Source: Bacteroidota bacterium (GTDB lineage Bacteria; Bacteroidota; Bacteroidia; Chitinophagales; Chitinophagaceae). Taken from it: a stretch of 64,000 nucleotides of DNA. The notes under the pieces were generated by a model. It was not told where the DNA came from. It worked only from the letters and a program-made list of their open reading frames with translations, and did no database searches. The stretch is taken from the NCBI GenBank assembly GCA_030706735.1, contig JAUZNZ010000003.1, forward strand, positions 62,001 through 126,000. Direction: 5' to 3'. The translations under genes and the position numbers were made by a program. Shown in pieces: positions 1-64,000 of this stretch (within the stretch, counting starts at the first letter, position 1; the number at the start of each line of letters is the position of its first letter).

Positions 1-1293
1 GCCCGCGGCGAACAAAGCGCGGAGAACTGGAAAGCCCTCCTGGCAAGACCCTCGATCGACAACGTCGCTCTCGAGCAAAGGGTGGCGGTCATCCTGGATC
101 AGGTCAGGTTGCATGGCGATGCGGCGGTCAAAAAGTTCTCTCTGCAATATGATAAGGTCGCGCCGGACCCGATCGAGGCGAACCGCATGGAAATGGAGGC
201 GGCCGCTGCGGAGATCAGTGACGAATTAAAAACGGCGATCAGCCAGGCCAGGGAAAATATTGAACGCTTTCACCGCCCACAATGGCGGGAACCAGAAGCG
301 GTGGAAACGATGCCGGGTGTCCGCTGCTGGCGCAAGTCGGTGGGGATTGAAAGGGTCGGGCTCTATATCCCCGGCGGGACAGCTCCATTGTTCAGCACCC
401 TGCTGATGCTGGGCATACCCGCCCGTATCGCAGGTTGTCGGGAGGTCGTACTTTGCTCCCCCCCGGATCCGAACGGACGATTGCACCCGGCTATATTGTA
501 TACCGCCGGGCTTGTGGGGGTCACCAGGATATTCAAGGTCGGAGGCGTACAGGCGGTCGGGGCGATGGCATACGGAACCGCGATGATCCCCCGCGTCCAC
601 AAAATATTCGGTCCCGGGAATCAATACGTAACCTGCGCAAAGCAACTGATACAGAAGGATGGCGTAGCCATCGACATGCCTGCCGGTCCCAGTGAACTGG
701 CTGTTTATGCGGACGACCACGCAAATCCCCGGGTCGTGGCGGCAGATCTTCTTTCCCAGGCCGAGCACGGCGCGGATAGTCAGGTCATTCTTGTCAGCCC
801 CTCGGAATTGCTTATCGAAGCGGTGCAAATGGAGATGGCCGGTCAGCTGCCGGACCTTCCGAGGCAGGCCCTGGCCACGGCAGCGCTGGCAAATAGCCGC
901 GCCTTTATCGTCAGGGACGAATGGCAGGCCATGGAGCTGCTGAATGAATACGCCCCGGAGCACCTGATCCTGATCTGCCGGGAGCCCGGCGCTCTGGCAG
1001 AGCGGGTCGTCAATGCCGGATCGGTCTTTCTTGGCGCCTTCTCTCCCGAAAGTGCCGGGGACTATGCCACCGGTACCAACCACGTCCTGCCGACCAGCGG
1101 CTATGCGAAGGCGTACAGCGGAGTGAGTGTGGACAGCTTTGTAAAAAAGATCACCTTCCAGGAATTGACCGAGGAAGGGATCCGGGGAATCGCACAAACC
1201 GTGGAACGGATGGCCAGGGCCGAAGGACTGGATGCGCATGCCAATGCCGTGCGTGTGAGGATGGGCCGGCAGGGCAAGGCTCCGCGGGCCTGA
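1..1293 (+). CDS. hisD: Histidinol dehydrogenase, 5' end outside the window
   Basis: Catalyses the last two NAD-dependent oxidations of histidine synthesis, histidinol to histidine. The frame is open to base 1, and its first residues already read like the family N-terminal region (a Trp, then an LxRP motif), so the start lies upstream; the GTG at 82 is internal. Family residues are visible: the zinc-site Gln and His in SQAEHGADS, the catalytic Glu-His in APEHLI, the Asp in SAGDYATGTNHVLP and the C-terminal zinc His in GLDAHANA. hisC follows after 29 bases, so the two are co-transcribed; hisG is probably just upstream of the window. Confidence 0.97.
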   Translation, partial: ARGEQSAENWKALLARPSIDNVALEQRVAVILDQVRLHGDAAVKKFSLQYDKVAPDPIEANRMEMEAAAAEISDELKTAISQARENIERFHRPQWREPEAVETMPGVRCWRKSVGIERVGLYIPGGTAPLFSTLLMLGIPARIAGCREVVLCSPPDPNGRLHPAILYTAGLVGVTRIFKVGGVQAVGAMAYGTAMIPRVHKIFGPGNQYVTCAKQLIQKDGVAIDMPAGPSELAVYADDHANPRVVAADLLSQAEHGADSQVILVSPSELLIEAVQMEMAGQLPDLPRQALATAALANSRAFIVRDEWQAMELLNEYAPEHLILICREPGALAERVVNAGSVFLGAFSPESAGDYATGTNHVLPTSGYAKAYSGVSVDSFVKKITFQELTEEGIRGIAQTVERMARAEGLDAHANAVRVRMGRQGKAPRA

Positions 1294-1322
1294 TAGAGGA
1301 CGATATTCAATTCAATGATACT

Positions 1323-2387
1323 ATGTTTCAATTAGACAGCCTGTTACGGGACAATATCCGGCGCCTCGTGCCGTATTCCTCGGCCAGGGACGAATTCCAT
1401 GGTTCGGCGCAGATCTTTATTGATGCCAACGAGAACAGCCTGGGTTCTCCGCTTACGCGCTGGTACAACCGGTATCCCGATCCCCACCAGGTAAGGGTAA
1501 AGGAGGCGCTCAGCAAAGTCAAAGGGATTGGCCCGCAACACCTATTCCTGGGCAATGGCAGCGACGAATGCATCGATATCCTGTATCGCGCCTTCTGCAA
1601 CCCGGGAAAGGACAATGTCATCATCAACCCGCCGACCTACGGCATGTACGAGGTCAGTGCGAACATCAACGATGTCGAGGTCAGGCGCGCCGTACTCATG
1701 GATGATTTCCAGCTGGACCTGATCCACCTTGAACGCCTGGTGGACGAAAACAGCAAACTGATCTGGATTTGCAGCCCGAATAATCCGACAGGCAATTCCA
1801 TGAACAGGCAGGATATCGAGATCGTCCTGAACAATTTTCCCGGACTCGTAGTGATCGATGAGGCCTATATTAATTTTTCCCGCCATCGCTCTTTCATTCA
1901 GGAATTGAGCGACTATCCCAATCTCGTCGTCCTGCAGACGATGAGCAAAGCCTGGGGACTCGCCGGCCTTCGTTTAGGGATGGCCTTCGCCAGCGAGGCG
2001 ATCATCGAGGTCTATAATAAGGTCAAGCCCCCATACAATATTAGTCAGGCCACACAGGAACTCGCCCTAAAAGCCCTGGAAGAGACCGAACAGGTGAACG
2101 ACATGATCCGTACCCTCGTCGCCCTGCGCGGAGAGCTGGCCGGTAAGCTGACGCAACTGCCCGTGGTTCGCCAGGTCTTTCCCAGCGACGCTAATTTCCT
2201 ATTGGTCAGGGTCGCGGATGCGGGCGCTGTGTATGCCCACTTGCTGGAGGAGGGTATCGTCGTCCGGGATCGCAGCAAGGTAGAGCGCTGTGCGGGTTGC
2301 CTGCGGATCACGGTCGGCACGGAAAGAGAGAATGACGAACTGATCCGGGCCATGCAAAGACTCGACGCAGATGCCCGGCACGCCTAA
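1323..2387 (+). CDS. hisC: Histidinol-phosphate aminotransferase
   Basis: Transfers the amino group from glutamate to imidazole-acetol phosphate to give histidinol phosphate. It is a PLP-dependent fold-type I enzyme of 354 residues, normal length. The PLP lysine is K209 in the MSKAWGLAGLRLG motif; ICSPNNPTGN and VVIDEAYINF are the usual cofactor-binding segments. The ATG at 1323 gives the expected N-terminus. It follows hisD closely, but the next histidine gene (hisB) is about 2 kb away behind two redox genes, which is unusual. Confidence 0.97.
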   Translation: MFQLDSLLRDNIRRLVPYSSARDEFHGSAQIFIDANENSLGSPLTRWYNRYPDPHQVRVKEALSKVKGIGPQHLFLGNGSDECIDILYRAFCNPGKDNVIINPPTYGMYEVSANINDVEVRRAVLMDDFQLDLIHLERLVDENSKLIWICSPNNPTGNSMNRQDIEIVLNNFPGLVVIDEAYINFSRHRSFIQELSDYPNLVVLQTMSKAWGLAGLRLGMAFASEAIIEVYNKVKPPYNISQATQELALKALEETEQVNDMIRTLVALRGELAGKLTQLPVVRQVFPSDANFLLVRVADAGAVYAHLLEEGIVVRDRSKVERCAGCLRITVGTERENDELIRAMQRLDADARHA

Positions 2388-2424
2388 GGCAAAAATGAGT
2401 GGAGCGGATAAGATCTGGCGAAAG

Positions 2425-2452
2425 ACCGGATTGGCCGGTGAACCCTTTTTTT
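2425..2452 (+). terminator. Weak terminator-like hairpin after hisC
   Basis: A 5-bp stem (ACCGG 2425-2429, CCGGT 2435-2439) is followed six bases later by seven T (2446-2452), within the 94-base gap between hisC and the dehydrogenase gene. It is a short stem and could be leaky or fortuitous. If real, it would separate hisDC from the downstream redox pair. Confidence 0.3.
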
Positions 2453-2481
2453 AAATTAAATTACATTCTTAATTTATCACC

Positions 2482-3825
2482 ATGAGATCGTTATTTTCAT
2501 CAGGAATGAAAGGTTCGACCGTAAAGACGATGCCATACAGGGCTTTGTTCATTGCATTATGCCTGTCCGTGACCGGCCTGCTGGCCTGCGCCGGCGATGG
2601 CGGCAATGGCCCCGGAAAAGGCGGCGGCCCGCAAAAGACTGATCCCGCCGACTCGGGCATCAAGGTTCCATCCGGGTTCAAAGCAACCGTCGTGGCCCAG
2701 TCCCTGGGCAGAACGCGGCATCTGGCCGTCACGGATAATGGGATGATCTATGTCAAGCTGGAAAGATTGAAGGATGGCAAAGGCATCGTCCGTCTGAAGG
2801 ATTCCGGCCATCATGGGACGATGGACGACGTGATGGGCTTTGGCCACTTCGGAGGCACCGGCATGGCGATCCGCGACGGGTACCTCTATGCTTCCTCCGA
2901 CGAGGAGGTCTTCCGCTATAAACTGGATGCGGATGGCAATGTGATCAGCCCCGAACATCCCGAGAAGATCGTTACCGGGTTGCTGCAGCGCGGCGAGCAT
3001 GAGGCGAAAGCCATCACTCTGGACTATGACGGCAACCTGTATGTGAATATCGGGGCATACTCCAATGCCTGCCAGGTGCAGGACCGTACCAAGGGTTCTC
3101 CCGCCATGAATCCGTGCCCGATCCTGGATTCTGCGGGCGGGATATGGAAATTCAAGGCGGGCCAGCCCAACCAAACCTATAAGGACGGGGTACGCTACGC
3201 CACGGGATTGCGGAATGTGGTCGGGCTCGACTGGAACAAGTCCACGAACTCGCTGTTCGTCATGCAACATGGCCGGGACCAATTGAGTGACTTGTTCCCC
3301 CAATACTTTGATACGAAGCAGAGCGCGGAACTGCCCGCAGAATGCATGTATGAATTACACATGGGATCGAATTGCGGCTGGCCCTATATCTATTATGATC
3401 AGATCCAGCATAAGAAAGTGCTGGCTCCCGAATATGGCGGCGATGGAAAAAAGGACGGGGATGCCAAATTCCAGGATCCCGTGGCGGCCTATCCGGGACA
3501 CCTGGCGCCGAATGGTCTGCTGTTCTACACCGGAACGATGTTCCCCGAAAGATATCGCAACGGCGCATTCATCGCTTTCCACGGGTCCTGGAATCGCGCG
3601 CCCGAGCCGCAAAAAGGATATTTTGTGGTTTTCCAACCCTTTAAGGATGGCAAGCCCAGCGGTGCCTGGGAGGTTTTTGCAGACAATTTTTCCGGCAGCC
3701 CCGAACTTACGGCTTCTGGCCGGGCCAGGCATCGTCCATGCGGCCTGGCGCAGGGTCCCGATGGATCGCTCTATGTCACGGACGATTCGAAAGGTACGAT
3801 CTGGAAGATCACGTATAATAAATAG
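2482..3825 (+). CDS. PQQ-type sugar (sorbosone) dehydrogenase-like lipoprotein
   Basis: A secreted beta-propeller protein of the glucose/sorbosone dehydrogenase family, which oxidises sugars or aldoses with a quinone cofactor. The substrate cannot be told from sequence. Residues 20-36 form a lipoprotein signal ending LLAC, so it is probably anchored on the periplasmic side. Blade-like segments recur (GNLYVNIG, ATGLRNVVGLDW, FHGSWNR, GPDGSLYVTDD). The ATG at 2482 is used; the ATG at 2530 would give a shorter, more typical signal peptide. A cytochrome c gene follows after 20 bases and is the natural electron acceptor. The pair interrupts the histidine gene order. Confidence 0.85.
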   Translation: MRSLFSSGMKGSTVKTMPYRALFIALCLSVTGLLACAGDGGNGPGKGGGPQKTDPADSGIKVPSGFKATVVAQSLGRTRHLAVTDNGMIYVKLERLKDGKGIVRLKDSGHHGTMDDVMGFGHFGGTGMAIRDGYLYASSDEEVFRYKLDADGNVISPEHPEKIVTGLLQRGEHEAKAITLDYDGNLYVNIGAYSNACQVQDRTKGSPAMNPCPILDSAGGIWKFKAGQPNQTYKDGVRYATGLRNVVGLDWNKSTNSLFVMQHGRDQLSDLFPQYFDTKQSAELPAECMYELHMGSNCGWPYIYYDQIQHKKVLAPEYGGDGKKDGDAKFQDPVAAYPGHLAPNGLLFYTGTMFPERYRNGAFIAFHGSWNRAPEPQKGYFVVFQPFKDGKPSGAWEVFADNFSGSPELTASGRARHRPCGLAQGPDGSLYVTDDSKGTIWKITYNK

Positions 3826-3845
3826 TAACCTATTTTCCGCAGCGT

Positions 3846-4334
3846 ATGAAGACCTATAGCATGGGGATCCTGTTTTGTGGCGGCTTGATCATCCTTGCCG
3901 CGATGATGATGTCGCAGACGACCAGACCGGCGGCGCCTGCGCGGGCCACGCCCGCCCGGACTGCTCGGACCGGCTCAACCGCCCAGGGCGGATTTGCCGC
4001 ATCGATGGCCAGGGGGAAACAAGTGTACCTCCAACAGTGCCTGGCCTGTCACCAGGCAGATGCCCTGGGCGTGGAGAATATGAATCCCTCACTGGTTAAA
4101 TCCAAATATGTGCTGGGCGATAAGACGGTCCTCGTCCGGATCGTACTGACAGGCATGAAGGGGGTGGAGATCGACGGAGACGCCTATCACAACGTCATGG
4201 CGCCGCATAGCGATCTCACCGACCAGCAAATAGCCGACGTCCTGACCTATGTCCGGAACAGCTTCGGCAATAAGGCGAAGGCCGTCACTGCGGCCGAAGT
4301 AAAGGCGATCCGCGCAAAAACCAAACTGAATTGA
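3846..4334 (+). CDS. Secreted c-type cytochrome, monohaem
   Basis: A single-haem cytochrome c of class I. A hydrophobic N-terminus (residues 8-22) acts as signal or anchor, followed by an Ala/Pro/Thr-rich linker. The haem motif CLACH is at residues 65-69, and the Met in YHNVMAPH is the probable distal ligand. Probably accepts electrons from the dehydrogenase encoded just upstream. Its TGA stop shares one base with the hisB ATG (TGATG), so translation of hisB is likely coupled to it, a surprising link between a periplasmic redox gene and a histidine gene. Confidence 0.9.
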
Positions 4335-5473
4335 TGAAGAGGATCCTATTTATCGACCGCGACGGCACCCTGATCAGGGAAGCGCCTCCGACCTACCAGA
4401 TCGATTCATTCGACAAGCTGGAATTTTATCCCGGCATGTTCGAATACATGGGACGGATCGCCCGCGAATTCGATTATGAATTGCTGATGGTGACCAACCA
4501 GGATGGGTTGGGCAGCGCCTCCTTCCCTGAAGACCATTTCTGGCCGGTGCAAAATTTTGTGATGAAGAGCCTGGAGAATGAAGGTATCCTCTTCCGGGAC
4601 GTATATATCGACCGGAGCTTCCCCGGCGACAATAAGCCGACGCGAAAGCCCGGCACGGGCATGCTGACCGCCTATCTGAACCATGCCGGTTACGACCTTG
4701 CCAATTCCTATGTGATCGGCGACCGTATCACTGACGTACAGCTGGCAAGGAATCTCGGTTGTAAGGCCATCTGGCTGAACAATGACCCTGCATTGGGCAG
4801 CGGGGAACTGGACAAGGGCGGTGAGGGCCTGGACGGGTCCGTGGCGCTGGAGACCACGCAATGGAGCAGCATTTATGAATTCCTGAAACTGGGCCTCCGA
4901 CGCGTCGTCCACGAGCGGAATACCAATGAGACGCAGATCCGGGTTGAGTTGAACGTGGATGGCGACGGGAAGGCGGATATCGCAACGGGCATGGGCTTCT
5001 TCGATCACATGCTGGATCAGATCGCCCGGCATGGCAAAATGGATCTCAGGATACTTGTCCATGGGGACCTGCACATCGACGAACATCATACGATCGAGGA
5101 TACCGGCCTGGCCCTGGGTGAGGCCATTGGCAAGGCCCTCGCCGACAAACGAGGCATGGAACGATATGGGTTCGCCCTGCCCATGGATGAGGCCGATGCC
5201 AAAGTACTGATCGATTTCGGGGGGCGGAACTGGATCGTATGGAATGCCGAATTCAAACGGGAAAAGATCGGTGAGATGCCGACCGAGATGTTCTTCCATT
5301 TCTTCAAATCATTTTCGGACGCGGCCCGCTGCAACCTGAATATCGAATGCCGTGGAGAAAATGAGCACCACAAGATCGAGGCCATTTTCAAGGCCTTCGC
5401 CAGGGCCATCCGTATGGCGGTGAAGCGGGATCCTTTTAGTAATTACCTGCCCAGCACCAAGGGGGTGCTATAG
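4334..5473 (+). CDS. hisB: Bifunctional histidinol-phosphatase / imidazoleglycerol-phosphate dehydratase
   Basis: Carries out two histidine steps: dehydration of imidazoleglycerol phosphate and dephosphorylation of histidinol phosphate. The N-terminal HAD phosphatase has the DxD pair at D8 and D10 (FIDRDGT). The C-terminal dehydratase starts near residue 180 and shows both metal-binding motifs, [16 protein letters not shown] and [16 protein letters not shown]. The ATG at 4334 is chosen over the in-frame TTG at 4331 because it overlaps the preceding stop. It is separated from hisDC by two redox genes and from hisH by about 9 kb. Confidence 0.97.
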
Positions 5474-5474
5474 G

Positions 5475-5557
5475 ATCGGCTATTCAGCCGATATTTACAT
5501 TTATCGGGTATTTAGCCAATATTTTGAAATATCGGTTAATTTGCCGATATTTGGTTC
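5475..5557 (+). repeat. Three 28-bp-spaced operator-like repeats before satD
   Basis: Starting two bases after the hisB stop, the motif ATCGGnTAnTTnnGCC(G/A)ATATTT occurs three times, with its ATCGG beginning at 5475, 5503 and 5531, exactly 28 bp apart. Copy 1 contains a 7-bp inverted repeat (ATCGGCT-4-AGCCGAT). Copy 3 lies in a perfect 9-bp inverted repeat, AAATATCGG (5527-5535), 8-base spacer, CCGATATTT (5544-5552). Copy 2 is more degenerate. These look like binding sites for a dimeric repressor, most simply the helix-turn-helix of the adjacent SatD-like protein. Confidence 0.75.
5523..5553 (+). promoter_or_regulatory. Likely satD promoter overlapping operator copy 3
   Basis: A -33 TTTG (5523-5526) lies 19 bases before GATATTTG (5546-5553), one base off the Bacteroidota TAnnTTTG box. 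The third palindrome (5527-5552) occupies exactly the interval between the two boxes, the ideal position for repression. The box ends four bases before the ATG at 5558, so the transcript would be nearly leaderless. Confidence 0.5.
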
Positions 5558-6199
5558 ATGACCAGCGTCATGACCAGCGTGATCACCGGCGACATCATGA
5601 ATTCCAGGGGGGCAGCCAACCAGGGGGAATGGCTGACGCCTATCAAAAAAGTATTCGCGATCTACGGAAAAACGCCAAAGACCTGGGAGATCTATCGGGG
5701 TGATAGTTTCCAGCTGGAGGTCAAAGAACCGCCCGATTCTCTCCTGGCCGCCATACGCATCAAGGCATGCATCAAATCGATCAGAGAGGAGGAATTGGAC
5801 GTACGGATGGCGATCGGCATCGGATCCAGGAATTACAGCGCCGCCAGGATCACGGAATCGAACGGGGAAGCATTCATCCATTCCGGTGAAAAATTCGAAA
5901 CCCTGAAAAAAATGAAGAAAAGTCTGGCCATTAAGTCCCCCTGGCCCGCGATCGATACCGAACTGAACCTGATGATCAGCCTGGCATCCATCGCAATGGA
6001 TAAATGGAGCCCGTCCTCCGCTGAATTGGTAGCCTTGTCCCTGAAGAACAAAGAGTTCTCCCAAAAGGAACTGGGACACAAATTGGGCAGGACGCAATCC
6101 TCCATCAGCGAAAGACAGAAAAGGGCGCTATACGATGAAATAATGGAGTTGGAGCACTATTACAGAAACAAAATGGAGCAACAGCTCAAAAAGATATGA
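5558..6199 (+). CDS. SatD-family protein with C-terminal helix-turn-helix
   Basis: 213 residues. The N-terminal VITGDIMNSRG motif is typical of the SatD family, named from a streptococcal secretion/acid-tolerance locus; its biochemical role is not known to me. Residues about 165-200 (FSQKELGHKLGRTQSSISERQ) read as a helix-turn-helix, so it may be a DNA-binding autoregulator. The first 12 bases are duplicated (ATGACCAGCGT twice), so the start could be 5558 or 5570; neither has a clear ribosome binding site. Its stop overlaps the next gene by 4 bases (ATGA), indicating a conserved pair with the DUF3307 membrane protein. Confidence 0.8.
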   Translation: MTSVMTSVITGDIMNSRGAANQGEWLTPIKKVFAIYGKTPKTWEIYRGDSFQLEVKEPPDSLLAAIRIKACIKSIREEELDVRMAIGIGSRNYSAARITESNGEAFIHSGEKFETLKKMKKSLAIKSPWPAIDTELNLMISLASIAMDKWSPSSAELVALSLKNKEFSQKELGHKLGRTQSSISERQKRALYDEIMELEHYYRNKMEQQLKKI

Positions 6200-6936
6200 T
6201 CTTGCTCATTCAGCTTTTCCTGGCCCATATCCTGGGCGATTTTTTTCTGCAGCCCGATAAATGGGTCAGGGAAAAAACGCAAAAGAGGCTCCGGTCGATC
6301 TACCTCTATATACACGTCGTGATCCATTTCCTATTGATCCTGCTCGTCACGGGAGATACCGGCCTCTGGAAAATAGCCCTGCTGATCTCCCTGTCGCACC
6401 TGGTCATAGATGGGATAAAGCTGTTGGCGCAGAAGGAAGGCGAATCCCGGGCCTGGTTCTTTGCGGACCAGCTATTGCATCTGGCAGTACTCCTGACGGT
6501 ATGGATCGTTCAGGACAAGGTCGTCGTGGATCTTCACGCCCTCTGGAACAGAACCAACCTGATCCTGATCACGGCGGTCCTGTTCCTATTGAATCCGGCC
6601 TCCATCATCATCAAAACGGTCATCTCAAAGTGGACGCCCGGCGCGCCCGGCGGCAACGAACATCCGACAGGCGCGACCGCGAACATATACAGATCGTTGG
6701 AAAATGCGGGCCAGCTCATCGGGATGATCGAAAGAGTGTTGGTGCTGATCTTTATCTTTGTCGGAAGATGGGAAGGCGTGGGCTTCCTCCTTGCCGCCAA
6801 GTCCGTGTTCCGGTTCGGCGATCTGAAGGACGCCCGGGATACCAAGCTTACGGAATATGTCCTGATCGGCACCCTGCTGAGCTTCGGCATGGCGGTCATA
6901 ACAAGCCTTCTGGCGGTAACTTTATGGAGAACATAG
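6196..6936 (+). CDS. DUF3307 integral membrane protein
   Basis: 246 residues with several membrane segments: N-terminal LIQLFLAHILGDFFLQP, two more within about 35-75, then segments near 95-112, 120-140, 175-195 and at the C-terminus. The opening AHILGDFFLQPDKW and SHLVIDGIKLL are DUF3307 signatures. Function is unknown. Its start overlaps the SatD stop (ATGA) and its stop overlaps the kinase start by 13 bases, so three proteins are translationally linked. SatD may sense or control this membrane protein; that is inference from context. Confidence 0.8.
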   Translation: MILLIQLFLAHILGDFFLQPDKWVREKTQKRLRSIYLYIHVVIHFLLILLVTGDTGLWKIALLISLSHLVIDGIKLLAQKEGESRAWFFADQLLHLAVLLTVWIVQDKVVVDLHALWNRTNLILITAVLFLLNPASIIIKTVISKWTPGAPGGNEHPTGATANIYRSLENAGQLIGMIERVLVLIFIFVGRWEGVGFLLAAKSVFRFGDLKDARDTKLTEYVLIGTLLSFGMAVITSLLAVTLWRT

Positions 6937-7871
6937 ATCATTTGACGGACAAGACTTACGATATCTGCTGCATAGGGCATATCACCCTGGATAAAGTGGT
7001 CACTCCGCTGGCGGTCAAGCACATGCCGGGAGGAACGTCCGTCTACTTCTCCAATGCCATCCGGAACATGGACCTGAGCTATCTCCTGGTCACGGCCCTT
7101 GGACAGGACGACATGCAGATCGTCGATGACCTGCGCGATAAGGGGATCGATGTGCAGACACTGCCAAGCGCCCATACGGTCTGTTTCGAGAACATCTATA
7201 CCGGGAACCTGGACCATCGCACGCAGCGCGTGACCCGGCAGGCGGATCCTTTCACGGCCGGTCAGTTGCAGCCGATAAAGGCGAAGGTCTTTCACCTGGG
7301 GCCGCTCCTCGCCGGCGATATCCCCCTGGAATCGATCAGGGCGCTATCGGTGAAAGGCATCGTATCCCTCGATGTGCAGGGCTATCTCCGCAAAGTGAAG
7401 GATGAGCAGGTCTGCGCCGTTGATTGGCCTGCGAAAAGGGAAGCCCTCGCCTGCGTGGATATCCTCAAAGCCAATGAATCCGAAATGCACGTGCTGACGG
7501 GATATAAGGAGGTGCGCAAATCGGCAAAGCTTCTCGCCTCATGGGGGGTGAAGGAAGTAGTGATCACCCTGGGCAGTAAGGGTTCGGTGATCCTGCACGA
7601 TGACCGCTTACATACCATCCCCGCCTATACGCCGGAAACAAATAAGGATACGACAGGATGTGGTGATACCTATATGGCCGGCTACCTGTACAAGCGCATC
7701 AGGGGAGCGGGCATTCAGGAGGCCGGCGAATTCGCCGCGGCGATGGCCACGCTCAAGATCGGCTCGATGGGGCCGTTTACCGGCACATCCGAAGACGTCC
7801 TTAGGCTGCTGGGAGAAAGGAAAAAAAATTTGGCGAAGTCATTTTTCCGCTTCATATTTGCGATGCAATGA
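6924..7871 (+). CDS. PfkB-family carbohydrate/nucleoside kinase
   Basis: 315 residues, ribokinase-like fold. The N-terminal GHITLDKV and GGTSVYFSNAI match the substrate-binding region, and DTTGCGDTYMAGYLYKR near the C-terminus is the PfkB signature with the catalytic Asp. Substrate cannot be assigned. The ATG at 6924 begins a normal N-terminus; the longer open frame from 6261 is antisense-like read-through over DUF3307. Its last bases contain the promoter and start codon of the trp leader peptide (ATGA overlap at 7868-7871). Confidence 0.85.
   Translation: MENIDHLTDKTYDICCIGHITLDKVVTPLAVKHMPGGTSVYFSNAIRNMDLSYLLVTALGQDDMQIVDDLRDKGIDVQTLPSAHTVCFENIYTGNLDHRTQRVTRQADPFTAGQLQPIKAKVFHLGPLLAGDIPLESIRALSVKGIVSLDVQGYLRKVKDEQVCAVDWPAKREALACVDILKANESEMHVLTGYKEVRKSAKLLASWGVKEVVITLGSKGSVILHDDRLHTIPAYTPETNKDTTGCGDTYMAGYLYKRIRGAGIQEAGEFAAAMATLKIGSMGPFTGTSEDVLRLLGERKKNLAKSFFRFIFAMQ
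7829..7860 (+). promoter_or_regulatory. Promoter of the trp operon
   Basis: TTTG (7829-7832) and CATATTTG (7853-7860) are 20 bases apart, one base off the Bacteroidota consensus TTG-N19-21-TAnnTTTG. The elements lie inside the 3' end of the kinase gene. Transcription would begin about 5-7 bases downstream, within two or three bases of the leader-peptide ATG. Confidence 0.55.
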
Positions 7872-7930
7872 AACATGAATTGATCAATAAACTGTGGTGG
7901 TGGCATGCGAACTCCGTGCGGGGCAAGTAA
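7868..7930 (+). CDS. trpL: trp leader peptide with three consecutive Trp codons
   Basis: A 20-codon ORF whose codons 10-12 (7895-7903) are TGG TGG TGG, the hallmark of ribosome-mediated attenuation. Its ATG overlaps the stop of the preceding kinase gene. It lies immediately upstream of an intrinsic terminator and trpE. A ribosome stalled at the Trp codons would cover the 5' part of a 1:2 hairpin (GCATG 7903-7907 with CGTGC 7915-7919), freeing CGGGGC (7919-7924) to act as antiterminator. Such leaders are best described in Proteobacteria. Confidence 0.85.
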   Translation: MKHELINKLWWWHANSVRGK

Positions 7931-7957
7931 TGCTATTACTATTGTATTACCATATTG

Positions 7958-7986
7958 GGCCCCGACTTGTCGGGGCCTTTTCTTTT
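7958..7986 (+). terminator. trp attenuator terminator
   Basis: A perfect 9-bp stem, GGCCCCGAC (7958-7966) and GTCGGGGCC (7969-7977), followed by TTTTCTTTT. Its 5' arm contains GCCCCG (7959-7964), exactly complementary to CGGGGC (7919-7924) just after the Trp codons, giving the alternative antiterminator. It lies 44 bases before trpE. Confidence 0.85.
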
Positions 7987-8029
7987 GGCCCCGGTGAACG
8001 GGTCCGGGCGCAAAATCTAAGAACAAGCC

Positions 8030-9436
8030 ATGAAAAAAATTGAGATCAGGACGACCTGCAAGCGGCTCCTTTCGGATGTATATACGCCCGTAGGCATCTA
8101 CCTGCGCCTTCGGGACCGATTTCGCGATACCATCCTGATGGAAAGTACGGATTATCATGTGGCGGAAAACAGCTATTCATTCATTTGTATCAATGCCATC
8201 GCCGGCATCGAGATCAGCGATACGAAGAACATCGAATTCAAACTACCCGGCCAGGTCCCTGAAAAGGCGGCCGTGCGGAATTCCTCCGATGTGCCCCGCC
8301 TGATGTGGGAATTCATGCAACGGTTCAATGTCCCGCCTGCGGATGAAAAACCGGTAAGGGCGGTGCAGGGATTGTTCGGCTACACCACCTTCGACGCCGT
8401 GCAGTTTTTCGATTCCGTCCGGTTCCGCGATCGCGGAACCCCCATTCCGCTCATGCGCTATCGCCTGTACCAGTACGTGATCGCCATCAACCATTTCAAA
8501 GACGAATTATATATCTGCGAAAACCAGGTCGCAGGGCTTGAAAGCGAACTATCGGTGGTGGAATCCCTGATCAGGAGCAAGGACGTGCCTGCCTATCCAT
8601 TCCGGATGAAGGGTGAGGAGACCTCCAACCTGAAGGACGAGGAATATATCGCGATGGTCGGGAAAGGGATCCAAAGCTGCTATCGCGGCGACGTATTCCA
8701 GATCGTCCTGAGCCGCTGCTTCCGGCAACATTTTACAGGAGACGAGTTCAACGTCTATCGCGCATTGCGAAGCATCAACCCCTCTCCGTACCTGTTCTTC
8801 TTCGATTACGGAGATTATAAGCTGATGGGTTCGTCGCCGGAATCTCAGCTGATCATCCGTAACGGGAAGGTGATCGTACACCCCATCGCCGGCACATTCA
8901 GGAGGACGGGCGACGAGGAGACGGATCAGCAAATGGCCGAAAAACTCCTGAAGGACGCCAAGGAGAATGCCGAACACGTCATGCTCGTTGACCTCGCGAG
9001 GAACGACCTGAGCCGGCTCTGCGATGAGGTGACCGTTACGCACTACCGCCAGGTGCAATATTATTCCCATGTCATTCACCTGGTGAGTGAAGTCAGCGGC
9101 AAGATGCGCGAAGGATCCAACCCCTTCGACCTGCTCGCGACCACCTTTCCGGCAGGAACACTGAGCGGCGCTCCGAAATTCAAGGCCATGGAGCTGATCG
9201 ATGCCTATGAGCCCACGCCAAGGAGTTATTATGGCGGATGTATCGGTTTCGTAGGGTTCGATGGCAGTTGCAACCAGGCCATTATGATACGCAGCTTGCT
9301 GAGCCGGAGCAATACCCTGATCTACCAGGCGGGAGCGGGCGTGGTGGCGGCCAGTAAACCGGAGAGCGAACTGCAGGAGGTGAACAATAAACTCGGCGCG
9401 CTGAAGAAGGCCATTCAATTTGCAGAAGAGATCTAA
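8030..9436 (+). CDS. trpE: Anthranilate synthase component I
   Basis: Converts chorismate to anthranilate, first step of tryptophan synthesis, using ammonia from TrpG. 468 residues. LMES at 36-39 matches the LLES tryptophan feedback-binding motif, so allosteric inhibition is probably kept. Chorismate-binding segments include SSPESQLI, IAGTFRRTGD, VDLARNDL and TLSGAPKFKAME. Its ATG (8030) follows the attenuator; trpG follows after 9 bases. Confidence 0.97.
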   Translation: MKKIEIRTTCKRLLSDVYTPVGIYLRLRDRFRDTILMESTDYHVAENSYSFICINAIAGIEISDTKNIEFKLPGQVPEKAAVRNSSDVPRLMWEFMQRFNVPPADEKPVRAVQGLFGYTTFDAVQFFDSVRFRDRGTPIPLMRYRLYQYVIAINHFKDELYICENQVAGLESELSVVESLIRSKDVPAYPFRMKGEETSNLKDEEYIAMVGKGIQSCYRGDVFQIVLSRCFRQHFTGDEFNVYRALRSINPSPYLFFFDYGDYKLMGSSPESQLIIRNGKVIVHPIAGTFRRTGDEETDQQMAEKLLKDAKENAEHVMLVDLARNDLSRLCDEVTVTHYRQVQYYSHVIHLVSEVSGKMREGSNPFDLLATTFPAGTLSGAPKFKAMELIDAYEPTPRSYYGGCIGFVGFDGSCNQAIMIRSLLSRSNTLIYQAGAGVVAASKPESELQEVNNKLGALKKAIQFAEEI

Positions 9437-9445
9437 ACTGATATT

Positions 9446-10021
9446 ATGACCCGGATCCTTGTTTTCGACAACTACGATTCTTTTACCTACAACCTGGTAC
9501 ACCTGGTGGAGAAGTTGCTGCACCAGAAAGTGGAAGTGCACCGGAATGACCAACTGCCACTGGAAAAAGTGAAGGAATTCGACAAGATCATCCTGTCGCC
9601 CGGGCCCGGCATTCCTTCGGAGGCCGGTTTACTTCTGCCCCTCATCAGGGAATATGCCGCATCAAAACCGATCCTGGGCGTATGTCTCGGGCACCAGGCA
9701 ATCGGGGAGGTATTCGGCGCCACCCTGGTGAACCTGAGTACCGTCTACCACGGCGTGGCAACGCCGATCCGCATCCTGGGAGCGCGTAGTCCCTTATTCG
9801 AAGGCCTGCCCTCCTCCTTCGAGGCCGGACGTTATCATAGCTGGGTGGTGAGCGAAGAACGGTTCCCGGATCAGGAACTGGAAGTGACCGCTAGGGATGA
9901 GAACGGCTATATCATGGGGCTGCAGCATAAACGGTTCGACGTGCAGGGAGTCCAGTTCCATCCGGAGAGCGTCCTGACGCCCGAAGGCGACCGGATCATG
10001 CGCAATTGGCTAAATCAATGA
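9446..10021 (+). CDS. trpG: Anthranilate synthase component II, glutamine amidotransferase
   Basis: 191 residues, class I amidotransferase that supplies ammonia to TrpE. The nucleophile is C80 in GVCLGHQAIGE; the His and Glu of the triad are in GVQFHPESV; the oxyanion loop is SPGPG (51-55). It is a stand-alone subunit, not fused to TrpD. Its stop overlaps a trpD ATG (ATGA). Confidence 0.97.
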   Translation: MTRILVFDNYDSFTYNLVHLVEKLLHQKVEVHRNDQLPLEKVKEFDKIILSPGPGIPSEAGLLLPLIREYAASKPILGVCLGHQAIGEVFGATLVNLSTVYHGVATPIRILGARSPLFEGLPSSFEAGRYHSWVVSEERFPDQELEVTARDENGYIMGLQHKRFDVQGVQFHPESVLTPEGDRIMRNWLNQ

Positions 10022-11019
10022 CTGTCATGAAAAAAATACTGCAATACCTGTTCGAACATAAGACCCTGTCCAGGCAGCAGGCGCGGGAGATCCTGGTGAA
10101 CATTTCCCAGGGCGCCTGCAACGATAGCGAGATTGCCGCCTTCATCACCGTCTTTCTGATGCGCAGCATTACGATCGGGGAGCTGCAGGGTTTCCGCGAC
10201 GCACTGTTGGAGCTGTGTGTCCGGGTGGACCTGAATGGCTATGAGGCGATCGACATCGTCGGAACGGGCGGGGACGGCAAGAATACGTTCAATATCTCCA
10301 CACTCGCCTGTTTCATCGTGGCGGGTACCGGACAGAAAGTCTCGAAGCATGGCAACTATGGCGCCTCTTCGATCTCGGGCGCTTCGAACGTCATGGAGCA
10401 ATTGGGATATAAATTCAAGAACGATACGGTCAGGTTGCGGCAGGAAGTGGAGACGGCTAATATTTGCTTCCTGCATGCGCCCATATTCCACCCGGCACTG
10501 AAAACGGTGGGAGGGATACGCAAGAACCTAGGCGTGCGGACCTTCTTTAATATGCTGGGGCCGATGGTCAATCCCTCTTTCCCGAAATTCCAGCTGGTTG
10601 GCGTATACAACCTGGAGATGGCAAGGGTCTATAATTACCTCCTTCAACAAACGGAAGGGCGGTTCATGATCATTCATAGCCTGGACGGCTACGATGAAAT
10701 TTCGCTGACGGGCGACGCCAAGGTCATTACGAACTCGGGAGAGAAAGTAATGACGCCGGAACAACTGGGCAAGCGGGCCGTTCAGGCCGCGGACATCTAT
10801 GGCGGAAATACGGTAGAGGAAGCAGTAAAAATATTCGTGAAAATATTGAAAGGGGAGGGCAGCTGGGCGCAAAATGCGGTAGTACTCGCCAATGCAGCCC
10901 TGGCCCTCTGGTCCACAGACAACTATGCCCGGTATGATGATGCCTATGCGGCGGCGGTGGACAGCCTGGAGAGCGGAAGGGCGTATGGAGCGCTGCAGAA
11001 ATTGATCACCTTGCAATAA
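10018..11019 (+). CDS. trpD: Anthranilate phosphoribosyltransferase
   Basis: Joins anthranilate to phosphoribosyl pyrophosphate. The PRPP loop GTGGDGKNTFNIST and the KHGNYGASSISGASNVME segment are clear. The ATG at 10018 overlaps the trpG stop; an ATG three codons later (10027) gives the commoner N-terminus MKKILQYLFEHK, so either may be used. Length 333 or 330 residues, normal for the family. Confidence 0.96.
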   Translation: MTVMKKILQYLFEHKTLSRQQAREILVNISQGACNDSEIAAFITVFLMRSITIGELQGFRDALLELCVRVDLNGYEAIDIVGTGGDGKNTFNISTLACFIVAGTGQKVSKHGNYGASSISGASNVMEQLGYKFKNDTVRLRQEVETANICFLHAPIFHPALKTVGGIRKNLGVRTFFNMLGPMVNPSFPKFQLVGVYNLEMARVYNYLLQQTEGRFMIIHSLDGYDEISLTGDAKVITNSGEKVMTPEQLGKRAVQAADIYGGNTVEEAVKIFVKILKGEGSWAQNAVVLANAALALWSTDNYARYDDAYAAAVDSLESGRAYGALQKLITLQ

Positions 11020-11039
11020 GAATGCTTTACGATTAGACC

Positions 11040-11834
11040 ATGAATATCCTCGATACGATAGTCGAATATAAAAGAACGGAGGTCCGGAAGAACAGGTCGG
11101 CCAAGCCAATGGCTGAGCTCGAAAAGAGCGGCTGGTTCGCAAGGCAAACCTTGTCCCTTCGGGAGTCGCTGACCGATCCGGCCGGAACAGGCATTATCGC
11201 CGAGTTCAAACGTCGCTCGCCGTCCAGGGGAGTGATCAATGACCGCTCAGACGTCGTGGACGTGACAACGGCCTATACCGCGCATGGAGCGGCCTGCCTG
11301 TCGGTACTGACTGACGAAAACTTCTTCGGCGGCCATCGCACAGACCTCGAAAAGGCAAGGGTGAACGCGATCCCGATCCTGCGCAAGGATTTTATGGTCG
11401 ACGAATACCAGGTCCTGGAGGCCAGGGCAATGGGGGCCGACGTGATCCTCCTGATCGCAGCCTGTCTCAGTCCCGGCGAGACCAGGAGACTGGCTCTCTT
11501 TGCCCGCTCCCTGGGGCTGGAGGTATTGCTGGAGATCTATTCGGAGCAGGAGTTGGGGCATATCTCCGATGAGACGGATATTGTCGGCGTGAATAACCGC
11601 GATCTAAGGACCTTTACGGTCGATACGGACCGTTCGATCGCCTTGCGCGAAAAGATCCCGGCGGGCAAGTTGGCGATTTCGGAGAGCGGTATCAGCCATG
11701 CGGGAACGATCAGGCGTCTGCGGCAAGCCGGGTTCAGCGGATTCCTCATCGGAGAGAACTTCATGAAAGAGGCCGATCCCGGGGCTGCATTTGGTAAATT
11801 TGTGGCTGAACTAAAGAACGGGGACAGTTTATGA
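11040..11834 (+). CDS. trpC: Indole-3-glycerol-phosphate synthase
   Basis: Closes the indole ring from the carboxyphenylamino-deoxyribulose phosphate. 264 residues, (beta-alpha)8 barrel. Visible motifs: EFKRRSPSRGVI with the catalytic Lys, PILRKDFMVDEYQV, VGVNNRDLRTF and ISESGI. Not fused to TrpF; its stop overlaps the trpF start by 4 bases. Confidence 0.97.
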   Translation: MNILDTIVEYKRTEVRKNRSAKPMAELEKSGWFARQTLSLRESLTDPAGTGIIAEFKRRSPSRGVINDRSDVVDVTTAYTAHGAACLSVLTDENFFGGHRTDLEKARVNAIPILRKDFMVDEYQVLEARAMGADVILLIAACLSPGETRRLALFARSLGLEVLLEIYSEQELGHISDETDIVGVNNRDLRTFTVDTDRSIALREKIPAGKLAISESGISHAGTIRRLRQAGFSGFLIGENFMKEADPGAAFGKFVAELKNGDSL

Positions 11835-12472
11835 GAATAAAGGTCTGCGGCATGACGGAAATCGAGCAGCTCAGGCAGCTGGACGCCATGGGAGTGGATT
11901 TTGCCGGATTTATCTTCTATCCGAAATCTCCGCGCTACGTGGTGAGGCACCTGTCTGGCGAAGAATTGAAGAAGGCCCGCCTGAGACTCGGCAAGGTAGG
12001 CGTTTTCGTGAACGCTCAATACGACGAGGTCATGCGTCAGGTGGACAGCTATGGGTTGGACATGATACAACTGCATGGAGACGAGACGCCCCGTTTTTGC
12101 GAGCAACTGGCCAATTATATAACGGTCATCAAGGTATTCCGCCTGGGCGATAATGATCCGATCGATTGGATCGTCCGCCCTTATCAGGATTCCTGCGACA
12201 TGCTGATGTTCGATACGGAAGGCGCCGGTTATGGCGGAACAGGAAAAAAATTCAATTGGGACCTGCTAAAGCCCGCACGCATCGACAAGTTGTACTTCCT
12301 GAGCGGAGGGATCGAGCCGGGGGATGCGGAAAAGTTGAGGTCATTTGCCCGTGAACCCGCGGCCGCCAAGCTCTTCTCGATCGATATCAATAGCAAGTTC
12401 GAGGTGACGGCGGGCGTGAAGGACCTGAAAAAGATCAGGTCGATGATCGATGAACTCAAACGAAATCAGTAA
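11831..12472 (+). CDS. trpF: Phosphoribosylanthranilate isomerase
   Basis: Amadori isomerisation of phosphoribosylanthranilate. 213 residues. The N-terminal KVCGMTE carries the catalytic Cys; the catalytic Asp is in MLMFDTEGAGYGGTGKKFNW; FLSGGI binds phosphate. Overlaps trpC (ATGA) and precedes trpB by 9 bases. Confidence 0.96.
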   Translation: MRIKVCGMTEIEQLRQLDAMGVDFAGFIFYPKSPRYVVRHLSGEELKKARLRLGKVGVFVNAQYDEVMRQVDSYGLDMIQLHGDETPRFCEQLANYITVIKVFRLGDNDPIDWIVRPYQDSCDMLMFDTEGAGYGGTGKKFNWDLLKPARIDKLYFLSGGIEPGDAEKLRSFAREPAAAKLFSIDINSKFEVTAGVKDLKKIRSMIDELKRNQ

Positions 12473-12481
12473 GACAAGGTT

Positions 12482-13717
12482 ATGTCAGCAATAAATGATA
12501 GTAAAACAAGCGCCGGGACGCAGAAGCCAAGCTTCCGGACTCCGGACGCCCAGGGTTATTATGGAAAGTTTGGAGGCGCCTATATTCCCGAAATGCTCCA
12601 TCGCAACGTGGAAGAACTGCGCACCCGATACCTGGAGATCATGCATTCCCCCGCATTTAAGAAGGAATATCAAAACCTGCTGAGGGATTATGTCGGCAGG
12701 CCGACACCCCTCTATCTGGCGCGGCGATTGAGCGCGCAATACCACACGGAGATCTTCCTGAAACGCGAGGACCTGTGTCATACCGGCGCGCATAAGGTCA
12801 ACAACACCGTAGGGCAGATCCTGCTGGCGGAGCGGTTGGGAAAGCGACGGATCATCGCGGAAACGGGCGCCGGCCAGCATGGAGTGGCCACCGCCACCGT
12901 TTGTGCATTGAAAGGACTGGAATGCATCGTATTCATGGGCGAAAAGGATATCGCGCGTCAGGCTCCCAACGTGGCCAGGATGAAGATGCTTGGCGCAAAA
13001 GTGATACCTGCCACCAGCGGCAGCAAGACCCTGAAGGACGCGACGAATGAGGCGATCCGGGACTGGATCAATAATCCGAACGACACGCATTATATAATCG
13101 GCAGCGTGGTGGGTCCGCATCCTTATCCCGATATGGTGGCCCGCTTTCAGAGCGTGATCAGTGAAGAGATCCGCACGCAATTGAAAAGGGAGACCGGGGA
13201 AGAACTGCCCACCCATGTGATCGCCTGCGTGGGGGGCGGCAGCAATGCCGCGGGTGCGTTTTACCATTTCCTCGACGAGGAGAGCGTGGAACTGATCGCC
13301 GTGGAGGCCGCCGGCCATGGGCTGACCAGCGGAATGAGCGCCGCCACGACGCAACTGGGCAGGCCGGGCGTATTGCATGGCAGCAAGAGCCTGGTCATGC
13401 AGACCGCTGACGGCCAGGTCGTGGAGCCGCACAGTATTTCCGCGGGCCTGGACTACCCCGGCATCGGACCCCTGCACGCCCATCTGTACGAGAGCGGCCG
13501 GGCCACCTTCCTCAACGCCACGGACGAAGAGGCCCTCCGGGCCGCATTCGGGCTCGCCAAGCTGGAAGGGATCATCCCCGCTCTGGAGTCTGCACACGCA
13601 CTGGCCGCCCTCGATCAACTTTCCCTCAATGAAAAGGACCGGGTTGTCATTTGCCTGAGCGGGCGTGGCGACAAGGACCTGGCGACCTATATGCACGCCA
13701 TGGAGGGTGGGTTATGA
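12482..13717 (+). CDS. trpB: Tryptophan synthase beta chain
   Basis: Condenses indole and serine to tryptophan with PLP. 411 residues. [13 protein letters not shown] carries the PLP lysine; [10 protein letters not shown] is the phosphate loop; AETGAGQHG is the conserved substrate loop. It has a short N-terminal extension before the usual [11 protein letters not shown] start. Its stop overlaps the trpA ATG (13714). A 403-codon open frame on the opposite strand is only a codon-usage shadow. Confidence 0.97.
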
Positions 13718-14487
13718 GCAGGATAAACAAACTCTTCGAAAGTAAGAATAAAGAAGTGCTGAATATGTATTGCACCGCCGGCTACCCGCGGCTGGACAGC
13801 ACCCTGGAAATAATGGCCGCCTTGCAAGAGGGCGGCGCCGATCTCATAGAACTGGGGATGCCGTATAGCGACCCGCTGGCTGACGGGCCGGTCATTCAGG
13901 CCAGCGGCACAAAGGCCCTGGAAAACGGAATGACCCTCGCAAAGCTTTTTGAACAGCTTGAAAAAATGCGGCCCGCGATCAGGATACCGGTATTGCTCAT
14001 GGGCTATATGAACCCCGTCCTGCAATATGGCTTTGAAAAATTCTGCGCCGACGCGGCGGCGGCCGGGGTCGACGGATTGATCCTGCCCGACCTGCCCATG
14101 TATGAGTTCGAGACCGAATATGGCGCGCTCATCCGCAGGCATGGATTAGACTTTGTCTTCCTCGTGACGCCGGAAACGTCCGACGAACGGGTGCGCAGGG
14201 TCGATGCGCTGAGCAGCGGCTTCCTGTATGCCGTCAGCTCTTCATCGACGACGGGGAAGGACAAAAATATGGGCGATCAGCAGGCTTATTTCAAGAGACT
14301 GCAAGGGTTGGGCCTGAAGAATCCTGTGCTGGTCGGTTTCGGGATCAGGGACAGGCAGACCTTTCTGGATGCCTGCCGCCATACGAACGGAGTGATCATC
14401 GGAACGGCCTATATCAAAGCGCTGGACGCCGGGCCGGATATCGCCGCGGCCACACGCACATTCATTCACTCGATCACTCGAAAATAG
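13714..14487 (+). CDS. trpA: Tryptophan synthase alpha chain
   Basis: Cleaves indole-3-glycerol phosphate to indole, which is channelled to TrpB. 257 residues. [19 protein letters not shown] carries the catalytic Glu and Asp. The ATG at 13714 overlaps the trpB stop; the open frame further upstream is not protein-like. hisH begins 21 bases after its stop, with no terminator or promoter visible, so trp transcripts may run into histidine genes. Confidence 0.97.
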
Positions 14488-14508
14488 CTCGCAAAAGCGG
14501 ATCGTAAT

Positions 14509-15105
14509 ATGGAATTAGTCATTGTAAAATATAACGCAGGCAACATCCAGTCGGTACTCTATGCGCTGGAGCGGATCGGATTGCAGGGCTGCGTGACGGA
14601 CGATGCTGAATTGATCCGGAAGGCGGATAAAGTGATCTTTCCCGGCGTCGGCGAGGCAAGTACGGCCATGGGCTACCTCAAGGAACGGGGCCTTGACCGC
14701 TTGATCCGGGATCTGCGACAGCCGGTGCTGGGCATTTGCCTGGGCATGCAGCTGATGTGCCGGTACAGCGAGGAAAATGACACGGATTGCCTGGGCATCT
14801 TCGATGCAGAGGTGAAGAAATTCACGCCTTCCGAAGCCGGTTGCAAAGTGCCGCAGATCGGATGGAATACCATTTATGCGCTCAAGACCGGCCTGTTCGA
14901 CGGGGTGCCGGAAAACAGCTACTGTTATTTTGTTCACGGGTACTACGCCGCCGCGGGGGACGATACGATCGCGACGACCGATTACGTCCAGCCCTATAGT
15001 TCGGCCTTGCATAAGGGGAATTTTTACGGCGTTCAATTCCACCCGGAAAAATCGGCGCAGACAGGGGAAAGGATCTTAAGGAATTTCATAACCGGCATCG
15101 AATAA
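14509..15105 (+). CDS. hisH: Imidazole glycerol phosphate synthase, glutamine amidotransferase subunit
   Basis: Supplies ammonia to HisF. 198 residues. Nucleophile C77 in GICLGMQLM; His and Glu in GVQFHPEKS; FPGVGEAS is the oxyanion region. Four bases separate it from hisA. Its partner hisF is two genes downstream, on the far side of hisA and a LysE exporter gene. Confidence 0.97.
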   Translation: MELVIVKYNAGNIQSVLYALERIGLQGCVTDDAELIRKADKVIFPGVGEASTAMGYLKERGLDRLIRDLRQPVLGICLGMQLMCRYSEENDTDCLGIFDAEVKKFTPSEAGCKVPQIGWNTIYALKTGLFDGVPENSYCYFVHGYYAAAGDDTIATTDYVQPYSSALHKGNFYGVQFHPEKSAQTGERILRNFITGIE

Positions 15106-15109
15106 CACC

Positions 15110-15841
15110 ATGGAGATCATACCGGCCATCGACATCATTGACGGGAAATGCGTTCGCCTGACGCAAGGCGATTATTCGCAAAAAAAAGTATATAACGAGC
15201 GTCCGTTGGAGGTCGCCGCGGCTTTTGAGGATGCCGGCCTGAAAAGATTGCACCTCGTCGACCTGGACGGGGCAAAAGCGGGAACGGTACGCAACTGGAA
15301 AGTATTGGAAACGATCGCCGGCCGCACCGGTCTTGTCATCGATTTCGGAGGCGGCATCAAGACGGCCGCCGACGTCGATATCGTATTCAATTCAGGAGCC
15401 GCGCTGGCGACGGTGGGAAGCGTCGCCGTAAAAGACGCGGAACTGTTCGTCGGCTGGCTCAAGACCTATGGCGCTGCAAGGTTCCTGCTGGGAGCTGACG
15501 TCAGGGAGGAAAAGATAGCCATTGCCGGCTGGCAGGAGACGACCGACCGGTGGATCTATGACTTCATCCGGGAATATATGGAAAAGGGCATTGAGCAGGT
15601 ATTCTGTACCGACGTTAGCAAAGATGGTCTGATGCAGGGTCCTTCGCTTGACCTGTACCGCGATATCATCGCCGAATTCCCGGGCCTGCATTTTATTGCC
15701 AGTGGGGGGGTAAGCAGTATGGAGGATCTGGATTCTCTGCAGAAGATCGGTTGCAGCGGCGCAATTATCGGAAAGGCCATCTATGAGGGACGGATTGCAC
15801 TCGACGATTTAACAACCTTTGGATTAAACTATAAACGATGA
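15110..15841 (+). CDS. hisA: ProFAR isomerase (HisA)
   Basis: Isomerises the ribosylamino imidazole-carboxamide intermediate of histidine synthesis. 243 residues, two-fold symmetric barrel: catalytic Asp near the N-terminus in PAIDIIDGKCVRL and the second in TDVSKDGLMQG. IASGGVSS is a phosphate site. Its TGA overlaps the ATG of the LysE gene by 4 bases. Confidence 0.97.
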   Translation: MEIIPAIDIIDGKCVRLTQGDYSQKKVYNERPLEVAAAFEDAGLKRLHLVDLDGAKAGTVRNWKVLETIAGRTGLVIDFGGGIKTAADVDIVFNSGAALATVGSVAVKDAELFVGWLKTYGAARFLLGADVREEKIAIAGWQETTDRWIYDFIREYMEKGIEQVFCTDVSKDGLMQGPSLDLYRDIIAEFPGLHFIASGGVSSMEDLDSLQKIGCSGAIIGKAIYEGRIALDDLTTFGLNYKR

Positions 15842-16467
15842 ATCACCACTTCTGGGTCTTCGCGATGGCCAGCCTGTTGCTGAACATCACGCCGGGCAAT
15901 GACATGATCTTTGTGGCCTCCCGAAGCGCGGGGCAGGGCACGCGCGCGGGCATCATGTCTGCCCTGGGCATCATGGCGGGTTGCATGGTACATGTCCTGG
16001 CTGCGGTGGCCGGCCTGTCGGCCATCATGGCCAGATCGGCACTGGCCTTTTCCATTGTCAAATATATTGGTGCTGGCTACCTGATCTACCTGGGCGTCCG
16101 TGCCCTGACGAACCGCAAGCCCGCCTCTTTTGGGGCCGATACCCGATCGGAGCGGCAACCTTACGGGAAGGTATTCTGGCAGGGCGTTTGGACGAACGTA
16201 TTGAATCCGAAGGTGGCTTTGTTCTTCCTGGCCTTCTTGCCCCAGTTCGTTGATATCGGCCACGGGAATCCCCAATGGCGGATCCTCTTCCTCGGGGCAT
16301 GGTTCGACCTGGGGGGAACGCTGGTGAATATCCTGGTGGCGATATTGATCGGCAGAATGAGCCATTGGCTAAGGAATAACCCGCGCTGGTTCGTGATCCA
16401 GGAAAAGATCACCGGCGGCGTATTGCTCGCATTGGGCATCAAGGTCGCCCTCACGTCTAAAAACTAG
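15838..16467 (+). CDS. LysE/RhtB-family amino-acid exporter
   Basis: 209 residues, about six hydrophobic segments, with the family N-terminal [23 protein letters not shown] motif. Family members export amino acids such as lysine, threonine or homoserine lactone; the substrate here is not determined. It is translationally coupled to hisA (ATGA overlap) and five bases ahead of hisF, so it is a fixed part of the histidine/tryptophan block. Overflow export of an aromatic or histidine-pathway product is an attractive but untested idea. Confidence 0.88.
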
Positions 16468-16471
16468 GAAC

Positions 16472-17230
16472 TTGCTTACAAAGAGGATCATACCCTGTCT
16501 GGATATCAAAGATGGCCGGACGGTCAAGGGGGTCAATTTCGAGAATATCCGCGATGCGGGCGATCCCGTCGAATTGGGCGCACTGTACGCACAACAAGGG
16601 GCGGACGAGTTGGTATTCCTGGACATTACCGCGACGAATGAAAAGCGAAAGACCCTGAGAGAGCTGGTCGTCCGGATCGCACGTCATATCAATATTCCTT
16701 TTACGGTCGGCGGCGGCATCAGCAGCGTCGATGACGTCAATGTCCTGCTGCAGAACGGGGCCGATAAAATATCGGTGAATACCTCCGCATTTAAGCGGCC
16801 CGCACTCATTACCGAATTGTCAAAGGAATTTGGCAGCCAGTGTATCGTCCTGGCGATCGATACCCGCCGGGAGGCCAATGGCGAGTGGGTCGTTTACCTC
16901 AACGGGGGAAGGGTAAGAACGGAGACGAAATGCGCCGAATGGGCCAGGCGGGCCGTCGACCTGGGGGCAGGTGAGATCCTGCTGACGTCGATGGATCATG
17001 ACGGCACCAAAAAGGGTTTTGCGATCGACATTACCCGGGAACTGGCGGAGTCGCTGCCGGTGCCTATTATCGCTTCGGGCGGGGGCGGCAAGATGGCCCA
17101 TTTTGTGGAACTCTTCGAGGAGGGAAAAGCAGATGCAGCCCTGGCGGCGAGCATATTCCACTATAAGGAAATCACGATTCCGGAATTAAAAGGATATTTG
17201 CATTCGCACCGGATACCGGTCAGGATATGA
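16472..17230 (+). CDS. hisF: Imidazole glycerol phosphate synthase, cyclase subunit
   Basis: Uses HisH-derived ammonia to make imidazoleglycerol phosphate and AICAR. 252 residues; catalytic D11 in [13 protein letters not shown] and the second Asp in [10 protein letters not shown]. No ATG fits the conserved N-terminus [11 protein letters not shown], so the start is TTG at 16472, preceded by TAGGAA, a modest ribosome binding site. The weak start may lower its expression relative to hisH. Confidence 0.96.
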
Positions 17231-17244
17231 ATTAATTTGACAGC

Positions 17245-17841
17245 ATGGAGGTGAATTTTCAAAAATACGCAGACGGACTGGTCCCGGCGATCGTCCAGGA
17301 CCATGAAACGAACAAGGTTTTGATGCTTGGGTTCATGAATGCGGCCGCACTGGAGAAGACGCAAAAGGAGGGGAAGGTCTGTTTCTTCAGCCGGTCGAAG
17401 GGCCGTTTATGGACCAAGGGAGAAGAAAGCGGTCATTTCCTGCTGTTAAAGGGCCTCGCCGTGGATTGTGACCAGGATACCCTGCTCATCAAAGCAGAGC
17501 CCCTCGGCCCCGTCTGTCATACCGGCGCCGATACCTGCTGGAATGAAAAGAACTATCGGGACGATTTTTTGTTCTACCTGGAGCAGGTTATCCAGTCAAG
17601 GCGGAAAGCTCCCCCGGAAAGCTCCTACGTTTCAGGTCTGTTTGCCAAAGGGATCAATAAGATCGCTCAAAAGCTGGGGGAGGAAGCCGTTGAATTGGTT
17701 ATAGAGTCAAAGGATCAAAACGGAGATCTGTTCCTCAATGAGGCCGCCGACCTCCTTTTCCATTATCTGATCCTGCTTAATGCAAAGGGATATAATTTGC
17801 AGGATGTTGTTAACGTTTTACAGGCCCGGCATACCAAATGA
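17245..17841 (+). CDS. hisI: Bifunctional phosphoribosyl-AMP cyclohydrolase / phosphoribosyl-ATP pyrophosphatase
   Basis: Carries out steps two and three of histidine synthesis. The N-terminal cyclohydrolase (about 1-110) has SRSKGRLWTKGEESGH and the metal-binding DCDQDTLLI...CHTGADTCW; the C-terminal pyrophosphohydrolase (about 115-198) has KLGEEAVELVIES. This HisIE fusion is common in Bacteroidota. It ends the histidine/tryptophan block. Confidence 0.96.
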   Translation: MEVNFQKYADGLVPAIVQDHETNKVLMLGFMNAAALEKTQKEGKVCFFSRSKGRLWTKGEESGHFLLLKGLAVDCDQDTLLIKAEPLGPVCHTGADTCWNEKNYRDDFLFYLEQVIQSRRKAPPESSYVSGLFAKGINKIAQKLGEEAVELVIESKDQNGDLFLNEAADLLFHYLILLNAKGYNLQDVVNVLQARHTK

Positions 17842-17871
17842 CCGGCCCATCATAATAAATAAATTACCTAT

Positions 17872-18978
17872 ATGGCGTTACGTACCGCTTTCCTCCCACT
17901 CTTCGCCCTTTCCTTCCCATTGTTCGGCCTCGGCCAGGGGACAGGGGAGGGGTTTGTCATTTCCGGCCATATGGCTGGCCTGACGGATCATTCCAAAGTG
18001 TTCCTGACCGACGTGAACAACCCTTCCGATACGCTGGCGCAAACCCGTGCGGCAGGAGGGGAGTTCGTCCTGAAAGGGCATCTGAGCGAACCGAATATGT
18101 ACGAATTGAATTTCAATAGTGCCCAGAAAAAGGCTCCTCTCTTTATCGGCAACGATAAGATCCAGGTGTCGGGCTCTGTGGCGGATATCAAATCGCTGGC
18201 CGTGAAAGGTTCCCCTTCTAATGACGATTTCGTCGAATTCCAGCGGGTATTCAATCCCTATTTCGCCCATTTGAACACGTTGCTGAAAATGGCTAATTCC
18301 GCCGGGAATGGGGTCCGCGCTGATTCCCTCGAAAGGATGTATAAGCTCGTCGTCGATACCGTCCAGATGAATCTCGACCGGTTCATTGCGGATAAAAAGG
18401 CCTCCTACGTCTCGCCCTTCGTCCTGATCGTACTGAGCCAGTTATCAGATGACGTGGTCAGGCTGGAAAAAAGGTTTGCTTCGCTCAGTCCCGAAGTGCA
18501 ACACGGTTTCTACGGTAAATACCTGCAAAATCAGATCACGGAAGGTAAGATAGGCGCCATTGGAACGGATGCCATCGAATTTACCCAAACCGATACCGCA
18601 GGGAATGCGGTCGCCCTGTCCTCTTTCAAGGGAAAATATGTTCTTGTGGATTTCTGGGCGAGCTGGTGTGGTCCCTGCCGCATGGAAAATCCCAACGTCG
18701 TCTCCACCTTTTCGAAGTTCCGGAATAAGAATTTCACCATCCTCGGCGTATCGCTGGACCGGACGCGTGATCCCTGGATCAAAGCGATCAAAGATGATGG
18801 CCTGACCTGGACCCAGGTGAGCGACCTGAAGTTCTGGGACAATGACGTGGCGGTCAAATATCACGTTCGAAGCATTCCCACGAATTTCCTGATCGATCCG
18901 AATGGAAAGATCGTCGGCCGCAACCTGCGTGGCGCCGAATTACAGAACAAGCTTTGCGAACTGCTTGGATGTAACTGA
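17872..18978 (+). CDS. TlpA-like thiol-disulfide oxidoreductase with DUF4369-type N-terminus
   Basis: 368 residues, exported: residues 1-22 are a signal peptide. Residues about 25-120 resemble DUF4369 (FVISGHMAGLTDHSKVFLTD...), then a helical linker and a thioredoxin domain from about 235 with the CGPC redox site at 266-269 (WASWCGPCRMENP). Probably reduces or isomerises periplasmic disulfides. It is on its own and convergent with the next gene, only 16 bases from its end. Confidence 0.88.
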   Translation: MALRTAFLPLFALSFPLFGLGQGTGEGFVISGHMAGLTDHSKVFLTDVNNPSDTLAQTRAAGGEFVLKGHLSEPNMYELNFNSAQKKAPLFIGNDKIQVSGSVADIKSLAVKGSPSNDDFVEFQRVFNPYFAHLNTLLKMANSAGNGVRADSLERMYKLVVDTVQMNLDRFIADKKASYVSPFVLIVLSQLSDDVVRLEKRFASLSPEVQHGFYGKYLQNQITEGKIGAIGTDAIEFTQTDTAGNAVALSSFKGKYVLVDFWASWCGPCRMENPNVVSTFSKFRNKNFTILGVSLDRTRDPWIKAIKDDGLTWTQVSDLKFWDNDVAVKYHVRSIPTNFLIDPNGKIVGRNLRGAELQNKLCELLGCN

Positions 18979-18994
18979 TCCATTCGCGTCGCGG

Positions 18995-20113
18995 TCAGTT
19001 TATGTCCTTTCCCTGCTGAAGCATCGTCACGAGCTTCTCCACATTGGCCTTGTTGACCGGATCCGGCGCCTGCGGCAGCGCCTTTTGTGCATAGGTCAGC
19101 GCCTTCTTGTAGTCTCCCATCGCAGAATAACCCCGGGCCATGCCCATATTGGTTGTGAATAGGTCCGGATGCTTGTCGTAGTTCATCTTAAAGGCATCAA
19201 AGGCATCTTTGGGTCGCTTCTGAACCAACAGCTGACGGGCATATTGATGCACCTCAGTCATCTGCGCCAATGGCAGTGCCTCTTTCATGGCCGCATCCGC
19301 CTCTTCCTTTTTCCCCTGCATCGTAAGGATCTGCGCTTTGGTGGACAGGGTCGTGAAATTCTTCTGGCCGATAAATTGGGCATTCACGGCCTGGTCAGCC
19401 CAGGCGAGACCTTCGTCCAGATCAATATTATGCTGTATGCAGAATTGCGCGGCCTGGTTAAAAGCCGTCCAGGTAAAGCCCTTCGAACTGCGCAGTTCGC
19501 GACGGAAGGACTCAAGTTGTAATTTGACATAATCGACTTCGACCTTGAAGGGGATCATCGTCTTTTCCCACTCGAGCGCGACAGTGGCGGAATTTTCCTT
19601 TTCGTCCAAAAATTCATATTTGAGCCATTCCACACTTTTGTCCAGCGCTACCGGCTTGACCTTGACGCGTAGCGCGTCCTCCTTCGGGTCGTAGAAAAAA
19701 CTGCCCCACGATGACGAGTTCTTTGAAAAGATCAAGGTACATTCCGCAGGATCGTAGGCGACGAAGAAGCCATACTTGCCTGCGGGAAGGTCCTGTCCTT
19801 CGATCTTGACGTCCGAAGTGAATTCGATGGTGGTATTCTCGTTGGCCCCCGCACGCCAGGGCGCGGCCTTGCTGGTTCCAAAACCCTGGTCGACATACCC
19901 GACCGGGATGAGCTTGCCCCAGATCTGGCCCTCCCTGCCCTTCACTCCCGGACGGTCATAGTTGATGGTGATATCGGTGATCCCTATGCGTTCGGTGATG
20001 GCTGCTTTTTTGTTGCCTCCGCCGGGCGCTGCGGTCAGCTGTGCATAGCTGACGGGGAGAAGGGTCGTTTGGACGATGGCCGCAAGCGCGGCCATGCGTA
20101 ATACGTTTAGCAT
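18995..20113 (-). CDS. DUF2911 domain and TPR-like exported protein
   Basis: 372 residues from the ATG at 20113; a TTG eight codons upstream is less likely. Residues 1-25 are a signal peptide. The DUF2911 part (about 30-190) contains ITINYDRPGVKGREGQIWG and LPAGKYGFFVAYDP; the C-terminal 150 residues are helical repeats of TPR type (AKAQILTMQGKKEEADAAMKEAL, GYSAMGDYKKALTYAQKAL). Function unknown; likely periplasmic or outer-membrane associated. Confidence 0.82.
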   Translation of the reverse strand: MLNVLRMAALAAIVQTTLLPVSYAQLTAAPGGGNKKAAITERIGITDITINYDRPGVKGREGQIWGKLIPVGYVDQGFGTSKAAPWRAGANENTTIEFTSDVKIEGQDLPAGKYGFFVAYDPAECTLIFSKNSSSWGSFFYDPKEDALRVKVKPVALDKSVEWLKYEFLDEKENSATVALEWEKTMIPFKVEVDYVKLQLESFRRELRSSKGFTWTAFNQAAQFCIQHNIDLDEGLAWADQAVNAQFIGQKNFTTLSTKAQILTMQGKKEEADAAMKEALPLAQMTEVHQYARQLLVQKRPKDAFDAFKMNYDKHPDLFTTNMGMARGYSAMGDYKKALTYAQKALPQAPDPVNKANVEKLVTMLQQGKDIN

Positions 20114-20138
20114 AAGCAAGTTTTTATAGATTAACAAG

Positions 20139-20168
20139 TTGACGCGTCAATCCTGTTCCCGCGAACAG
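20139..20168. promoter_or_regulatory. Two adjacent palindromes in the leader of the DUF2911 gene
   Basis: TTGACGCGTCAA (20139-20150) is a perfect 12-bp palindrome; CTGTTC-CCGC-GAACAG (20153-20168) is a 6-bp stem with a 4-base loop. Both lie in the 5' untranslated region between the -7 box and the ATG. They could be a regulator site or an mRNA structure. Confidence 0.4.
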
Positions 20169-20181
20169 TGTAGTGACTGAT

Positions 20182-20189
20182 CAAATATA
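20182..20189 (-). promoter_or_regulatory. -7 box for the DUF2911 gene
   Basis: On the minus strand the sequence TATATTTG matches TAnnTTTG exactly, 68 bases upstream of the ATG. No convincing -33 TTG is seen at the usual distance. Confidence 0.45.
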
Positions 20190-20269
20190 GAGTTCCTTGA
20201 CCGGAGGGGGGAGGTTTTTATACTGAAGGCGGAAAAACAGGACGTAAGGCGCGGACATCCTCTGCCCTT

Positions 20270-20992
20270 TTAGTTGCCCGCCAATTGGCGCTTATATAAT
20301 TGCACCGTATTCTCATAGCCCAGGTAGAGGGCGTCGCAAATCAGCGCATGGCCGATGGAAACTTCCTCCAGCCCGGGAATGCCGGCGGCGAAATAGCGGA
20401 GATTCTGTAAGTCGAGGTCATGACCCGCATTCAGGCCAAGCCCAAGCTGCCTGGCTCTGACAGCGGCGGCACGGTAAGGCGCGATCGCTGCCTCCCTGCC
20501 GGCTGAGTATTGGTGCGCATAAGCTTCCGTGTATAATTCGATGCGGTCCGTGCCGGTGGCCGACGCTCCCTCCACCATCGAAATGACAGGGTCGACAAAA
20601 AGGGAAGTACGGATGCCTGCGGCTTGAAAGGTACCGACGATGCGGATCAGATAATCCCTGTTGGCCACCGTGTCCCAGCCGTGGTTGGAGGTGATCTGGC
20701 CCAGGGCATCCGGAACCAGCGTGACCTGGGTGGGACGGACCGCCAGGACCAGGTCCACAAATTTCTGCTCCATCGGATTACCCTCGATGTTGAACTCGGT
20801 CGTGATGATCTTGCTGATCTCGTGTACGTCGCTGTACCGGATATGTCGCTCATCGGGGCGCGGATGCACCGTAACCCCGTCGGCGCCGAATAATTGGGCG
20901 TCCACCGCAGCCTTTACCACATCGGGGTTATTGCCTCCGCGACTGTTCCGCAGCGTGGCGAATTTATTGATGTTCACGGAAAGTTTCGTCAT
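20270..20992 (-). CDS. pdxJ: Pyridoxine 5'-phosphate synthase
   Basis: Condenses deoxyxylulose phosphate with aminoacetone phosphate to pyridoxine 5'-phosphate, the last ring-forming step of vitamin B6 synthesis. 240 residues. Family motifs: [44 protein letters not shown] and [13 protein letters not shown]. The TACCTTTG box ends only four bases before its ATG, so the mRNA is probably leaderless. Confidence 0.97.
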
Positions 20993-20996
20993 GGGG

Positions 20997-21004
20997 CAAA
21001 GGTA
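20997..21004 (-). promoter_or_regulatory. -7 box of pdxJ, four bases from the ATG
   Basis: TACCTTTG on the minus strand is a perfect TAnnTTTG match, followed by CCCC and the pdxJ ATG. The transcription start would fall at or next to the start codon. No clear -33 TTG. Confidence 0.5.
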
Positions 21005-21089
21005 AACCGCGCCCGGCGAAAATAGACGAGGGAAATGACCTTGCGATCATTTCCCTCTTTTTCTTTATCCTGTCGAAAGGTGGCCCGTA

Positions 21090-21356
21090 CTATTGTTTAA
21101 TGAGTTTGGTTTTATATAAGGTGTCCCCTTCGGGGTCCTTGATGTCGAGTTGGTAGGCGCCCAGCTGAAGAGCCTGTAGGTTCTGGAGCGGGATCTTGTT
21201 CAGCCCCTTCCCCAATCCCGCGCCCATCATCCGGATAATGCGCTCGTTTTGAATGTCGGCGAGCAAAATAATGCAATTCTTCTCTTCTTCACAGATAACC
21301 TCAATGCTGATGGAATTTACGAACGGATTGGGGTAAACTGAAACTTCAATAGTCAT
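21090..21356 (-). CDS. Free-standing type IX secretion sorting-tail-like protein
   Basis: 88 residues, almost all of which resemble a C-terminal sorting domain of type IX secretion (type A): it opens with VSVYPNPFVNSISIEV and ends GAYQLDIKDPEGDTLYKTKLIKQ. Normally this domain is the tail of a large exported protein that also has a signal peptide; here there is neither cargo nor signal peptide. It may be an intact small protein, an assembly partner, or the relic of a larger gene. A 45-codon ORF ends 9 bases upstream. Confidence 0.65.
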   Translation of the reverse strand: MTIEVSVYPNPFVNSISIEVICEEEKNCIILLADIQNERIIRMMGAGLGKGLNKIPLQNLQALQLGAYQLDIKDPEGDTLYKTKLIKQ

Positions 21357-21365
21357 GTAATTGGA

Positions 21366-21503
21366 TTAATGATTCCTCTCTCGATGAATCCTGTTGGTAA
21401 TGACCCTAACCGGAATGAGTTGGGGCAATGGCTCTTGTTTCGTTTGGGCAGTGGATGACAACAAAGTGATAAGGTGGGTATAGATGTTAGTGAGCGTTTT
21501 CAT
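21366..21503 (-). CDS. Possible 45-residue small protein upstream of the sorting-tail gene
   Basis: An ATG-started ORF on the minus strand, beginning MKTLTNIYTHLITLLSS, with a basic C-terminus (TNRIHRERNH). It is too short for standard calling, ends 9 bases before the sorting-tail ATG and fills half the gap. It has no recognised domain. It could be a leader or small partner; protein-like character is modest. Confidence 0.35.
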   Translation of the reverse strand: MKTLTNIYTHLITLLSSTAQTKQEPLPQLIPVRVITNRIHRERNH

Positions 21504-21594
21504 AATATACGGGTTTATCAAGTATTTGCGATTTCCTTGCCAGAAGTCAAATAATTGATTATCAATTTATTATCCGGCAATTCGCGAAATGACA

Positions 21595-21611
21595 ATTCCC
21601 AATATGGGAAT
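21595..21611 (-). terminator. Short hairpin after the TonB receptor gene
   Basis: ATTCCCA (21595-21601) and TGGGAAT (21605-21611) form a 7-bp stem with a 3-base loop, 20 bases downstream of the receptor stop. There is no long U-tract, so it is a weak terminator or an operator-like palindrome. Confidence 0.3.
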
Positions 21612-21631
21612 AAATAAACGTGTTTGGGAAA

Positions 21632-24112
21632 TCAGAAACGGGCGACCAGTTTCAGGTTCAGGAGCCGGGGGGTGAGGCGATTGGGAAGAGCATAAACGGT
21701 ATTGGAGAAGTCCTTGATCAACTGATAGGAGATCGTATTGGACCGGTCGATGAGATTGAATACTTCCAGCGTGGCCCAGATATTCTCAAAGTTGCGGAAG
21801 GGACTATGGCTCCTTCGATTGCTCCTTTCGCTGTCCAGCAGCAGGGCGCTAAAGCCGAGGTCGATCCGGATATAGGGTTCGATGATCAGGGCATTCCGGT
21901 ATTTTATGCTTCCCGGGATATTGAAGGGGAGGTTGCTGCCATATAACAGATTCAGGAATACTTTCAGGTTCTTATTGGTGGGCAGATAGTCCTGCAGGAA
22001 GAGGCCGAAAGTAAAAAGGCGATCCGAAGGGCGGCGATCCCACCCCGCCGGCGTCTTCGTACTGTCAAGGGGGCGATTCAGCGAATCCAGGGTATAGTTA
22101 TAGTAGAACGTATCGATCTTTTCCATGGTCTTCATGAATCCCACGCTGACCCAGCTCTCGGCATCCTTCACCAGTTCCCCGAAAAGACGGAACTCCATGC
22201 CCGTCGCATAGGCCTTCGCATCGTTTTGGCCATAGTATTGGATATGGACATTATTCATATCATAGGGATCGATCCTCGACATGGATTTATAGTAGGCCTC
22301 CGTCGTGAACCGGAAAGGACGGTCGCCCATGTGGAAGTTATGGTCGAGGCCGGCCACCGCCTGCCAGCTTCGCTGCGCTTTAAGGCCGGTATTGATCGAA
22401 CCGTCCGGTCTGAGCATTTCCCGGAAGAAAGGAGGCTGGTCGTAGATGCCGAAGGCAGCCCGGTAAACGATGTCGGCCTTCGACCTCCGCGGCTTCCAGG
22501 ATAATCCCATCCGCGGCGACAGCAGCCATTCATGATTGAGGGTATTGTAATTGTACCTGAGACCGGCCTGCACGGTAAATGATCCCGAATCGGCAACCAG
22601 GATATTGTCTTGCAGGAAGCCGCTAATTCGTGTAAGGTTCAGGTCGGCCGCCGACTTCACTACATGGCTCAATACCGGCACACCGGGCCTATAGGGTAGC
22701 GAATAACCCGCGGAGTCCTGGTACTGCCATTCGTCCAGCTTGTCCCGGGTAACCTGCCTTTCGACGGAAGCGCCCCATTGGATATAGTGCCTGCCCATAT
22801 CAAGGGAACCCTTGTGCGTGGCATTCCACACGGTGATGTCCAGCTGATCACGCGCAAAGTTCTGATACACGCCCGCGCCGAGCGGATTGGTGATCAATCC
22901 GAAACTGGCGCTGCTCTTGTCGAAATCGCGCTCGCCAAACAAATAGGCGCCGGTGATATCGTAATGCTCCTTTTCATTATCCCCGAACCGCGAGGCCATC
23001 CACTTGAGCCGGAGGCGCCTGTTGACCTGCTGCGTAAGGGATAATCCCAGCATATTGGTTTGATAGCGGTCCGCCTCCTGGCCGTCGAAAAAAATATCCA
23101 GGCCCAGGTTGGCCGTAAAATAGGGGGAGAATACCGACGTGGTCAGCTGGCTGGATTGAGGCACGAGGTTGAATCGGGTCCCGGAAAGCGTACCCATCAG
23201 CTCGAGTTGATCCTTGTCGCTCAATTGATACGTGAATAGCCCCTGCAGGTCGGCTGAAGACGGAGAATAATTCCCGCGGGTCTCCTGACTGCCCACCAGG
23301 TTCTTGTTGGTGCGATTGCGTGCGCCCAGGAGGTAGGTGAATCGCTTGTCGGCGCTGACGCCCTCCAGATGCAGCCCCTGTTCCAGCAGGCCGAAATACG
23401 CCGATCCCCCGAAGCTCCGCGGTCGCCTGTATTGGATATCCAGGGCTGAGGACATTTTATCGCCGTATTTTGCCTGGAAGCCGCCCGTATAAAAATTGAC
23501 GCTACGGGTCATTTCGGGGTTGATAAAACTCAGGCCCTCCTGTTGTGCATTATTCACGAGATAGGGACGAAAGACCTCGAAGTCATTTACGTAGATCAGG
23601 TTCTCGTCATAATTGCCGCCGCGCACGGAATATTGCGAGGTCATTTCATTGTTGGAGCCGACGAAGATCTTGAGGAGGCTCTCGATGCCCCCGATGGGCG
23701 CAGGAATATTGATGGCGTTCTTGGGATTGATCTTTACCAGCCCGGCTTCCGTTCGCTCCCGCTGATCGGTAATGATCACCTCCTGGAGAGACCTGGTCCC
23801 CTTTTCCATCCGTACGACAATGCGCTCCTCCTCATTTTCGTTGAGCAGGAAATTCCGCTGTTCCGTACGATAACCAGTATACGAAAAGATGAGTGCGAAC
23901 GCTTTGTCGGCCGGCACGCGGATGCGAAAGGCGCCGGAATCGTTCGTCAAAACGCCGGACTGCCTTCCCAGGATGGTAACGGTAGTTCGGGGCAGAGGAT
24001 TCTCATTCTCGTCCAGGAGCTTTCCTGATACAAAGGCCGATCTCTTTTGCGCCGTCAGGGATTGAAAGGTGAGGAGGGAAAGTGCAAGTAAGCCGGGCAG
24101 TACGATTCTCAA
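21632..24112 (-). CDS. TonB-dependent outer-membrane receptor
   Basis: 826 residues. A signal peptide (1-21) is followed by a carboxypeptidase-regulatory-like domain (about 25-105, VSGKLLDENENPLPRTTVTILG), a plug domain (about 115-230, with IPAPIGGIESLLKIFVGSN and QYSVRGGNYDENLIYVNDFEV) and a 22-strand type barrel ending in the aromatic LVARF. Transports an unidentified substrate energised by TonB. It starts at TTG (24112); an in-frame stop lies just upstream and no ATG fits the signal peptide. There is no SusD partner, so it is not a classical polysaccharide locus. Confidence 0.92.
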   Translation of the reverse strand: MRIVLPGLLALSLLTFQSLTAQKRSAFVSGKLLDENENPLPRTTVTILGRQSGVLTNDSGAFRIRVPADKAFALIFSYTGYRTEQRNFLLNENEEERIVVRMEKGTRSLQEVIITDQRERTEAGLVKINPKNAINIPAPIGGIESLLKIFVGSNNEMTSQYSVRGGNYDENLIYVNDFEVFRPYLVNNAQQEGLSFINPEMTRSVNFYTGGFQAKYGDKMSSALDIQYRRPRSFGGSAYFGLLEQGLHLEGVSADKRFTYLLGARNRTNKNLVGSQETRGNYSPSSADLQGLFTYQLSDKDQLELMGTLSGTRFNLVPQSSQLTTSVFSPYFTANLGLDIFFDGQEADRYQTNMLGLSLTQQVNRRLRLKWMASRFGDNEKEHYDITGAYLFGERDFDKSSASFGLITNPLGAGVYQNFARDQLDITVWNATHKGSLDMGRHYIQWGASVERQVTRDKLDEWQYQDSAGYSLPYRPGVPVLSHVVKSAADLNLTRISGFLQDNILVADSGSFTVQAGLRYNYNTLNHEWLLSPRMGLSWKPRRSKADIVYRAAFGIYDQPPFFREMLRPDGSINTGLKAQRSWQAVAGLDHNFHMGDRPFRFTTEAYYKSMSRIDPYDMNNVHIQYYGQNDAKAYATGMEFRLFGELVKDAESWVSVGFMKTMEKIDTFYYNYTLDSLNRPLDSTKTPAGWDRRPSDRLFTFGLFLQDYLPTNKNLKVFLNLLYGSNLPFNIPGSIKYRNALIIEPYIRIDLGFSALLLDSERSNRRSHSPFRNFENIWATLEVFNLIDRSNTISYQLIKDFSNTVYALPNRLTPRLLNLKLVARF

Positions 24113-24200
24113 GGAGAAGCTTTTTTAATGGATTCGAAATTAAACAGATTTGTCTGCACAGAAAAACGCATTTCCCGGGATTTTATGTTTATTTAGTAGA

Positions 24201-25154
24201 ATGAAGGGTTCTCTTTTTCTTTGGACTGCTATACTCCTTTTCCATTCGTCCTGTCTGACCAAACAGGCAAAACGCCGCGATGGCCAGATTCCGGGCGCCT
24301 CACCGGATACCTTGTCCGTAACCCATTCCCTGACGTCCACGGAAACAGACGACGATTATCCGGAGGAAATGGCGCTAGTCTCCATCCGGCTGCGCGGCTT
24401 GACAAGCTTTGAAGAATTCATAAGCCAGACATGGACCTTCGAAGACGCCGATCGCGCGCATTGGGACGAGATATTCCGGGATTCCACGACCGATACGAAT
24501 ATTGTACCCCAGTTAACTCTCTTCACCGACCATGCGGTGACGCAGGATGCGAAATGTCCGCCGGATCGCCTGCGTTTGGGAAAATGGCGCCTGAACAAGA
24601 ATACACGTAAGCTGCAGCTCAGCTTTTCGGATGGCTCTTCGAAGACCTATTCCATCCGGAAATTTTCGCCGAAGTCGCTCGCGCTGGGCTGGGAAAAAGC
24701 CCACGGCGATGTCGCGGACATCGATGCCGTCTGTAAGGAAGAGTTCGTCTATATGCATCCCGCCTCGGATCCCTTTCATCCCACCAACCAGCAATGGCGT
24801 ATCAGACCGAAGAAGGTGGAGACAGACGGGGAATTGCGCCGGCGTGTACGCGGGTTTGTCCATTTTTTTGCCCTCTTCTTCTGGGATACGTACGTGAAGA
24901 GCAATAAGGACATCGACTTTGACGGACTTCCCAAATGCTTTGTATGGTACAACGGCGGGATAGGAATGCAGCCCAAATCCTCCCTGGAGAAAGGCTGGAT
25001 CGACTGTTTTTATTCAGGGGATCAGGCATTCCGTGCCTACGATATGCTTGGCGATATACTGGAAAGTCATGTCCTGAAATGGCCCGAACATCCGACCAGT
25101 TGGGTCAAGGAGACCGCGCAGGTACTTGACCAGATGGCGGAGAAATTGAAATGA
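24201..25154 (+). CDS. Lipoprotein of unknown function
   Basis: 317 residues from the ATG at 24201, beginning with a lipoprotein signal ending in HSSC. I recognise no domain. A stretch after the signal (about 35-60) is polar; residues 80-200 contain short beta-type repeats (LRLGKWRLNKNTRKLQLSFSDG); the C-terminal 100 residues are aromatic-rich (FVHFFALFFWDTYVKSN, CFVWYNGGIGMQPKSS). It diverges from the TonB receptor across an 88-base gap, which may mean shared control. It ends one base from the convergent rpe gene. Confidence 0.75.
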   Translation: MKGSLFLWTAILLFHSSCLTKQAKRRDGQIPGASPDTLSVTHSLTSTETDDDYPEEMALVSIRLRGLTSFEEFISQTWTFEDADRAHWDEIFRDSTTDTNIVPQLTLFTDHAVTQDAKCPPDRLRLGKWRLNKNTRKLQLSFSDGSSKTYSIRKFSPKSLALGWEKAHGDVADIDAVCKEEFVYMHPASDPFHPTNQQWRIRPKKVETDGELRRRVRGFVHFFALFFWDTYVKSNKDIDFDGLPKCFVWYNGGIGMQPKSSLEKGWIDCFYSGDQAFRAYDMLGDILESHVLKWPEHPTSWVKETAQVLDQMAEKLK

Positions 25155-25155
25155 T

Positions 25156-25806
25156 CTAGTCCATGTTCTTCAACGCGCGGATCGTGGCCTTGGGATCGGC
25201 CGACTTGAAAACCGTATTGCCGGCTACCAGCACATCCGCCCCGGATCGCAGAATGCTGCTCGCATTCTCGAGGGTAATTCCTCCGTCGATCTCGATGAGC
25301 GTGCTCAGTCCCCGCTCGTGCAGCATACGTTTTAATGTGCGGATCTTGTGGTAGGTGTGCGGAATGAAGTGCTGTCCGCCAAAGCCGGGATTGACGCTCA
25401 TGATCAATACCTGATCGACGTCCTGCAATATGTCGCAAAGGGATTCCACAGGGGTATGAGGGTTCAACGCCACCCCAGCCTTCATGCCAAGGGCCTGTAT
25501 CTGCTGAATGTTCCGGTGCAGGTGGCGGCAGGCTTCGAAATGGACGCTGATACGGTCGGCGCCGGCTTTCTTGAACGCTTCCACGAATTTCTCCGGTTCC
25601 TCGATCATCAGGTGCACATCGCAGGTCTTTGTCGTCGCCGTTCGTATCTGTTCGATCACGGGAAGGCCAAAGCTGATATTGGGAACAAACCGGCCGTCCA
25701 TGACATCGAGATGGAACCAGTCCGCCTGGCTTTCGTTCAACATCCGGCATTCATCTTCCAGCCGGAGGAAATTGGAGGCCAGGAGGGAAGGAGCGACTAA
25801 AGCCAT
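25156..25806 (-). CDS. rpe: Ribulose-phosphate 3-epimerase
   Basis: Interconverts ribulose and xylulose 5-phosphates in the pentose phosphate pathway. 216 residues, complete barrel: APSLLASNFLRLEDE, HLDVMDGRFVPNIS, DVHLMIEEPE, SVHFEA, MSVNPGFGGQHFI and EIDGGIT cover the metal and phosphate sites. It has its own well-formed promoter. Confidence 0.97.
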   Translation of the reverse strand: MALVAPSLLASNFLRLEDECRMLNESQADWFHLDVMDGRFVPNISFGLPVIEQIRTATTKTCDVHLMIEEPEKFVEAFKKAGADRISVHFEACRHLHRNIQQIQALGMKAGVALNPHTPVESLCDILQDVDQVLIMSVNPGFGGQHFIPHTYHKIRTLKRMLHERGLSTLIEIDGGITLENASSILRSGADVLVAGNTVFKSADPKATIRALKNMD

Positions 25807-25831
25807 GAGTAGGTAATGAGTTGGTTGGATG

Positions 25832-25863
25832 CAAAAGTAAACCCATGATCACAATCCTGCAAA
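25832..25863 (-). promoter_or_regulatory. rpe promoter
   Basis: On the minus strand TTTG (complement of 25860-25863), 20 bases, then TACTTTTG (complement of 25832-25839): a textbook Bacteroidota promoter. The -7 box ends 25 bases before the rpe ATG. Confidence 0.7.
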
Positions 25864-25873
25864 TCGGCAGGGT

Positions 25874-26920
25874 TCATTTCAATTTTTTTATCCGGTCGGC
25901 CGCCTCGGTGAACTCCTTGTCAAGAGCCAGGGCCTGCTGATAATAAATGACCGCTTCCTGATCCTTTCCTTCGGCCTCCAGGCAACGGCCGATCCAATAA
26001 TATCCGTCGGGGTACGTATTCGAGACGGTGACCGTCATTTTGAATGTCTCCAGGGCCTGCGCGATCTGTTTTCGCCTGAACAGGATGATGCCTTTTTCGA
26101 GATAGGCATCGGTAAACTTCCAGTCCCGGCTGATACAGGAATCGAATTGGGCGATCGCCTTATTTTCCTGCCGGGTATTCGAATAATAAATGCCCTTGAT
26201 GAACAGGGGGTCGAGCAATTCCCTGGTCGAATCCTTGCGAAGTACTTCATCGCACAAGGAGAGAGCGAGGCTATTCCCTTTTTCGGCGTAAAGGTGGGCG
26301 AGTTCCAATGCATAGGTATTCACCGGTTGGAGGCCATAGGCCCTTTTCAGGTCCGCTATCGCGCCGGCGGTATCGCCGGCCTTTTCCAGCAGCAGTCCCC
26401 GTTCGTACCACGCTTCGAAGTTCAGCGAATCCGTTCTCAGCATCTTGTCATACAGCGCGCGCGCTTCCGCGGGCCTTCCCGACTGACGGTAAAGATCCGC
26501 CAGCAGTCGGGGAAAATTGTCATTTCCGGGGAATTTGGCAACTGCTTCCTGCAGGACGCCGATGGCCTCGCCGCTATGTCCCGTGATCGAAAGGGCTTGC
26601 GCATAGCGGAGCGCCGTGACCTCGTCCCTGCGCAGTTCGAGGGATTTGCGAAAATCCTCAGCCGCCATTTCATGCAAATTGTTCTGTGACAGCAGTTCCC
26701 CGCGCCTGAAATAAAGACCCGCAAGACGGCCAGGGCCTCCGGGGCCGGAGGGCTTTGCCTGGCGGATACTGTCGGTAAGCCCGGAATAGGGCGGCTGGTG
26801 CAGCACGCTGTCTTCCCCCGGACTGACGTTGCCATGGCCCGTGCACGAAGGAAACAGGCTGCCCATCAATAAACCGATGCCACAGAGCCACGAAAGGACG
26901 CCGAATATTGGTCTGTTCAT
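25874..26920 (-). CDS. TPR-repeat lipoprotein
   Basis: 348 residues. The lipoprotein signal ends at SLFPSC. The rest is a run of about seven tetratricopeptide repeats (GRLAGLYFRRGELLSQNNLHEMAAEDF, ALRYAQALSITGHSGEAIGVL, LLADLYRQSGRPAEARALYDKML, ALELAHLYAEKGNSLALSL and others), a protein-protein scaffold probably facing the periplasm. It diverges from the membrane gene at 26977, and both carry identical TAGTTTTG boxes four bases from their ATGs. Confidence 0.85.
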   Translation of the reverse strand: MNRPIFGVLSWLCGIGLLMGSLFPSCTGHGNVSPGEDSVLHQPPYSGLTDSIRQAKPSGPGGPGRLAGLYFRRGELLSQNNLHEMAAEDFRKSLELRRDEVTALRYAQALSITGHSGEAIGVLQEAVAKFPGNDNFPRLLADLYRQSGRPAEARALYDKMLRTDSLNFEAWYERGLLLEKAGDTAGAIADLKRAYGLQPVNTYALELAHLYAEKGNSLALSLCDEVLRKDSTRELLDPLFIKGIYYSNTRQENKAIAQFDSCISRDWKFTDAYLEKGIILFRRKQIAQALETFKMTVTVSNTYPDGYYWIGRCLEAEGKDQEAVIYYQQALALDKEFTEAADRIKKLK

Positions 26921-26924
26921 CCGA

Positions 26925-26932
26925 CAAAACTA
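26925..26932 (-). promoter_or_regulatory. -7 box of the TPR lipoprotein gene
   Basis: TAGTTTTG on the minus strand, then TCGG and the ATG at 26920. A perfect match to TAnnTTTG; the spacing implies a leaderless transcript. Confidence 0.55.
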
Positions 26933-26964
26933 ACATAATAATTTCCCATTTACCCCCGGGTTCG

Positions 26965-26972
26965 TAGTTTTG
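26965..26972 (+). promoter_or_regulatory. -7 box of the divergent membrane-protein gene
   Basis: TAGTTTTG on the plus strand, then CCGC and the ATG at 26977, mirroring the opposite gene. Only 32 bases separate the two boxes, so their RNA polymerases would overlap and compete. Confidence 0.55.
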
Positions 26973-26976
26973 CCGC

Positions 26977-27438
26977 ATGTATACCGCCATAACAGTTCTG
27001 CATAGCATCCTGCGATGGGTCATTCTCATCCTGTCCCTGGTCGCCATATTTAGAAGCGCCGCCGGCATGTCTGGCCATAGGCCCTTTACCGCGGGGGATA
27101 AAAAGGTCGGACTATTTCTGATGATCTCCGCTCATACCACGCTGGTGGCCGGACTCTACCTGTGGTTCGTGGGTCCCTGGGGATGGAAGACGATCGAAAA
27201 TATGGGATGGGGCGCCATGATGAAAGATAATGTGGCCCGCTTCTATGGCATCGAACATACCATGGGCATGATCCTGGCGATCGTACTCATCACCCTGGGA
27301 AGGCGCGTTTCGAAAACGACCCTGCCCGATGGCGCTAAACATAAACGAACCTTTTGGTTCTACCTTGTCGCGCTGATTATCATATTGGCTTCGGTGCCCT
27401 GGCCTTTCCGGACCGGTATTGCAAGGCCATGGTTGTAG
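26977..27438 (+). CDS. Small four-helix membrane protein
   Basis: 153 residues with four hydrophobic segments (about 5-25, 44-64, 92-110, 126-144) and conserved-looking His residues (LHSILRW, SAHTTL, IEHTMGM). It resembles Bacteroidota proteins often labelled cytochrome b-like, although haem binding is not demonstrated; the His in helices 1, 2 and 3 would allow it. Monocistronic, followed by the long noncoding gap. Confidence 0.65.
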   Translation: MYTAITVLHSILRWVILILSLVAIFRSAAGMSGHRPFTAGDKKVGLFLMISAHTTLVAGLYLWFVGPWGWKTIENMGWGAMMKDNVARFYGIEHTMGMILAIVLITLGRRVSKTTLPDGAKHKRTFWFYLVALIIILASVPWPFRTGIARPWL

Positions 27439-27445
27439 TGGTATT

Positions 27446-27530
27446 GCACCTCCAAATTTCTGTGGAACTTATTTTCCGGTGCAAAACGTCTAATGTCTGG
27501 CACTTCATGCCAACGAGCCTCCAGCTCGTT
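27446..27530. repeat. Cluster of small hairpins, REP-like
   Basis: Just after the membrane-protein stop lie GCACC (27446-27450) with GGTGC (27478-27482), TGGCA-5-TGCCA (27498-27512), and AACGAGC-5-GCTCGTT (27512-27530), the last two back to back. Adjacent short hairpins of this sort resemble repetitive extragenic palindromes mobilised by REP-associated transposases, or the folds of a small RNA. No transposase gene is present in the window. Confidence 0.35.
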
Positions 27531-27579
27531 TGGATCCACGTGTAGGCGATATAGTCGTACGATGGGGAAGAAAATAAAG

Positions 27580-27626
27580 GCCGTCCCTGCCGAAAGTTTT
27601 CGGTTCTGGGACGGCTCAATTTTTTT
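27580..27626. terminator. Strong bidirectional terminator
   Basis: GCCGTCCC (27580-27587) pairs perfectly with GGGACGGC (27608-27615), with an inner CCGAA/TTCGG stem. On the plus strand it is followed by seven T (27620-27626); on the minus strand by CTTTATTTT. It can end transcription from the membrane gene and from any leftward transcript. Confidence 0.8.
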
Positions 27627-27719
27627 GTCAGGGCGATCATAAACGAGGTTTGTTCAGGATCATGGATAAATACTGGTCGGATACGTACTCCCGGGTTACA
27701 GCCCCTGGCATCTTTGGCC

Positions 27720-27955
27720 TTTTCTAGGATTTTTGGATCTCACGCCGCAAATTTGCGGATTCCACGCAGCTTCTACGGTTTTTTGGATCTGGACTGGTCT
27801 TTCAAAGGATGGTCTTGGGTTGGTCTTTCAAAGGATGGTCTTACGTTGGCTTTTCAAGGATGGGTCAGGGTTTTTCTGGACTTATTGGCTTTCTTAGGAT
27901 AGGGTCGGTTTTCGGATATTAAGGATTGGGTTGGTTTTCAGGATCTGGGTCTCTA
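27720..27955. repeat. Degenerate 26-bp tandem repeats, T/G-rich
   Basis: A block biased to T and G on the plus strand. Two 22-base copies are identical (27795-27816 and 27821-27842), period 26; a third (from 27847) keeps the period with small changes, and looser copies of TTGGnTTTTC..AGGAT continue to about 27955. A perfect 14-bp palindrome CCGCAAATTTGCGG (27745-27758) lies in the block. The short plus-strand ORF over it only mirrors the repeat and is not taken as a gene. Confidence 0.7.
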
Positions 27956-28039
27956 TGATTATTATTGCCTGATTTCTGATACAAAGATGGTCAACAAACA
28001 CCTGGTTTAGAAACTTTTTCGACTAAAAGGCCGATCCGT

Positions 28040-28067
28040 CCGACGAAAGCGCGATTTACCCGACGAA
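28040..28067. promoter_or_regulatory. LytTR-type direct repeat
   Basis: CCGACGAA occurs at 28040-28047 and 28060-28067, separated by exactly 12 bases. Two short direct repeats with a 12-13 base spacer are the known architecture of LytTR-domain binding sites (AgrA and ComE types). It sits 3 bases beyond the stop codon of the LytTR regulator gene. Confidence 0.5.
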
Positions 28068-28070
28068 CGG

Positions 28071-28799
28071 TCAGAGGATGTTCAGACGCTTGACCAATTC
28101 ATCCTTGTGGCCCTTGCCGATGGGGATCTGGTTACCCTGGAGGTAGATGGTATTGCCTCTTATATCGTCTATTTTATTTATATTTACTATGAAGGATCTG
28201 TGTACTTTAAGAAAGATCCCTCCATTCAGCTTTTCTTCCAGGTTCTTCAGGGTGCTATAGGTCATGTAATTCTTCCCCGCCGTCACGAATTTTACGTAGT
28301 CCCGCATGCTTTCAATGAAAAATATGTCATTCTTGACCAGTTTAACCAGCTTGTCCTCCGCCTTGATAAACAGGAATTCCATGTCGGGGGAAGGGACCTG
28401 GGGAGAGGTGGTGGTGGCCGTATGCACGATAGGAAGATCGGTAGGCACCGGCCTGGCTATCTTCTGCAGGGCTTCCAGGAACCGGTTGTAGGTAAAAGGC
28501 TTTTTCAGGTAGTCGCTGACATGGTATTGGAAGGCGTCGAAGGCGTACTCCGTCTTGGACGTGGTCAGAATGATCCTGGGAGAATAGGTCAGCCGGTCCA
28601 GCAGTTCAAAGCCCGTGGCGCCGGGCATCTCGATGTCGAGAAAGAGCAGGTCGACCTGGTCCTGTGCAAGGTACGCCAGGGCATCCTCGACATTCAGAAA
28701 ATGTCCCCGTACTTCGATCAGACCGCTTTTGTCGCAGAATTTTTTCAGAAAATCAGCAGCGATCTGGATATCCTCCACTATGATGCAAGTGATCTTCAT
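28071..28799 (-). CDS. LytTR-family response regulator
   Basis: 242 residues. Receiver domain 1-120 with acidic pocket E9/D10, phosphoacceptor D55 (LFLDIEMPG) and the LKKPF lysine; linker rich in Thr/Pro/Val (about 123-140); LytTR DNA-binding domain about 140-242 (FLFIKAEDKLVKLVKNDIFFIES, FLKVHRSFIVNINKI). Its ATG overlaps the stop of the HPt gene (ATGA), so the two are made together. Expected final acceptor of the phosphorelay encoded around it. Confidence 0.95.
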   Translation of the reverse strand: MKITCIIVEDIQIAADFLKKFCDKSGLIEVRGHFLNVEDALAYLAQDQVDLLFLDIEMPGATGFELLDRLTYSPRIILTTSKTEYAFDAFQYHVSDYLKKPFTYNRFLEALQKIARPVPTDLPIVHTATTTSPQVPSPDMEFLFIKAEDKLVKLVKNDIFFIESMRDYVKFVTAGKNYMTYSTLKNLEEKLNGGIFLKVHRSFIVNINKIDDIRGNTIYLQGNQIPIGKGHKDELVKRLNIL

Positions 28800-29194
28800 G
28801 AATCAGCGGCATTGAACAATTTCAAGCGGTCATATTCGGTCTCTATGATATTCCTTGCCTCTTCCTTCTTCTGAACCAGGACGCGATAACCGGCTTCGAG
28901 CCCGGAATACGACGTTTCGGAGCAGCTATTTTCAAACTCCTGACAAAGTTGCTGAATGTCGCTGAAGCCCACATATCCGAATAAGGTCTTGCACTTGTGG
29001 ATCGACGTTCTAAGGTTGCGGAGGTCCTGGTTCAAATAGGCCGTGTCGACATCCTTCCAGTAGTCGGGCAGGTCCCTGAGGAAGTCTTCAAAAACGATCT
29101 GCGCATATACGGCATCCCCATCGAACAATTCATCCAGGAAGCGGGCATCCAAATGCTGGTTGAAAACAAACTTGCCAGGCGTGGAGTCCTTCAT
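28796..29194 (-). CDS. Histidine-containing phosphotransfer (HPt) protein
   Basis: 132 residues from the ATG at 29194 (a TTG three codons earlier is less likely). It is a helical HPt domain with phospho-His H66 in SIHKCKTLFGYVGFSDI, where the usual H-x-x-K-G is H-K-C-K. It would shuttle phosphate from the receiver of the hybrid kinase (29775) to the LytTR regulator, which it precedes with a 4-base overlap. Confidence 0.85.
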   Translation of the reverse strand: MKDSTPGKFVFNQHLDARFLDELFDGDAVYAQIVFEDFLRDLPDYWKDVDTAYLNQDLRNLRTSIHKCKTLFGYVGFSDIQQLCQEFENSCSETSYSGLEAGYRVLVQKKEEARNIIETEYDRLKLFNAADS

Positions 29195-29333
29195 AGTGGG
29201 CAATTTTTAAAATACAGCTACGTTACTAATAGGTTATATGTATATTTTACGTCATCTTTTGGATGTATGAGCAATTGACTAGTAATTCCATACGAGAAAA
29301 GAGTCCAATTATTGTTTAAAATCCAATTTTGTT

Positions 29334-29774
29334 ATGAAAAAGTCAACCTCCTTTTCATTACTTCTCATTGCGTTTGCGGCAATGGTCTCTTTCCCCGCTT
29401 ATTCTCAGGCAAGATGCAGTTTACTTCAGGCAGCCAATCCAATGGCGATGACTCCTGCGTCGTCCGCGACCTCGTGGTTCGGCTTCATGGAACTGCCCTT
29501 CCTGTTCATATCCGTTTTTTTCGCCTTCCTGACCGCCAACTCTCTCAAAGGCGGCAAATTCGGAAAGGGAATGAAGCTGATGGCATGGGGGTTCCTGGTC
29601 ATGGCCGTCGGCCACCTGCATATGCAGATCGAACACTTTTATGGATATAATTTGTTTCAATCGCTGTTGGGCCAAACGTTCGGAAGGGTCGCCTGGTTCC
29701 TTGCCCTCATCCTTACCTGGGGCCTGACCGGCCTCGGATTCTATTCTATCTACAAATCGAGCAAGGGAGAATAA
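29334..29774 (+). CDS. Exported membrane protein linked to the hybrid kinase
   Basis: 146 residues: signal peptide (1-25), then three membrane segments (about 48-66, 78-98, 115-138). The second ends in GHLHMQIEHFYGYN, a His cluster (three His within seven residues) that could bind metal or haem. No known family recognised. The kinase GTG follows its TAA with no gap (TAAGTG), so translation is coupled; it is a good candidate for the membrane sensor or partner of the soluble kinase. Confidence 0.7.
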   Translation: MKKSTSFSLLLIAFAAMVSFPAYSQARCSLLQAANPMAMTPASSATSWFGFMELPFLFISVFFAFLTANSLKGGKFGKGMKLMAWGFLVMAVGHLHMQIEHFYGYNLFQSLLGQTFGRVAWFLALILTWGLTGLGFYSIYKSSKGE

Positions 29775-32108
29775 GTGAAAAATCTATTGCCTTTCAAAAA
29801 ATCCGCCCCCGTCCGACAGAAGGAGGAAGCCAACCGACAGTTGTTCCAGGGTCTGTTCGAATTCCTGATCAGGCAGATCTCTGATCCCGGGGAAGCAGAA
29901 CAGCTGATCCAACTCGGACACGATTCCTGTCATGCGGCGATCGAAGAAGTATTCCACACCTATTTGTTGTTCGAGAAATACCTGACCTCCTTCGAACAGG
30001 ACACGTATTATGACCGGATCACCCTTCGCGAAGGCATCCGTATGCGGTTCCCGGCCATTTTACAGGAACCGATCTTCCTCCTGCTTTTCGTCCCGGATGC
30101 CGAACAAAAGAATACCCTGGCCATCCAGTTCATCCAGGCCTTTCTCGATAACGCGGCCGAAAAATTCGGACGCGCCGGTGCAGGCTATTTTGAAAAAAAA
30201 TCCAGGGAACTGGAGGAACTCTATGCACTCAGACAGGATCCGGGATCCTACAAGCGCCTGCAGTCCCTGAGTTTTGAGGCTTTTCAATTCGTCAGCGCAA
30301 ACTACGGCGATGTACTGGCCGGAAAGATATTCGAACGTACCTACGACCTGTTCTCCGTCAAGTATAAAGAGCTGGAATTTTTCCCTCACCTGCTAACCCT
30401 GGTGCCCAAGAATATCGTCGGGAGACGTCACCTCGGGATATTCACCCAGGCCCAGATCGAGCAGGTATTCCTGGAAAAGCTGGCTGAATCGGAACAATTG
30501 AATATCGCCCTCGATCAGAAGATCAGGGAGAATGAACTGAACCAAAAGCTGCTGCGTAAGAACGAGGTCATGCTGTCCAGCGTTATCGCTTCGGCCCTGG
30601 ATGCGATCGTGATGATCAACCGCGACGGGAATATCATCAGATGGAACAAAGCCGCCCAGCGGATCTTCGGGTATGCCGAAGAGGAGGTGAAGGGTCTTGC
30701 CCTGGCCGACACCATTATCCCGCCGTCCTTCATGCAATCGCATGGCGCCGGCTACCGGCGGTTCCTTGCAGGCGGCAACAGCAATATCCTCAACCGGCGG
30801 ATGGAGTTGACCGGATTGCGAAAGAATGGGTCCGAGTTTCCGATGGAATTGACCGTTACGGCCATCCAACACGAAGAAGAGACCTATTTCAACGGGTTTA
30901 TCCGGGACATCTCCACGCGCAGGCAGCGCGAGGAAGAACTTGTGCAAATGAAAGAAAAAGCGGAAGCGGCCGCCAAGGCGAAGTCCCAATTCCTCAGCGT
31001 CATGAGCCATGAACTCAGGACGCCGCTCAATGCAGTGATCGGTATCACCCACTTATTGCTGCAAGCCCAGCCCAGGGAAGATCAGCAGGAAGATCTCCGT
31101 GCCTTGCAGTTCTCCGGAGAGAGCCTCCTCCAGATCATCAATGGCATTCTCGACTTCACCAAACTGGATTCGGGCAAGATCGAACTGTCGGCCATCGATT
31201 TCAACCTGCGCGAGCTCGTGCAGGGCCTATATCAATCATTCAGCTACAAGGCCAAGGAGAAGAACATCGTGTTTGACGTGGAATACGACGAAAAAATGCC
31301 ATTCATGGTCAGAGGAGACAGCTTCCGCCTTTCCCAGGTCCTGAATAACCTGATCAGTAACGCGATCAAGTTCACTCAGGAGGGCTCCGTTAAGCTGAAA
31401 GTGCAGATGGAGGAGAACAATGGGCAGTCGATCATCACCCGCTTTGCGGTAGTGGATACCGGCATCGGGATACCGGCGGATAAAAAAGACAAGATCTTCG
31501 AGCAATTCACGCAGGCCGACAGCGATACGACCAGGCTCTACGGCGGCACCGGCCTGGGGCTCTCCATTTCAGCCATGCTGGTGGAATTGATGGACAGCGC
31601 CATTTGTGTAGAGAGCGATCCCGGGATCGGCTCGAATTTTCATTTTACAGTGCAACTGCACAAGGCGCAAGCCGTGGAACTGCAGTCATCCGTGCCGCGC
31701 ATCGCAGTCAAGGATAACGAGGCTTTCCGCAACAAGCGGATCCTTCTGGCGGAGGACAATGCATTTAATGCAAATATTGCGCGCCGGTTCATTACCGGCT
31801 GGGGCGCCGAGATGGATGTCGTATTGGACGGACAGCAGGCGCTTGAGTTTGCTTTGCGAAAAAAATATGACCTGATCCTGATGGACATGCAGATGCCGGT
31901 CCTCGATGGGTTTGCCTGCAGCCGGGCGATCCGGAAACATCTGCCGGACATCCCGATCATTGCCGTGACGGCCTCGCCGAAAAATGAGATCATCGGGGAG
32001 ATCATGGCATGCGGCATGAACGACTTCGTTAGCAAGCCTTTCAAACCGAACGAACTGCGCAGCAAGATCCTGGAATTCCTGGCGACGCCGGATGCCCTCA
32101 GCGCTTAG
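29775..32108 (+). CDS. Hybrid sensor histidine kinase (PAS-HisKA-HATPase-REC)
   Basis: 777 residues, no signal peptide or membrane segment. Residues 1-220 are an all-helical domain I do not recognise, then a coiled coil (about 225-265), a PAS domain (266-390, DAIVMINRDGNIIRWNKAAQRIFGY), HisKA with phospho-His H412 (SHELRTP), HATPase (about 520-640; NLISNAIKF, DTGIGIP, GGTGLGLSI) and a C-terminal receiver with D704 (LILMDMQMPVLDG). It starts at GTG. With the divergent HPt and LytTR genes it forms a full four-step relay. Confidence 0.95.
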   Translation: MKNLLPFKKSAPVRQKEEANRQLFQGLFEFLIRQISDPGEAEQLIQLGHDSCHAAIEEVFHTYLLFEKYLTSFEQDTYYDRITLREGIRMRFPAILQEPIFLLLFVPDAEQKNTLAIQFIQAFLDNAAEKFGRAGAGYFEKKSRELEELYALRQDPGSYKRLQSLSFEAFQFVSANYGDVLAGKIFERTYDLFSVKYKELEFFPHLLTLVPKNIVGRRHLGIFTQAQIEQVFLEKLAESEQLNIALDQKIRENELNQKLLRKNEVMLSSVIASALDAIVMINRDGNIIRWNKAAQRIFGYAEEEVKGLALADTIIPPSFMQSHGAGYRRFLAGGNSNILNRRMELTGLRKNGSEFPMELTVTAIQHEEETYFNGFIRDISTRRQREEELVQMKEKAEAAAKAKSQFLSVMSHELRTPLNAVIGITHLLLQAQPREDQQEDLRALQFSGESLLQIINGILDFTKLDSGKIELSAIDFNLRELVQGLYQSFSYKAKEKNIVFDVEYDEKMPFMVRGDSFRLSQVLNNLISNAIKFTQEGSVKLKVQMEENNGQSIITRFAVVDTGIGIPADKKDKIFEQFTQADSDTTRLYGGTGLGLSISAMLVELMDSAICVESDPGIGSNFHFTVQLHKAQAVELQSSVPRIAVKDNEAFRNKRILLAEDNAFNANIARRFITGWGAEMDVVLDGQQALEFALRKKYDLILMDMQMPVLDGFACSRAIRKHLPDIPIIAVTASPKNEIIGEIMACGMNDFVSKPFKPNELRSKILEFLATPDALSA

Positions 32109-32602
32109 CCCCTTTTTCCCAACTCGATCACTTCGCAATCCCTCATCGCGGATCCATCGATCACGAGCCGGACAAGGGTTCGTACCTTATGCCAGCCCTG
32201 ATTGCCCGCAGCGCCGGGATTAATGTGCAGGCATTGCAGACGCTCGTCATACATGATCTTCAGGATATGGGAATGGCCGCAGATAAATAATTGCGCAGGA
32301 TCCGCGGACAATTCCTTTTTTACGGCGGGATTGTACTTTGGCGGATAGCCGCCGATATGCGTCATGAATACCCTGACCTCCTCGCATGTCCACCTTAATT
32401 TTTCGGGATAGCTGCCCCGGACGTCGCCGCCATCGATATTACCGAACACTCCGCGCAACGGGCGGAAGGCCTGTAACCGGGCGGCGACCTCCGCCGATCC
32501 GAAATCGCCGGCATGCCAGATCTCGTCACAGGATTCAAAATGCCTGAAGACAGATTCGTCCAGGAAATGATGCGTATCGGATAGTAGGCCGATTCTTTTC
32601 AT
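32105..32602 (-). CDS. YfcE/MJ0936-type metallophosphoesterase
   Basis: 165 residues with the binuclear metal motifs in order: SDTHH, HAGDFGS, GNIDGGD, HIGG and GHSHI. Family members hydrolyse phosphodiesters; substrate unknown. It converges on the hybrid kinase with a 4-base overlap and diverges from the homogentisate dioxygenase gene. Confidence 0.92.
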   Translation of the reverse strand: MKRIGLLSDTHHFLDESVFRHFESCDEIWHAGDFGSAEVAARLQAFRPLRGVFGNIDGGDVRGSYPEKLRWTCEEVRVFMTHIGGYPPKYNPAVKKELSADPAQLFICGHSHILKIMYDERLQCLHINPGAAGNQGWHKVRTLVRLVIDGSAMRDCEVIELGKRG

Positions 32603-32646
32603 CCGGGTAAATTACAATTTATTAACTTTATCCGAACGAGCGCATT

Positions 32647-33804
32647 ATGCCGCACTATCATACCCTGGGGACCATTCCCCATAAACGCCACACCCAATTC
32701 CGCAAGCCCGACGGCAAGCTGTATTCGGAACAATTGTTCTCTACAGAGGGTTTTTCCAGTGACTCTTCCCTGCTTTATCATTGTCACCCTCCCACGGAGA
32801 TCGTCCGGACCGACGAGCCCTATGATGTGTCACCGCGCATCGCGGAAGATAAAATGCTGAAGCATCGTAGTTTCGGAGGCTTTCGTATCCGGCCGGAGAA
32901 GGATTACCTGCAAAGCCGCAAGCCCATCCTGGTGAACAATGATTGTCATATCGTCCTGGCCGCTCCTCAGGAGAGCATGAAAGACTATTTTTACAAGAAT
33001 GCGGACGCAGACGAATTGATCTTCGTACACGAGGGAACGGGAGTGCTGCGGACCCTTTATGGCAACCTCGGGTTCGGCTACGGCGATTACCTGGTTATCC
33101 CGAGGGGCACCATCTGCCAGATCGAATTTTCCGGCCCGGATAACCGGCTGTTCATTGTCGAATCCTTCAGCCCGATCCGCTATCCAAAGAAATACCTGAG
33201 CCGTTACGGGCAACTGCTGGAGCATGCTCCGTATTGCGAGCGCGACATCCGCGTTCCGCAAAACCTGACGACAAAGGACGAAAAAGGAGATTTCCTGATC
33301 CGGACGAAAAAAAGGGGATCCATGTATGGCATTCATTACGGGCACCATCCCTTTGACGTGATCGGATGGGACGGCTGTTGTTACCCCTTTGCCTTCAGCA
33401 TCCATGATTTTGAGCCGATAACGGGCAGGGTCCATCAGCCTCCGCCGGTCCACCTGACCTTTGAAGGCAACAATTATGTCGTGTGCTCCTTCTGCCCGCG
33501 GCTTTTCGACTACCACCCCCAGGCCATTCCCGCTCCCTACAATCATAGCAATATCGACAGCGACGAACTGCTATATTATGTGGACGGAGATTTCATGAGC
33601 CGCAAGCATGTCACCCGGGGTATGCTCACCCTCCATCCCGGCGGTATTCCCCATGGACCGCATCCGGGCGCAGTGGACAAGAGCATCGGGGCCAAAGAGA
33701 CGAAGGAACTGGCGGTCATGGTCGATACTTTTCATCCTCTGAAGCTTACCGTGGAGGCCCTGGAGATCGAAGATCCGGGCTATACCATGAGCTGGGCCGA
33801 ATAA
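32647..33804 (+). CDS. hmgA: Homogentisate 1,2-dioxygenase
   Basis: Fe(II) enzyme that opens the homogentisate ring in tyrosine and phenylalanine catabolism. 385 residues, cupin fold: DELIFVHEGTGVLRTLYG and RGTICQIEF in the N-terminal half, and the metal region YNHSNIDSDELLYYVDGDF with HPGGIPHGPHPG in the C-terminal half. The next two genes follow within 11 and 5 bases, but they are not standard members of the pathway, and the 4-HPPD gene is not nearby. Confidence 0.93.
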   Translation: MPHYHTLGTIPHKRHTQFRKPDGKLYSEQLFSTEGFSSDSSLLYHCHPPTEIVRTDEPYDVSPRIAEDKMLKHRSFGGFRIRPEKDYLQSRKPILVNNDCHIVLAAPQESMKDYFYKNADADELIFVHEGTGVLRTLYGNLGFGYGDYLVIPRGTICQIEFSGPDNRLFIVESFSPIRYPKKYLSRYGQLLEHAPYCERDIRVPQNLTTKDEKGDFLIRTKKRGSMYGIHYGHHPFDVIGWDGCCYPFAFSIHDFEPITGRVHQPPPVHLTFEGNNYVVCSFCPRLFDYHPQAIPAPYNHSNIDSDELLYYVDGDFMSRKHVTRGMLTLHPGGIPHGPHPGAVDKSIGAKETKELAVMVDTFHPLKLTVEALEIEDPGYTMSWAE

Positions 33805-33815
33805 ATCATCCACAC

Positions 33816-35468
33816 ATGAATGCATCCCGAACAATGTTCATGGCATACCTGCTATGCCTTTTTCTTCCGGCTTGCCATTCCCGCCGGCACGCAGACCTGA
33901 TCCTCCATAACGGCCAGGTCTATACGGTCGACAGCGGCTTCCATGACGCTGAAGCGTTTGCCGTCAGGGACGGCAGGATCCTGGCTGTGGGCAGCGAGCG
34001 GGAGATCATGGATCACTATGAGGCAGATAGTCTCGAAGACGCCGGAGGCCATGCCGTCTTTCCTGGCTTTATTGACGCCCATGCCCATTTCCTCAGTTAT
34101 GGTCAGTCCTTGTTCAGCGTCCGCCTCGCGGGTTCCGCAAGTTTCGAGGAGGTCGTGGACAGGGTGCGACAGTTCGCGGCCGCCCGTCCGGGCGAACCCT
34201 GGATCACAGGCCGGGGCTGGGACCAAAACAAATTCCCGGGCAAGACGTTTCCGGAGAATAGCCTGCTGAATGCGGCTTTTCCATTAACGCCGGTCGTGCT
34301 GGGGCGCGTGGACGGTCATGCCCTGATCGCCAATGCGCGGGCGCTGGACCTTGCGGGGATCCGGCCGGGCCAACACGTCGACGGAGGAGTTGTCGAAACA
34401 AAGAATGGACGGCTGACCGGCATCCTGATCGATAACGCGCAACGCCTGATGCATTCGAAAATGCCCGTGCCCACCCAGGCGGACTATGCGCGCTGGCTGC
34501 TGGCGGCGCAGCAGGAATGCTTTGCGCAAGGGCTCACGACCGTCACGGATTGCGGATTGGATGCGAACGACATCGACCGGATCGACAGCCTGCAACAGCA
34601 GGGAAGGTTGCTGATGCGTTTATACATCATGTTTAGTGACACCAGGGAGAACCTGAAGCGCGCGCTGGCCAGAGGACCCTATAAGACCGACCGGCTCTTT
34701 GTCAAGGCCGTAAAAGTATATGCGGATGGAGCATTGGGCAGCCGCGGGGCCTGCCTTTTGCAGCCCTATGCCGATGAACCGGGATGGAAGGGATTTTTAC
34801 TGAGCCCCTTGTCGCACTATGATTCCCTGGCAAAGCTGCTGGCCGGAACGGATTTCCAGATGTGCACGCACGCGATCGGCGATTCGGCCAATCGCGTCAT
34901 CCTGAAGCTGTATAATAAATATTTGAAGGGAACGAATGACAGGAGATGGCGCATCGAGCATGCCCAGGTGATCAATGACCGCGATTTCGACTTATTTGGT
35001 AATGCATCCATCATCCCTTCGGTTCAGCCCACACATGCCACGAGCGATATGTATTGGGCGGGCAATCGGCTCGGCCCGGAACGGGAAAAGGGTGCGTATG
35101 CCTGCAAGCGGCTGCTTGAGCAGAACGGATGGCTTCCGCTGGGCACGGATTTTCCGGTGGAGGATATCAGCCCGTTCAAAACGTTCTTCGCGGCGGTATT
35201 CCGGGTCGATGCAAGAGGGACTCCCGGAGGAGGGTTCCAGATAGAGAATGCATTGAGCCGGAAGGAAACGATCATGGGGATGACTATCTGGGCGGCCAAA
35301 GCGGATTTTCTGGAAAAAGAGGTAGGCAGTCTCGAAGCCGGCAAGCGCGCTGATTTCATCATCCTGGATAGGGATCTGATGAAGGTTCCGGAAGAGGAGG
35401 TATTGTCGGCAAAGGTGATCGCTACTTTTTCGGGCGGCCGGCGGGTCTATTCATCATCGAAAAACTAG
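33816..35468 (+). CDS. YtcJ-like amidohydrolase, lipoprotein
   Basis: 550 residues. Signal peptide ending LPAC makes it a probable lipoprotein. Metal-dependent hydrolase of the amidohydrolase superfamily: GFIDAHAHFLSYG (first metal site), KVYADGALGSRGA, CTHAIGDSANRV, IEHAQVI and GTDFPVEDISPF. Substrate unknown, probably an amide, carbamate or ester outside the cytoplasm. Confidence 0.9.
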   Translation: MNASRTMFMAYLLCLFLPACHSRRHADLILHNGQVYTVDSGFHDAEAFAVRDGRILAVGSEREIMDHYEADSLEDAGGHAVFPGFIDAHAHFLSYGQSLFSVRLAGSASFEEVVDRVRQFAAARPGEPWITGRGWDQNKFPGKTFPENSLLNAAFPLTPVVLGRVDGHALIANARALDLAGIRPGQHVDGGVVETKNGRLTGILIDNAQRLMHSKMPVPTQADYARWLLAAQQECFAQGLTTVTDCGLDANDIDRIDSLQQQGRLLMRLYIMFSDTRENLKRALARGPYKTDRLFVKAVKVYADGALGSRGACLLQPYADEPGWKGFLLSPLSHYDSLAKLLAGTDFQMCTHAIGDSANRVILKLYNKYLKGTNDRRWRIEHAQVINDRDFDLFGNASIIPSVQPTHATSDMYWAGNRLGPEREKGAYACKRLLEQNGWLPLGTDFPVEDISPFKTFFAAVFRVDARGTPGGGFQIENALSRKETIMGMTIWAAKADFLEKEVGSLEAGKRADFIILDRDLMKVPEEEVLSAKVIATFSGGRRVYSSSKN

Positions 35469-35473
35469 CAAGC

Positions 35474-36469
35474 ATGGAGTACAGGCAATTAGGTGGGTCT
35501 GGTTTAACCGTCTCCGCCATCAGCTTCGGCGCATGGGCCATCGGTGGCTGGATGTGGGGAGGGTCGGAAAGGCGGGATGCGGTGGAGGCGATCCGGGTGT
35601 CTCATCAGTTGGGTGTAACGTCGATAGATACGGCCCCTGTTTATGGCCAGGGCCTGAGCGAAGAGATCGTTGGCGAGGCCCTGCAGGGGATTCCCCGTGA
35701 CAAGGTGCAGATCCTGACGAAATATGGCATGCGCTGGGATGAGAAGAAAGGAGACTTTGCGTTCAGCAGCCGGGATAATGCCGGACATCCGCTGGAGATC
35801 TATAAATATGCCGGCCGCGACAGCATCGTCAGGGAATGCGAGGATAGCCTCCGCCGGCTGCGGACCGACTACATTGACCTGTACCAGATCCATTGGCCGG
35901 ACCGGACGACTCCGATCCACGAGACCATGGAGGCGGTAGCCGGCCTGCTGAAGCAAGGCAAGATCCGCGCGGCGGGGGTATGCAATTACAACGTGGAGCA
36001 AATGAAGGAGGCCGACGCCGTGATCGGGCTGGCCTCCAACCAGGTGCCGTTCAGCATGCTTAACCAGGGGATCGGGAAAGACCTGGTTCCCTGGTGCATC
36101 AACCATAACAAAAGTATCCTCGCCTACAGCCCTCTGCAACGGGGCCTGCTGACCGGCAAGATCAGGCCCGGGCAGCGGTTCGGAGAAGGGGATACCCGGG
36201 CGGGCAACAAATTCTATAAAGACGAGAATATCCGGCGTGTGAACGCCTTCCTGGAAAGCCTGCGACCCCTGGCGGAAGAAAAGAAGGCCGGCCTGTCCCA
36301 GCTCGTCATTCGCTGGACGATTGAACAACCGGGCATCACGATCGCATTGGTCGGCGCGCGGGACGCCAGGCAGGCAGAACAAAATGCCAGGGCGATCGAT
36401 ATCACCTTGACCCCGGAAGAATTGCGCGGCATCAACGCTAAACTCGCCACCTTGCAATTGGTGGATTAG
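35474..36469 (+). CDS. Aldo/keto reductase
   Basis: 331 residues, NADP-dependent TIM barrel. The catalytic Asp and Tyr are in SIDTAPVYGQGLSEE, the Lys in QILTKYGM and the His in LYQIHWPD; SPLQRGLLTGK and the C-terminal IALVGARDARQAEQN form the cofactor site. Five bases after the amidohydrolase gene; physiological substrate not evident. Confidence 0.94.
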   Translation: MEYRQLGGSGLTVSAISFGAWAIGGWMWGGSERRDAVEAIRVSHQLGVTSIDTAPVYGQGLSEEIVGEALQGIPRDKVQILTKYGMRWDEKKGDFAFSSRDNAGHPLEIYKYAGRDSIVRECEDSLRRLRTDYIDLYQIHWPDRTTPIHETMEAVAGLLKQGKIRAAGVCNYNVEQMKEADAVIGLASNQVPFSMLNQGIGKDLVPWCINHNKSILAYSPLQRGLLTGKIRPGQRFGEGDTRAGNKFYKDENIRRVNAFLESLRPLAEEKKAGLSQLVIRWTIEQPGITIALVGARDARQAEQNARAIDITLTPEELRGINAKLATLQLVD

Positions 36470-36471
36470 CG

Positions 36472-37770
36472 TTATTTGAACTGCAGGTTCAGCGAGACGA
36501 CATCCGAAATGAGATCGGTGGTTTGCGTGTAATGCCCATATCGTATCTCAACCATCTTCAGGGCGGTGCCCCCGACGCCCTTCGGCGGCGCCCACCTGAT
36601 GCCTGCGCCGAAAAAATGACTGTCGAATCCGGCGAGGGCATAGTTGCTCGTATAATACGTATCGGTCGGGGAATGGCCCAGGTATGGGGCAAAATAAGTG
36701 GACGCCGATTGGGTGTAGAATCTATAAAACGGAGACACGGAAAAGAAAGGAGTGATCTTGACCGGCACCTCGAGCATGGCCGTGTGCGACATCAATCCCC
36801 AGTCGTCGATATAGAAACGGTAATAGCTGCGTAGGATGACCCGGTCGCCAAGGAAATAGTTCAGGCGCAGGCCGATCGGCAGCTTGAACCGCCGGGAGGG
36901 CAGGTTTTCAATCGTGTCCTTTCCCGTATTTAAATAGACCCGATGGAATGGCAGGCCGAGATAACCGGTCTGGTAGACCAGGTCGGTGGTGATGCTGCCC
37001 TGCATCCGTTGATTGATCACCTGGGAGAAAGAGAAGGACGCGGAATACGTATCCCTCGATCGGGAAGGGATATTCAGCCGGGATCCTTTGTCTACGACCT
37101 CTCCGGTGCCATAGCTCAGGGCTTCAGTCCGGCCGCTCGCCGTCGTGATGTAAATGATGCTGTCCGTGGACGGCACATTCTTGATGGAGTCGATCGGAAT
37201 GAATTCCGAAGGTTTGATCATTTTTATCTGATCGAAATAGCCGGTTAGCTTGGCGCTGAACTCTCCATTGGAATGGTTCTTTTTTGAGAACGAGGTGTTG
37301 AGCCCAATGGAATGATAATAATTATGTTCAGCCGAATAGTAGGCGCCGAGCCCGAACGAAGTCCCCTTCCTTTCGTTTTCGATGAGCCAGTCGAGTGTTG
37401 GATAAAGTCTCATTCCGTCGCGCTTTGCGCGGCCATTGGAATCGACAAAGGCCTGTGAAGCCGCCGTATGGTAATCGATGCCGAATCCCCCGGTCAGCGA
37501 ATTCTTTCGTCCCTTTGCATCCCATCCGACGAATTTTATCTCGAGCCCGTTGGCCAGGTCGGTGACGTCGCCATTACCCTTGCTGTCGGGCCGCCCGCCC
37601 ATGACGGACGACTTGTCGGCCGTTTGCGTGTAGTAACTGGATACGAGGTTCACCTCATCCAGTCGCAGCTTCCTCGGGGTATAACCCGCGCTGTCCTTTG
37701 GACCCACCTGGGAAAATGCATGGAACAGGAACAGGGTGAGGCCGACAACGGTCAAACATATTTTCTTCAT
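36472..37770 (-). CDS. DUF3570 outer-membrane beta-barrel protein
   Basis: 432 residues. Signal peptide 1-20, then alternating amphipathic strands throughout (ARGRKNSLTGGFGIDYHTAAS, FSFSQVINQRMQGSITTDLVYQ) ending VVSLNLQFK, typical of an outer-membrane barrel. Last gene of the thioredoxin-ApbE-DUF4266-DUF3570 operon, 27 bases after DUF4266. A conduit or anchor for an extracytoplasmic redox process is inference. Confidence 0.88.
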   Translation of the reverse strand: MKKICLTVVGLTLFLFHAFSQVGPKDSAGYTPRKLRLDEVNLVSSYYTQTADKSSVMGGRPDSKGNGDVTDLANGLEIKFVGWDAKGRKNSLTGGFGIDYHTAASQAFVDSNGRAKRDGMRLYPTLDWLIENERKGTSFGLGAYYSAEHNYYHSIGLNTSFSKKNHSNGEFSAKLTGYFDQIKMIKPSEFIPIDSIKNVPSTDSIIYITTASGRTEALSYGTGEVVDKGSRLNIPSRSRDTYSASFSFSQVINQRMQGSITTDLVYQTGYLGLPFHRVYLNTGKDTIENLPSRRFKLPIGLRLNYFLGDRVILRSYYRFYIDDWGLMSHTAMLEVPVKITPFFSVSPFYRFYTQSASTYFAPYLGHSPTDTYYTSNYALAGFDSHFFGAGIRWAPPKGVGGTALKMVEIRYGHYTQTTDLISDVVSLNLQFK

Positions 37771-37797
37771 GTGCCAGATTGAACGATGTACTAATTA

Positions 37798-38043
37798 TCA
37801 ATTGCATCCGCAGCCGCCCCCGGTCTTGCCCCCGTTGGCTCCTGACGTGCCTTCCCGGTAGGATTGGGCATTGAGCTCATTCTTTTCCACCTTCCGGTTC
37901 GACAAGCTCATTTCCGAATCGTTGATCCGGCTCTTTTGGTATTCCTTTACGTGCGCGCAGCCTGCCAGGACAAAGGCTGCGGCGGGGATCATCCACATTT
38001 TGATCAATAGTGTTCTTAACATACGTACTTTTTGAATGGACAT
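37798..38043 (-). CDS. DUF4266 small lipoprotein with glycine-cysteine tail
   Basis: 81 residues: lipoprotein signal ending in VLAGC, a polar middle, and a Gly-rich end with two Cys (GGGCGCN), the family hallmark. The tail also has TSGANGG, close to but not matching the FMN-acceptor motif (Asp-x-x-Ser/Thr-Gly-Ala-Ser/Thr) that ApbE uses, because the acceptor position is Asn. Its ATG follows the apbE stop directly (TGAATG). Another possible start is at 38022. Confidence 0.88.
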   Translation of the reverse strand: MSIQKVRMLRTLLIKMWMIPAAAFVLAGCAHVKEYQKSRINDSEMSLSNRKVEKNELNAQSYREGTSGANGGKTGGGCGCN

Positions 38044-39033
38044 TCAGGTGAAATGAATATTGGCCGACCGGTGAACTTTATTGTCGTCATCGATGATGAT
38101 GGCTTCGATATCCTTCATTTGGTTGATCATATCCAAACCGGCGGAAATGCCCATTATCATCACCGGGGTGGCCATCGCATCCGCTATTTCCGCGTTTGGA
38201 CAAATGATCGTCACGCTCTTGACGCCCCGGATAGGCAACCCGGTGCGCGGATCGATGGTATGTGAATATTTCCTGCCGCCAACCATAATGAATTTTTCGT
38301 AATTCCCTGAAGTCGCCAGCGCCATATCCGTCACGGCGAGATAGGAGATGACCTGGTCCTTCTCATCCGGATTGATGATGCCGATCCTCCAGGGACTGCC
38401 GCCCGGCTGCGCGCCCCAGACGGTCAGATCGCCGGAAGCGTTGACGATGCCCGCCCTCACACCCTTCTGCTGCAGCAAACGTCGGGCCCGCTCGGCCGCA
38501 TAACCCTTGCCGATGCCGCCGAATCCGATCCGCATGCCCGGCTCCTTCAGGAATACCGTGCAATCGGCCGCATTCATGATGATATTCCGGTAATTGATCA
38601 GCCTGACCATTTTCTTTGCGGTTGCTTTGTCGGGAAGGCTGGTCATGGTCTGGTCGAAGTTCCACAGTCGTTTGTCGACCGAACCGTAAGTAAGGTCGAA
38701 TGCGCCTTGTGTGGCGCGGGAGATCCGGTTTGCCCGTTCGATCAGGTCAAAGGTCTCCTTGCTCACCCTTACAGGACAGATGCCCGCATTCCGGTTAATG
38801 AGATTCGTCTCGCTTTCGTCGTTGAAGGTGGTCAGTAATGCCTCGATCCGTCGGATCTCTTCGATGGCGGCCTCGATGCGTTCCCGGGCCCAATCCTCGC
38901 TGCCGGCCACCACGCCGATCTCGAATTTGTTCCCCATCAGCTTCACCGTTCGCTTATGCACTGACTCTTTGCCGGCAACAGGGCGCGCCCGGGTCTCTTC
39001 CTGCGCTCCGGCCGGCATATGCTGCACTATCAT
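38044..39033 (-). CDS. apbE: FAD:protein FMN transferase (ApbE family)
   Basis: Transfers FMN from FAD to Ser/Thr of partner proteins. 329 residues from the ATG at 39033, which overlaps the thioredoxin stop (ATGA). Motifs: TFNDESETN, FDLTYGSVDKRLW, RIGFGGIGKGYAAERA, VNASGDLTVWG and TIDPRTGLP, with the metal site near TPVMIMG. No signal peptide or lipobox is apparent, unusual for a family that mostly acts in the periplasm; the longer frame to 39114 does not add one. Confidence 0.93.
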   Translation of the reverse strand: MIVQHMPAGAQEETRARPVAGKESVHKRTVKLMGNKFEIGVVAGSEDWARERIEAAIEEIRRIEALLTTFNDESETNLINRNAGICPVRVSKETFDLIERANRISRATQGAFDLTYGSVDKRLWNFDQTMTSLPDKATAKKMVRLINYRNIIMNAADCTVFLKEPGMRIGFGGIGKGYAAERARRLLQQKGVRAGIVNASGDLTVWGAQPGGSPWRIGIINPDEKDQVISYLAVTDMALATSGNYEKFIMVGGRKYSHTIDPRTGLPIRGVKSVTIICPNAEIADAMATPVMIMGISAGLDMINQMKDIEAIIIDDDNKVHRSANIHFT

Positions 39034-39479
39034 GGATTCTGTTTGTCTTCTTCGATCGCTTGCTGCACCTCCTGGCGAAAGACGGCAGGGGCAAGACCTG
39101 AATAGCCGTCCCATTCCCTCAACACTTTTCCACGGGCATCCAATAGGACGGTAAAGGGAAATTTGCCTTTTGCATCGTACTGCTCCGCCATGGCGTCATT
39201 CAATGCCTGCTGCCTGGCCGGGAGCCGGTTCTTTTTCATCCTTGGGAAATCGGCATTGACCATTACCAGTTCCGAATCGGCGAAGTTCATGAATACCTCG
39301 CTTTCGAAGACCTCTTTTCGCATACGCATGCAAGGCCCGCACCAGTCCGAACCTGAAAAGTTGAGCAGGATATGCCGGTGCTCACTGACCGCGAGCTGCC
39401 GCGCCTCCGAAAGATCATGATGCCAGACGGGGGTAGAAAAAAAGGTTGCCGCCAGGAGCAAAGGGAAAATGTTCTTCAT
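39030..39479 (-). CDS. Exported thioredoxin-fold protein
   Basis: 149 residues from the ATG at 39479. Signal peptide about 1-18, then a thioredoxin fold with redox site CGPC at 47-50 (SGSDWCGPCMRMRKEV) and the cis-Pro region FPFTVLLD. First gene of the ApbE operon; may keep the DUF4266 cysteines reduced or move electrons to them. Confidence 0.9.
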   Translation of the reverse strand: MKNIFPLLLAATFFSTPVWHHDLSEARQLAVSEHRHILLNFSGSDWCGPCMRMRKEVFESEVFMNFADSELVMVNADFPRMKKNRLPARQQALNDAMAEQYDAKGKFPFTVLLDARGKVLREWDGYSGLAPAVFRQEVQQAIEEDKQNP

Positions 39480-39613
39480 AACGAATCCTATTAGGCCTGC
39501 ATATCGGATTATACGGCCACTTTGCCCCGGGGGTTGCGCGGCGACCCGATTAATGCCACTCCTTTTGAGCAACTTTCAGGCCGAAGGGCGCTCCGGCCCC
39601 TTTCTTGCCGCAC

Positions 39614-40369
39614 TTAGCGGCGGGCGACCAATCTATTTACTACTTTTTTAACAGTTTTTACCGGGATGGCGAAAGAATAGCCGGCATAGGCGCCCGTCGG
39701 CGAGGCAAAATAGGAATTGATGCCGATCAGCCGCCCTTCGGCATTGACCAGCGGACCGCCGCTGTTGCCGTGGTTAATGGCCACATCGGTCTGGATGAGA
39801 GATCGGGGATACATGGGCTTCGTGGTCGTATTTTGTCCATCGGGAGCGAGCCTGGCGCTGACAATCCCGGCCGTGACCGTAGTACCCAGATCCAGGGGAT
39901 AACCCGCAGCCAATACCCACTGGCCGGGCCTGGGATCTTCGGAACCCCCGTAGAGCAGGTAGGGTAACTCGTCCGCGTCGATCTTCAGTACGGCAAGATC
40001 ATTGTCTGCATCGCTCCCGACGAGTTTGGCAGGGAAGGATCGACGGTTGCTCAGGATCACCCGGATATCCGAGGCGCCCTCCACTACGTGATTATTGGTG
40101 ACGAGATAACCGTCCGGGCTGATGAGGGCGCCCGACCCTGATCCATTCCCCGGTTGGGCATAGGGATTGAACGGGTTGCCGGGACGGCGGTTCCTGACGG
40201 TGATATGCACGGTGGCCGCTATGGCCGTGCGCGCTGCCCCGATAAAGTTCGCCGGGCCGGCGGCCCGGACGGCCATGGGGTAACCTGGCACCTGGTCGCT
40301 GCCGTAGAGGATGCCGGCAACCAGGATACCGCTCACCAGGACCGCCGGGAAAAGCTGTTTAATCGTCAT
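39614..40369 (-). CDS. HtrA-like trypsin-fold protease without PDZ domain
   Basis: 251 residues. N-terminal signal or anchor (about 6-22), then a complete trypsin-like domain with H94 (VTNNHVV), D124 (DNDLAVLKI) and S203 (HGNSGGPLV). It ends VKKVVNRLVARR, exactly where DegP/DegQ enter their PDZ domains, and the downstream frame does not encode one. It may be a naturally single-domain protease or a shortened one. Confidence 0.92.
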   Translation of the reverse strand: MTIKQLFPAVLVSGILVAGILYGSDQVPGYPMAVRAAGPANFIGAARTAIAATVHITVRNRRPGNPFNPYAQPGNGSGSGALISPDGYLVTNNHVVEGASDIRVILSNRRSFPAKLVGSDADNDLAVLKIDADELPYLLYGGSEDPRPGQWVLAAGYPLDLGTTVTAGIVSARLAPDGQNTTTKPMYPRSLIQTDVAINHGNSGGPLVNAEGRLIGINSYFASPTGAYAGYSFAIPVKTVKKVVNRLVARR

Positions 40370-40504
40370 GGCTCAAGCTTTGCGGAACAAGGTAGAGCAA
40401 GAAGCCAGGTCGGGAGCCGGGTGCCCCGGGGTTTAACAAAAAATTTACTAAGACCTTCGTAGATGAGGATTTTGTATATTCGGAATAATAAAAACCATTG
40501 CTAT

Positions 40505-40921
40505 ATGATCAAGTTTCACGAACTCAAACAGGGAGACATCGTATCGGCTGATTATGAGGGCCAGCGTGCCGATGGAGAGGTCATCGAATTGAATGGCGAT
40601 GACAAGGAAGTTTGCGTCCGGACCGAGGTACAGGACTTCTGGTACACGTGCGACCAGCTGTATCCCATTTCCCTGGACGACGATCAGTTGCGCAAGTTCC
40701 ATTTTGAACGGCAGGACCTGCCGGGCGGAGGAGTCAAATACCTGAAAGGGCCGTTCCGGATCCTGTTGACCGGCCCGGGAAACTTCTCGTCTTTCGAGAT
40801 GTGGTACCGGGAGGATCGCCGGCACATGGCTAAACCGTTGTATGTCCATGAGTTACAGAATCATTACTACGAGATGACCAAGGTGCACCTGGAACGGGAG
40901 CCGATGGTTAAGGCGGGATAG
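40505..40921 (+). CDS. Conserved hypothetical protein upstream of infA
   Basis: 138 residues from the ATG at 40505; the open frame extends to 40463 but with an unlikely N-terminus. The start MIKFHELKQGDIVSADYEG and KEVCVRTEVQDFWYTCDQLYPI suggest a small SH3-like beta barrel, followed by a mixed C-terminal part. I do not recognise a family. It lies where secY/map would be in many genomes, but is separated from infA by a promoter. Confidence 0.65.
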   Translation: MIKFHELKQGDIVSADYEGQRADGEVIELNGDDKEVCVRTEVQDFWYTCDQLYPISLDDDQLRKFHFERQDLPGGGVKYLKGPFRILLTGPGNFSSFEMWYREDRRHMAKPLYVHELQNHYYEMTKVHLEREPMVKAG

Positions 40922-40974
40922 GGGGTTGCCGACCGGCCGTCCAAGTCCTTTTTCCCTATAAATCAATTTTTTCT

Positions 40975-41014
40975 ACCCGAATTTTCTAATTTCGGGTTAA
41001 TATTCCTATCTTTG
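40975..41014 (+). promoter_or_regulatory. Promoter of the infA-ribosomal operon, with an inverted repeat
   Basis: TATCTTTG (41007-41014) is a perfect -7 box, 16 bases before the infA ATG, with T-rich sequence at the -33 position. Overlapping it upstream is ACCCGAA (40975-40981) / TTCGGGT (40991-40997), a 7-bp inverted repeat that could be a terminator for the upstream gene or an operator. Confidence 0.6.
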
Positions 41015-41030
41015 CGCTCCCAAAAACTGT

Positions 41031-41249
41031 ATGGCGAAACAAGCACTCATTAAGCAGGATGGTACCATTGTAGAAGCCTTATCCAATGCTATGTTCAAGG
41101 TAAAATTGGAAAACGGGCACGAAATTCTGGCCACCATCTCCGGCAAAATGAGAATGAACTATATTCGGATCCTGCCCGGCGACAAGGTGGGCGTGGAGAT
41201 GAGCCCATACGATTTGACAAGGGGAAGGATCATATTCAGGTATAAGTAA
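41031..41249 (+). CDS. infA: Translation initiation factor IF-1
   Basis: 72 residues, the standard OB-fold protein ([30 protein letters not shown]...[12 protein letters not shown]) that binds the ribosomal A site during initiation. First gene of the alpha-type ribosomal operon here. Confidence 0.98.
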
Positions 41250-41277
41250 GTAAGCCAGTAATCTATAATTATTCGTT

Positions 41278-41394
41278 ATGAAAGTTCGCGCATCCATCAA
41301 GAAACGCAGCGCCGATTGCAAGATCGTGAGGAGGAAGGGCAAACTGTATGTGATCAACAAGAAAAATCCCCGCTTCAAGCAGCGCCAGGGTTAA
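41278..41394 (+). CDS. rpmJ: Ribosomal protein L36, zinc-independent form
   Basis: 38 residues. It begins [20 protein letters not shown] and ends RFKQRQG. Of the four zinc ligands in classical L36 only Cys14 remains, so this is the zinc-free form, usual in Bacteroidota. Located between infA and rpsM as expected. Confidence 0.97.
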
Positions 41395-41428
41395 CAGGTA
41401 TTAACATCTTAAAACAGAATTCTAATAT

Positions 41429-41809
41429 ATGGCTCGTATTGCCGGGGTAGATTTACCAAAAAATAAGAGAGGAGAGATCGGTCTTACCTATATATACGGT
41501 ATCGGCCGTTCAACCGCTCAGTACATCCTGAACAGGGCGGGCATCAGCCTGGATAAAAAGGTGCATGAGTGGAATGATGACGAACTGAATGCGATCCGCA
41601 ACATCATCACCAATGAAATGAAGGTGGAGGGTGCACTGCGGTCCGAAGTACAGATGAGCATCAAACGCTTATTGGATATCGCCTGTTACCGCGGATTGCG
41701 GCATCGTAAGGGATTACCGGTACGCGGCCAGCGTACACGCACCAACAGTCGTACGCGCAAGGGCAAACGCAAGACGGTTGCCGGCAAAAAGAAGATAGCG
41801 AAGAAATAG
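41429..41809 (+). CDS. rpsM: Ribosomal protein S13
   Basis: 126 residues, normal length; [28 protein letters not shown] start and [21 protein letters not shown] tail. Small-subunit head protein contacting tRNA. Confidence 0.98.
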
Positions 41810-41827
41810 CGTATATGCACCTTTTTC

Positions 41828-41885
41828 GGATCAATTACGGATACCCGGTGCAGGAGGAGGGTTGATCCGGGTCCCGCTGGCGGGA
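41828..41885 (+). promoter_or_regulatory. Structured leader before rpsK
   Basis: In the 115-base gap GGATCAA (41828-41834) pairs with TTGATCC (41862-41868), followed by TCCCG-4-CGGGA (41872-41885). There is no T-tract, so it is not a terminator; it could be an mRNA site for ribosomal-protein feedback. Confidence 0.3.
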
Positions 41886-41924
41886 TCTGATTGTAAACAG
41901 TAAAGAATACCTCATTTAAGGATC

Positions 41925-42329
41925 ATGGCAAAAGCACAAGCGCCCAGCGCAAAAGCTGCGGCTAAAAAACGGATTGTAAAAGTGGATGTTTATGGCGATG
42001 CACACATCAGCGCCAGCTTCAATAACATCATTATCAGCATTACCAACAAGAACGGACAGGTGATCTCCTGGAGCAGCGCCGGTAAGATGGGCTTCAAAGG
42101 CTCCAAGAAGAATACGCCCTATGCAGCGCAGATGGCCTCCTCCGACGCCGCCAAAACGGCGCTCGATGCAGGGCTCAAGAAGGTGGACGTATTCGTGAAA
42201 GGCCCCGGCTCAGGCCGTGAAAGCGCCATTCGCGCCCTGGCCAATAACGGGATCGAAGTGGTCATGATCAAGGACGTGACCCCGTTGCCGCACAATGGTT
42301 GCCGTCCTCCCAAGAAGCGTAGGGTATAA
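41925..42329 (+). CDS. rpsK: Ribosomal protein S11
   Basis: 134 residues. [21 protein letters not shown] and [15 protein letters not shown] are diagnostic. Platform protein of the small subunit. Confidence 0.98.
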
Positions 42330-42455
42330 CAGATCAACATCGGGTATAACCCCTGTCCAATCGGGATCAGTGGGTATTTAAAAGCCTGTCAGGATTCATT
42401 TTTAAGATTTTTTAATAATCTTGACCGGGAACTAAAAAATCTAATCTACAAATCA

Positions 42456-43061
42456 ATGGCACGTTACACAGGTCCAAAAACAAGGATTTGCCGCATTTTC
42501 GGCGAGCCTATCTTAGGCAACGGCAAGTATCTGACAAAGAACAGCAATCCTCCGGGTCAGCATGGCCCTACCAAAAAGCGTAAAGCTCCCGGTGAATACG
42601 CCGTCCAGCTTAAAGAAAAACAAAAGGCAAAGTACACCTACGGCATCCTCGAACGCCAGTTCCGCAAGACATTCGAAGAGGCCGTCCGCCGCAAGGGGGT
42701 TACAGGCGAGAACCTGATCAAATTGTTGGAAGCCCGCCTGGATAATACCGTGTACCGGCTCGGCATCGCCCCTTCACGCCCTGCTGCCCGCCAGCTGGTG
42801 ACGCATAAGCATGTCACCGTGAACGGCGAAGTGGTCAACGTCCCTTCCTTCCAATTGCGGCCCGGTGACGTCATCAGCCTCAGGGAGGCCACCCAGGGAA
42901 ATGCGGGGATCACCACCCACATCCGCGGCAAGAACCCGAAGTTCAACTGGCTCGACTGGACGGAAGCCGAATTCAAGGGCACGTTTATCGGGTATCCCGA
43001 GCGGGAAAGCGTACCGGAGAACATTAAGGAGCAATTGATTGTTGAATTGTATTCGAAATAA
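42456..43061 (+). CDS. rpsD: Ribosomal protein S4
   Basis: 201 residues; MARYTGPKTRICRIFGEPI, and the S4 RNA-binding domain around LDNTVYRLGIAPSRPAARQLVTHKHVTVNGEVV. A primary 16S rRNA binder and, in other bacteria, a translational regulator of this operon. Lacks the zinc-binding Cys cluster. Confidence 0.98.
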   Translation: MARYTGPKTRICRIFGEPILGNGKYLTKNSNPPGQHGPTKKRKAPGEYAVQLKEKQKAKYTYGILERQFRKTFEEAVRRKGVTGENLIKLLEARLDNTVYRLGIAPSRPAARQLVTHKHVTVNGEVVNVPSFQLRPGDVISLREATQGNAGITTHIRGKNPKFNWLDWTEAEFKGTFIGYPERESVPENIKEQLIVELYSK

Positions 43062-43080
43062 GTTAAACGCAAATTTAAAT

Positions 43081-44076
43081 ATGGCCATTTTAAATTTCCA
43101 GAAACCAGACAAGATCATACTTCAGAAAGCGACTGATTTTGAAGCTCAATTCGAATTCCGTCCTTTGGAGCCGGGTTATGGCGTGACCATCGGTAATGCG
43201 TTGCGCAGGGTATTACTGAGCTCTTTGGAGGGTTATGCCATTGTCGGAGTAAAGATCGAAGGAGCCGATCATGAGTTTGCGACGCTGAAAGGCGTCACCG
43301 AAGACGTGGTGGAGATCATCCTGAACCTGAAACAGGTTCGCTTCAAGAAGAAGGTCGATCATGAGGTCACCCAGGAAAAGATCACCCTGAGCCTTAAGAA
43401 CAGAACGGACTTTACCGCCGGCGCATTGGGAGAATCTACGCCCAGCTTCGAAGTAATGAACCCCGGCCTGCTCATTTGTACCCTGGACTCATCGGCCAAG
43501 CTGGATATCGAGATCACCATCGGCAAAGGCCGCGGTTATGTTCCTGCAGAAGATAACAAGCCGAAAGATGCCCCGTTCGGATATATCCCGACGGATGCCA
43601 TCTTCACACCCATCAAGAATGTAAAGTATTCCATTGAAAATACGCGTGTCGAACAAAGGACGGACTTCGAAAAACTGATCATGGAAGTGTCCACCGATGG
43701 CACCATCCATCCGGAAGAGGCGGTGAAGCAGGCTTCGCGGATTCTGATCCAGCACCTCATGATCATCACGGATGAGAATATCACGTTCGACAACAAAGAA
43801 GAGAAAAAAGAGGACCTGGTGGACGAACAGACCCTGCAGCTCCGCAAGATCCTGAAGACGCCGCTGGAAGACCTGGATCTTTCCGTACGTGCCTTCAACT
43901 GCCTCAAGGCCGCCAAGATCAATAGCCTTAGCGAACTGGTGACCTACGAGCAGGAGGACCTGATGAAGTTCCGCAATTTCGGACAAAAATCACTGGCCGA
44001 GATCGAGCAGGTACTGGGCGAAAGAGGCTTGCACTTCGGTATGGACCTCGGCAAGCTGAAAGTGGACGACGAATAA
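43081..44076 (+). CDS. rpoA: RNA polymerase alpha subunit
   Basis: 331 residues from the ATG at 43081 (MAILNFQKPDKI); the upstream in-frame ATG at 43039 lies within rpsD. N-terminal dimerisation domain (GYGVTIGNALRRVLLSSLEGYAI) and C-terminal DNA-binding domain (about 250-331, LDLSVRAFNCLKAAKINSLSELV). Followed by a hairpin terminator before rplQ. Confidence 0.98.
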   Translation: MAILNFQKPDKIILQKATDFEAQFEFRPLEPGYGVTIGNALRRVLLSSLEGYAIVGVKIEGADHEFATLKGVTEDVVEIILNLKQVRFKKKVDHEVTQEKITLSLKNRTDFTAGALGESTPSFEVMNPGLLICTLDSSAKLDIEITIGKGRGYVPAEDNKPKDAPFGYIPTDAIFTPIKNVKYSIENTRVEQRTDFEKLIMEVSTDGTIHPEEAVKQASRILIQHLMIITDENITFDNKEEKKEDLVDEQTLQLRKILKTPLEDLDLSVRAFNCLKAAKINSLSELVTYEQEDLMKFRNFGQKSLAEIEQVLGERGLHFGMDLGKLKVDDE

Positions 44077-44084
44077 TCTGACTG

Positions 44085-44113
44085 GCGTCCCCTCAACAAG
44101 GGGGCGCTCTTTT
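44085..44113 (+). terminator. Hairpin between rpoA and rplQ
   Basis: GCGTCCCC (44085-44092) pairs with GGGGGCGC (44100-44107; one G-U), followed by TCTTTT. It lies 9 bases after the rpoA stop; because rplQ follows on the same strand it probably causes partial termination. Confidence 0.6.
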
Positions 44114-44169
44114 ATTAAAAATAGTCTTGTAATTCCTGACACGGTACAAGGCTGAAAAATTTACATGTC

Positions 44170-44724
44170 ATGCGTCACGGAGACAAAATCAAGAACCTGA
44201 GCAGAACGGCCTCTCATCGTAAGGCGCTCCTCAGCAATCTGGCCATTCAGTTGATCACGCACAAGAGGATCGTTACCACGCTGGCCAAGGCAAAGGCTTT
44301 ACGCACCTTCGTGGAGCCCCTGATCACCAAATCAAAAGAGAACACCACGCACCAGCGCCGGGTAGTATTCAGCTATCTGCAGGACAAAGACGCCGTCGTG
44401 GAATTGTTCGGACCTGTTGCAGAGAAAGTGGCCGGAAGGCCCGGCGGATATACCCGGGTCATCAAACTGGGCGCAAGGGTAGGAGATAACGCTGAGACGG
44501 CCCTTATCGAGCTCGTCGATTTCAACGAGATCTACGGAAAAGGCAAAGGCGAAGCGAAAGAGGCAACCGGAAAGAGGACGCGCCGTTCGGGTGGCCGCAA
44601 GAAGGCCGGTGCAGGCGACAAGGCAGAGGCGCCCGCAGGGGACATAAAGGATGCCCAGGCGGAACCGGCCGAAAAGGAAGAGCACAAAAAGGAAACAAAA
44701 AAAGAAAAGAAGACCGCTGAATAA
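44170..44724 (+). CDS. rplQ: Ribosomal protein L17 with long charged tail
   Basis: 184 residues. The first 120 are standard L17 ([51 protein letters not shown]). The last 60 residues are Lys/Glu/Ala-rich and look disordered ([28 protein letters not shown]), an extension seen in some Bacteroidota. Its stop precedes carA by one base. Confidence 0.97.
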
Positions 44725-44725
44725 A

Positions 44726-45835
44726 ATGACCGGAACGAGCCCCCAACTGCCAGCCATCCTCCTGCTCGAAGACGGCTCCGTTCATTATGGAAAGGCCTTT
44801 GGCAAGCGAGGTACAACATCCGGCGAAATTTGCTTCAATACGGGAATGACCGGCTACCAGGAGGTCTTTACGGATCCCAGCTATTTTGGGCAGGTGCTGA
44901 TCATGAACAGCGTCCATATCGGCAATTACGGCGTCAAGGACTCTGACATCGAATCCGATGGGGTCAAGATCCGCGGCCTCATCGGACGCAATCTCGAAGA
45001 ACAATTTTCCCGTAAACAGGCCAGGGGCTCATTGGACGAATACCTCAAAGCCAATCAGATCGTTTGCATCCAGGGCGTGGACACCCGATCCCTGGTGGAA
45101 CATATCCGCACGAAGGGGGCGATGAACTGCATCATTTCCTCAGAGACCGATAATATCGATGAGCTGAAGACCATACTGGCCAGGACCCCTTCCATGGATG
45201 GGCTCGAACTGGCCTCGGTCGTCAGCACGAAGACCGAATACGAACTGGGGGACCCCTCCGCTCCCATACGGATCGCCGTTCTCGACTATGGCGTCAAACA
45301 ACATATCCTGCAATGCATGGTGGAGCGTGGCGCCTGGGTGAAGGTATTTCCGGCGAAGACCCCGCTGAACAAGCTGAAGGAGTGCAGGCCCGACGGGTAC
45401 TTTCTGTCCAATGGTCCCGGCGATCCCGCCCCGATGGGCTACGCGATCGCGACGGTGAAGGAGATCCTGAAAGAGAAAAAGCCGCTCTTCGGCATTTGCC
45501 TGGGCCATCAGCTGCTGGCGCTGGCCAACGATATCCCCACGTTCAAGATGCACCATGGCCATCGCGGCCTGAACCATCCCGTAAAGAATGTGATCACGGG
45601 TAAGTGCGAGATCACTACCCAGAATCATGGTTTTGGCGTCGATCCGGCCGCCGTGAAAAAGGCCACCCAGATCGAGATCACGCACCTGAACCTCAACGAT
45701 GACTCCATTGAAGGGATACGACTCAGGGACCGGCCTGCCTTTTCCGTGCAATATCACCCCGAATCCACACCGGGACCGCATGATAGCCGCTACCTCTTCG
45801 ACGATTTTCTGGAACTGATCCGGAAGAATCAGTAA
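44726..45835 (+). CDS. carA: Carbamoyl-phosphate synthase small subunit
   Basis: 369 residues from the ATG at 44726, one base after the rplQ stop; the open frame upstream is the rplQ tail in another frame. Glutaminase with Cys in GICLGHQLLALA and His/Glu in VQYHPESTPGPHDS. Feeds ammonia to CarB for pyrimidine and arginine synthesis. carB is not adjacent here; linkage to rplQ suggests growth-rate control. Confidence 0.97.
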   Translation: MTGTSPQLPAILLLEDGSVHYGKAFGKRGTTSGEICFNTGMTGYQEVFTDPSYFGQVLIMNSVHIGNYGVKDSDIESDGVKIRGLIGRNLEEQFSRKQARGSLDEYLKANQIVCIQGVDTRSLVEHIRTKGAMNCIISSETDNIDELKTILARTPSMDGLELASVVSTKTEYELGDPSAPIRIAVLDYGVKQHILQCMVERGAWVKVFPAKTPLNKLKECRPDGYFLSNGPGDPAPMGYAIATVKEILKEKKPLFGICLGHQLLALANDIPTFKMHHGHRGLNHPVKNVITGKCEITTQNHGFGVDPAAVKKATQIEITHLNLNDDSIEGIRLRDRPAFSVQYHPESTPGPHDSRYLFDDFLELIRKNQ

Positions 45836-45843
45836 TTTCAGGT

Positions 45844-46257
45844 ATGAATATAGCGATCATCAACGGGCCCAACCTGAACCTTCTCGGTACCCGGGAACCC
45901 GAGGTCTATGGCAGCCGGACCTTCGCTCAGTTCTTCGAAGAGCTGCAAAAAAAATTCCCATCCGTTACGTTCAGCTATTTCCAAAGCAATGTAGAAGGAG
46001 AACTGATCAATGAATTACAGCGCGCCGGCAAGGCCTGTGACGGCATCGTCCTGAATCCCGGCGGCTATACGCATACGTCCGTGGCGATCGGGGACGCGAT
46101 CGCGGCCATCAATGCGCCGGTGGTCGAAGTACATATCAGCAATGTCCACGCCCGCGAGGAGTTTCGCAGGATATCACATGTATCGGCAAAGGCAAAAGGA
46201 ACGATCGCCGGCCTTGGACTTAAAGGCTACGAATTGGCAGTGGCTTCGTTCTTGTAA
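45844..46257 (+). CDS. aroQ: Type II 3-dehydroquinate dehydratase
   Basis: 137 residues, shikimate pathway step 3. INGPNLNLLGTREPEVYGS carries the catalytic Tyr, LNPGGYTHTSVAI and VEVHISNVHAREEFRR the remaining site residues. Eight bases after carA. Confidence 0.97.
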   Translation: MNIAIINGPNLNLLGTREPEVYGSRTFAQFFEELQKKFPSVTFSYFQSNVEGELINELQRAGKACDGIVLNPGGYTHTSVAIGDAIAAINAPVVEVHISNVHAREEFRRISHVSAKAKGTIAGLGLKGYELAVASFL

Positions 46258-46278
46258 CGTGATGCTTGTGGCCTGCAG

Positions 46279-46923
46279 TTAAAGAAACACCTGCATCATC
46301 AGCGCAAACCCCGTGTCCTGCTTAGGTTCCGCCGTTTTCTTGATGATATGCAGGCCACTGGGACTCCAGAGCCTGAACACGTCGCCCGTCTTGTGAACGG
46401 ACACTTCGTGCTCGATCTGGGGCAGCAGGACGCCCCGGGCGATCCAGCCCAGGTCCCCCCTGGTAGCGCTTTCCCCACCCATCGAATAGGCTAAGGCCAT
46501 TTGTTCAAAACTGGCTTGCCCGGAGCGGACACGCCGGAGGATCGCATCTCCCAATGAGTCGGCGATCCGATATCGAAATACCGACGTATCGATGAATATC
46601 TGGCTGATGCGATAAAACAGGTTTGGCGCCTTGTTCAGGACCTGCACCAGGAACTGATTGCCCTTCTTTCCGTACGGGCCATATACTTTTTTCTCTTTAC
46701 CTTTATAGGCAAGACTATCGGCCAGGCTGTGGAAGGAACTCGTCCGGGTCACGACGATCGTATCGATCTTAAATCTTTTCTTCAGGATTTGCTTGGCATA
46801 CAAAACGGGATTGGGAGAGTTTTCCAGCTCCGTTTTCATTTGGGCAATGGTCATTTTCGGGGCCTGAGCCAAACCGAAAAGCGGCAAAAAGAGAAGAACG
46901 AGTACCAAGGTCTTGCAATTCAT
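46279..46923 (-). CDS. Exported parvulin-type peptidyl-prolyl isomerase-like protein
   Basis: 214 residues, signal peptide 1-20. The C-terminal half matches a rotamase domain of the PpiC type (FEQMALAYSMGGESATRGDLGWIARGVLLPQIEHEV...GLHIIKK). The N-terminal half is unassigned. Probably a periplasmic folding helper; isomerase activity is inferred from family only. Confidence 0.8.
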   Translation of the reverse strand: MNCKTLVLVLLFLPLFGLAQAPKMTIAQMKTELENSPNPVLYAKQILKKRFKIDTIVVTRTSSFHSLADSLAYKGKEKKVYGPYGKKGNQFLVQVLNKAPNLFYRISQIFIDTSVFRYRIADSLGDAILRRVRSGQASFEQMALAYSMGGESATRGDLGWIARGVLLPQIEHEVSVHKTGDVFRLWSPSGLHIIKKTAEPKQDTGFALMMQVFL

Positions 46924-46970
46924 AAGTCATTCGGGCGTTAACCATCAATATTAAAGATTTATACGGATTT

Positions 46971-47480
46971 ATGCATAAAGGAACTATCTTATTTTTCACT
47001 TTACTCTTTGCATTGGCCGGACATGCGCAAAATTACAGCGCTGCCGACAGCATATTGAGCGGGGGGGACACCCTGTCCGTCGCCTTTCGCCTGGCGGATA
47101 CCTCGGCAGGAGATACGGTTTATTTCGGGATGGATACGTCCCTTGCCGGACGAAAGGCGGTGGAACATTTTTTTTTGCGGCATCTTCGAAGTCCCGACCC
47201 GGCTGATAGTAACTCCCTTGGCGTGGCGCGGATCTATTTTATCATCGATAAGACCGGCCGCGTAACACAGGCCTGGTATAATTCCTCGGACAATATCAAT
47301 ATCGGCCTTGCGGCGCTTGGGGTGGTTAACCAACTGCCGGTCATGCGGCCCAGCAGCATCAAGGGCGAAGCGGTGATCACCAAAGTGACGCTCAAAGTGG
47401 CGATGCAAAAGGAAGATCGGCCCTATAACGGGAAACTAATGCCGGATATCACGATGACCGCCGGTCCGGTCAACCGGTGA
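46971..47480 (+). CDS. Secreted orphan TonB C-terminal-like domain protein
   Basis: 169 residues: signal peptide 1-19, then a low-information segment, then a TonB-C-like fold (about 75-155, VARIYFIIDKTGRVTQAWYNSSDN, VITKVTLKVAMQ). Unlike real TonB it has no membrane anchor or proline-rich spanner and its signal looks cleavable, so it cannot energise transport in the usual way. Diverges from the parvulin gene. Confidence 0.7.
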   Translation: MHKGTILFFTLLFALAGHAQNYSAADSILSGGDTLSVAFRLADTSAGDTVYFGMDTSLAGRKAVEHFFLRHLRSPDPADSNSLGVARIYFIIDKTGRVTQAWYNSSDNINIGLAALGVVNQLPVMRPSSIKGEAVITKVTLKVAMQKEDRPYNGKLMPDITMTAGPVNR

Positions 47481-47531
47481 CCTTCCACGGACGACTCCCG
47501 CCGGATCATAAATTGGAATGATTTTCGTTAT

Positions 47532-47573
47532 AATGCAGGCAGGACCCTTACGAACCTGCATTAAACCTTTTTT
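47532..47573 (+). terminator. Hairpin and T-tract before the MORN protein gene
   Basis: AATGCAGG (47532-47539) pairs with CCTGCATT (47555-47562) across a 15-base loop, followed by AAACC and TTTTTT (47568-47573). It would end the TonB-C transcript. The next ATG is only 6 bases after the T-tract. Confidence 0.6.
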
Positions 47574-47578
47574 AACAT

Positions 47579-48235
47579 ATGCGCCGGAACCTCCTTTTCC
47601 TGTTGCTTTTCTGCTCCCTCAACGGCTATTCCCAATGGAAGACCTATATCATTGGGGTCAAGGGAGATACCCTCAACGCGGTTGACAAACAGGACCGTAA
47701 ACAAGGTAAATGGATAAATCATGTCGACCAGGTTCGCGGCGAGCCCGGCTATGAAGAGGAAGGCGAATACAAAGACAACCGCAAGGAAGGGAATTGGCGG
47801 GTTTACGCCCTCTCCGGCGACCTGATCGGGCTCGAATTCTATAGATGGGGGCTAAAAAGCGGGATTTGCCAGTATTTCACGAAAAGCGGCGCTCTCCTGA
47901 AGGAGGAGAGCTGGAGGGCTCTCAATCCCGACAAATTGTACGATACGATCCAGGTCGAAGACCTGGACCACCTCGATCATTACAAACAAGTCGTTGTCAA
48001 GAATGAAGGCGCCGCCATCAAGGACGGCGCCTGGAAATACTACGATGCCGAGTCAGGCATGATCATCAGGACGGACACCTACACACTCGGAAAACTCGAA
48101 AAGCCGAAGACGACATCCCGTGCGGACAGTACGGCCACGGCAAGTCACGCCAACGTCAAACCCAAAGAAGTGCTTGACTTCGAAAAGAAGGTGGGGAAGA
48201 AGAAAGTTAAGGTTCAGGACGGATCGGTGTACTAG
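47579..48235 (+). CDS. Exported MORN/YwqK-like repeat protein
   Basis: 218 residues. Signal peptide 1-19. Repeats of the MORN/YwqK type: KQGKWINHVDQV, EGEYKDNRKEGNWRVYALSGDLIGLEFYRWGLKSGICQYFTKSGALLKEESW and IKDGAWKYYDAESGMIIRTDTY. The C-terminal 40 residues are polar and basic. Function unknown. It converges with the M1 peptidase gene, sharing 4 bases. Confidence 0.8.
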   Translation: MRRNLLFLLLFCSLNGYSQWKTYIIGVKGDTLNAVDKQDRKQGKWINHVDQVRGEPGYEEEGEYKDNRKEGNWRVYALSGDLIGLEFYRWGLKSGICQYFTKSGALLKEESWRALNPDKLYDTIQVEDLDHLDHYKQVVVKNEGAAIKDGAWKYYDAESGMIIRTDTYTLGKLEKPKTTSRADSTATASHANVKPKEVLDFEKKVGKKKVKVQDGSVY

Positions 48236-50607
48236 AACGCCTTCTTCGCAGCCTGCTGCATCGGATTGGTGCTCCCGCCCGCAGCCCCGCGCGCCTGCTG
48301 TTTCGACTTAAAGAACTCGAACCGGCTTTGTTCCTCGACCTTCGGCCAGGAATTATTGCTTTCATCGATATCCGCCGTCTCACGCATCGGATCGAGCCTG
48401 ATGGACGCCACCTCCTTGTCTTTCACGAAGACCTTGGTCACCTGGTTCTCATTGTGACGCCAAATCTGGGCGGGTATGCGCTCCACCTCCTTGCTGCCAT
48501 CCTTGTATGTCCATTCAATGATGATCGGCATCACCAGGCCGCCCTTGTTGCTGAATTTCAATTCATAGAAATTCTTGTTCGACAGTTTATCACGCGTAGC
48601 CTGATCGACCGGCTCGTCGTACATGACGATATGCTGCGCAATGGCCGTCGTGTCATAGGGAACCAGGCCCCGGTCATATTTCCAGTAGAAATCACGCAAG
48701 GAGGTATCCGCGTCGGTCAGAAAAGAGATCTTCGGATCCTCCCGGTTGCGTACCTTGGAAATATCCTCGAATGAATTGACCTGCGGCCTGTCCAGGTGCC
48801 GCATGGCGATGGTGTCGATCTTCCTGGGCGCCTTCGACAGATCCACTTTGAACCATTTCACGCTGTCCAGGGAGAGGTCCACCGGGTCGATGCCGTAAAA
48901 CCATCCCCTCCAAAACCAATCCAGGTTCTCTCCGCTCGCATCACCCATCGTCCGGAAGAAATCCGCCGGCGTGGGATGCTTGAATGCCCAACGCCGCGCA
49001 TATTCCTTAAAGGCATAGTCAAAGAGCTCCCGCCCCATGATCGTCTCGCGGAGTATGTTCAGCGCCGTTGCCGGTTTGGAATAGGCATTCGGGCCGAACC
49101 GGACGATGTCCTCGGAATTGGTCATGATGGGTTCCAGTTCCGTCTTGGGCAGCTTCATATAGTCCGTGATCAGGTAAGCGGGTCCCCGCCGCACCGGGAA
49201 TTTATTGTCGTACAGTTCTTCCGTGAGGTATTCCACGAAGGTATTCAGACCCTCGTCCATCCAGGTCCATTGCCGTTCGTCGCTATTGACGATCATGGGA
49301 AAGAAATTGTGCCCGACTTCATGGATCACTACCCCCAACATGCCGTATTTGGTGGATTCGGTGTACGTACCGTCCTTTTCAGTCCTTCCGAAGTTGAAAC
49401 AGATCATGGGATATTCCATGCCATTCGATGCCTCGACGCTTTGTGCAACCGGATAGGGGTAGGGTATGGTAAAATGCGAGTAGGTCTTGATCGTGTGCGC
49501 CACGGCGCGGGTCGAGAATTTGCTGTACAACCCATACGCCTCTTTGCCGTAATAGCTCATGCACATTACTTTCTTCCCTTCGACATAGGCCGGCATAGCG
49601 TCCCAAACGAATTTGCGGCTCGAACCCCAGGCAAAGTCACGGACATTGTCGGCACGGAATATCCAGGTCTTCTTCTTCTTCCCCTCATTTTTAGACGCCT
49701 CTCGCGCCTTGGCTTCGTCCAGGGTGACGATCTCCAGGGGCTCCCTGGTGGTTTGCGCCTTCTGCCAGCGCGCAAATTGCGCCGGCGACAACACGTCCTG
49801 GTAGTTTTGGCATTCTCCCGTCGCGCCGATGACATGATCGGCAGGCACGGTCATCTGCACTTTGAAATTCCCGAAGGTCAGCGCAAATTCGCCGCGTCCC
49901 GTGAACTGATGATTCTGCCATCCCTGGAAATCGCTATAGACGCAGAGGCGTGGATACCATTGGGTCATGGTAAAAAGATAATTGCCATCCTCGGGGAAGT
50001 ATTCGTAGCCGCCCCGGCCACCCATTTTAAAACGGTCGGAGATGTGGTAGTCCCAGTCCACCTTGAAGATGAACTTTTCACCGGGCTTCAGCGGAGCCGG
50101 CAGCTCCACCCGCATCATGGTCTTATTGACCGTATAGACCAGCGGCTTGCCCAGCGCGTCGGTCAGATGGATGATGTGATCGCCAAAGTCGTTCGGTTGG
50201 GTCGTCCTTTCCAGGAAATCCACGTCCCGGTCGCTCAGCAACGGCGACATATTGGTGCCATCCTGATAGTTGGCATTGTTCTTCGGGCTGTGCTGGTTCT
50301 CGTCGAGTTGCATCCAGAGATAGGTCAGGAGATTGGGCGAATTGTTCCAATAGGTGATGGTCTCCGAACCGGAAAGGCGGAGCTTGTCCTCGTCCAGGTC
50401 GCACTTGATGTCATAATCGGCGCGTTGCTGCCAGTATTTGGGGCCCGGGGCGCCACTCGCGGTGCGGTACTCATTCGGGGTCGGCAGGATCGTCCCCAAC
50501 TCCTCGAATTTGTTGCCATGATTGGAGTTCGGGTTGTTCTGGATATTCTGCGCCGACAGCGTGCCGGTGAAGAACAGGATAAAAAATGCGGGCAGTAGTT
50601 TGTTCAT
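48232..50607 (-). CDS. M1-family zinc metallopeptidase, exported
   Basis: 791 residues. Signal peptide 1-19. Gluzincin site: H429-E430-x-x-H433 (HEVGH) with the third ligand E452 in WMDEGLN, and the upstream YFPEDGNYLFTMTQWYPRL region typical of the family. The large beta-rich N-terminal domain and C-terminal part follow M1 architecture. Probably an aminopeptidase in the periplasm or on the outer membrane. Confidence 0.94.
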   Translation of the reverse strand: MNKLLPAFFILFFTGTLSAQNIQNNPNSNHGNKFEELGTILPTPNEYRTASGAPGPKYWQQRADYDIKCDLDEDKLRLSGSETITYWNNSPNLLTYLWMQLDENQHSPKNNANYQDGTNMSPLLSDRDVDFLERTTQPNDFGDHIIHLTDALGKPLVYTVNKTMMRVELPAPLKPGEKFIFKVDWDYHISDRFKMGGRGGYEYFPEDGNYLFTMTQWYPRLCVYSDFQGWQNHQFTGRGEFALTFGNFKVQMTVPADHVIGATGECQNYQDVLSPAQFARWQKAQTTREPLEIVTLDEAKAREASKNEGKKKKTWIFRADNVRDFAWGSSRKFVWDAMPAYVEGKKVMCMSYYGKEAYGLYSKFSTRAVAHTIKTYSHFTIPYPYPVAQSVEASNGMEYPMICFNFGRTEKDGTYTESTKYGMLGVVIHEVGHNFFPMIVNSDERQWTWMDEGLNTFVEYLTEELYDNKFPVRRGPAYLITDYMKLPKTELEPIMTNSEDIVRFGPNAYSKPATALNILRETIMGRELFDYAFKEYARRWAFKHPTPADFFRTMGDASGENLDWFWRGWFYGIDPVDLSLDSVKWFKVDLSKAPRKIDTIAMRHLDRPQVNSFEDISKVRNREDPKISFLTDADTSLRDFYWKYDRGLVPYDTTAIAQHIVMYDEPVDQATRDKLSNKNFYELKFSNKGGLVMPIIIEWTYKDGSKEVERIPAQIWRHNENQVTKVFVKDKEVASIRLDPMRETADIDESNNSWPKVEEQSRFEFFKSKQQARGAAGGSTNPMQQAAKKAF

Positions 50608-50635
50608 GTGTGTATGTTTATAAGTATGGTCGACT

Positions 50636-51220
50636 CTATTTGGGCCATCGCTCTACAGCCATCCTCACCGACATCGCCAAAATGAGGATCGACGCGCCGC
50701 GCACCCACCAGACACGCCTCAGCCTCGCGGCGTTCACAAAAATAAATGAAATGAACAGGATAACGGCAACCACGATCAGCTGCGCCGCCTCTACGCCCAG
50801 ATTAAAGGCCAGCAGGTGCCAAACCAGTCCCTCCCTGCCTTCCAGGCTCAGGAACGTATTGGCATAGGCCAGGCCGTGGATCAGTCCGAAGAACAAGGCG
50901 AAGAAATAGATCAACGGGAGCCTGGCCGGATGCTCCACCCCTTCGGATCCCTGCGCCAGGTTATTCCAGGCCGTGGCCACGATGGTCAGGGGGATCAGGA
51001 ATTCGATCCATCGCGTGGCGAAATGAATGGCGCCTGCCGCAGAGAGCGCCAGCGTAATGGAATGACCAATGGTGAACGCGGTGACCAGGACGATGACCTT
51101 TCTCCAGTCCTTTGCCAGATAGCGTAAACAGAGGGCGGCGATGAAAAGGATATGATCCAGCGCCTGCCAGGTGAGTATGTGCTCCGTGCCGATCCTGAAA
51201 TAAAGGTTGAATTCCTGCAT
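50636..51220 (-). CDS. HupE/UreJ-like membrane protein
   Basis: 194 residues, about six membrane segments. TWQALDHILFIAALCL and TIGHSITLAL place it in the HupE/UreJ-2 group, some of whose members move nickel or cobalt; the metal role here is uncertain. It has its own TAATTTTG box and lies divergent to DUF6702, an arrangement I recall from other Bacteroidota but cannot check here. Confidence 0.82.
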   Translation of the reverse strand: MQEFNLYFRIGTEHILTWQALDHILFIAALCLRYLAKDWRKVIVLVTAFTIGHSITLALSAAGAIHFATRWIEFLIPLTIVATAWNNLAQGSEGVEHPARLPLIYFFALFFGLIHGLAYANTFLSLEGREGLVWHLLAFNLGVEAAQLIVVAVILFISFIFVNAARLRRVWWVRGASILILAMSVRMAVERWPK

Positions 51221-51234
51221 AAGCGTGGTCTTAT

Positions 51235-51242
51235 CAAAATTA
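51235..51242 (-). promoter_or_regulatory. -7 box of the HupE-like gene
   Basis: TAATTTTG on the minus strand, perfect TAnnTTTG, 14 bases before the ATG at 51220. Confidence 0.5.
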
Positions 51243-51277
51243 TTCAGACTTTTGTACAGGAAAAATTTAGTTGTTAA

Positions 51278-51781
51278 ATGGCAGCATCCTTATTTAAATG
51301 GTTCTTTGCAGGAATTTGCCTGCTCAGCGGAGGTCGCGCGGCTCATCCTTTCTATGTCAGCGTCACCGAGATCGATCACAAGGCCAAAGACAAGACCCTT
51401 GAGGTCAGTTGCAAGCTGTTTACGAATGACTTCGAGGCGGCGCTGGAAAAATGGGCTCACGGTAAAGTGGACCTCACGCATCCGAAAGACAGGCCGGCAA
51501 TGGACAAGATGATCGGCGACTATGTCCTTGCCCATTTGCGGATCAGGGTCGACGGTCATGCGGTACCGTTGCACATGATCGGCAGCGAGCAGGAGGCCGA
51601 AGCCACATGGAGCTATTTCGAAGCGGACGGCATCCCCTCGGTGAAGCGGATCGACCTGTCGAACAGCTTGCTTTACGATACCTTCGACCAGCAGATCAAC
51701 ATCATGCATGTGACGGTAGCGGGCACACGAAAAAGCACCAGGCTGAATCGCCCCGACACGGAGGCCTACCTGGAGTTCTGA
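51278..51781 (+). CDS. DUF6702 exported protein
   Basis: 167 residues. Signal peptide 1-22 followed by HPFYVSVTEIDHKAKDKTLEVSCKLFTNDFEAALEKW, the DUF6702 signature. Mostly beta, of unknown function. Its end overlaps the convergent CNNM/CBS gene by 16 bases. Confidence 0.85.
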   Translation: MAASLFKWFFAGICLLSGGRAAHPFYVSVTEIDHKAKDKTLEVSCKLFTNDFEAALEKWAHGKVDLTHPKDRPAMDKMIGDYVLAHLRIRVDGHAVPLHMIGSEQEAEATWSYFEADGIPSVKRIDLSNSLLYDTFDQQINIMHVTVAGTRKSTRLNRPDTEAYLEF

Positions 51782-53067
51782 CTATCCTTCATCTCCTTTG
51801 ACAGGGTCACCAGTACCTTATCGATGCGTTGCGCGTCCATGTCGATGATCTCGAAGGTAAACCCCCTCCATTCCAGCTTTTCTCCGGTTCGCGGGATTCG
51901 TTCCAGCTCGTTCAGGATGAAGCCCGCGAGCGTATCGAACTGGTGGTCGCCTTCATTCATCCAGTCCGTCCGGTGGAAATGGGCAAGAAACTCGTAGAAA
52001 GGCACTTGTCCATCCACGATCCAGCTCCCGTCCTCCCTTTCAATGATCTCATAGTCCGGCAGGTCGGGCTGGGGAATATCGCCCACAATGGCCTCGAGGA
52101 TATCATTCAGGGTGATCAGCCCGAGCATGCTGCCGTATTCATCTACGATGAAACAGCAATGGATCCTCGACTGCTTGAACCGTTCCAGCACGACATAGGC
52201 CGAATTGTTCTCCGGAACGAACAGCGCGGGACTCATGATCTCCTTGAACAGCTTGTTGTCGTCACTGACATACAGGTCCTTGATCGACACCACCCCCTTG
52301 ATATTGTCGATCTCGCCATCGCAGATCGGATACACCGAATGAGGTTCTTTAATGATCTTTTCCTTGATCGTCTGTTCGTTCTCATTCAGGTCGAACCAGA
52401 TGATATCGCTGCGATGGGTCATCAACGAGGTGATCTTCCGGTCTCCAAGATGGAATACGCGTTCGATGATCTCCTGCTCCGCCTCCTCGATGGTGCCCTG
52501 TTCGGTTCCTTCATTGATGATGGCCTTGATCTCGTCCTCCGTGACGGCGCTGTCCTGGGATGGCGAAATAGGAAAGAATTTAAAGAAAAGGTTGCTGGTT
52601 GTATTCAGCAGCCAGACGATGGGGTGGGCGACCATGGCCAGGATCTTCATCGGACGGGCCACTATGCGGGCGATCCACTCGGCGCGGAGAAGCCCGATGC
52701 GTTTGGGGATCAGTTCCCCGAAGATGATCGACAATAAGGTAACGCAGATCAGGATCAGGGCCGTGGAAATGTTGGCGGCATAAGGTCTCAACCAGCCGAT
52801 CCTGGCGATATAGGGCTCCAGGTTGGCGCTGAATTTCTCCCCCGAATAAAATCCCACCAGGATGGCCACCAGGGTGATGCCGATCTGGGCGGTCGGCAGG
52901 AACAGTTCCGGGTCTTCGGCCAGCTTGAGAGCGGCCCTGGAACGTTCGTCGCCGTCATTCGCCAGGTTCTCAAGCTTGGATTTGCGCGCCGAGACCAGGG
53001 AAATCTCCGCCATGACGAAAAGACCGTTGATAATGATCAGAAAAAAAAGTATGAAGATCTCAAGCAT
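51766..53067 (-). CDS. CNNM/CorC-type membrane protein with CBS pair
   Basis: 433 residues from the ATG at 53067. DUF21/CNNM membrane domain (about 1-190, MLEIFILFFLIIINGLFVMAEISLVSARKS), a CBS pair (about 205-330) and a C-terminal CorC_HlyC domain (about 345-430). Family linked to Mg/Co efflux and formerly called hemolysins. Its first bases overlap the end of the PAP2 gene. Confidence 0.92.
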   Translation of the reverse strand: MLEIFILFFLIIINGLFVMAEISLVSARKSKLENLANDGDERSRAALKLAEDPELFLPTAQIGITLVAILVGFYSGEKFSANLEPYIARIGWLRPYAANISTALILICVTLLSIIFGELIPKRIGLLRAEWIARIVARPMKILAMVAHPIVWLLNTTSNLFFKFFPISPSQDSAVTEDEIKAIINEGTEQGTIEEAEQEIIERVFHLGDRKITSLMTHRSDIIWFDLNENEQTIKEKIIKEPHSVYPICDGEIDNIKGVVSIKDLYVSDDNKLFKEIMSPALFVPENNSAYVVLERFKQSRIHCCFIVDEYGSMLGLITLNDILEAIVGDIPQPDLPDYEIIEREDGSWIVDGQVPFYEFLAHFHRTDWMNEGDHQFDTLAGFILNELERIPRTGEKLEWRGFTFEIIDMDAQRIDKVLVTLSKEMKDSQNSR

Positions 53068-53686
53068 GTTGACGATTGTAGGGTGGTAAGGTAAGCATTC
53101 CAAACTGCCTGCGGAACAGCAGGTTTACGCCCAGACCGATCAGGCATCCGAGAATGGCGCCGCTGAGGACATCCGCCGGATAGTGCACGCCGACATAGAT
53201 CTGGGCATAGGAGATGAGGAAAGCCCACGCGAATACAATGCCCCACCAGCGGCTGGTATGCCGCAGGGTCGCATAGATGAAGGTGGCGGCAGCAAAATGG
53301 TTGCAGGCATGCGAAGAAGTAAAGCTGGAGCTCATGGGACAATAGTTTACCAGCACACGGATCGTGGAATTCATGACCGGATCCTGGCATGGTCGCAGTC
53401 GAAAGACCAACTCCTTCATGAGATGACTGCTGACGAGATCGCCGATGACGCCGGTCATGATCAGTGCGAAAGCCCAAAACCAGCCCTTCCGGGCAAAATT
53501 AAGCGTGATGAACACCAGGAGGAACAGGTAAAAAGGAACCCAAAGCTCGGACTCGCGAAGGAAGGGGAATACCGCATCAAACACAGGGTTTGTCCATTCC
53601 CCGTTGATGCGGGTAAATAACCAATGATCCGCCCGCAAGATCCCTTGTATTAAGCCCGGATGAACGTCCGTTTCGAGTAAAATCAT
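53060..53686 (-). CDS. PAP2-family membrane phosphatase
   Basis: 208 residues, about five membrane segments, with the three PAP2 motifs KELVFRLRPCQDP, SSFTSSHACNHF and YVGVHYPADVLSGAI. Likely dephosphorylates a lipid phosphate such as undecaprenyl pyrophosphate or phosphatidate. The following CNNM gene starts inside its last codons. Confidence 0.92.
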   Translation of the reverse strand: MILLETDVHPGLIQGILRADHWLFTRINGEWTNPVFDAVFPFLRESELWVPFYLFLLVFITLNFARKGWFWAFALIMTGVIGDLVSSHLMKELVFRLRPCQDPVMNSTIRVLVNYCPMSSSFTSSHACNHFAAATFIYATLRHTSRWWGIVFAWAFLISYAQIYVGVHYPADVLSGAILGCLIGLGVNLLFRRQFGMLTLPPYNRQHA

Positions 53687-53727
53687 GGTTTCCAGAATAA
53701 TTGGTCTAATTTTACGCCCGCTTTCAA

Positions 53728-55749
53728 ATGGCTAAATTCATGGGGTCAAGAATAAAGATACCGAAATTGGTTCGTTCGGTTTTTGCCGTGGGGATTATTT
53801 TTTTGTTGATTATGAGCCTCGTGCGCGTGGCGTTCTTTTATTCGTTCAGCAGCCAGGGCCATTCGCTGGTCAGCGTCCTTCCCTCCTTTGTCATGGGCCT
53901 GCGATATGATCTGCGATGTGTGGGCTTGCTCTTCCTGCTCTTGCTGCTCCTGGGCAGCATTAACGCCTTTGACCCCTTCCGGAGGGACCTCGGCCGCAAA
54001 CTGGCCTTATTCCTGATCGGTCTGTCTGCATTCCTCCTGACTTTCTTCTACTCGATCGATTTTTCATACTACAGTTATCTGAAGCAGCGTTTGAATGCAA
54101 GCGTCCTGAACTATCTCGAGGATGCAGGCATCTCCGCGAATATGGTATGGCAGACCTACCCCGTTCTGCGTATCCTGCTCTTATGGATCGCGGGCACCTG
54201 GGCCATCTATTTTCTGTGCAGAATAGTGTATCGGCGGATCGCCAGGGACCACTCACACACCCCGGACAAGCGCCTTCGCATAACCTGGATCGTGGCCGTC
54301 GCCTTGCTGGCGGGACTGGGAATATGGGGCAGACCGGGTCAGTTTCCAATAAGATGGAGCGACGCCTTTGCCCTGGGCAGCGACTACAATGCAAATCTTG
54401 CTCTTAATCCCTTCCAGTCCTTCGTCAGCAGCCTGGAATTCCGTCACAGTACCTATGACAGCGCCAAGGTCGTACGCGCTCTTCCCTTATTGAGGCCTTT
54501 CTTCGGTTTCCGCCAAACGGATTCACTGGCCGGGAACCTGGACAGGGAGCTGGCGCCCCGGACCGGCTCGCTGACCACCCGGCCCAATGTCGTGCTCGTG
54601 ATCTGCGAATCCTTCAGTGGCTATAAGAGCTCTATGTGGGGTAATCCCCTGAATACGACTCCATTCTTTGACGGGATGTGCCGCAACGGCCTGTTTTTCG
54701 ATCATTGCTTTACGCCGAGTTATGGCACGGCCCGCGGTGTCTGGGCGGTAGTCACCGGCATCCCGGATGTCGCCGCCGGCGGCTCGGCTACCTCGAGCCG
54801 CAATCCGAATGCCGTCGATCAGCATAGCATCATCAATGATTTCGAAGGCTATTCGCCGTTCTATTTCCTTGGCGGCAGCACAAGCTGGGCGAATATCCGC
54901 GGTTTGCTCAAAGGGAATATCAAGGGGCTGCATTTGTTCGAACAGGAAGATTATGACGCGCCGAAGATCGACGTCTGGGGCATCAGCGACAAGAACCTCT
55001 TCCTGGAGGCCAATAAGGTGCTCAGGCAACAAACCTCCCCCTTCTTCGCGATCATCCAAACGGCCGACAATCACAGGCCCTACACGATTCCCAAAGAGGA
55101 CCAGGAAGCCTTCCCGTTGCGTAACGTGGCCACGGATTCCCTCCGGAGATTTGGCTTCGAGAGCAATGCGGAAATGAATGCTTTTCGTTATACCGATTTT
55201 GGCTATCGGACCTTCATCGAAACCGCCTCGAAGGAAAAATATTTCGACAATACGATCTTCCTGTTCATCGGCGACCATGGCATTCCGGGGGATGCAGGCC
55301 AAATGCTGCCCCGCGCATGGACCGACCAACGGCTTACGGCCGAACATGTCCCCTTGCTCATCTATTCGCCAAAGCTTATTCACCCCCGCCGCGACTCCGG
55401 AGTTTGTTCGCAGGTGGATGTGCTTCCCACATTGGCCGGGCTTTGCGGCGTGCCTTATCGCAATACGACCTTCGGCCGTGATCTGTTGGACACTGCTGCC
55501 CGAAAGGATAAGGATCTTGCTTTTATCTATGACTTCGACCAGGGCTATATCGGCATCATCCGCGACGACTATTTCTATCGCAGACAGGCGGGCAGCGGCA
55601 AAGAAGAGATGGTGCCGGTACGAAACAATAACCCGGTACCAGCCGCGGTCTTCAACGACCGGAAGGCCAGCCTCCGCGCGTTGACGGAAGGGTTTTATGA
55701 GACCGCGAAGTATATGCTCCTTAATAATAAGAAGAAGGACGGGAAATGA
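53728..55749 (+). CDS. LtaS/OpgB-like membrane sulfatase-fold phosphoglycerol transferase
   Basis: 673 residues. Five membrane segments in the first 200 residues, then an extracytoplasmic alkaline-phosphatase-superfamily domain (about 285-620): VLVICESFSGYKSSMWG, FTPSYGTARGVWAVVTG with the likely catalytic Thr, IQTADNHRPY and FIGDHGIPG. In Gram-positives the family makes lipoteichoic acid; in a Gram-negative it more likely decorates glycans or lipids with a phospho-group. It converges head-on with the methyltransferase gene (TGATCA). Confidence 0.88.
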   Translation: MAKFMGSRIKIPKLVRSVFAVGIIFLLIMSLVRVAFFYSFSSQGHSLVSVLPSFVMGLRYDLRCVGLLFLLLLLLGSINAFDPFRRDLGRKLALFLIGLSAFLLTFFYSIDFSYYSYLKQRLNASVLNYLEDAGISANMVWQTYPVLRILLLWIAGTWAIYFLCRIVYRRIARDHSHTPDKRLRITWIVAVALLAGLGIWGRPGQFPIRWSDAFALGSDYNANLALNPFQSFVSSLEFRHSTYDSAKVVRALPLLRPFFGFRQTDSLAGNLDRELAPRTGSLTTRPNVVLVICESFSGYKSSMWGNPLNTTPFFDGMCRNGLFFDHCFTPSYGTARGVWAVVTGIPDVAAGGSATSSRNPNAVDQHSIINDFEGYSPFYFLGGSTSWANIRGLLKGNIKGLHLFEQEDYDAPKIDVWGISDKNLFLEANKVLRQQTSPFFAIIQTADNHRPYTIPKEDQEAFPLRNVATDSLRRFGFESNAEMNAFRYTDFGYRTFIETASKEKYFDNTIFLFIGDHGIPGDAGQMLPRAWTDQRLTAEHVPLLIYSPKLIHPRRDSGVCSQVDVLPTLAGLCGVPYRNTTFGRDLLDTAARKDKDLAFIYDFDQGYIGIIRDDYFYRRQAGSGKEEMVPVRNNNPVPAAVFNDRKASLRALTEGFYETAKYMLLNNKKKDGK

Positions 55750-56496
55750 TCACCCGGATTTTCGCGCGATCAACAGCAGGCGGGGCGAACGGGCCTGATC
55801 GAAGGCCCCGAGCCGGTAGTCGCCGAAGAGCTGGTCGATCCGAAATCCATGTTGCGTCAGCATCCTCGAAAAATCGGGTAATCTCAGGGCCGCGATCTTC
55901 TCTGTGTATTCCAGCGGCCCGTCCAGGGCCCCGTCCTCGATCCGGATCCGCTTAAAAAAATGCTTCCCGTCGAAGGACCGGGTCAGATGATAGGTCGTCC
56001 CATCGATCCTGCGCTCGGAATGTGGCTGCAAATGGGCGGCTGCATAATGGATGTTGAGATAATCGATTACCAGGCATCCCTTTGGGCGCAATGACCTGCC
56101 GATGCTTCGGATCGCATTGCCATTTTCCCGTTCCGTTCTGAAATACCCGAAGCTGGTAAAGAAGTTGAACGCATAGTCGAAGTAATTGATCCAAAAGGGA
56201 AGGCGCATGTCATGCACATAAAAATGCAGGTGATCGTTTTCGAACCGGCGGGCATAGGCGATACTGGCGGGCGCCAGGTCGATCCCGGTCACATCGAATC
56301 CCTTTTCCCCAAGGATCCGCGAATGACGACCCCGGCCACAGCCTACGTCAAGCATGCGGGCGCCGGGCCGCGGGTTAAGAAGATCGAGCAGGTGGGAAAT
56401 AAAAGCAGCCGCCTCCGTTTCATCCCTTTCGAAATACAGCTTGTGATAATACGGAGAATCGAACCAATCACGGAACCATTCAGGATGTACGCGCAT
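55750..56496 (-). CDS. Class I SAM-dependent methyltransferase
   Basis: 248 residues. SAM motif I MLDVGCGRGRHSRILGEKGFDVTGIDLAP, and VIDYLN at the motif-IV position. The N-terminus MRVHPEWFRDWFDSPYYHKLYFERDETEA is a conserved Bacteroidota type. Substrate unknown. Confidence 0.9.
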   Translation of the reverse strand: MRVHPEWFRDWFDSPYYHKLYFERDETEAAAFISHLLDLLNPRPGARMLDVGCGRGRHSRILGEKGFDVTGIDLAPASIAYARRFENDHLHFYVHDMRLPFWINYFDYAFNFFTSFGYFRTERENGNAIRSIGRSLRPKGCLVIDYLNIHYAAAHLQPHSERRIDGTTYHLTRSFDGKHFFKRIRIEDGALDGPLEYTEKIAALRLPDFSRMLTQHGFRIDQLFGDYRLGAFDQARSPRLLLIARKSG

Positions 56497-56612
56497 GCTT
56501 TATTTTACCGAATTTATGTTAATATTTAATATTTTATTATTTGTTTTCTGGCATTTTACTTGCTTCCATTGTATCCATTGGATCTATTCTCCTTTTCGCC
56601 ATCCCAAACCCT

Positions 56613-56620
56613 TATTTTTG
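56613..56620 (+). promoter_or_regulatory. -7 box of glmM
   Basis: TATTTTTG matches TAnnTTTG exactly and ends 22 bases before the glmM start. The preceding 100 bases are strikingly AT-rich compared with the surroundings. No clear -33 TTG. Confidence 0.5.
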
Positions 56621-56642
56621 TAAGTAACTAAACTCAGAGACT

Positions 56643-58022
56643 GTGGCATTGATCAAGAGTATCTCCGGCATCAGGGGAACGATTGGAGGGAAGCCCGGCG
56701 AGAACCTGTCCCCGACGGATATCGTAAAATTTGCCGCCGCATTCGGCAGTCGGGTGCTTGAAGGGAAAAAAGGCCGGAAGGTCGTTATCGGCCGGGATGG
56801 GCGTATCAGTGGGGAAATGGTGAGCAGCCTGGTCGTCAATACGTTGAGAGGACTGGGCCTGGACGTGATCGATCTCGGGCTGTCTACGACGCCTACCGTG
56901 GAACTGGCCGTTGCGGGCGAATCAGCCGCTGCGGGTATCATCATTACGGCCAGTCATAATCCAAAGGAATGGAATGCCCTGAAATTGCTGAACAGCCATG
57001 GCGAGTTCATCAGCGCGGAGGAAGGCGTGAACGTACTGGAACGCGCGCGTAAAGAAGACTTTGTCTTCGCGCCTGTGGACAAACTGGGGGGTTATTCGCA
57101 GGATAATTCCTGGCTCAAAAAGCATATCGACGCGGTACTGCATTACCCTCTGGTGAATGCCAGGGGCATTGCGCAGAAACGGTACAAGATCGTCGTCGAT
57201 ACGATCAATTCTACGGGGGCCTTATTCATACCGCCCTTGCTGAAGGCATTGGGCGTACAGGAGGTGATCCTCCTCAATGAAGAGATCAATGGCCGTTTTG
57301 CGCACAACCCTGAACCGCTGCCGGAGAACCTTTCCGGCCTGAGCGCCCTGGTGCAAAAGTCGAAGGCCGATCTGGGTATCGCCGTAGATCCCGACGTCGA
57401 CCGGCTCTGTTTCGTGTGTGAGGATGGCAGCATGTTCGGCGAGGAGTATACCCTCGTCGCCGTGGCAGACTATGTTCTGGGTAAACGCCCCGGCAATACC
57501 GTCAGCAACATGAGCAGTACCAAAGCGCTGAAGGAGATTACGATCCGGCATGGCGGAACTTATTTCCCGTCGGCTGTGGGGGAAGTCAATGTGGTTGCTG
57601 CCATGCGGGCCGTCAATGCAGTGATCGGCGGAGAGGGCAATGGCGGCATCATCGTTCCGGACCTCCATTACGGCCGCGATGCCCTGATCGGCATCGGCCT
57701 TTTCCTGAGCGCCTTGTCAGAGCATAAGAACGGGATCAGGTCCTTCCGGTCCCGGTATCCCGACTATTTTATATCCAAGAACAAGATCGAATTGCGAAAC
57801 GGGATCGACGTATCCGCCGTCCTGGATAAGATCCGGAAAAAGTACAAAAACCACCCCATGAATACCGACGACGGCCTCAAGATCGAGTTCGACGACGACT
57901 GGGTGCACCTTCGCAGCTCCAATACCGAGCCGATCATCAGGATCTACGCAGAAAGCAGCTTTGAAACGACGGCTAATAACATCGCCCTCCGCCTCATGCA
58001 GGATATCAGAGAATTCATCTAG
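56643..58022 (+). CDS. glmM: Phosphoglucosamine mutase
   Basis: 459 residues, alpha-D-phosphohexomutase family; interconverts glucosamine 6- and 1-phosphate for cell-wall precursors. Starts at GTG (56643). Phosphoserine S104 in TASHNPKEWN, metal loop VDPDVDRL, sugar loop EGNGGIIV and phosphate-binding RSSNTEPIIRIYAE. GlmM rather than phosphomannomutase is inferred from overall motif agreement. Confidence 0.88.
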   Translation: MALIKSISGIRGTIGGKPGENLSPTDIVKFAAAFGSRVLEGKKGRKVVIGRDGRISGEMVSSLVVNTLRGLGLDVIDLGLSTTPTVELAVAGESAAAGIIITASHNPKEWNALKLLNSHGEFISAEEGVNVLERARKEDFVFAPVDKLGGYSQDNSWLKKHIDAVLHYPLVNARGIAQKRYKIVVDTINSTGALFIPPLLKALGVQEVILLNEEINGRFAHNPEPLPENLSGLSALVQKSKADLGIAVDPDVDRLCFVCEDGSMFGEEYTLVAVADYVLGKRPGNTVSNMSSTKALKEITIRHGGTYFPSAVGEVNVVAAMRAVNAVIGGEGNGGIIVPDLHYGRDALIGIGLFLSALSEHKNGIRSFRSRYPDYFISKNKIELRNGIDVSAVLDKIRKKYKNHPMNTDDGLKIEFDDDWVHLRSSNTEPIIRIYAESSFETTANNIALRLMQDIREFI

Positions 58023-58034
58023 CTTTGCGGCTCT

Positions 58035-59162
58035 ATGCAACGCATTTATTTCGACAATGCAGCCACAACCTCTCTCGATCCCCAGGTGCTGGAAGCGATG
58101 ATGCCCTACCTGACCGAAAAGTTCGGCAACCCCTCATCGATCTATTCTTATGGGCGTGAATCGCGCATGGCAATCGAAACGGCGCGAAAGACCGTGGCCA
58201 GACTGCTCAATGCCCACCCGGCGGAGATCTTCTTCACGTCCGGCGGAACGGAAAGCTCGAATACGGCTATTTATGCGGCCATCCGGGACCTGGGTTGCAC
58301 ACACATCATCTCCTCACCACTGGAACACCATGCTACCTTGCATACGGTGGAACATGCGCTTAAGCGGGGGGAGGTGGCCTTGAGCCAGGTCGAACTGCTG
58401 AACAACGGCCATATCGATCTGGAGGACCTGGAAAGGTTGCTTGCCGGCAGTGAGGGCAAGACTCTCGTTACCCTGATGCACGCCAATAACGAGATTGGCA
58501 ATATGATCGACCTGCACGTCGTAGGGGAGATGTGCAAGAGATATGGGGCTATTTTTCACTCCGACACCGTGCAGACCGTCGGGCATTTTCCTTTCGATCT
58601 CCGCAAGACCCCCGTCCATTTTATCACCGGCGCGGGACACAAGTTCCATGGCCCTAAAGGGGTGGGGCTTCTCTATATCAATGAAAATGTAAAAATTCAT
58701 CCTTACCTGCATGGCGGATCCCAGGAACGGAATATGCGGGCAGGCACGGAAAACCTGTATGGCATCGTCGGCTTCGCCCGGGCGCTGGAACTGGCGACCG
58801 CGGCGTATGAGGAGGACAGTGCCTATATCGATGGCGTCAGGAGATACATGATGGAACAACTGCTTGATCGGGTTCCCGGGGTGCATTTCAACGGAGATCC
58901 GCTGGGCAAGAGCCTTTATACGGTACTTAGCGTTTCCTTCCCCAAGACGGAGCGATCCGAGATGCTGCTGTTCAATCTCGATATCAACCATATCTGTGCG
59001 TCCGGAGGCAGCGCCTGTACCAGCGGAGCCGAGCAGGGATCACACGTCATCAGGGCGATCAACAGCAATCCCAACCAGGTTACCGTACGGTTCTCCTTCA
59101 GCAGGCACAACAACAAAGAAGAGGTGGATCGGGTGGTGGAAAAATTGACAGAGCTGATCTGA
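58035..59162 (+). CDS. Cysteine desulfurase
   Basis: 375 residues, NifS/IscS-type PLP enzyme: YFDNAATTSLDP start, HANNEIGN, PLP Lys in GAGHKFHGPKGVGLL and catalytic Cys in CASGGSACTSG. Provides sulfur for Fe-S clusters or thio-modification. Co-directional and 12 bases after glmM. Confidence 0.93.
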   Translation: MQRIYFDNAATTSLDPQVLEAMMPYLTEKFGNPSSIYSYGRESRMAIETARKTVARLLNAHPAEIFFTSGGTESSNTAIYAAIRDLGCTHIISSPLEHHATLHTVEHALKRGEVALSQVELLNNGHIDLEDLERLLAGSEGKTLVTLMHANNEIGNMIDLHVVGEMCKRYGAIFHSDTVQTVGHFPFDLRKTPVHFITGAGHKFHGPKGVGLLYINENVKIHPYLHGGSQERNMRAGTENLYGIVGFARALELATAAYEEDSAYIDGVRRYMMEQLLDRVPGVHFNGDPLGKSLYTVLSVSFPKTERSEMLLFNLDINHICASGGSACTSGAEQGSHVIRAINSNPNQVTVRFSFSRHNNKEEVDRVVEKLTELI

Positions 59163-59174
59163 AAATGATCCCGG

Positions 59175-60665
59175 ATGCAATATGTGATCGGCATTGATAT
59201 CGGAACGACCAGCACCAAGGCCGTCGCCTTCACCGATGCGGGAGAAATACTGGCGACCTGCCATTCCGGTTATTCTGCCTTCTCCGACAAGGCCGGATGG
59301 CATGAATTGGACCCCATCGTGCTTTTTGACGCCACCACAAGGGTCTTGAAACAGGCCGTGCAAGGGGCAGGAAAAGAAGGATTGGTTGGGGTCTGCTTCA
59401 GCTGCGCAATGCACAGCCTGATCGCAGTGGACCATACCGGCGAGCCCATCACCCCCGCCATGACCTGGGCGGATCTTCGAAGCCAGAAAGTTGCCCAGGC
59501 ACTGAAGGGCACCGACGCCGGGAAAAGGATCTACCGCCAGACGGGAACGCCCGTTCATGCGATGTCTCCCTTGTGCAAACTACTCTGGATGAGGGATAAC
59601 AGCCCGGAGATCTTTCACACGGCGTCACGCTTCGTCTCCATCAAGGAATATATTTGGTTTCGTCTTTTCGGTACCTGGCGCATCGACCATTCGCTGGCTT
59701 CCGCCACCGGCTTGTTCGATATCTATGCCCTGACCTGGTTTGCCGAATCTTTGGAACTTGCGGGGATCGGAGCCGAACGATTGTCCGAACCGGTGCCCTG
59801 CACCTTTTCCGAACCGGCCCTTTCCGAGGCATTGACTGGAGGACTGGGGCTGCCAGCCGGCCTGCCTTTGATCATCGGCAGCAGCGATGGATGCCTGGCC
59901 AACCTGGGCAGCCATGCCGTCCGCCACGGCGAAACGACCCTGACGATCGGGACGAGCGGCGCCGTCCGGATGACCACGCCCGCGCCCCGATACGATCCGC
60001 AGGAACGCATATTCAATTATATCCTTTCCGGAAAAACCTATGTCTGCGGCGGTGCGACCAATAATGGCGGAAATGTACTGCAATGGTATGCGCAGCAGTT
60101 TATGGGCCGCAAAATGCCGCCGGATCCGGCTGAACTAAGTTCATTGATCCACGAGGCCATGTCGGTGGCCCCCGGCTGCGAGGGGCTCGTCTTTCTTCCT
60201 TACCTGCATGGGGAACGGGCGCCGCTCTGGGATGCCGGGGCGACGGGTGTTTTTTTCGGCATCCGATCGAACCATGAGCAGCGACATTTCCTGCGCGCCG
60301 TGATCGAAGGCGTTTCCTACTCCTTGTTCCAGGTGGGAGCTTCCCTTCAGGAGGCGATCGGTCCGATCGAATGCGTCTATGCCAGTGGAGGATTTATCCG
60401 TTCGGAGGCCTGGCTTCAACTGATCGCCGACCTCTTTTTAAAAAAAGTCAATATTACCAATTCGGCCGATGCGTCCGCCATCGGAGCGGCCATCCTCGGA
60501 ATGCACGCACTTGGCCTGATCCCGGATCTGGAAGGCTCGCAAAACCTCATTCGCATTCAGGCCTCCTATCTGCCCGATCCGGCGCGGCATACGATCTACC
60601 AACGCAACTATGCCGTATTTACCGCACTGTATGCGCGCCTGAAGGACCTGATGCCTCCGCCATGA
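59175..60665 (+). CDS. FGGY-family carbohydrate kinase, gluconokinase-like
   Basis: 496 residues. IGIDIGTTSTKAVAF at the N-terminus, TIGTSGAVRM and GLVFLPYLHGERAPLWD, ASGGFIRSEAWLQL at the C-terminus. Resembles gluconokinase (GntK-like FGGY), but xylulose cannot be excluded. 12 bases after the desulfurase gene, with no metabolic link. Confidence 0.9.
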   Translation: MQYVIGIDIGTTSTKAVAFTDAGEILATCHSGYSAFSDKAGWHELDPIVLFDATTRVLKQAVQGAGKEGLVGVCFSCAMHSLIAVDHTGEPITPAMTWADLRSQKVAQALKGTDAGKRIYRQTGTPVHAMSPLCKLLWMRDNSPEIFHTASRFVSIKEYIWFRLFGTWRIDHSLASATGLFDIYALTWFAESLELAGIGAERLSEPVPCTFSEPALSEALTGGLGLPAGLPLIIGSSDGCLANLGSHAVRHGETTLTIGTSGAVRMTTPAPRYDPQERIFNYILSGKTYVCGGATNNGGNVLQWYAQQFMGRKMPPDPAELSSLIHEAMSVAPGCEGLVFLPYLHGERAPLWDAGATGVFFGIRSNHEQRHFLRAVIEGVSYSLFQVGASLQEAIGPIECVYASGGFIRSEAWLQLIADLFLKKVNITNSADASAIGAAILGMHALGLIPDLEGSQNLIRIQASYLPDPARHTIYQRNYAVFTALYARLKDLMPPP

Positions 60666-60698
60666 TCCCAGGCTCCCCTGATCCCCGGTTTGCCCGGA

Positions 60699-61610
60699 TC
60701 ACCTGGTCCTGACCATATCCCTTGGCAGCATTCCATATTCCTTCTTGAAGGCCTTGGCGAAATGGCTGAGATTGGAAAACCCAATCTCGCTTCCCGCCTG
60801 CTTGATGCTGCACTGTCCGGTTACCAGCATTTCCTTTGCGCGCTGCAGCCTGCTCTTGTTGTAGTAGTCGTACAGAGTGAAGCCATAGACCTGCTTGAAG
60901 ATATTCTTCAGCTTGCTGGTGCTCATGAACACTTCCTGGGCCAGGGACTCGAGGGAAGGAAATCCTTCCAGCCTGCTGCTCAGGATCTGCTCGATATGCC
61001 GCATGCTCTCCAGATCGTTCTTCTTCAAAGGCCGCGGAGCCACCTGCGTCTCCTGTCGCAGGAAGCTGTGCAGGAATTTCTCAGTCAGCCGGAGCACCAA
61101 CGCGAGGCTTTTGACCTGATGCAGCGGATCGTCGGCCCTGATGGCGAATATTTCCTTCAACGCCTCGCGATGCGCAAGGTTGATGAAGGTGCGATTTGAA
61201 GCCAGGTCCTGTTCACGCGCCAGGAATTCCAGTTGTAACAGCAATTCGCCCGGCAGGAATTGAGCGGCGACCTTGCCTGACGAGAAAACAAATACCTTCT
61301 TCACTTCAGTGCCCGCCGGGATCTTCAATACCTGGCTGTCCCGGGCATCGCTAAGCCGGATCTCGTCGCCGAATGAAATGGAGAATCCGGGCTCATTTCC
61401 TGCTTCGCGAATCAGTTCAATATCCTCGTCGGACCGGAAGTTCATGATGAGGTAGGACAAGCCTGGACTGATCGTGTGCGCACTAAGGCTCCCTTCTCCG
61501 ATATGCGGCGGCAGTACCAGTTGATTGTCCTTTACAGAGAGATGGAGCTTTGCTGCAAATTCCTGCAGCCACTGTTCGTAATTTTCCAGATGCTGTGCAT
61601 GCGTTACCAT
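60699..61610 (-). CDS. AraC-family transcriptional regulator, copy 1
   Basis: 303 residues. C-terminal AraC domain (about 205-300, SLESLAQEVFMSTSKLKNIFKQVYGFTLYDYYNKSRLQRAKEML...IGFSNLSHFAKAFKKEYGMLP). The N-terminal 190 residues resemble those of the neighbouring regulator, with ISPGLSYLIMNF. The ligand is not known. Next to its paralogue with a 222-base gap. Confidence 0.93.
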   Translation of the reverse strand: MVTHAQHLENYEQWLQEFAAKLHLSVKDNQLVLPPHIGEGSLSAHTISPGLSYLIMNFRSDEDIELIREAGNEPGFSISFGDEIRLSDARDSQVLKIPAGTEVKKVFVFSSGKVAAQFLPGELLLQLEFLAREQDLASNRTFINLAHREALKEIFAIRADDPLHQVKSLALVLRLTEKFLHSFLRQETQVAPRPLKKNDLESMRHIEQILSSRLEGFPSLESLAQEVFMSTSKLKNIFKQVYGFTLYDYYNKSRLQRAKEMLVTGQCSIKQAGSEIGFSNLSHFAKAFKKEYGMLPRDMVRTR

Positions 61611-61832
61611 AATTGACCAAATTGGATTTTATGTTATGATTAATGGCAGACAGTCGTGGTGAGAGTTTCTACGATTACGGGAAGTAGGGGGTAAGACAAA
61701 CGGCAAATTTAGTGCATCGACAGGGGTATAGTTGCCCGAAAGGTCTTTTTAAATAGCTGTAGAGGGTATTTAACAATTTTTTGAGCAGAGTGAATGTCCG
61801 GTCGGGTTGACAACGATCAAGAATTCAGGCTG

Positions 61833-62837
61833 CTACTTACCTTTCATGATGTCCTTGGGCAGCAATCCGAATTCTTTCTTGAACGCTTTGGCGAAATTGC
61901 TGAGATTCGAAAACCCGATATTGTAGCCGACCTGTTTCACCGAGTAATTACCCGTCTTCAACATCTCTTTAGCCGTTTCAAGGCGATTACGGTTATAAAA
62001 TTCATAAAGCTTCATTCCGTAGATCTGCTTGAACTTGGTCTTTAGCTTGGTCGTGCTCATCATGGCGGTCTTGGACAGTATCTCGATGGAGGGGAACTTG
62101 TCGAGTTTGTTGTTGCTGAGGATCTGTTCGACATTCCTGAGGGCAAGGATATCCTTTTCTTTCTCCCTGGCCTTGACGGGGCCGGTTTCCTTACGTTGCG
62201 GGGCCTTGACCAGAAAGGTGCTCAGGAATTTTTCGGCCAGCAGTAATATTCTGTTTTGCAGGATGAGATGGCTGACAGGGGAATCCCGGTCGGCCTGGAA
62301 GATATCTTCCAGTAACTGCCGGTACTCGAACGTAATGGGTTCTTTATTGATATTTCGCAACCTGTTGTCCGCATACAGCATAAGGTCGAGCAGGATGTTC
62401 TTTTTTACGCAACGGCTCACGAAAGCGGGGCTAAAGAAAATACCTACCCGTTTTAGCCTCGATTGCCCGGAATAGGTCATCTGAAGATCATAATTCGTCG
62501 AGGAGAAGAAGATATTGCTGCGGTGGGTCGCCTTATCGGTGATCAAACCGTTATTCGATTCCCTGATCTCGAAGAATTCGCTGACGGAGGTCTGGTTAAA
62601 GAATAAACTGAGGCCGTAGGTGGCTGATTTTTTCCTGGCCAGCACCAGTTCCTCGTTCAGGGCAAAGTCCATGACGATATAGGAAATATCGGGATTGATA
62701 TTCGCCGCCAGGATATAGCCATCGCCCCTCTCAGGCGGGATCCGTATACGGCCGGCCATAACGGGCAGGCTTAAGGCTTTGCTGAAGCCCTTGAGCCAGC
62801 TCCGGAAATCTTTCAAATGGTAAGTATATCGGATCAT
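61833..62837 (-). CDS. AraC-family transcriptional regulator, copy 2
   Basis: 334 residues, AraC DNA-binding domain at the C-terminus (FPSIEILSKTAMMSTTKLKTKFKQIYGMKLYEFYNRNRLETAKEML, NIGFSNLSNFAKAFKKEFGLLPKDI). It shares length, domain order and N-terminal motif with copy 1 (YHLKDFRSWLKGFSKAL, INPDISYIVMDF), so the two arose by tandem duplication and have diverged. Confidence 0.93.
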   Translation of the reverse strand: MIRYTYHLKDFRSWLKGFSKALSLPVMAGRIRIPPERGDGYILAANINPDISYIVMDFALNEELVLARKKSATYGLSLFFNQTSVSEFFEIRESNNGLITDKATHRSNIFFSSTNYDLQMTYSGQSRLKRVGIFFSPAFVSRCVKKNILLDLMLYADNRLRNINKEPITFEYRQLLEDIFQADRDSPVSHLILQNRILLLAEKFLSTFLVKAPQRKETGPVKAREKEKDILALRNVEQILSNNKLDKFPSIEILSKTAMMSTTKLKTKFKQIYGMKLYEFYNRNRLETAKEMLKTGNYSVKQVGYNIGFSNLSNFAKAFKKEFGLLPKDIMKGK

Positions 62838-62895
62838 AGGACTACCAATTAACAGGTTATGGCGAAGGTTTACACCGATAATCGGGTATAATATA

Positions 62896-62930
62896 ATGAA
62901 ATTTCATCGGATAACCAGCGAAGCGGCTGG
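62896..62930 (-). terminator. Palindromes after mutS
   Basis: CCAGC (62915-62919) / GCTGG (62926-62930) form a small hairpin 4 bases after the mutS stop, followed by the perfect palindrome ATGAAATTTCAT (62896-62907). There is no good U-tract; possibly a weak end signal. Confidence 0.25.
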
Positions 62931-62933
62931 GCA

Positions 62934-64000
62934 TTATTTTAATAACCCTTTGATCTCCTGTAGTTTGAGAAGAGCTTCGACCGGCGTAAGCCGGTTGATG
63001 TCCAGGTCCTCCAGCAGTCGCCTGATAGCCGAGAAGGTCTCGGTGTGCGCGTCGAAGATAGACAGTTGCATCTGCGGGACGGCCAGGCGCCGCACCTGTT
63101 CGCCCAGGTGCTCTCCAACCTGCTTTTCCTCCAATTGCTTCAGGATCTCCTCGGCCCTTTGTATGAGGGAAGGCGGCATGCCGGCCATCTTCGCGACATG
63201 AATGCCAAAGCTATGCGTACTGCCTCCGGGAGCCAGTTTGCGGAGAAAGATGACTTTATTGCCCACTTCCTTATTGGTGACATGAAAGTTCTTGACCCGC
63301 GGAAGCTTGTTTTCCAGCTCATTCAGCTCATGGTAATGGGTCGCGAACAGCGTTTTTGGCGCATGCGGCGACCGGTGCAGGTATTCCGCGATGCTCCAGG
63401 CGATGGAGATGCCGTCATAGGTGGATGTCCCTCTCCCGATCTCGTCGAGCAGGACCAGGCTGGAGGAGCTGAGGGTATTGATGATGCTCGCCGTCTCGTT
63501 CATCTCCACCATGAAGGTGGATTCTCCTCCGCTGAGGTTGTCGGATGCGCCTACCCGGGTAAATATCTTGTCTGTCAGCGGGACGCGGGCTTCGCTGGCG
63601 GGTACCCAGCTGCCCATATGGGCCATTATGGTGATCAGGGCGGTCTGGCGGAGCACAGCGCTCTTTCCGCTCATATTCGGCCCGGTAAGGATGATGATCT
63701 GCTGCCCGCCGGGGTCCAATAGGATATCGTTGGCGATATAGGTTTCGCCGGGAGGCAGGTTCCTTTCGATCACCGGATGACGGCTCTCCTTCAGGTCGAG
63801 TTCGCCCCCCGGATGGAGCAGGGGTTTTTTATAATGATACTGAATGGCATTCCCCGCAAAGCAGATCAGACAATCCAATATCGCCAATACCTGCCCATTC
63901 GTCTGCATGGCCGCAATATGCTCCTGCATGTCGGCCAGCAGCTCTTCATACAACTGAAGTTCGATGGCCAGGATCTTTTCCTCCGCTCCGGTGATCTGCT
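62934..64000 (-). CDS. mutS: DNA mismatch repair protein MutS, C-terminal part
   Basis: The frame runs off the right edge (reading ...TGAEEKILAIELQLYEELLA at the border), so only the last 355 residues are present. ATPase domain: Walker A GPNMSGKSAV, Walker B LVLLDEIGRGTSTYDG, signature region NLSGGESTFMVEM and THYHELNELENKLP; the C-terminal helical end (KQLEEKQVGEHLGEQV...) matches MutS1. It recognises mismatched bases and recruits MutL. Confidence 0.97.
   Translation of the reverse strand, partial: QITGAEEKILAIELQLYEELLADMQEHIAAMQTNGQVLAILDCLICFAGNAIQYHYKKPLLHPGGELDLKESRHPVIERNLPPGETYIANDILLDPGGQQIIILTGPNMSGKSAVLRQTALITIMAHMGSWVPASEARVPLTDKIFTRVGASDNLSGGESTFMVEMNETASIINTLSSSSLVLLDEIGRGTSTYDGISIAWSIAEYLHRSPHAPKTLFATHYHELNELENKLPRVKNFHVTNKEVGNKVIFLRKLAPGGSTHSFGIHVAKMAGMPPSLIQRAEEILKQLEEKQVGEHLGEQVRRLAVPQMQLSIFDAHTETFSAIRRLLEDLDINRLTPVEALLKLQEIKGLLK

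Follow-up and report, generated by a model that had tools for sequence, protein, structure and literature searches.

Introduction

The leader of the E. coli trp operon, whose attenuator we take to be the one represented by the Rfam family Trp_leader (RF00513), carries two consecutive Trp codons. Amino-acid regulation in Bacteroidia is little described; candidates in Bacteroidetes/Chlorobi are reportedly mentioned in the abstract of the study by Vitreschak et al. (2004) on attenuation in proteobacteria. In Sinorhizobium meliloti (rnTrpL/peTrpL), the RNA of the trp attenuator is described as beginning with the leader ATG itself (PMC7298713). A transcriptome of Flavobacterium psychrophilum published in 2021 reports 'strong clues' that leader peptides attenuate amino-acid operons (PMC9723704); pheA and hisG are named among its conserved 5' elements, and the word 'tryptophan' is absent from the main text as available. 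His operons interrupted by trp genes are reported from Thermoflavifilum thermophilum and Filimonas lacunae (PMC8305728), in an article whose available text lacks the word 'leader', holds a single 'attenuat', concerning enterobacterial his, and mentions no attenuator for the composite operons. No description of a trp attenuator in Bacteroidetes/Bacteroidota was found in the open-access literature. An earlier, sequence-only reading of the locus presented here had called the E. coli-type mechanism less documented outside Proteobacteria; this is fair for Bacteroidota, but it has to be narrowed in view of the Flavobacterium clues and of the experimental cases that PMC4833913 gives for Actinobacteria. 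Here we describe a leader before trpE that, judged from its sequence and from its relatives, is very probably a ribosome-mediated transcription attenuator of the E. coli trp kind.

Genomic setting and anatomy of the leader

The window (the whole stretch of 64,000 nucleotides that was analysed) contains hisD, hisC, a sorbosone-dehydrogenase-like gene, a cytochrome c gene, hisB, a SatD-like gene (score slightly below the Pfam cut-off), a DUF3307 gene and a pfkB-type kinase gene, in this order, followed by trpE, trpG, trpD, trpC, trpF, trpB, trpA, hisH, hisA, a LysE-type gene, hisF and hisIE. The putative attenuator lies between the kinase gene and trpE, at the his/trp seam of this composite cluster. 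The genes needed for the argument are:

Just upstream of the window: hisG, in the adjoining stretch L032
6921–7871, + strand: pfkB-family kinase gene (Pfam), whose 3' end holds the trp promoter and overlaps the leader ATG
8030–9436, + strand: trpE, the predicted first regulated gene (Pfam Anth_synt_I_N and Chorismate_bind)
9446–14487, + strand: trpG, trpD, trpC, trpF, trpB and trpA (NCBIfam)
14509–17841, + strand: hisH, hisA, LysE-type gene, hisF and hisIE, the distal his genes 3' of the attenuator (NCBIfam, Pfam; order in relatives)

The insertion of trpEGDCFBA between hisB and hisH (window positions 82–17841) recurs in the genus (Puia, Chitinophagaceae) and in part of the family. The sorbosone-dehydrogenase-like and cytochrome c genes lie between hisC and hisB (2482–4334), and the former is present in 17 of 20 genus stretches.

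The elements of the leader region are:

7829–7832, + strand: –33 box TTTG of a Bacteroidota-type promoter (direct reading)
7853–7860, + strand: –7 box CATATTTG (consensus TAnnTTTG), 20 nt after the –33 box
7865–7867, + strand: predicted 5' UTR, GCA (from the F. psychrophilum box position)
7868–7930, + strand: trp leader ORF MKHELINKLWWWHANSVRGK (direct reading; ORF comparison with relatives)
7895–7903, + strand: three consecutive Trp codons TGG TGG TGG, presumed stall site (direct reading)
7894–7906, + strand: segment 1, forming a 13-bp 1:2 stem with 7930–7942 in untranslated RNA (folding, consensus structure)
7912–7923, + strand: tip hairpin CUCC-GUGC-GGGG, which sequesters segment 2 (folding, consensus structure)
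7919–7933, + strand: segment 2, forming the antiterminator by pairing of 7919–7924 with 7959–7964 and of 7927–7933 with 7944–7950
7944–7964, + strand: segment 3, with the parts 7944–7950 and 7959–7964
7957–7986, + strand: intrinsic terminator of 9 bp with a loop of 4 (7957–7965 paired with 7970–7978), then TTTCTTTT

The ORF comprises 20 codons (7868–7927) followed by TAA (7928–7930), and its ATG overlaps the TGA (7869–7871) of the upstream kinase gene, so that both the ORF with its three Trp codons and its start inside the kinase gene are as the sequence-only reading had described them. Throughout the window, WWW occurs in 1 of 541 ATG-started frames of 8–50 codons on the + strand, namely the trp leader, and in 0 of 567 on the – strand; no such frame arose in 20 mononucleotide shuffles of the + strand. 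Between the terminator and trpE a second GC-rich stretch (7987–8009, GGCCCCGG...GGGTCCGGGC) might, by eye, form an imperfect hairpin.

The two promoter-like boxes noticed earlier fit the Bacteroidota consensus TTTG / TAnnTTTG (PMC7366714) except for a C in place of the first T of the –7 box. A sigma70-type promoter before the leader was also considered and discarded as the wrong promoter type, the corresponding scan having given no match at the trp leader. Seven nucleotides separate the –7 box from the leader ATG at 7868. The –7 box of F. psychrophilum occupies positions –12 to –5 (PMC9723704), and this position, applied here, places the predicted transcription start at 7865 and leaves GCA as the 5' UTR. 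The trp leader RNA is thus predicted to be near-leaderless, with a 5' UTR of about 3 nt, the spacing in the genus predicting 2–3 nt. A near-leaderless start, raised as a possibility in the sequence-only reading, is in keeping with the relatives: the NANNTTTG box lies 6–7 nt 5' of the leader ATG in 26 of the 28 genus leaders scored (L014 was not scorable). TTGG is found at the –33 place in 26 of 29 genus stretches; it is absent from L013, a locus without the conserved promoter, and stretches L014 and L016 end short of the site. Among trpE-anchored leaders the distance is 4–7 nt in 9 of 11 from the family and, in 50 further ones, 1–10 nt in 29 and 16–21 nt in 7, with no box in 14; all these distances, those of the genus included, run from the best-scoring box to whichever in-frame ATG comes next and are therefore biased to short values. 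So short a 5' UTR is unusual for the phylum, lengths below 10 nt making up about 3.7% in B. thetaiotaomicron (PMC7366714) and leaderless mRNAs 5.5% in F. psychrophilum (PMC9723704).

RNA structures and the proposed switch

The 141-nt leader folds 2.9 standard deviations better than its dinucleotide shuffles. Its untranslated form carries the tip pairing CUCC:GGGG (7912–7915 with 7920–7923) on top of the 1:2 stem 7894–7906:7930–7942. The short 1:2 hairpin of the sequence-only reading therefore corresponds to the tip, which is present, but the whole structure is larger, its 13-bp stem containing the Trp codons. Likewise, the antiterminator proposed between 7919–7924 and 7959–7964 is a perfect 6-bp helix but incomplete, a second, nested 7-bp stem being formed by 7927–7933 and 7944–7950. 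The 9-bp terminator (7957–7978), with trpE behind it at 8030, is present as that reading had described it. The leader thus combines mutually exclusive pairings with this sequence anatomy. A leader ORF, a trp operon behind it, a terminator, an antiterminator exclusive with it and a stop codon suitably placed are all found here, as an attenuator would have them.

The mechanism that these elements suggest is the following. RNA polymerase would start about 3 nt before the leader ATG, as the box geometry indicates; with such a start a ribosome could load as soon as the RNA emerges, and there would be no room for a Shine-Dalgarno site. With ample Trp-tRNA the ribosome would reach the TAA at 7928–7930 and cover segment 2, whereupon the terminator 7957–7978 would form and transcription would stop. 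When Trp-tRNA is scarce it would stall at 7895–7903 and block the 1:2 stem, leaving segment 2 (7919–7933) to pair with segment 3 (7944–7964) before the 3' arm of the terminator is complete; transcription would then continue into trpEGDCFBA. Untranslated RNA would adopt the 1:2 structure together with the terminator once the latter is complete. A near-leaderless leader ORF would bear on how ribosome and polymerase are synchronised without a Shine-Dalgarno site.

We modelled this switch by folding the window leader at successive 3' ends, with assumed lengths for the ribosome footprint. As long as the 3' arm of the terminator is incomplete, a ribosome at any of the Trp codons gives an antiterminator probability of 0.99–1.00, whereas with a ribosome at the stop codon this probability is 0 and the terminator forms. 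Without a ribosome the antiterminator stands at 0.73–0.79 until the terminator is complete, and at 0 afterwards, so that in the model the 1:2 structure is no firm exclusion of the antiterminator; in 14 of 29 genus leaders the early antiterminator probability of untranslated RNA reaches 0.5 or more. Once the terminator is complete, the equilibrium of the window leader favours termination in every state, the stalled one included, and the terminator also wins in most rows when full leaders are folded with a stalled ribosome. The switch would consequently have to be kinetic, by kinetic trapping of the antiterminator. The early antiterminator is of limited specificity, as 271 of 580 shuffled segment-2 windows reach 0.9 or more (a looser count) versus 28 of 29 observed. 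With an assumed footprint of +15 from the P site, a ribosome at the stop codon masks segment 2 in 29 of 29 genus leaders and one stalled at the Trp codons does not.

Conservation within the genus

A search for trpE in 33 genomes of the genus returned a close trpE in 29; the remaining four (58–87% complete) gave weak trpE matches only. A WWWH leader ORF precedes trpE at 29/29 of these loci, and the combined pattern of box, ATG and WWW matches 27 of them, the exceptions being L016, with a longer leader, and L013, without the conserved promoter. The leader of L016 (genome G010) has expanded to about 45 codons, with a KDKM repeat ahead of the Trp codons, and keeps its promoter. Across 24 aligned genus leaders TGG TGG TGG, CAT and TAA are invariant, and the synonymous choice is frozen in segment 2 and the hairpin (CAT in 24/24, CGG in 22/24, GGC in 23/24), which points to selection on the RNA.

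A search for covariation among the genus leaders detected none. Swapping segments between them gave no signal (1277 of 2000 permutations were as good as the own pairing), because the segments are nearly invariant. In L025 all three partners have changed together, with CGAGGC as segment 2, GCCTCG as segment 3 and CGAGGC as segment 4. A covariance model built from the 24 genus leaders, that of the window included, was run on 24 of the 69 loci of other genera described below and matched 16 of them with E no higher than 0.01; the his leader stretch L032 gave no match.

Conservation beyond the genus

The search for trpE was extended to 392 genomes of the phylum, with a match in 326; 69 loci outside the genus were retained, namely the 29 best-scoring and 40 picked by hand among the matches listed. 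Of 13 sampled family genomes outside the genus 11 had a trpE match, and all 11 loci carry an ATG-started short ORF with WW, in each case WWW. Two groups of class and order loci show a WW leader in 18/18 and 25/30 cases (WWW in 14 and 22), and trpE loci of other classes in 7/10 (WWW in 6). Beyond the family WW or WWW is thus present at 50 of 58 trpE loci, and among all 69 a WW leader was not found at 8. By way of control, WW occurred in 0 of 14 windows upstream of hisG (14 of 28 rows), and in 2000 random windows from 20 trp-bearing loci, from which the trp leaders had not been removed, WW was counted 103 times and WWW 24 times.

A scan of genome contigs for the fixed promoter spacing followed by WWW gave at least 119 stretches, 119 of which were examined; in a first batch of 80, trpE lay downstream in 50. 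Since the pattern fixes both spacing and WWW, these hits were not used as evidence for either. Thirteen of the stretches were left out as copies of genus loci, and 29 more for other reasons: 26 had no trp gene in the stretch, and three (L083, L115, L124) were set aside by judgement despite their trp genes. Some excluded stretches, such as L066 and L098, resemble real leaders at a stretch end. In seven Pedobacter loci (L042, L045, L056, L078, L088, L091, L106) a WWW leader with the same promoter stands before a trpD match and not before trpE.

The combined set of 167 leaders comprises 29 from the genus, 77 of the pattern stretches and 61 of the 69 trpE-anchored loci. A terminator follows the leader in 155 of them. 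The pairing of segment 2 with the 5' arm of the terminator is as good as or better than at least 95 of 100 shuffles in 98 of these 155 (genus 21/28, pattern set 49/71, trpE-anchored set 28/56), a statistic that, like the swap tests below, ignores kinship among leaders; in the other 57, notably many class-set rows outside the family, it falls outside the best 5%. Four loci are counted twice (L040/L155, L047/L213, L071/L214, L141/L157), and without the repeats the figures become 151/163 for terminators and 96/151 for the pairing; L042/L118 and L050/L063 have identical leader cores within the pattern set. In the pattern set (n=71, Chitinophagaceae for the most part), in the trpE-anchored set (n=56) and in the part of the latter outside the family (n=46), swapped segments 2 never paired as well as the own ones (0 of 2000 permutations in each). 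By these comparisons the pairing between segments 2 and 3 has been maintained through sequence change outside the genus.

The sequence-only reading had proposed to look in relatives for conservation of the leader ORF and the stems and for compensatory stem changes. The first is evident from the WWW leaders of genus and family and from the terminators of the combined set, and the second from the swap tests outside the genus, with no signal inside it; the absence of conservation that would have refuted that reading was not observed. Its central claim, classical attenuation of the E. coli type, is well supported by the conserved Trp codons, the promoter spacing, the terminator and the 2:3 pairing, and remains our preferred reading. 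The mechanism as such is already known; the attenuator would be a new, widely kept member of its class, with a predicted near-leaderless start and a position at the seam of a composite operon.

Alternative explanations

The leader could work as an attenuator and yet serve mainly as an insulator, stopping transcription from the his promoter before it enters the trp genes. This is improbable on present evidence, although the gene order fits it: of 20 genus loci, 19 have hisB on the same strand ahead of the trp genes, and in 7 of the 20 it directly precedes the leader (stop 43–73 nt from the leader ATG). Untranslated RNA with a full terminator also folds to the terminator. Insulation, however, would not require that Trp codons and an antiterminator be kept, and outside the family the leader persists at 9 loci examined where no upstream his genes were found.

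Action of the leader peptide or of the terminated RNA in trans as well, like that of S. meliloti peTrpL, seems more unlikely still. As such a role would lead one to expect, genus leaders share not just the Trp codons but also the peptide tail HTNSxRG; this tail is, however, explained by segment 2 and the hairpin with their frozen synonymous codons, and other families have different ones. The sensing of Trp by a T-box, a TRAP-like protein or a riboswitch, the ORF being secondary, is very unlikely. The terminator/antiterminator pair taken alone would be compatible with it, but Rfam gives no family at its gathering score anywhere in the window and yields, with the limit relaxed to E 10, neither T-box nor Trp_leader but sub-threshold matches alone, among them Phe_leader (17.1 bits, cut-off 55), and what has been conserved is a frame with consecutive Trp codons whose end lies over segment 2. 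Finally, the idea that the hairpin merely terminates the upstream his-kinase transcript and that the WWW ORF is a chance frame, though it suits a site at the end of a gene block where the leader ATG overlaps the kinase stop, can hardly be sustained against a WWW ORF that is unique in its window, accompanied by a promoter box at fixed spacing and present at every genus locus while the distance to hisB varies from 43 nt to more than 6 kb.

Position within a composite his-trp-his operon

The preferred reading, a Trp-responsive attenuator before trpE, raises the matter of the genes behind trpA. Of 20 genus loci, 19 have hisH behind trpA in the same orientation, and the twentieth reaches the contig end before trpA; within the stretches covered the same arrangement is found in at least 7 of 11 family loci and in 0 of 9 outside the family, one of which has hisIE at that place. 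The 500 nt in front of hisH hold a strict –7 box in 1 of 19 relatives and none in the window, and a relaxed two-box promoter is likewise absent from the window and present in 2 of 19; the latter scan recovers the trp promoter, while weak promoters would be missed by these scans. A single relaxed –7 box occurs before hisH in 17 of 19 relatives, with 25 boxes in total and none in the window; the 25 exceed the number in mononucleotide shuffles but are not far above that in codon shuffles (18.8), and all lie in trpA codons. The trpA–hisH interval shows no terminator-like or sigma70-like site on its + strand. With neither a promoter nor a terminator found before hisH, hisHAFI appear to depend on transcription past the trp attenuator.

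A His leader, MNSQRQHHHQHFFLPQG, with a terminator-like hairpin of its own stands before hisG (L032 4980–5100, upstream of the window). A His-rich leader is present at 27 of 28 genus hisG loci examined (of 30), and TAnnTTTG lies 7–13 nt before the ATG of the His leader at 21 of the 28. We put forward, tentatively, that the trp attenuator might also gate hisH, hisA, hisF and hisIE while the first half of the his pathway is under the His leader before hisG, giving a composite operon with two attenuators throughout the genus, in which the trp leader might also be translated by internal or coupled initiation (ATGA overlap) on his transcripts that read through. Should this hold, the second half of histidine biosynthesis would answer to Trp-tRNA and the first half to the His leader. 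The his-trp-his operon is a naturally occurring case in which control across pathways by a single attenuator can be tested.

The same contig carries a Phe leader, MNNTRAYRFFSFYYFYFTSRPGMLLLRSN, with a terminator-like hairpin before a prephenate dehydratase gene (L291 1279–1420) and a TAAATTTG box 10 nt upstream. A look for Ilv leaders ahead of two ILVD_EDD-family genes gave one weak candidate.

Comparison with known systems

The composite gene cluster of the window is of the same kind as those of T. thermophilum and F. lacunae (PMC8305728). The attenuation suggested for F. psychrophilum comes from the same phylum as the window; the elements named there include those of pheA and hisG, whereas the one described here belongs to trp. 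Relative to rnTrpL of S. meliloti, the present leader differs in phylum and in leader sequence, and about 3 nt are predicted before its ATG; action in trans has been reported for S. meliloti peTrpL. With the E. coli trp attenuator it shares an ORF with Trp codons, the 1:2, 2:3 and 3:4 pairings and an intrinsic terminator before trpE. Unlike E. coli, it has three Trp codons, a Bacteroidota promoter and a predicted near-leaderless start, and the Rfam Trp_leader family neither matches it at gathering score nor is listed for it at E up to 10. Classical attenuation of trp genes, for which E. coli is the textbook case, is thereby indicated to be widely kept in Bacteroidia.
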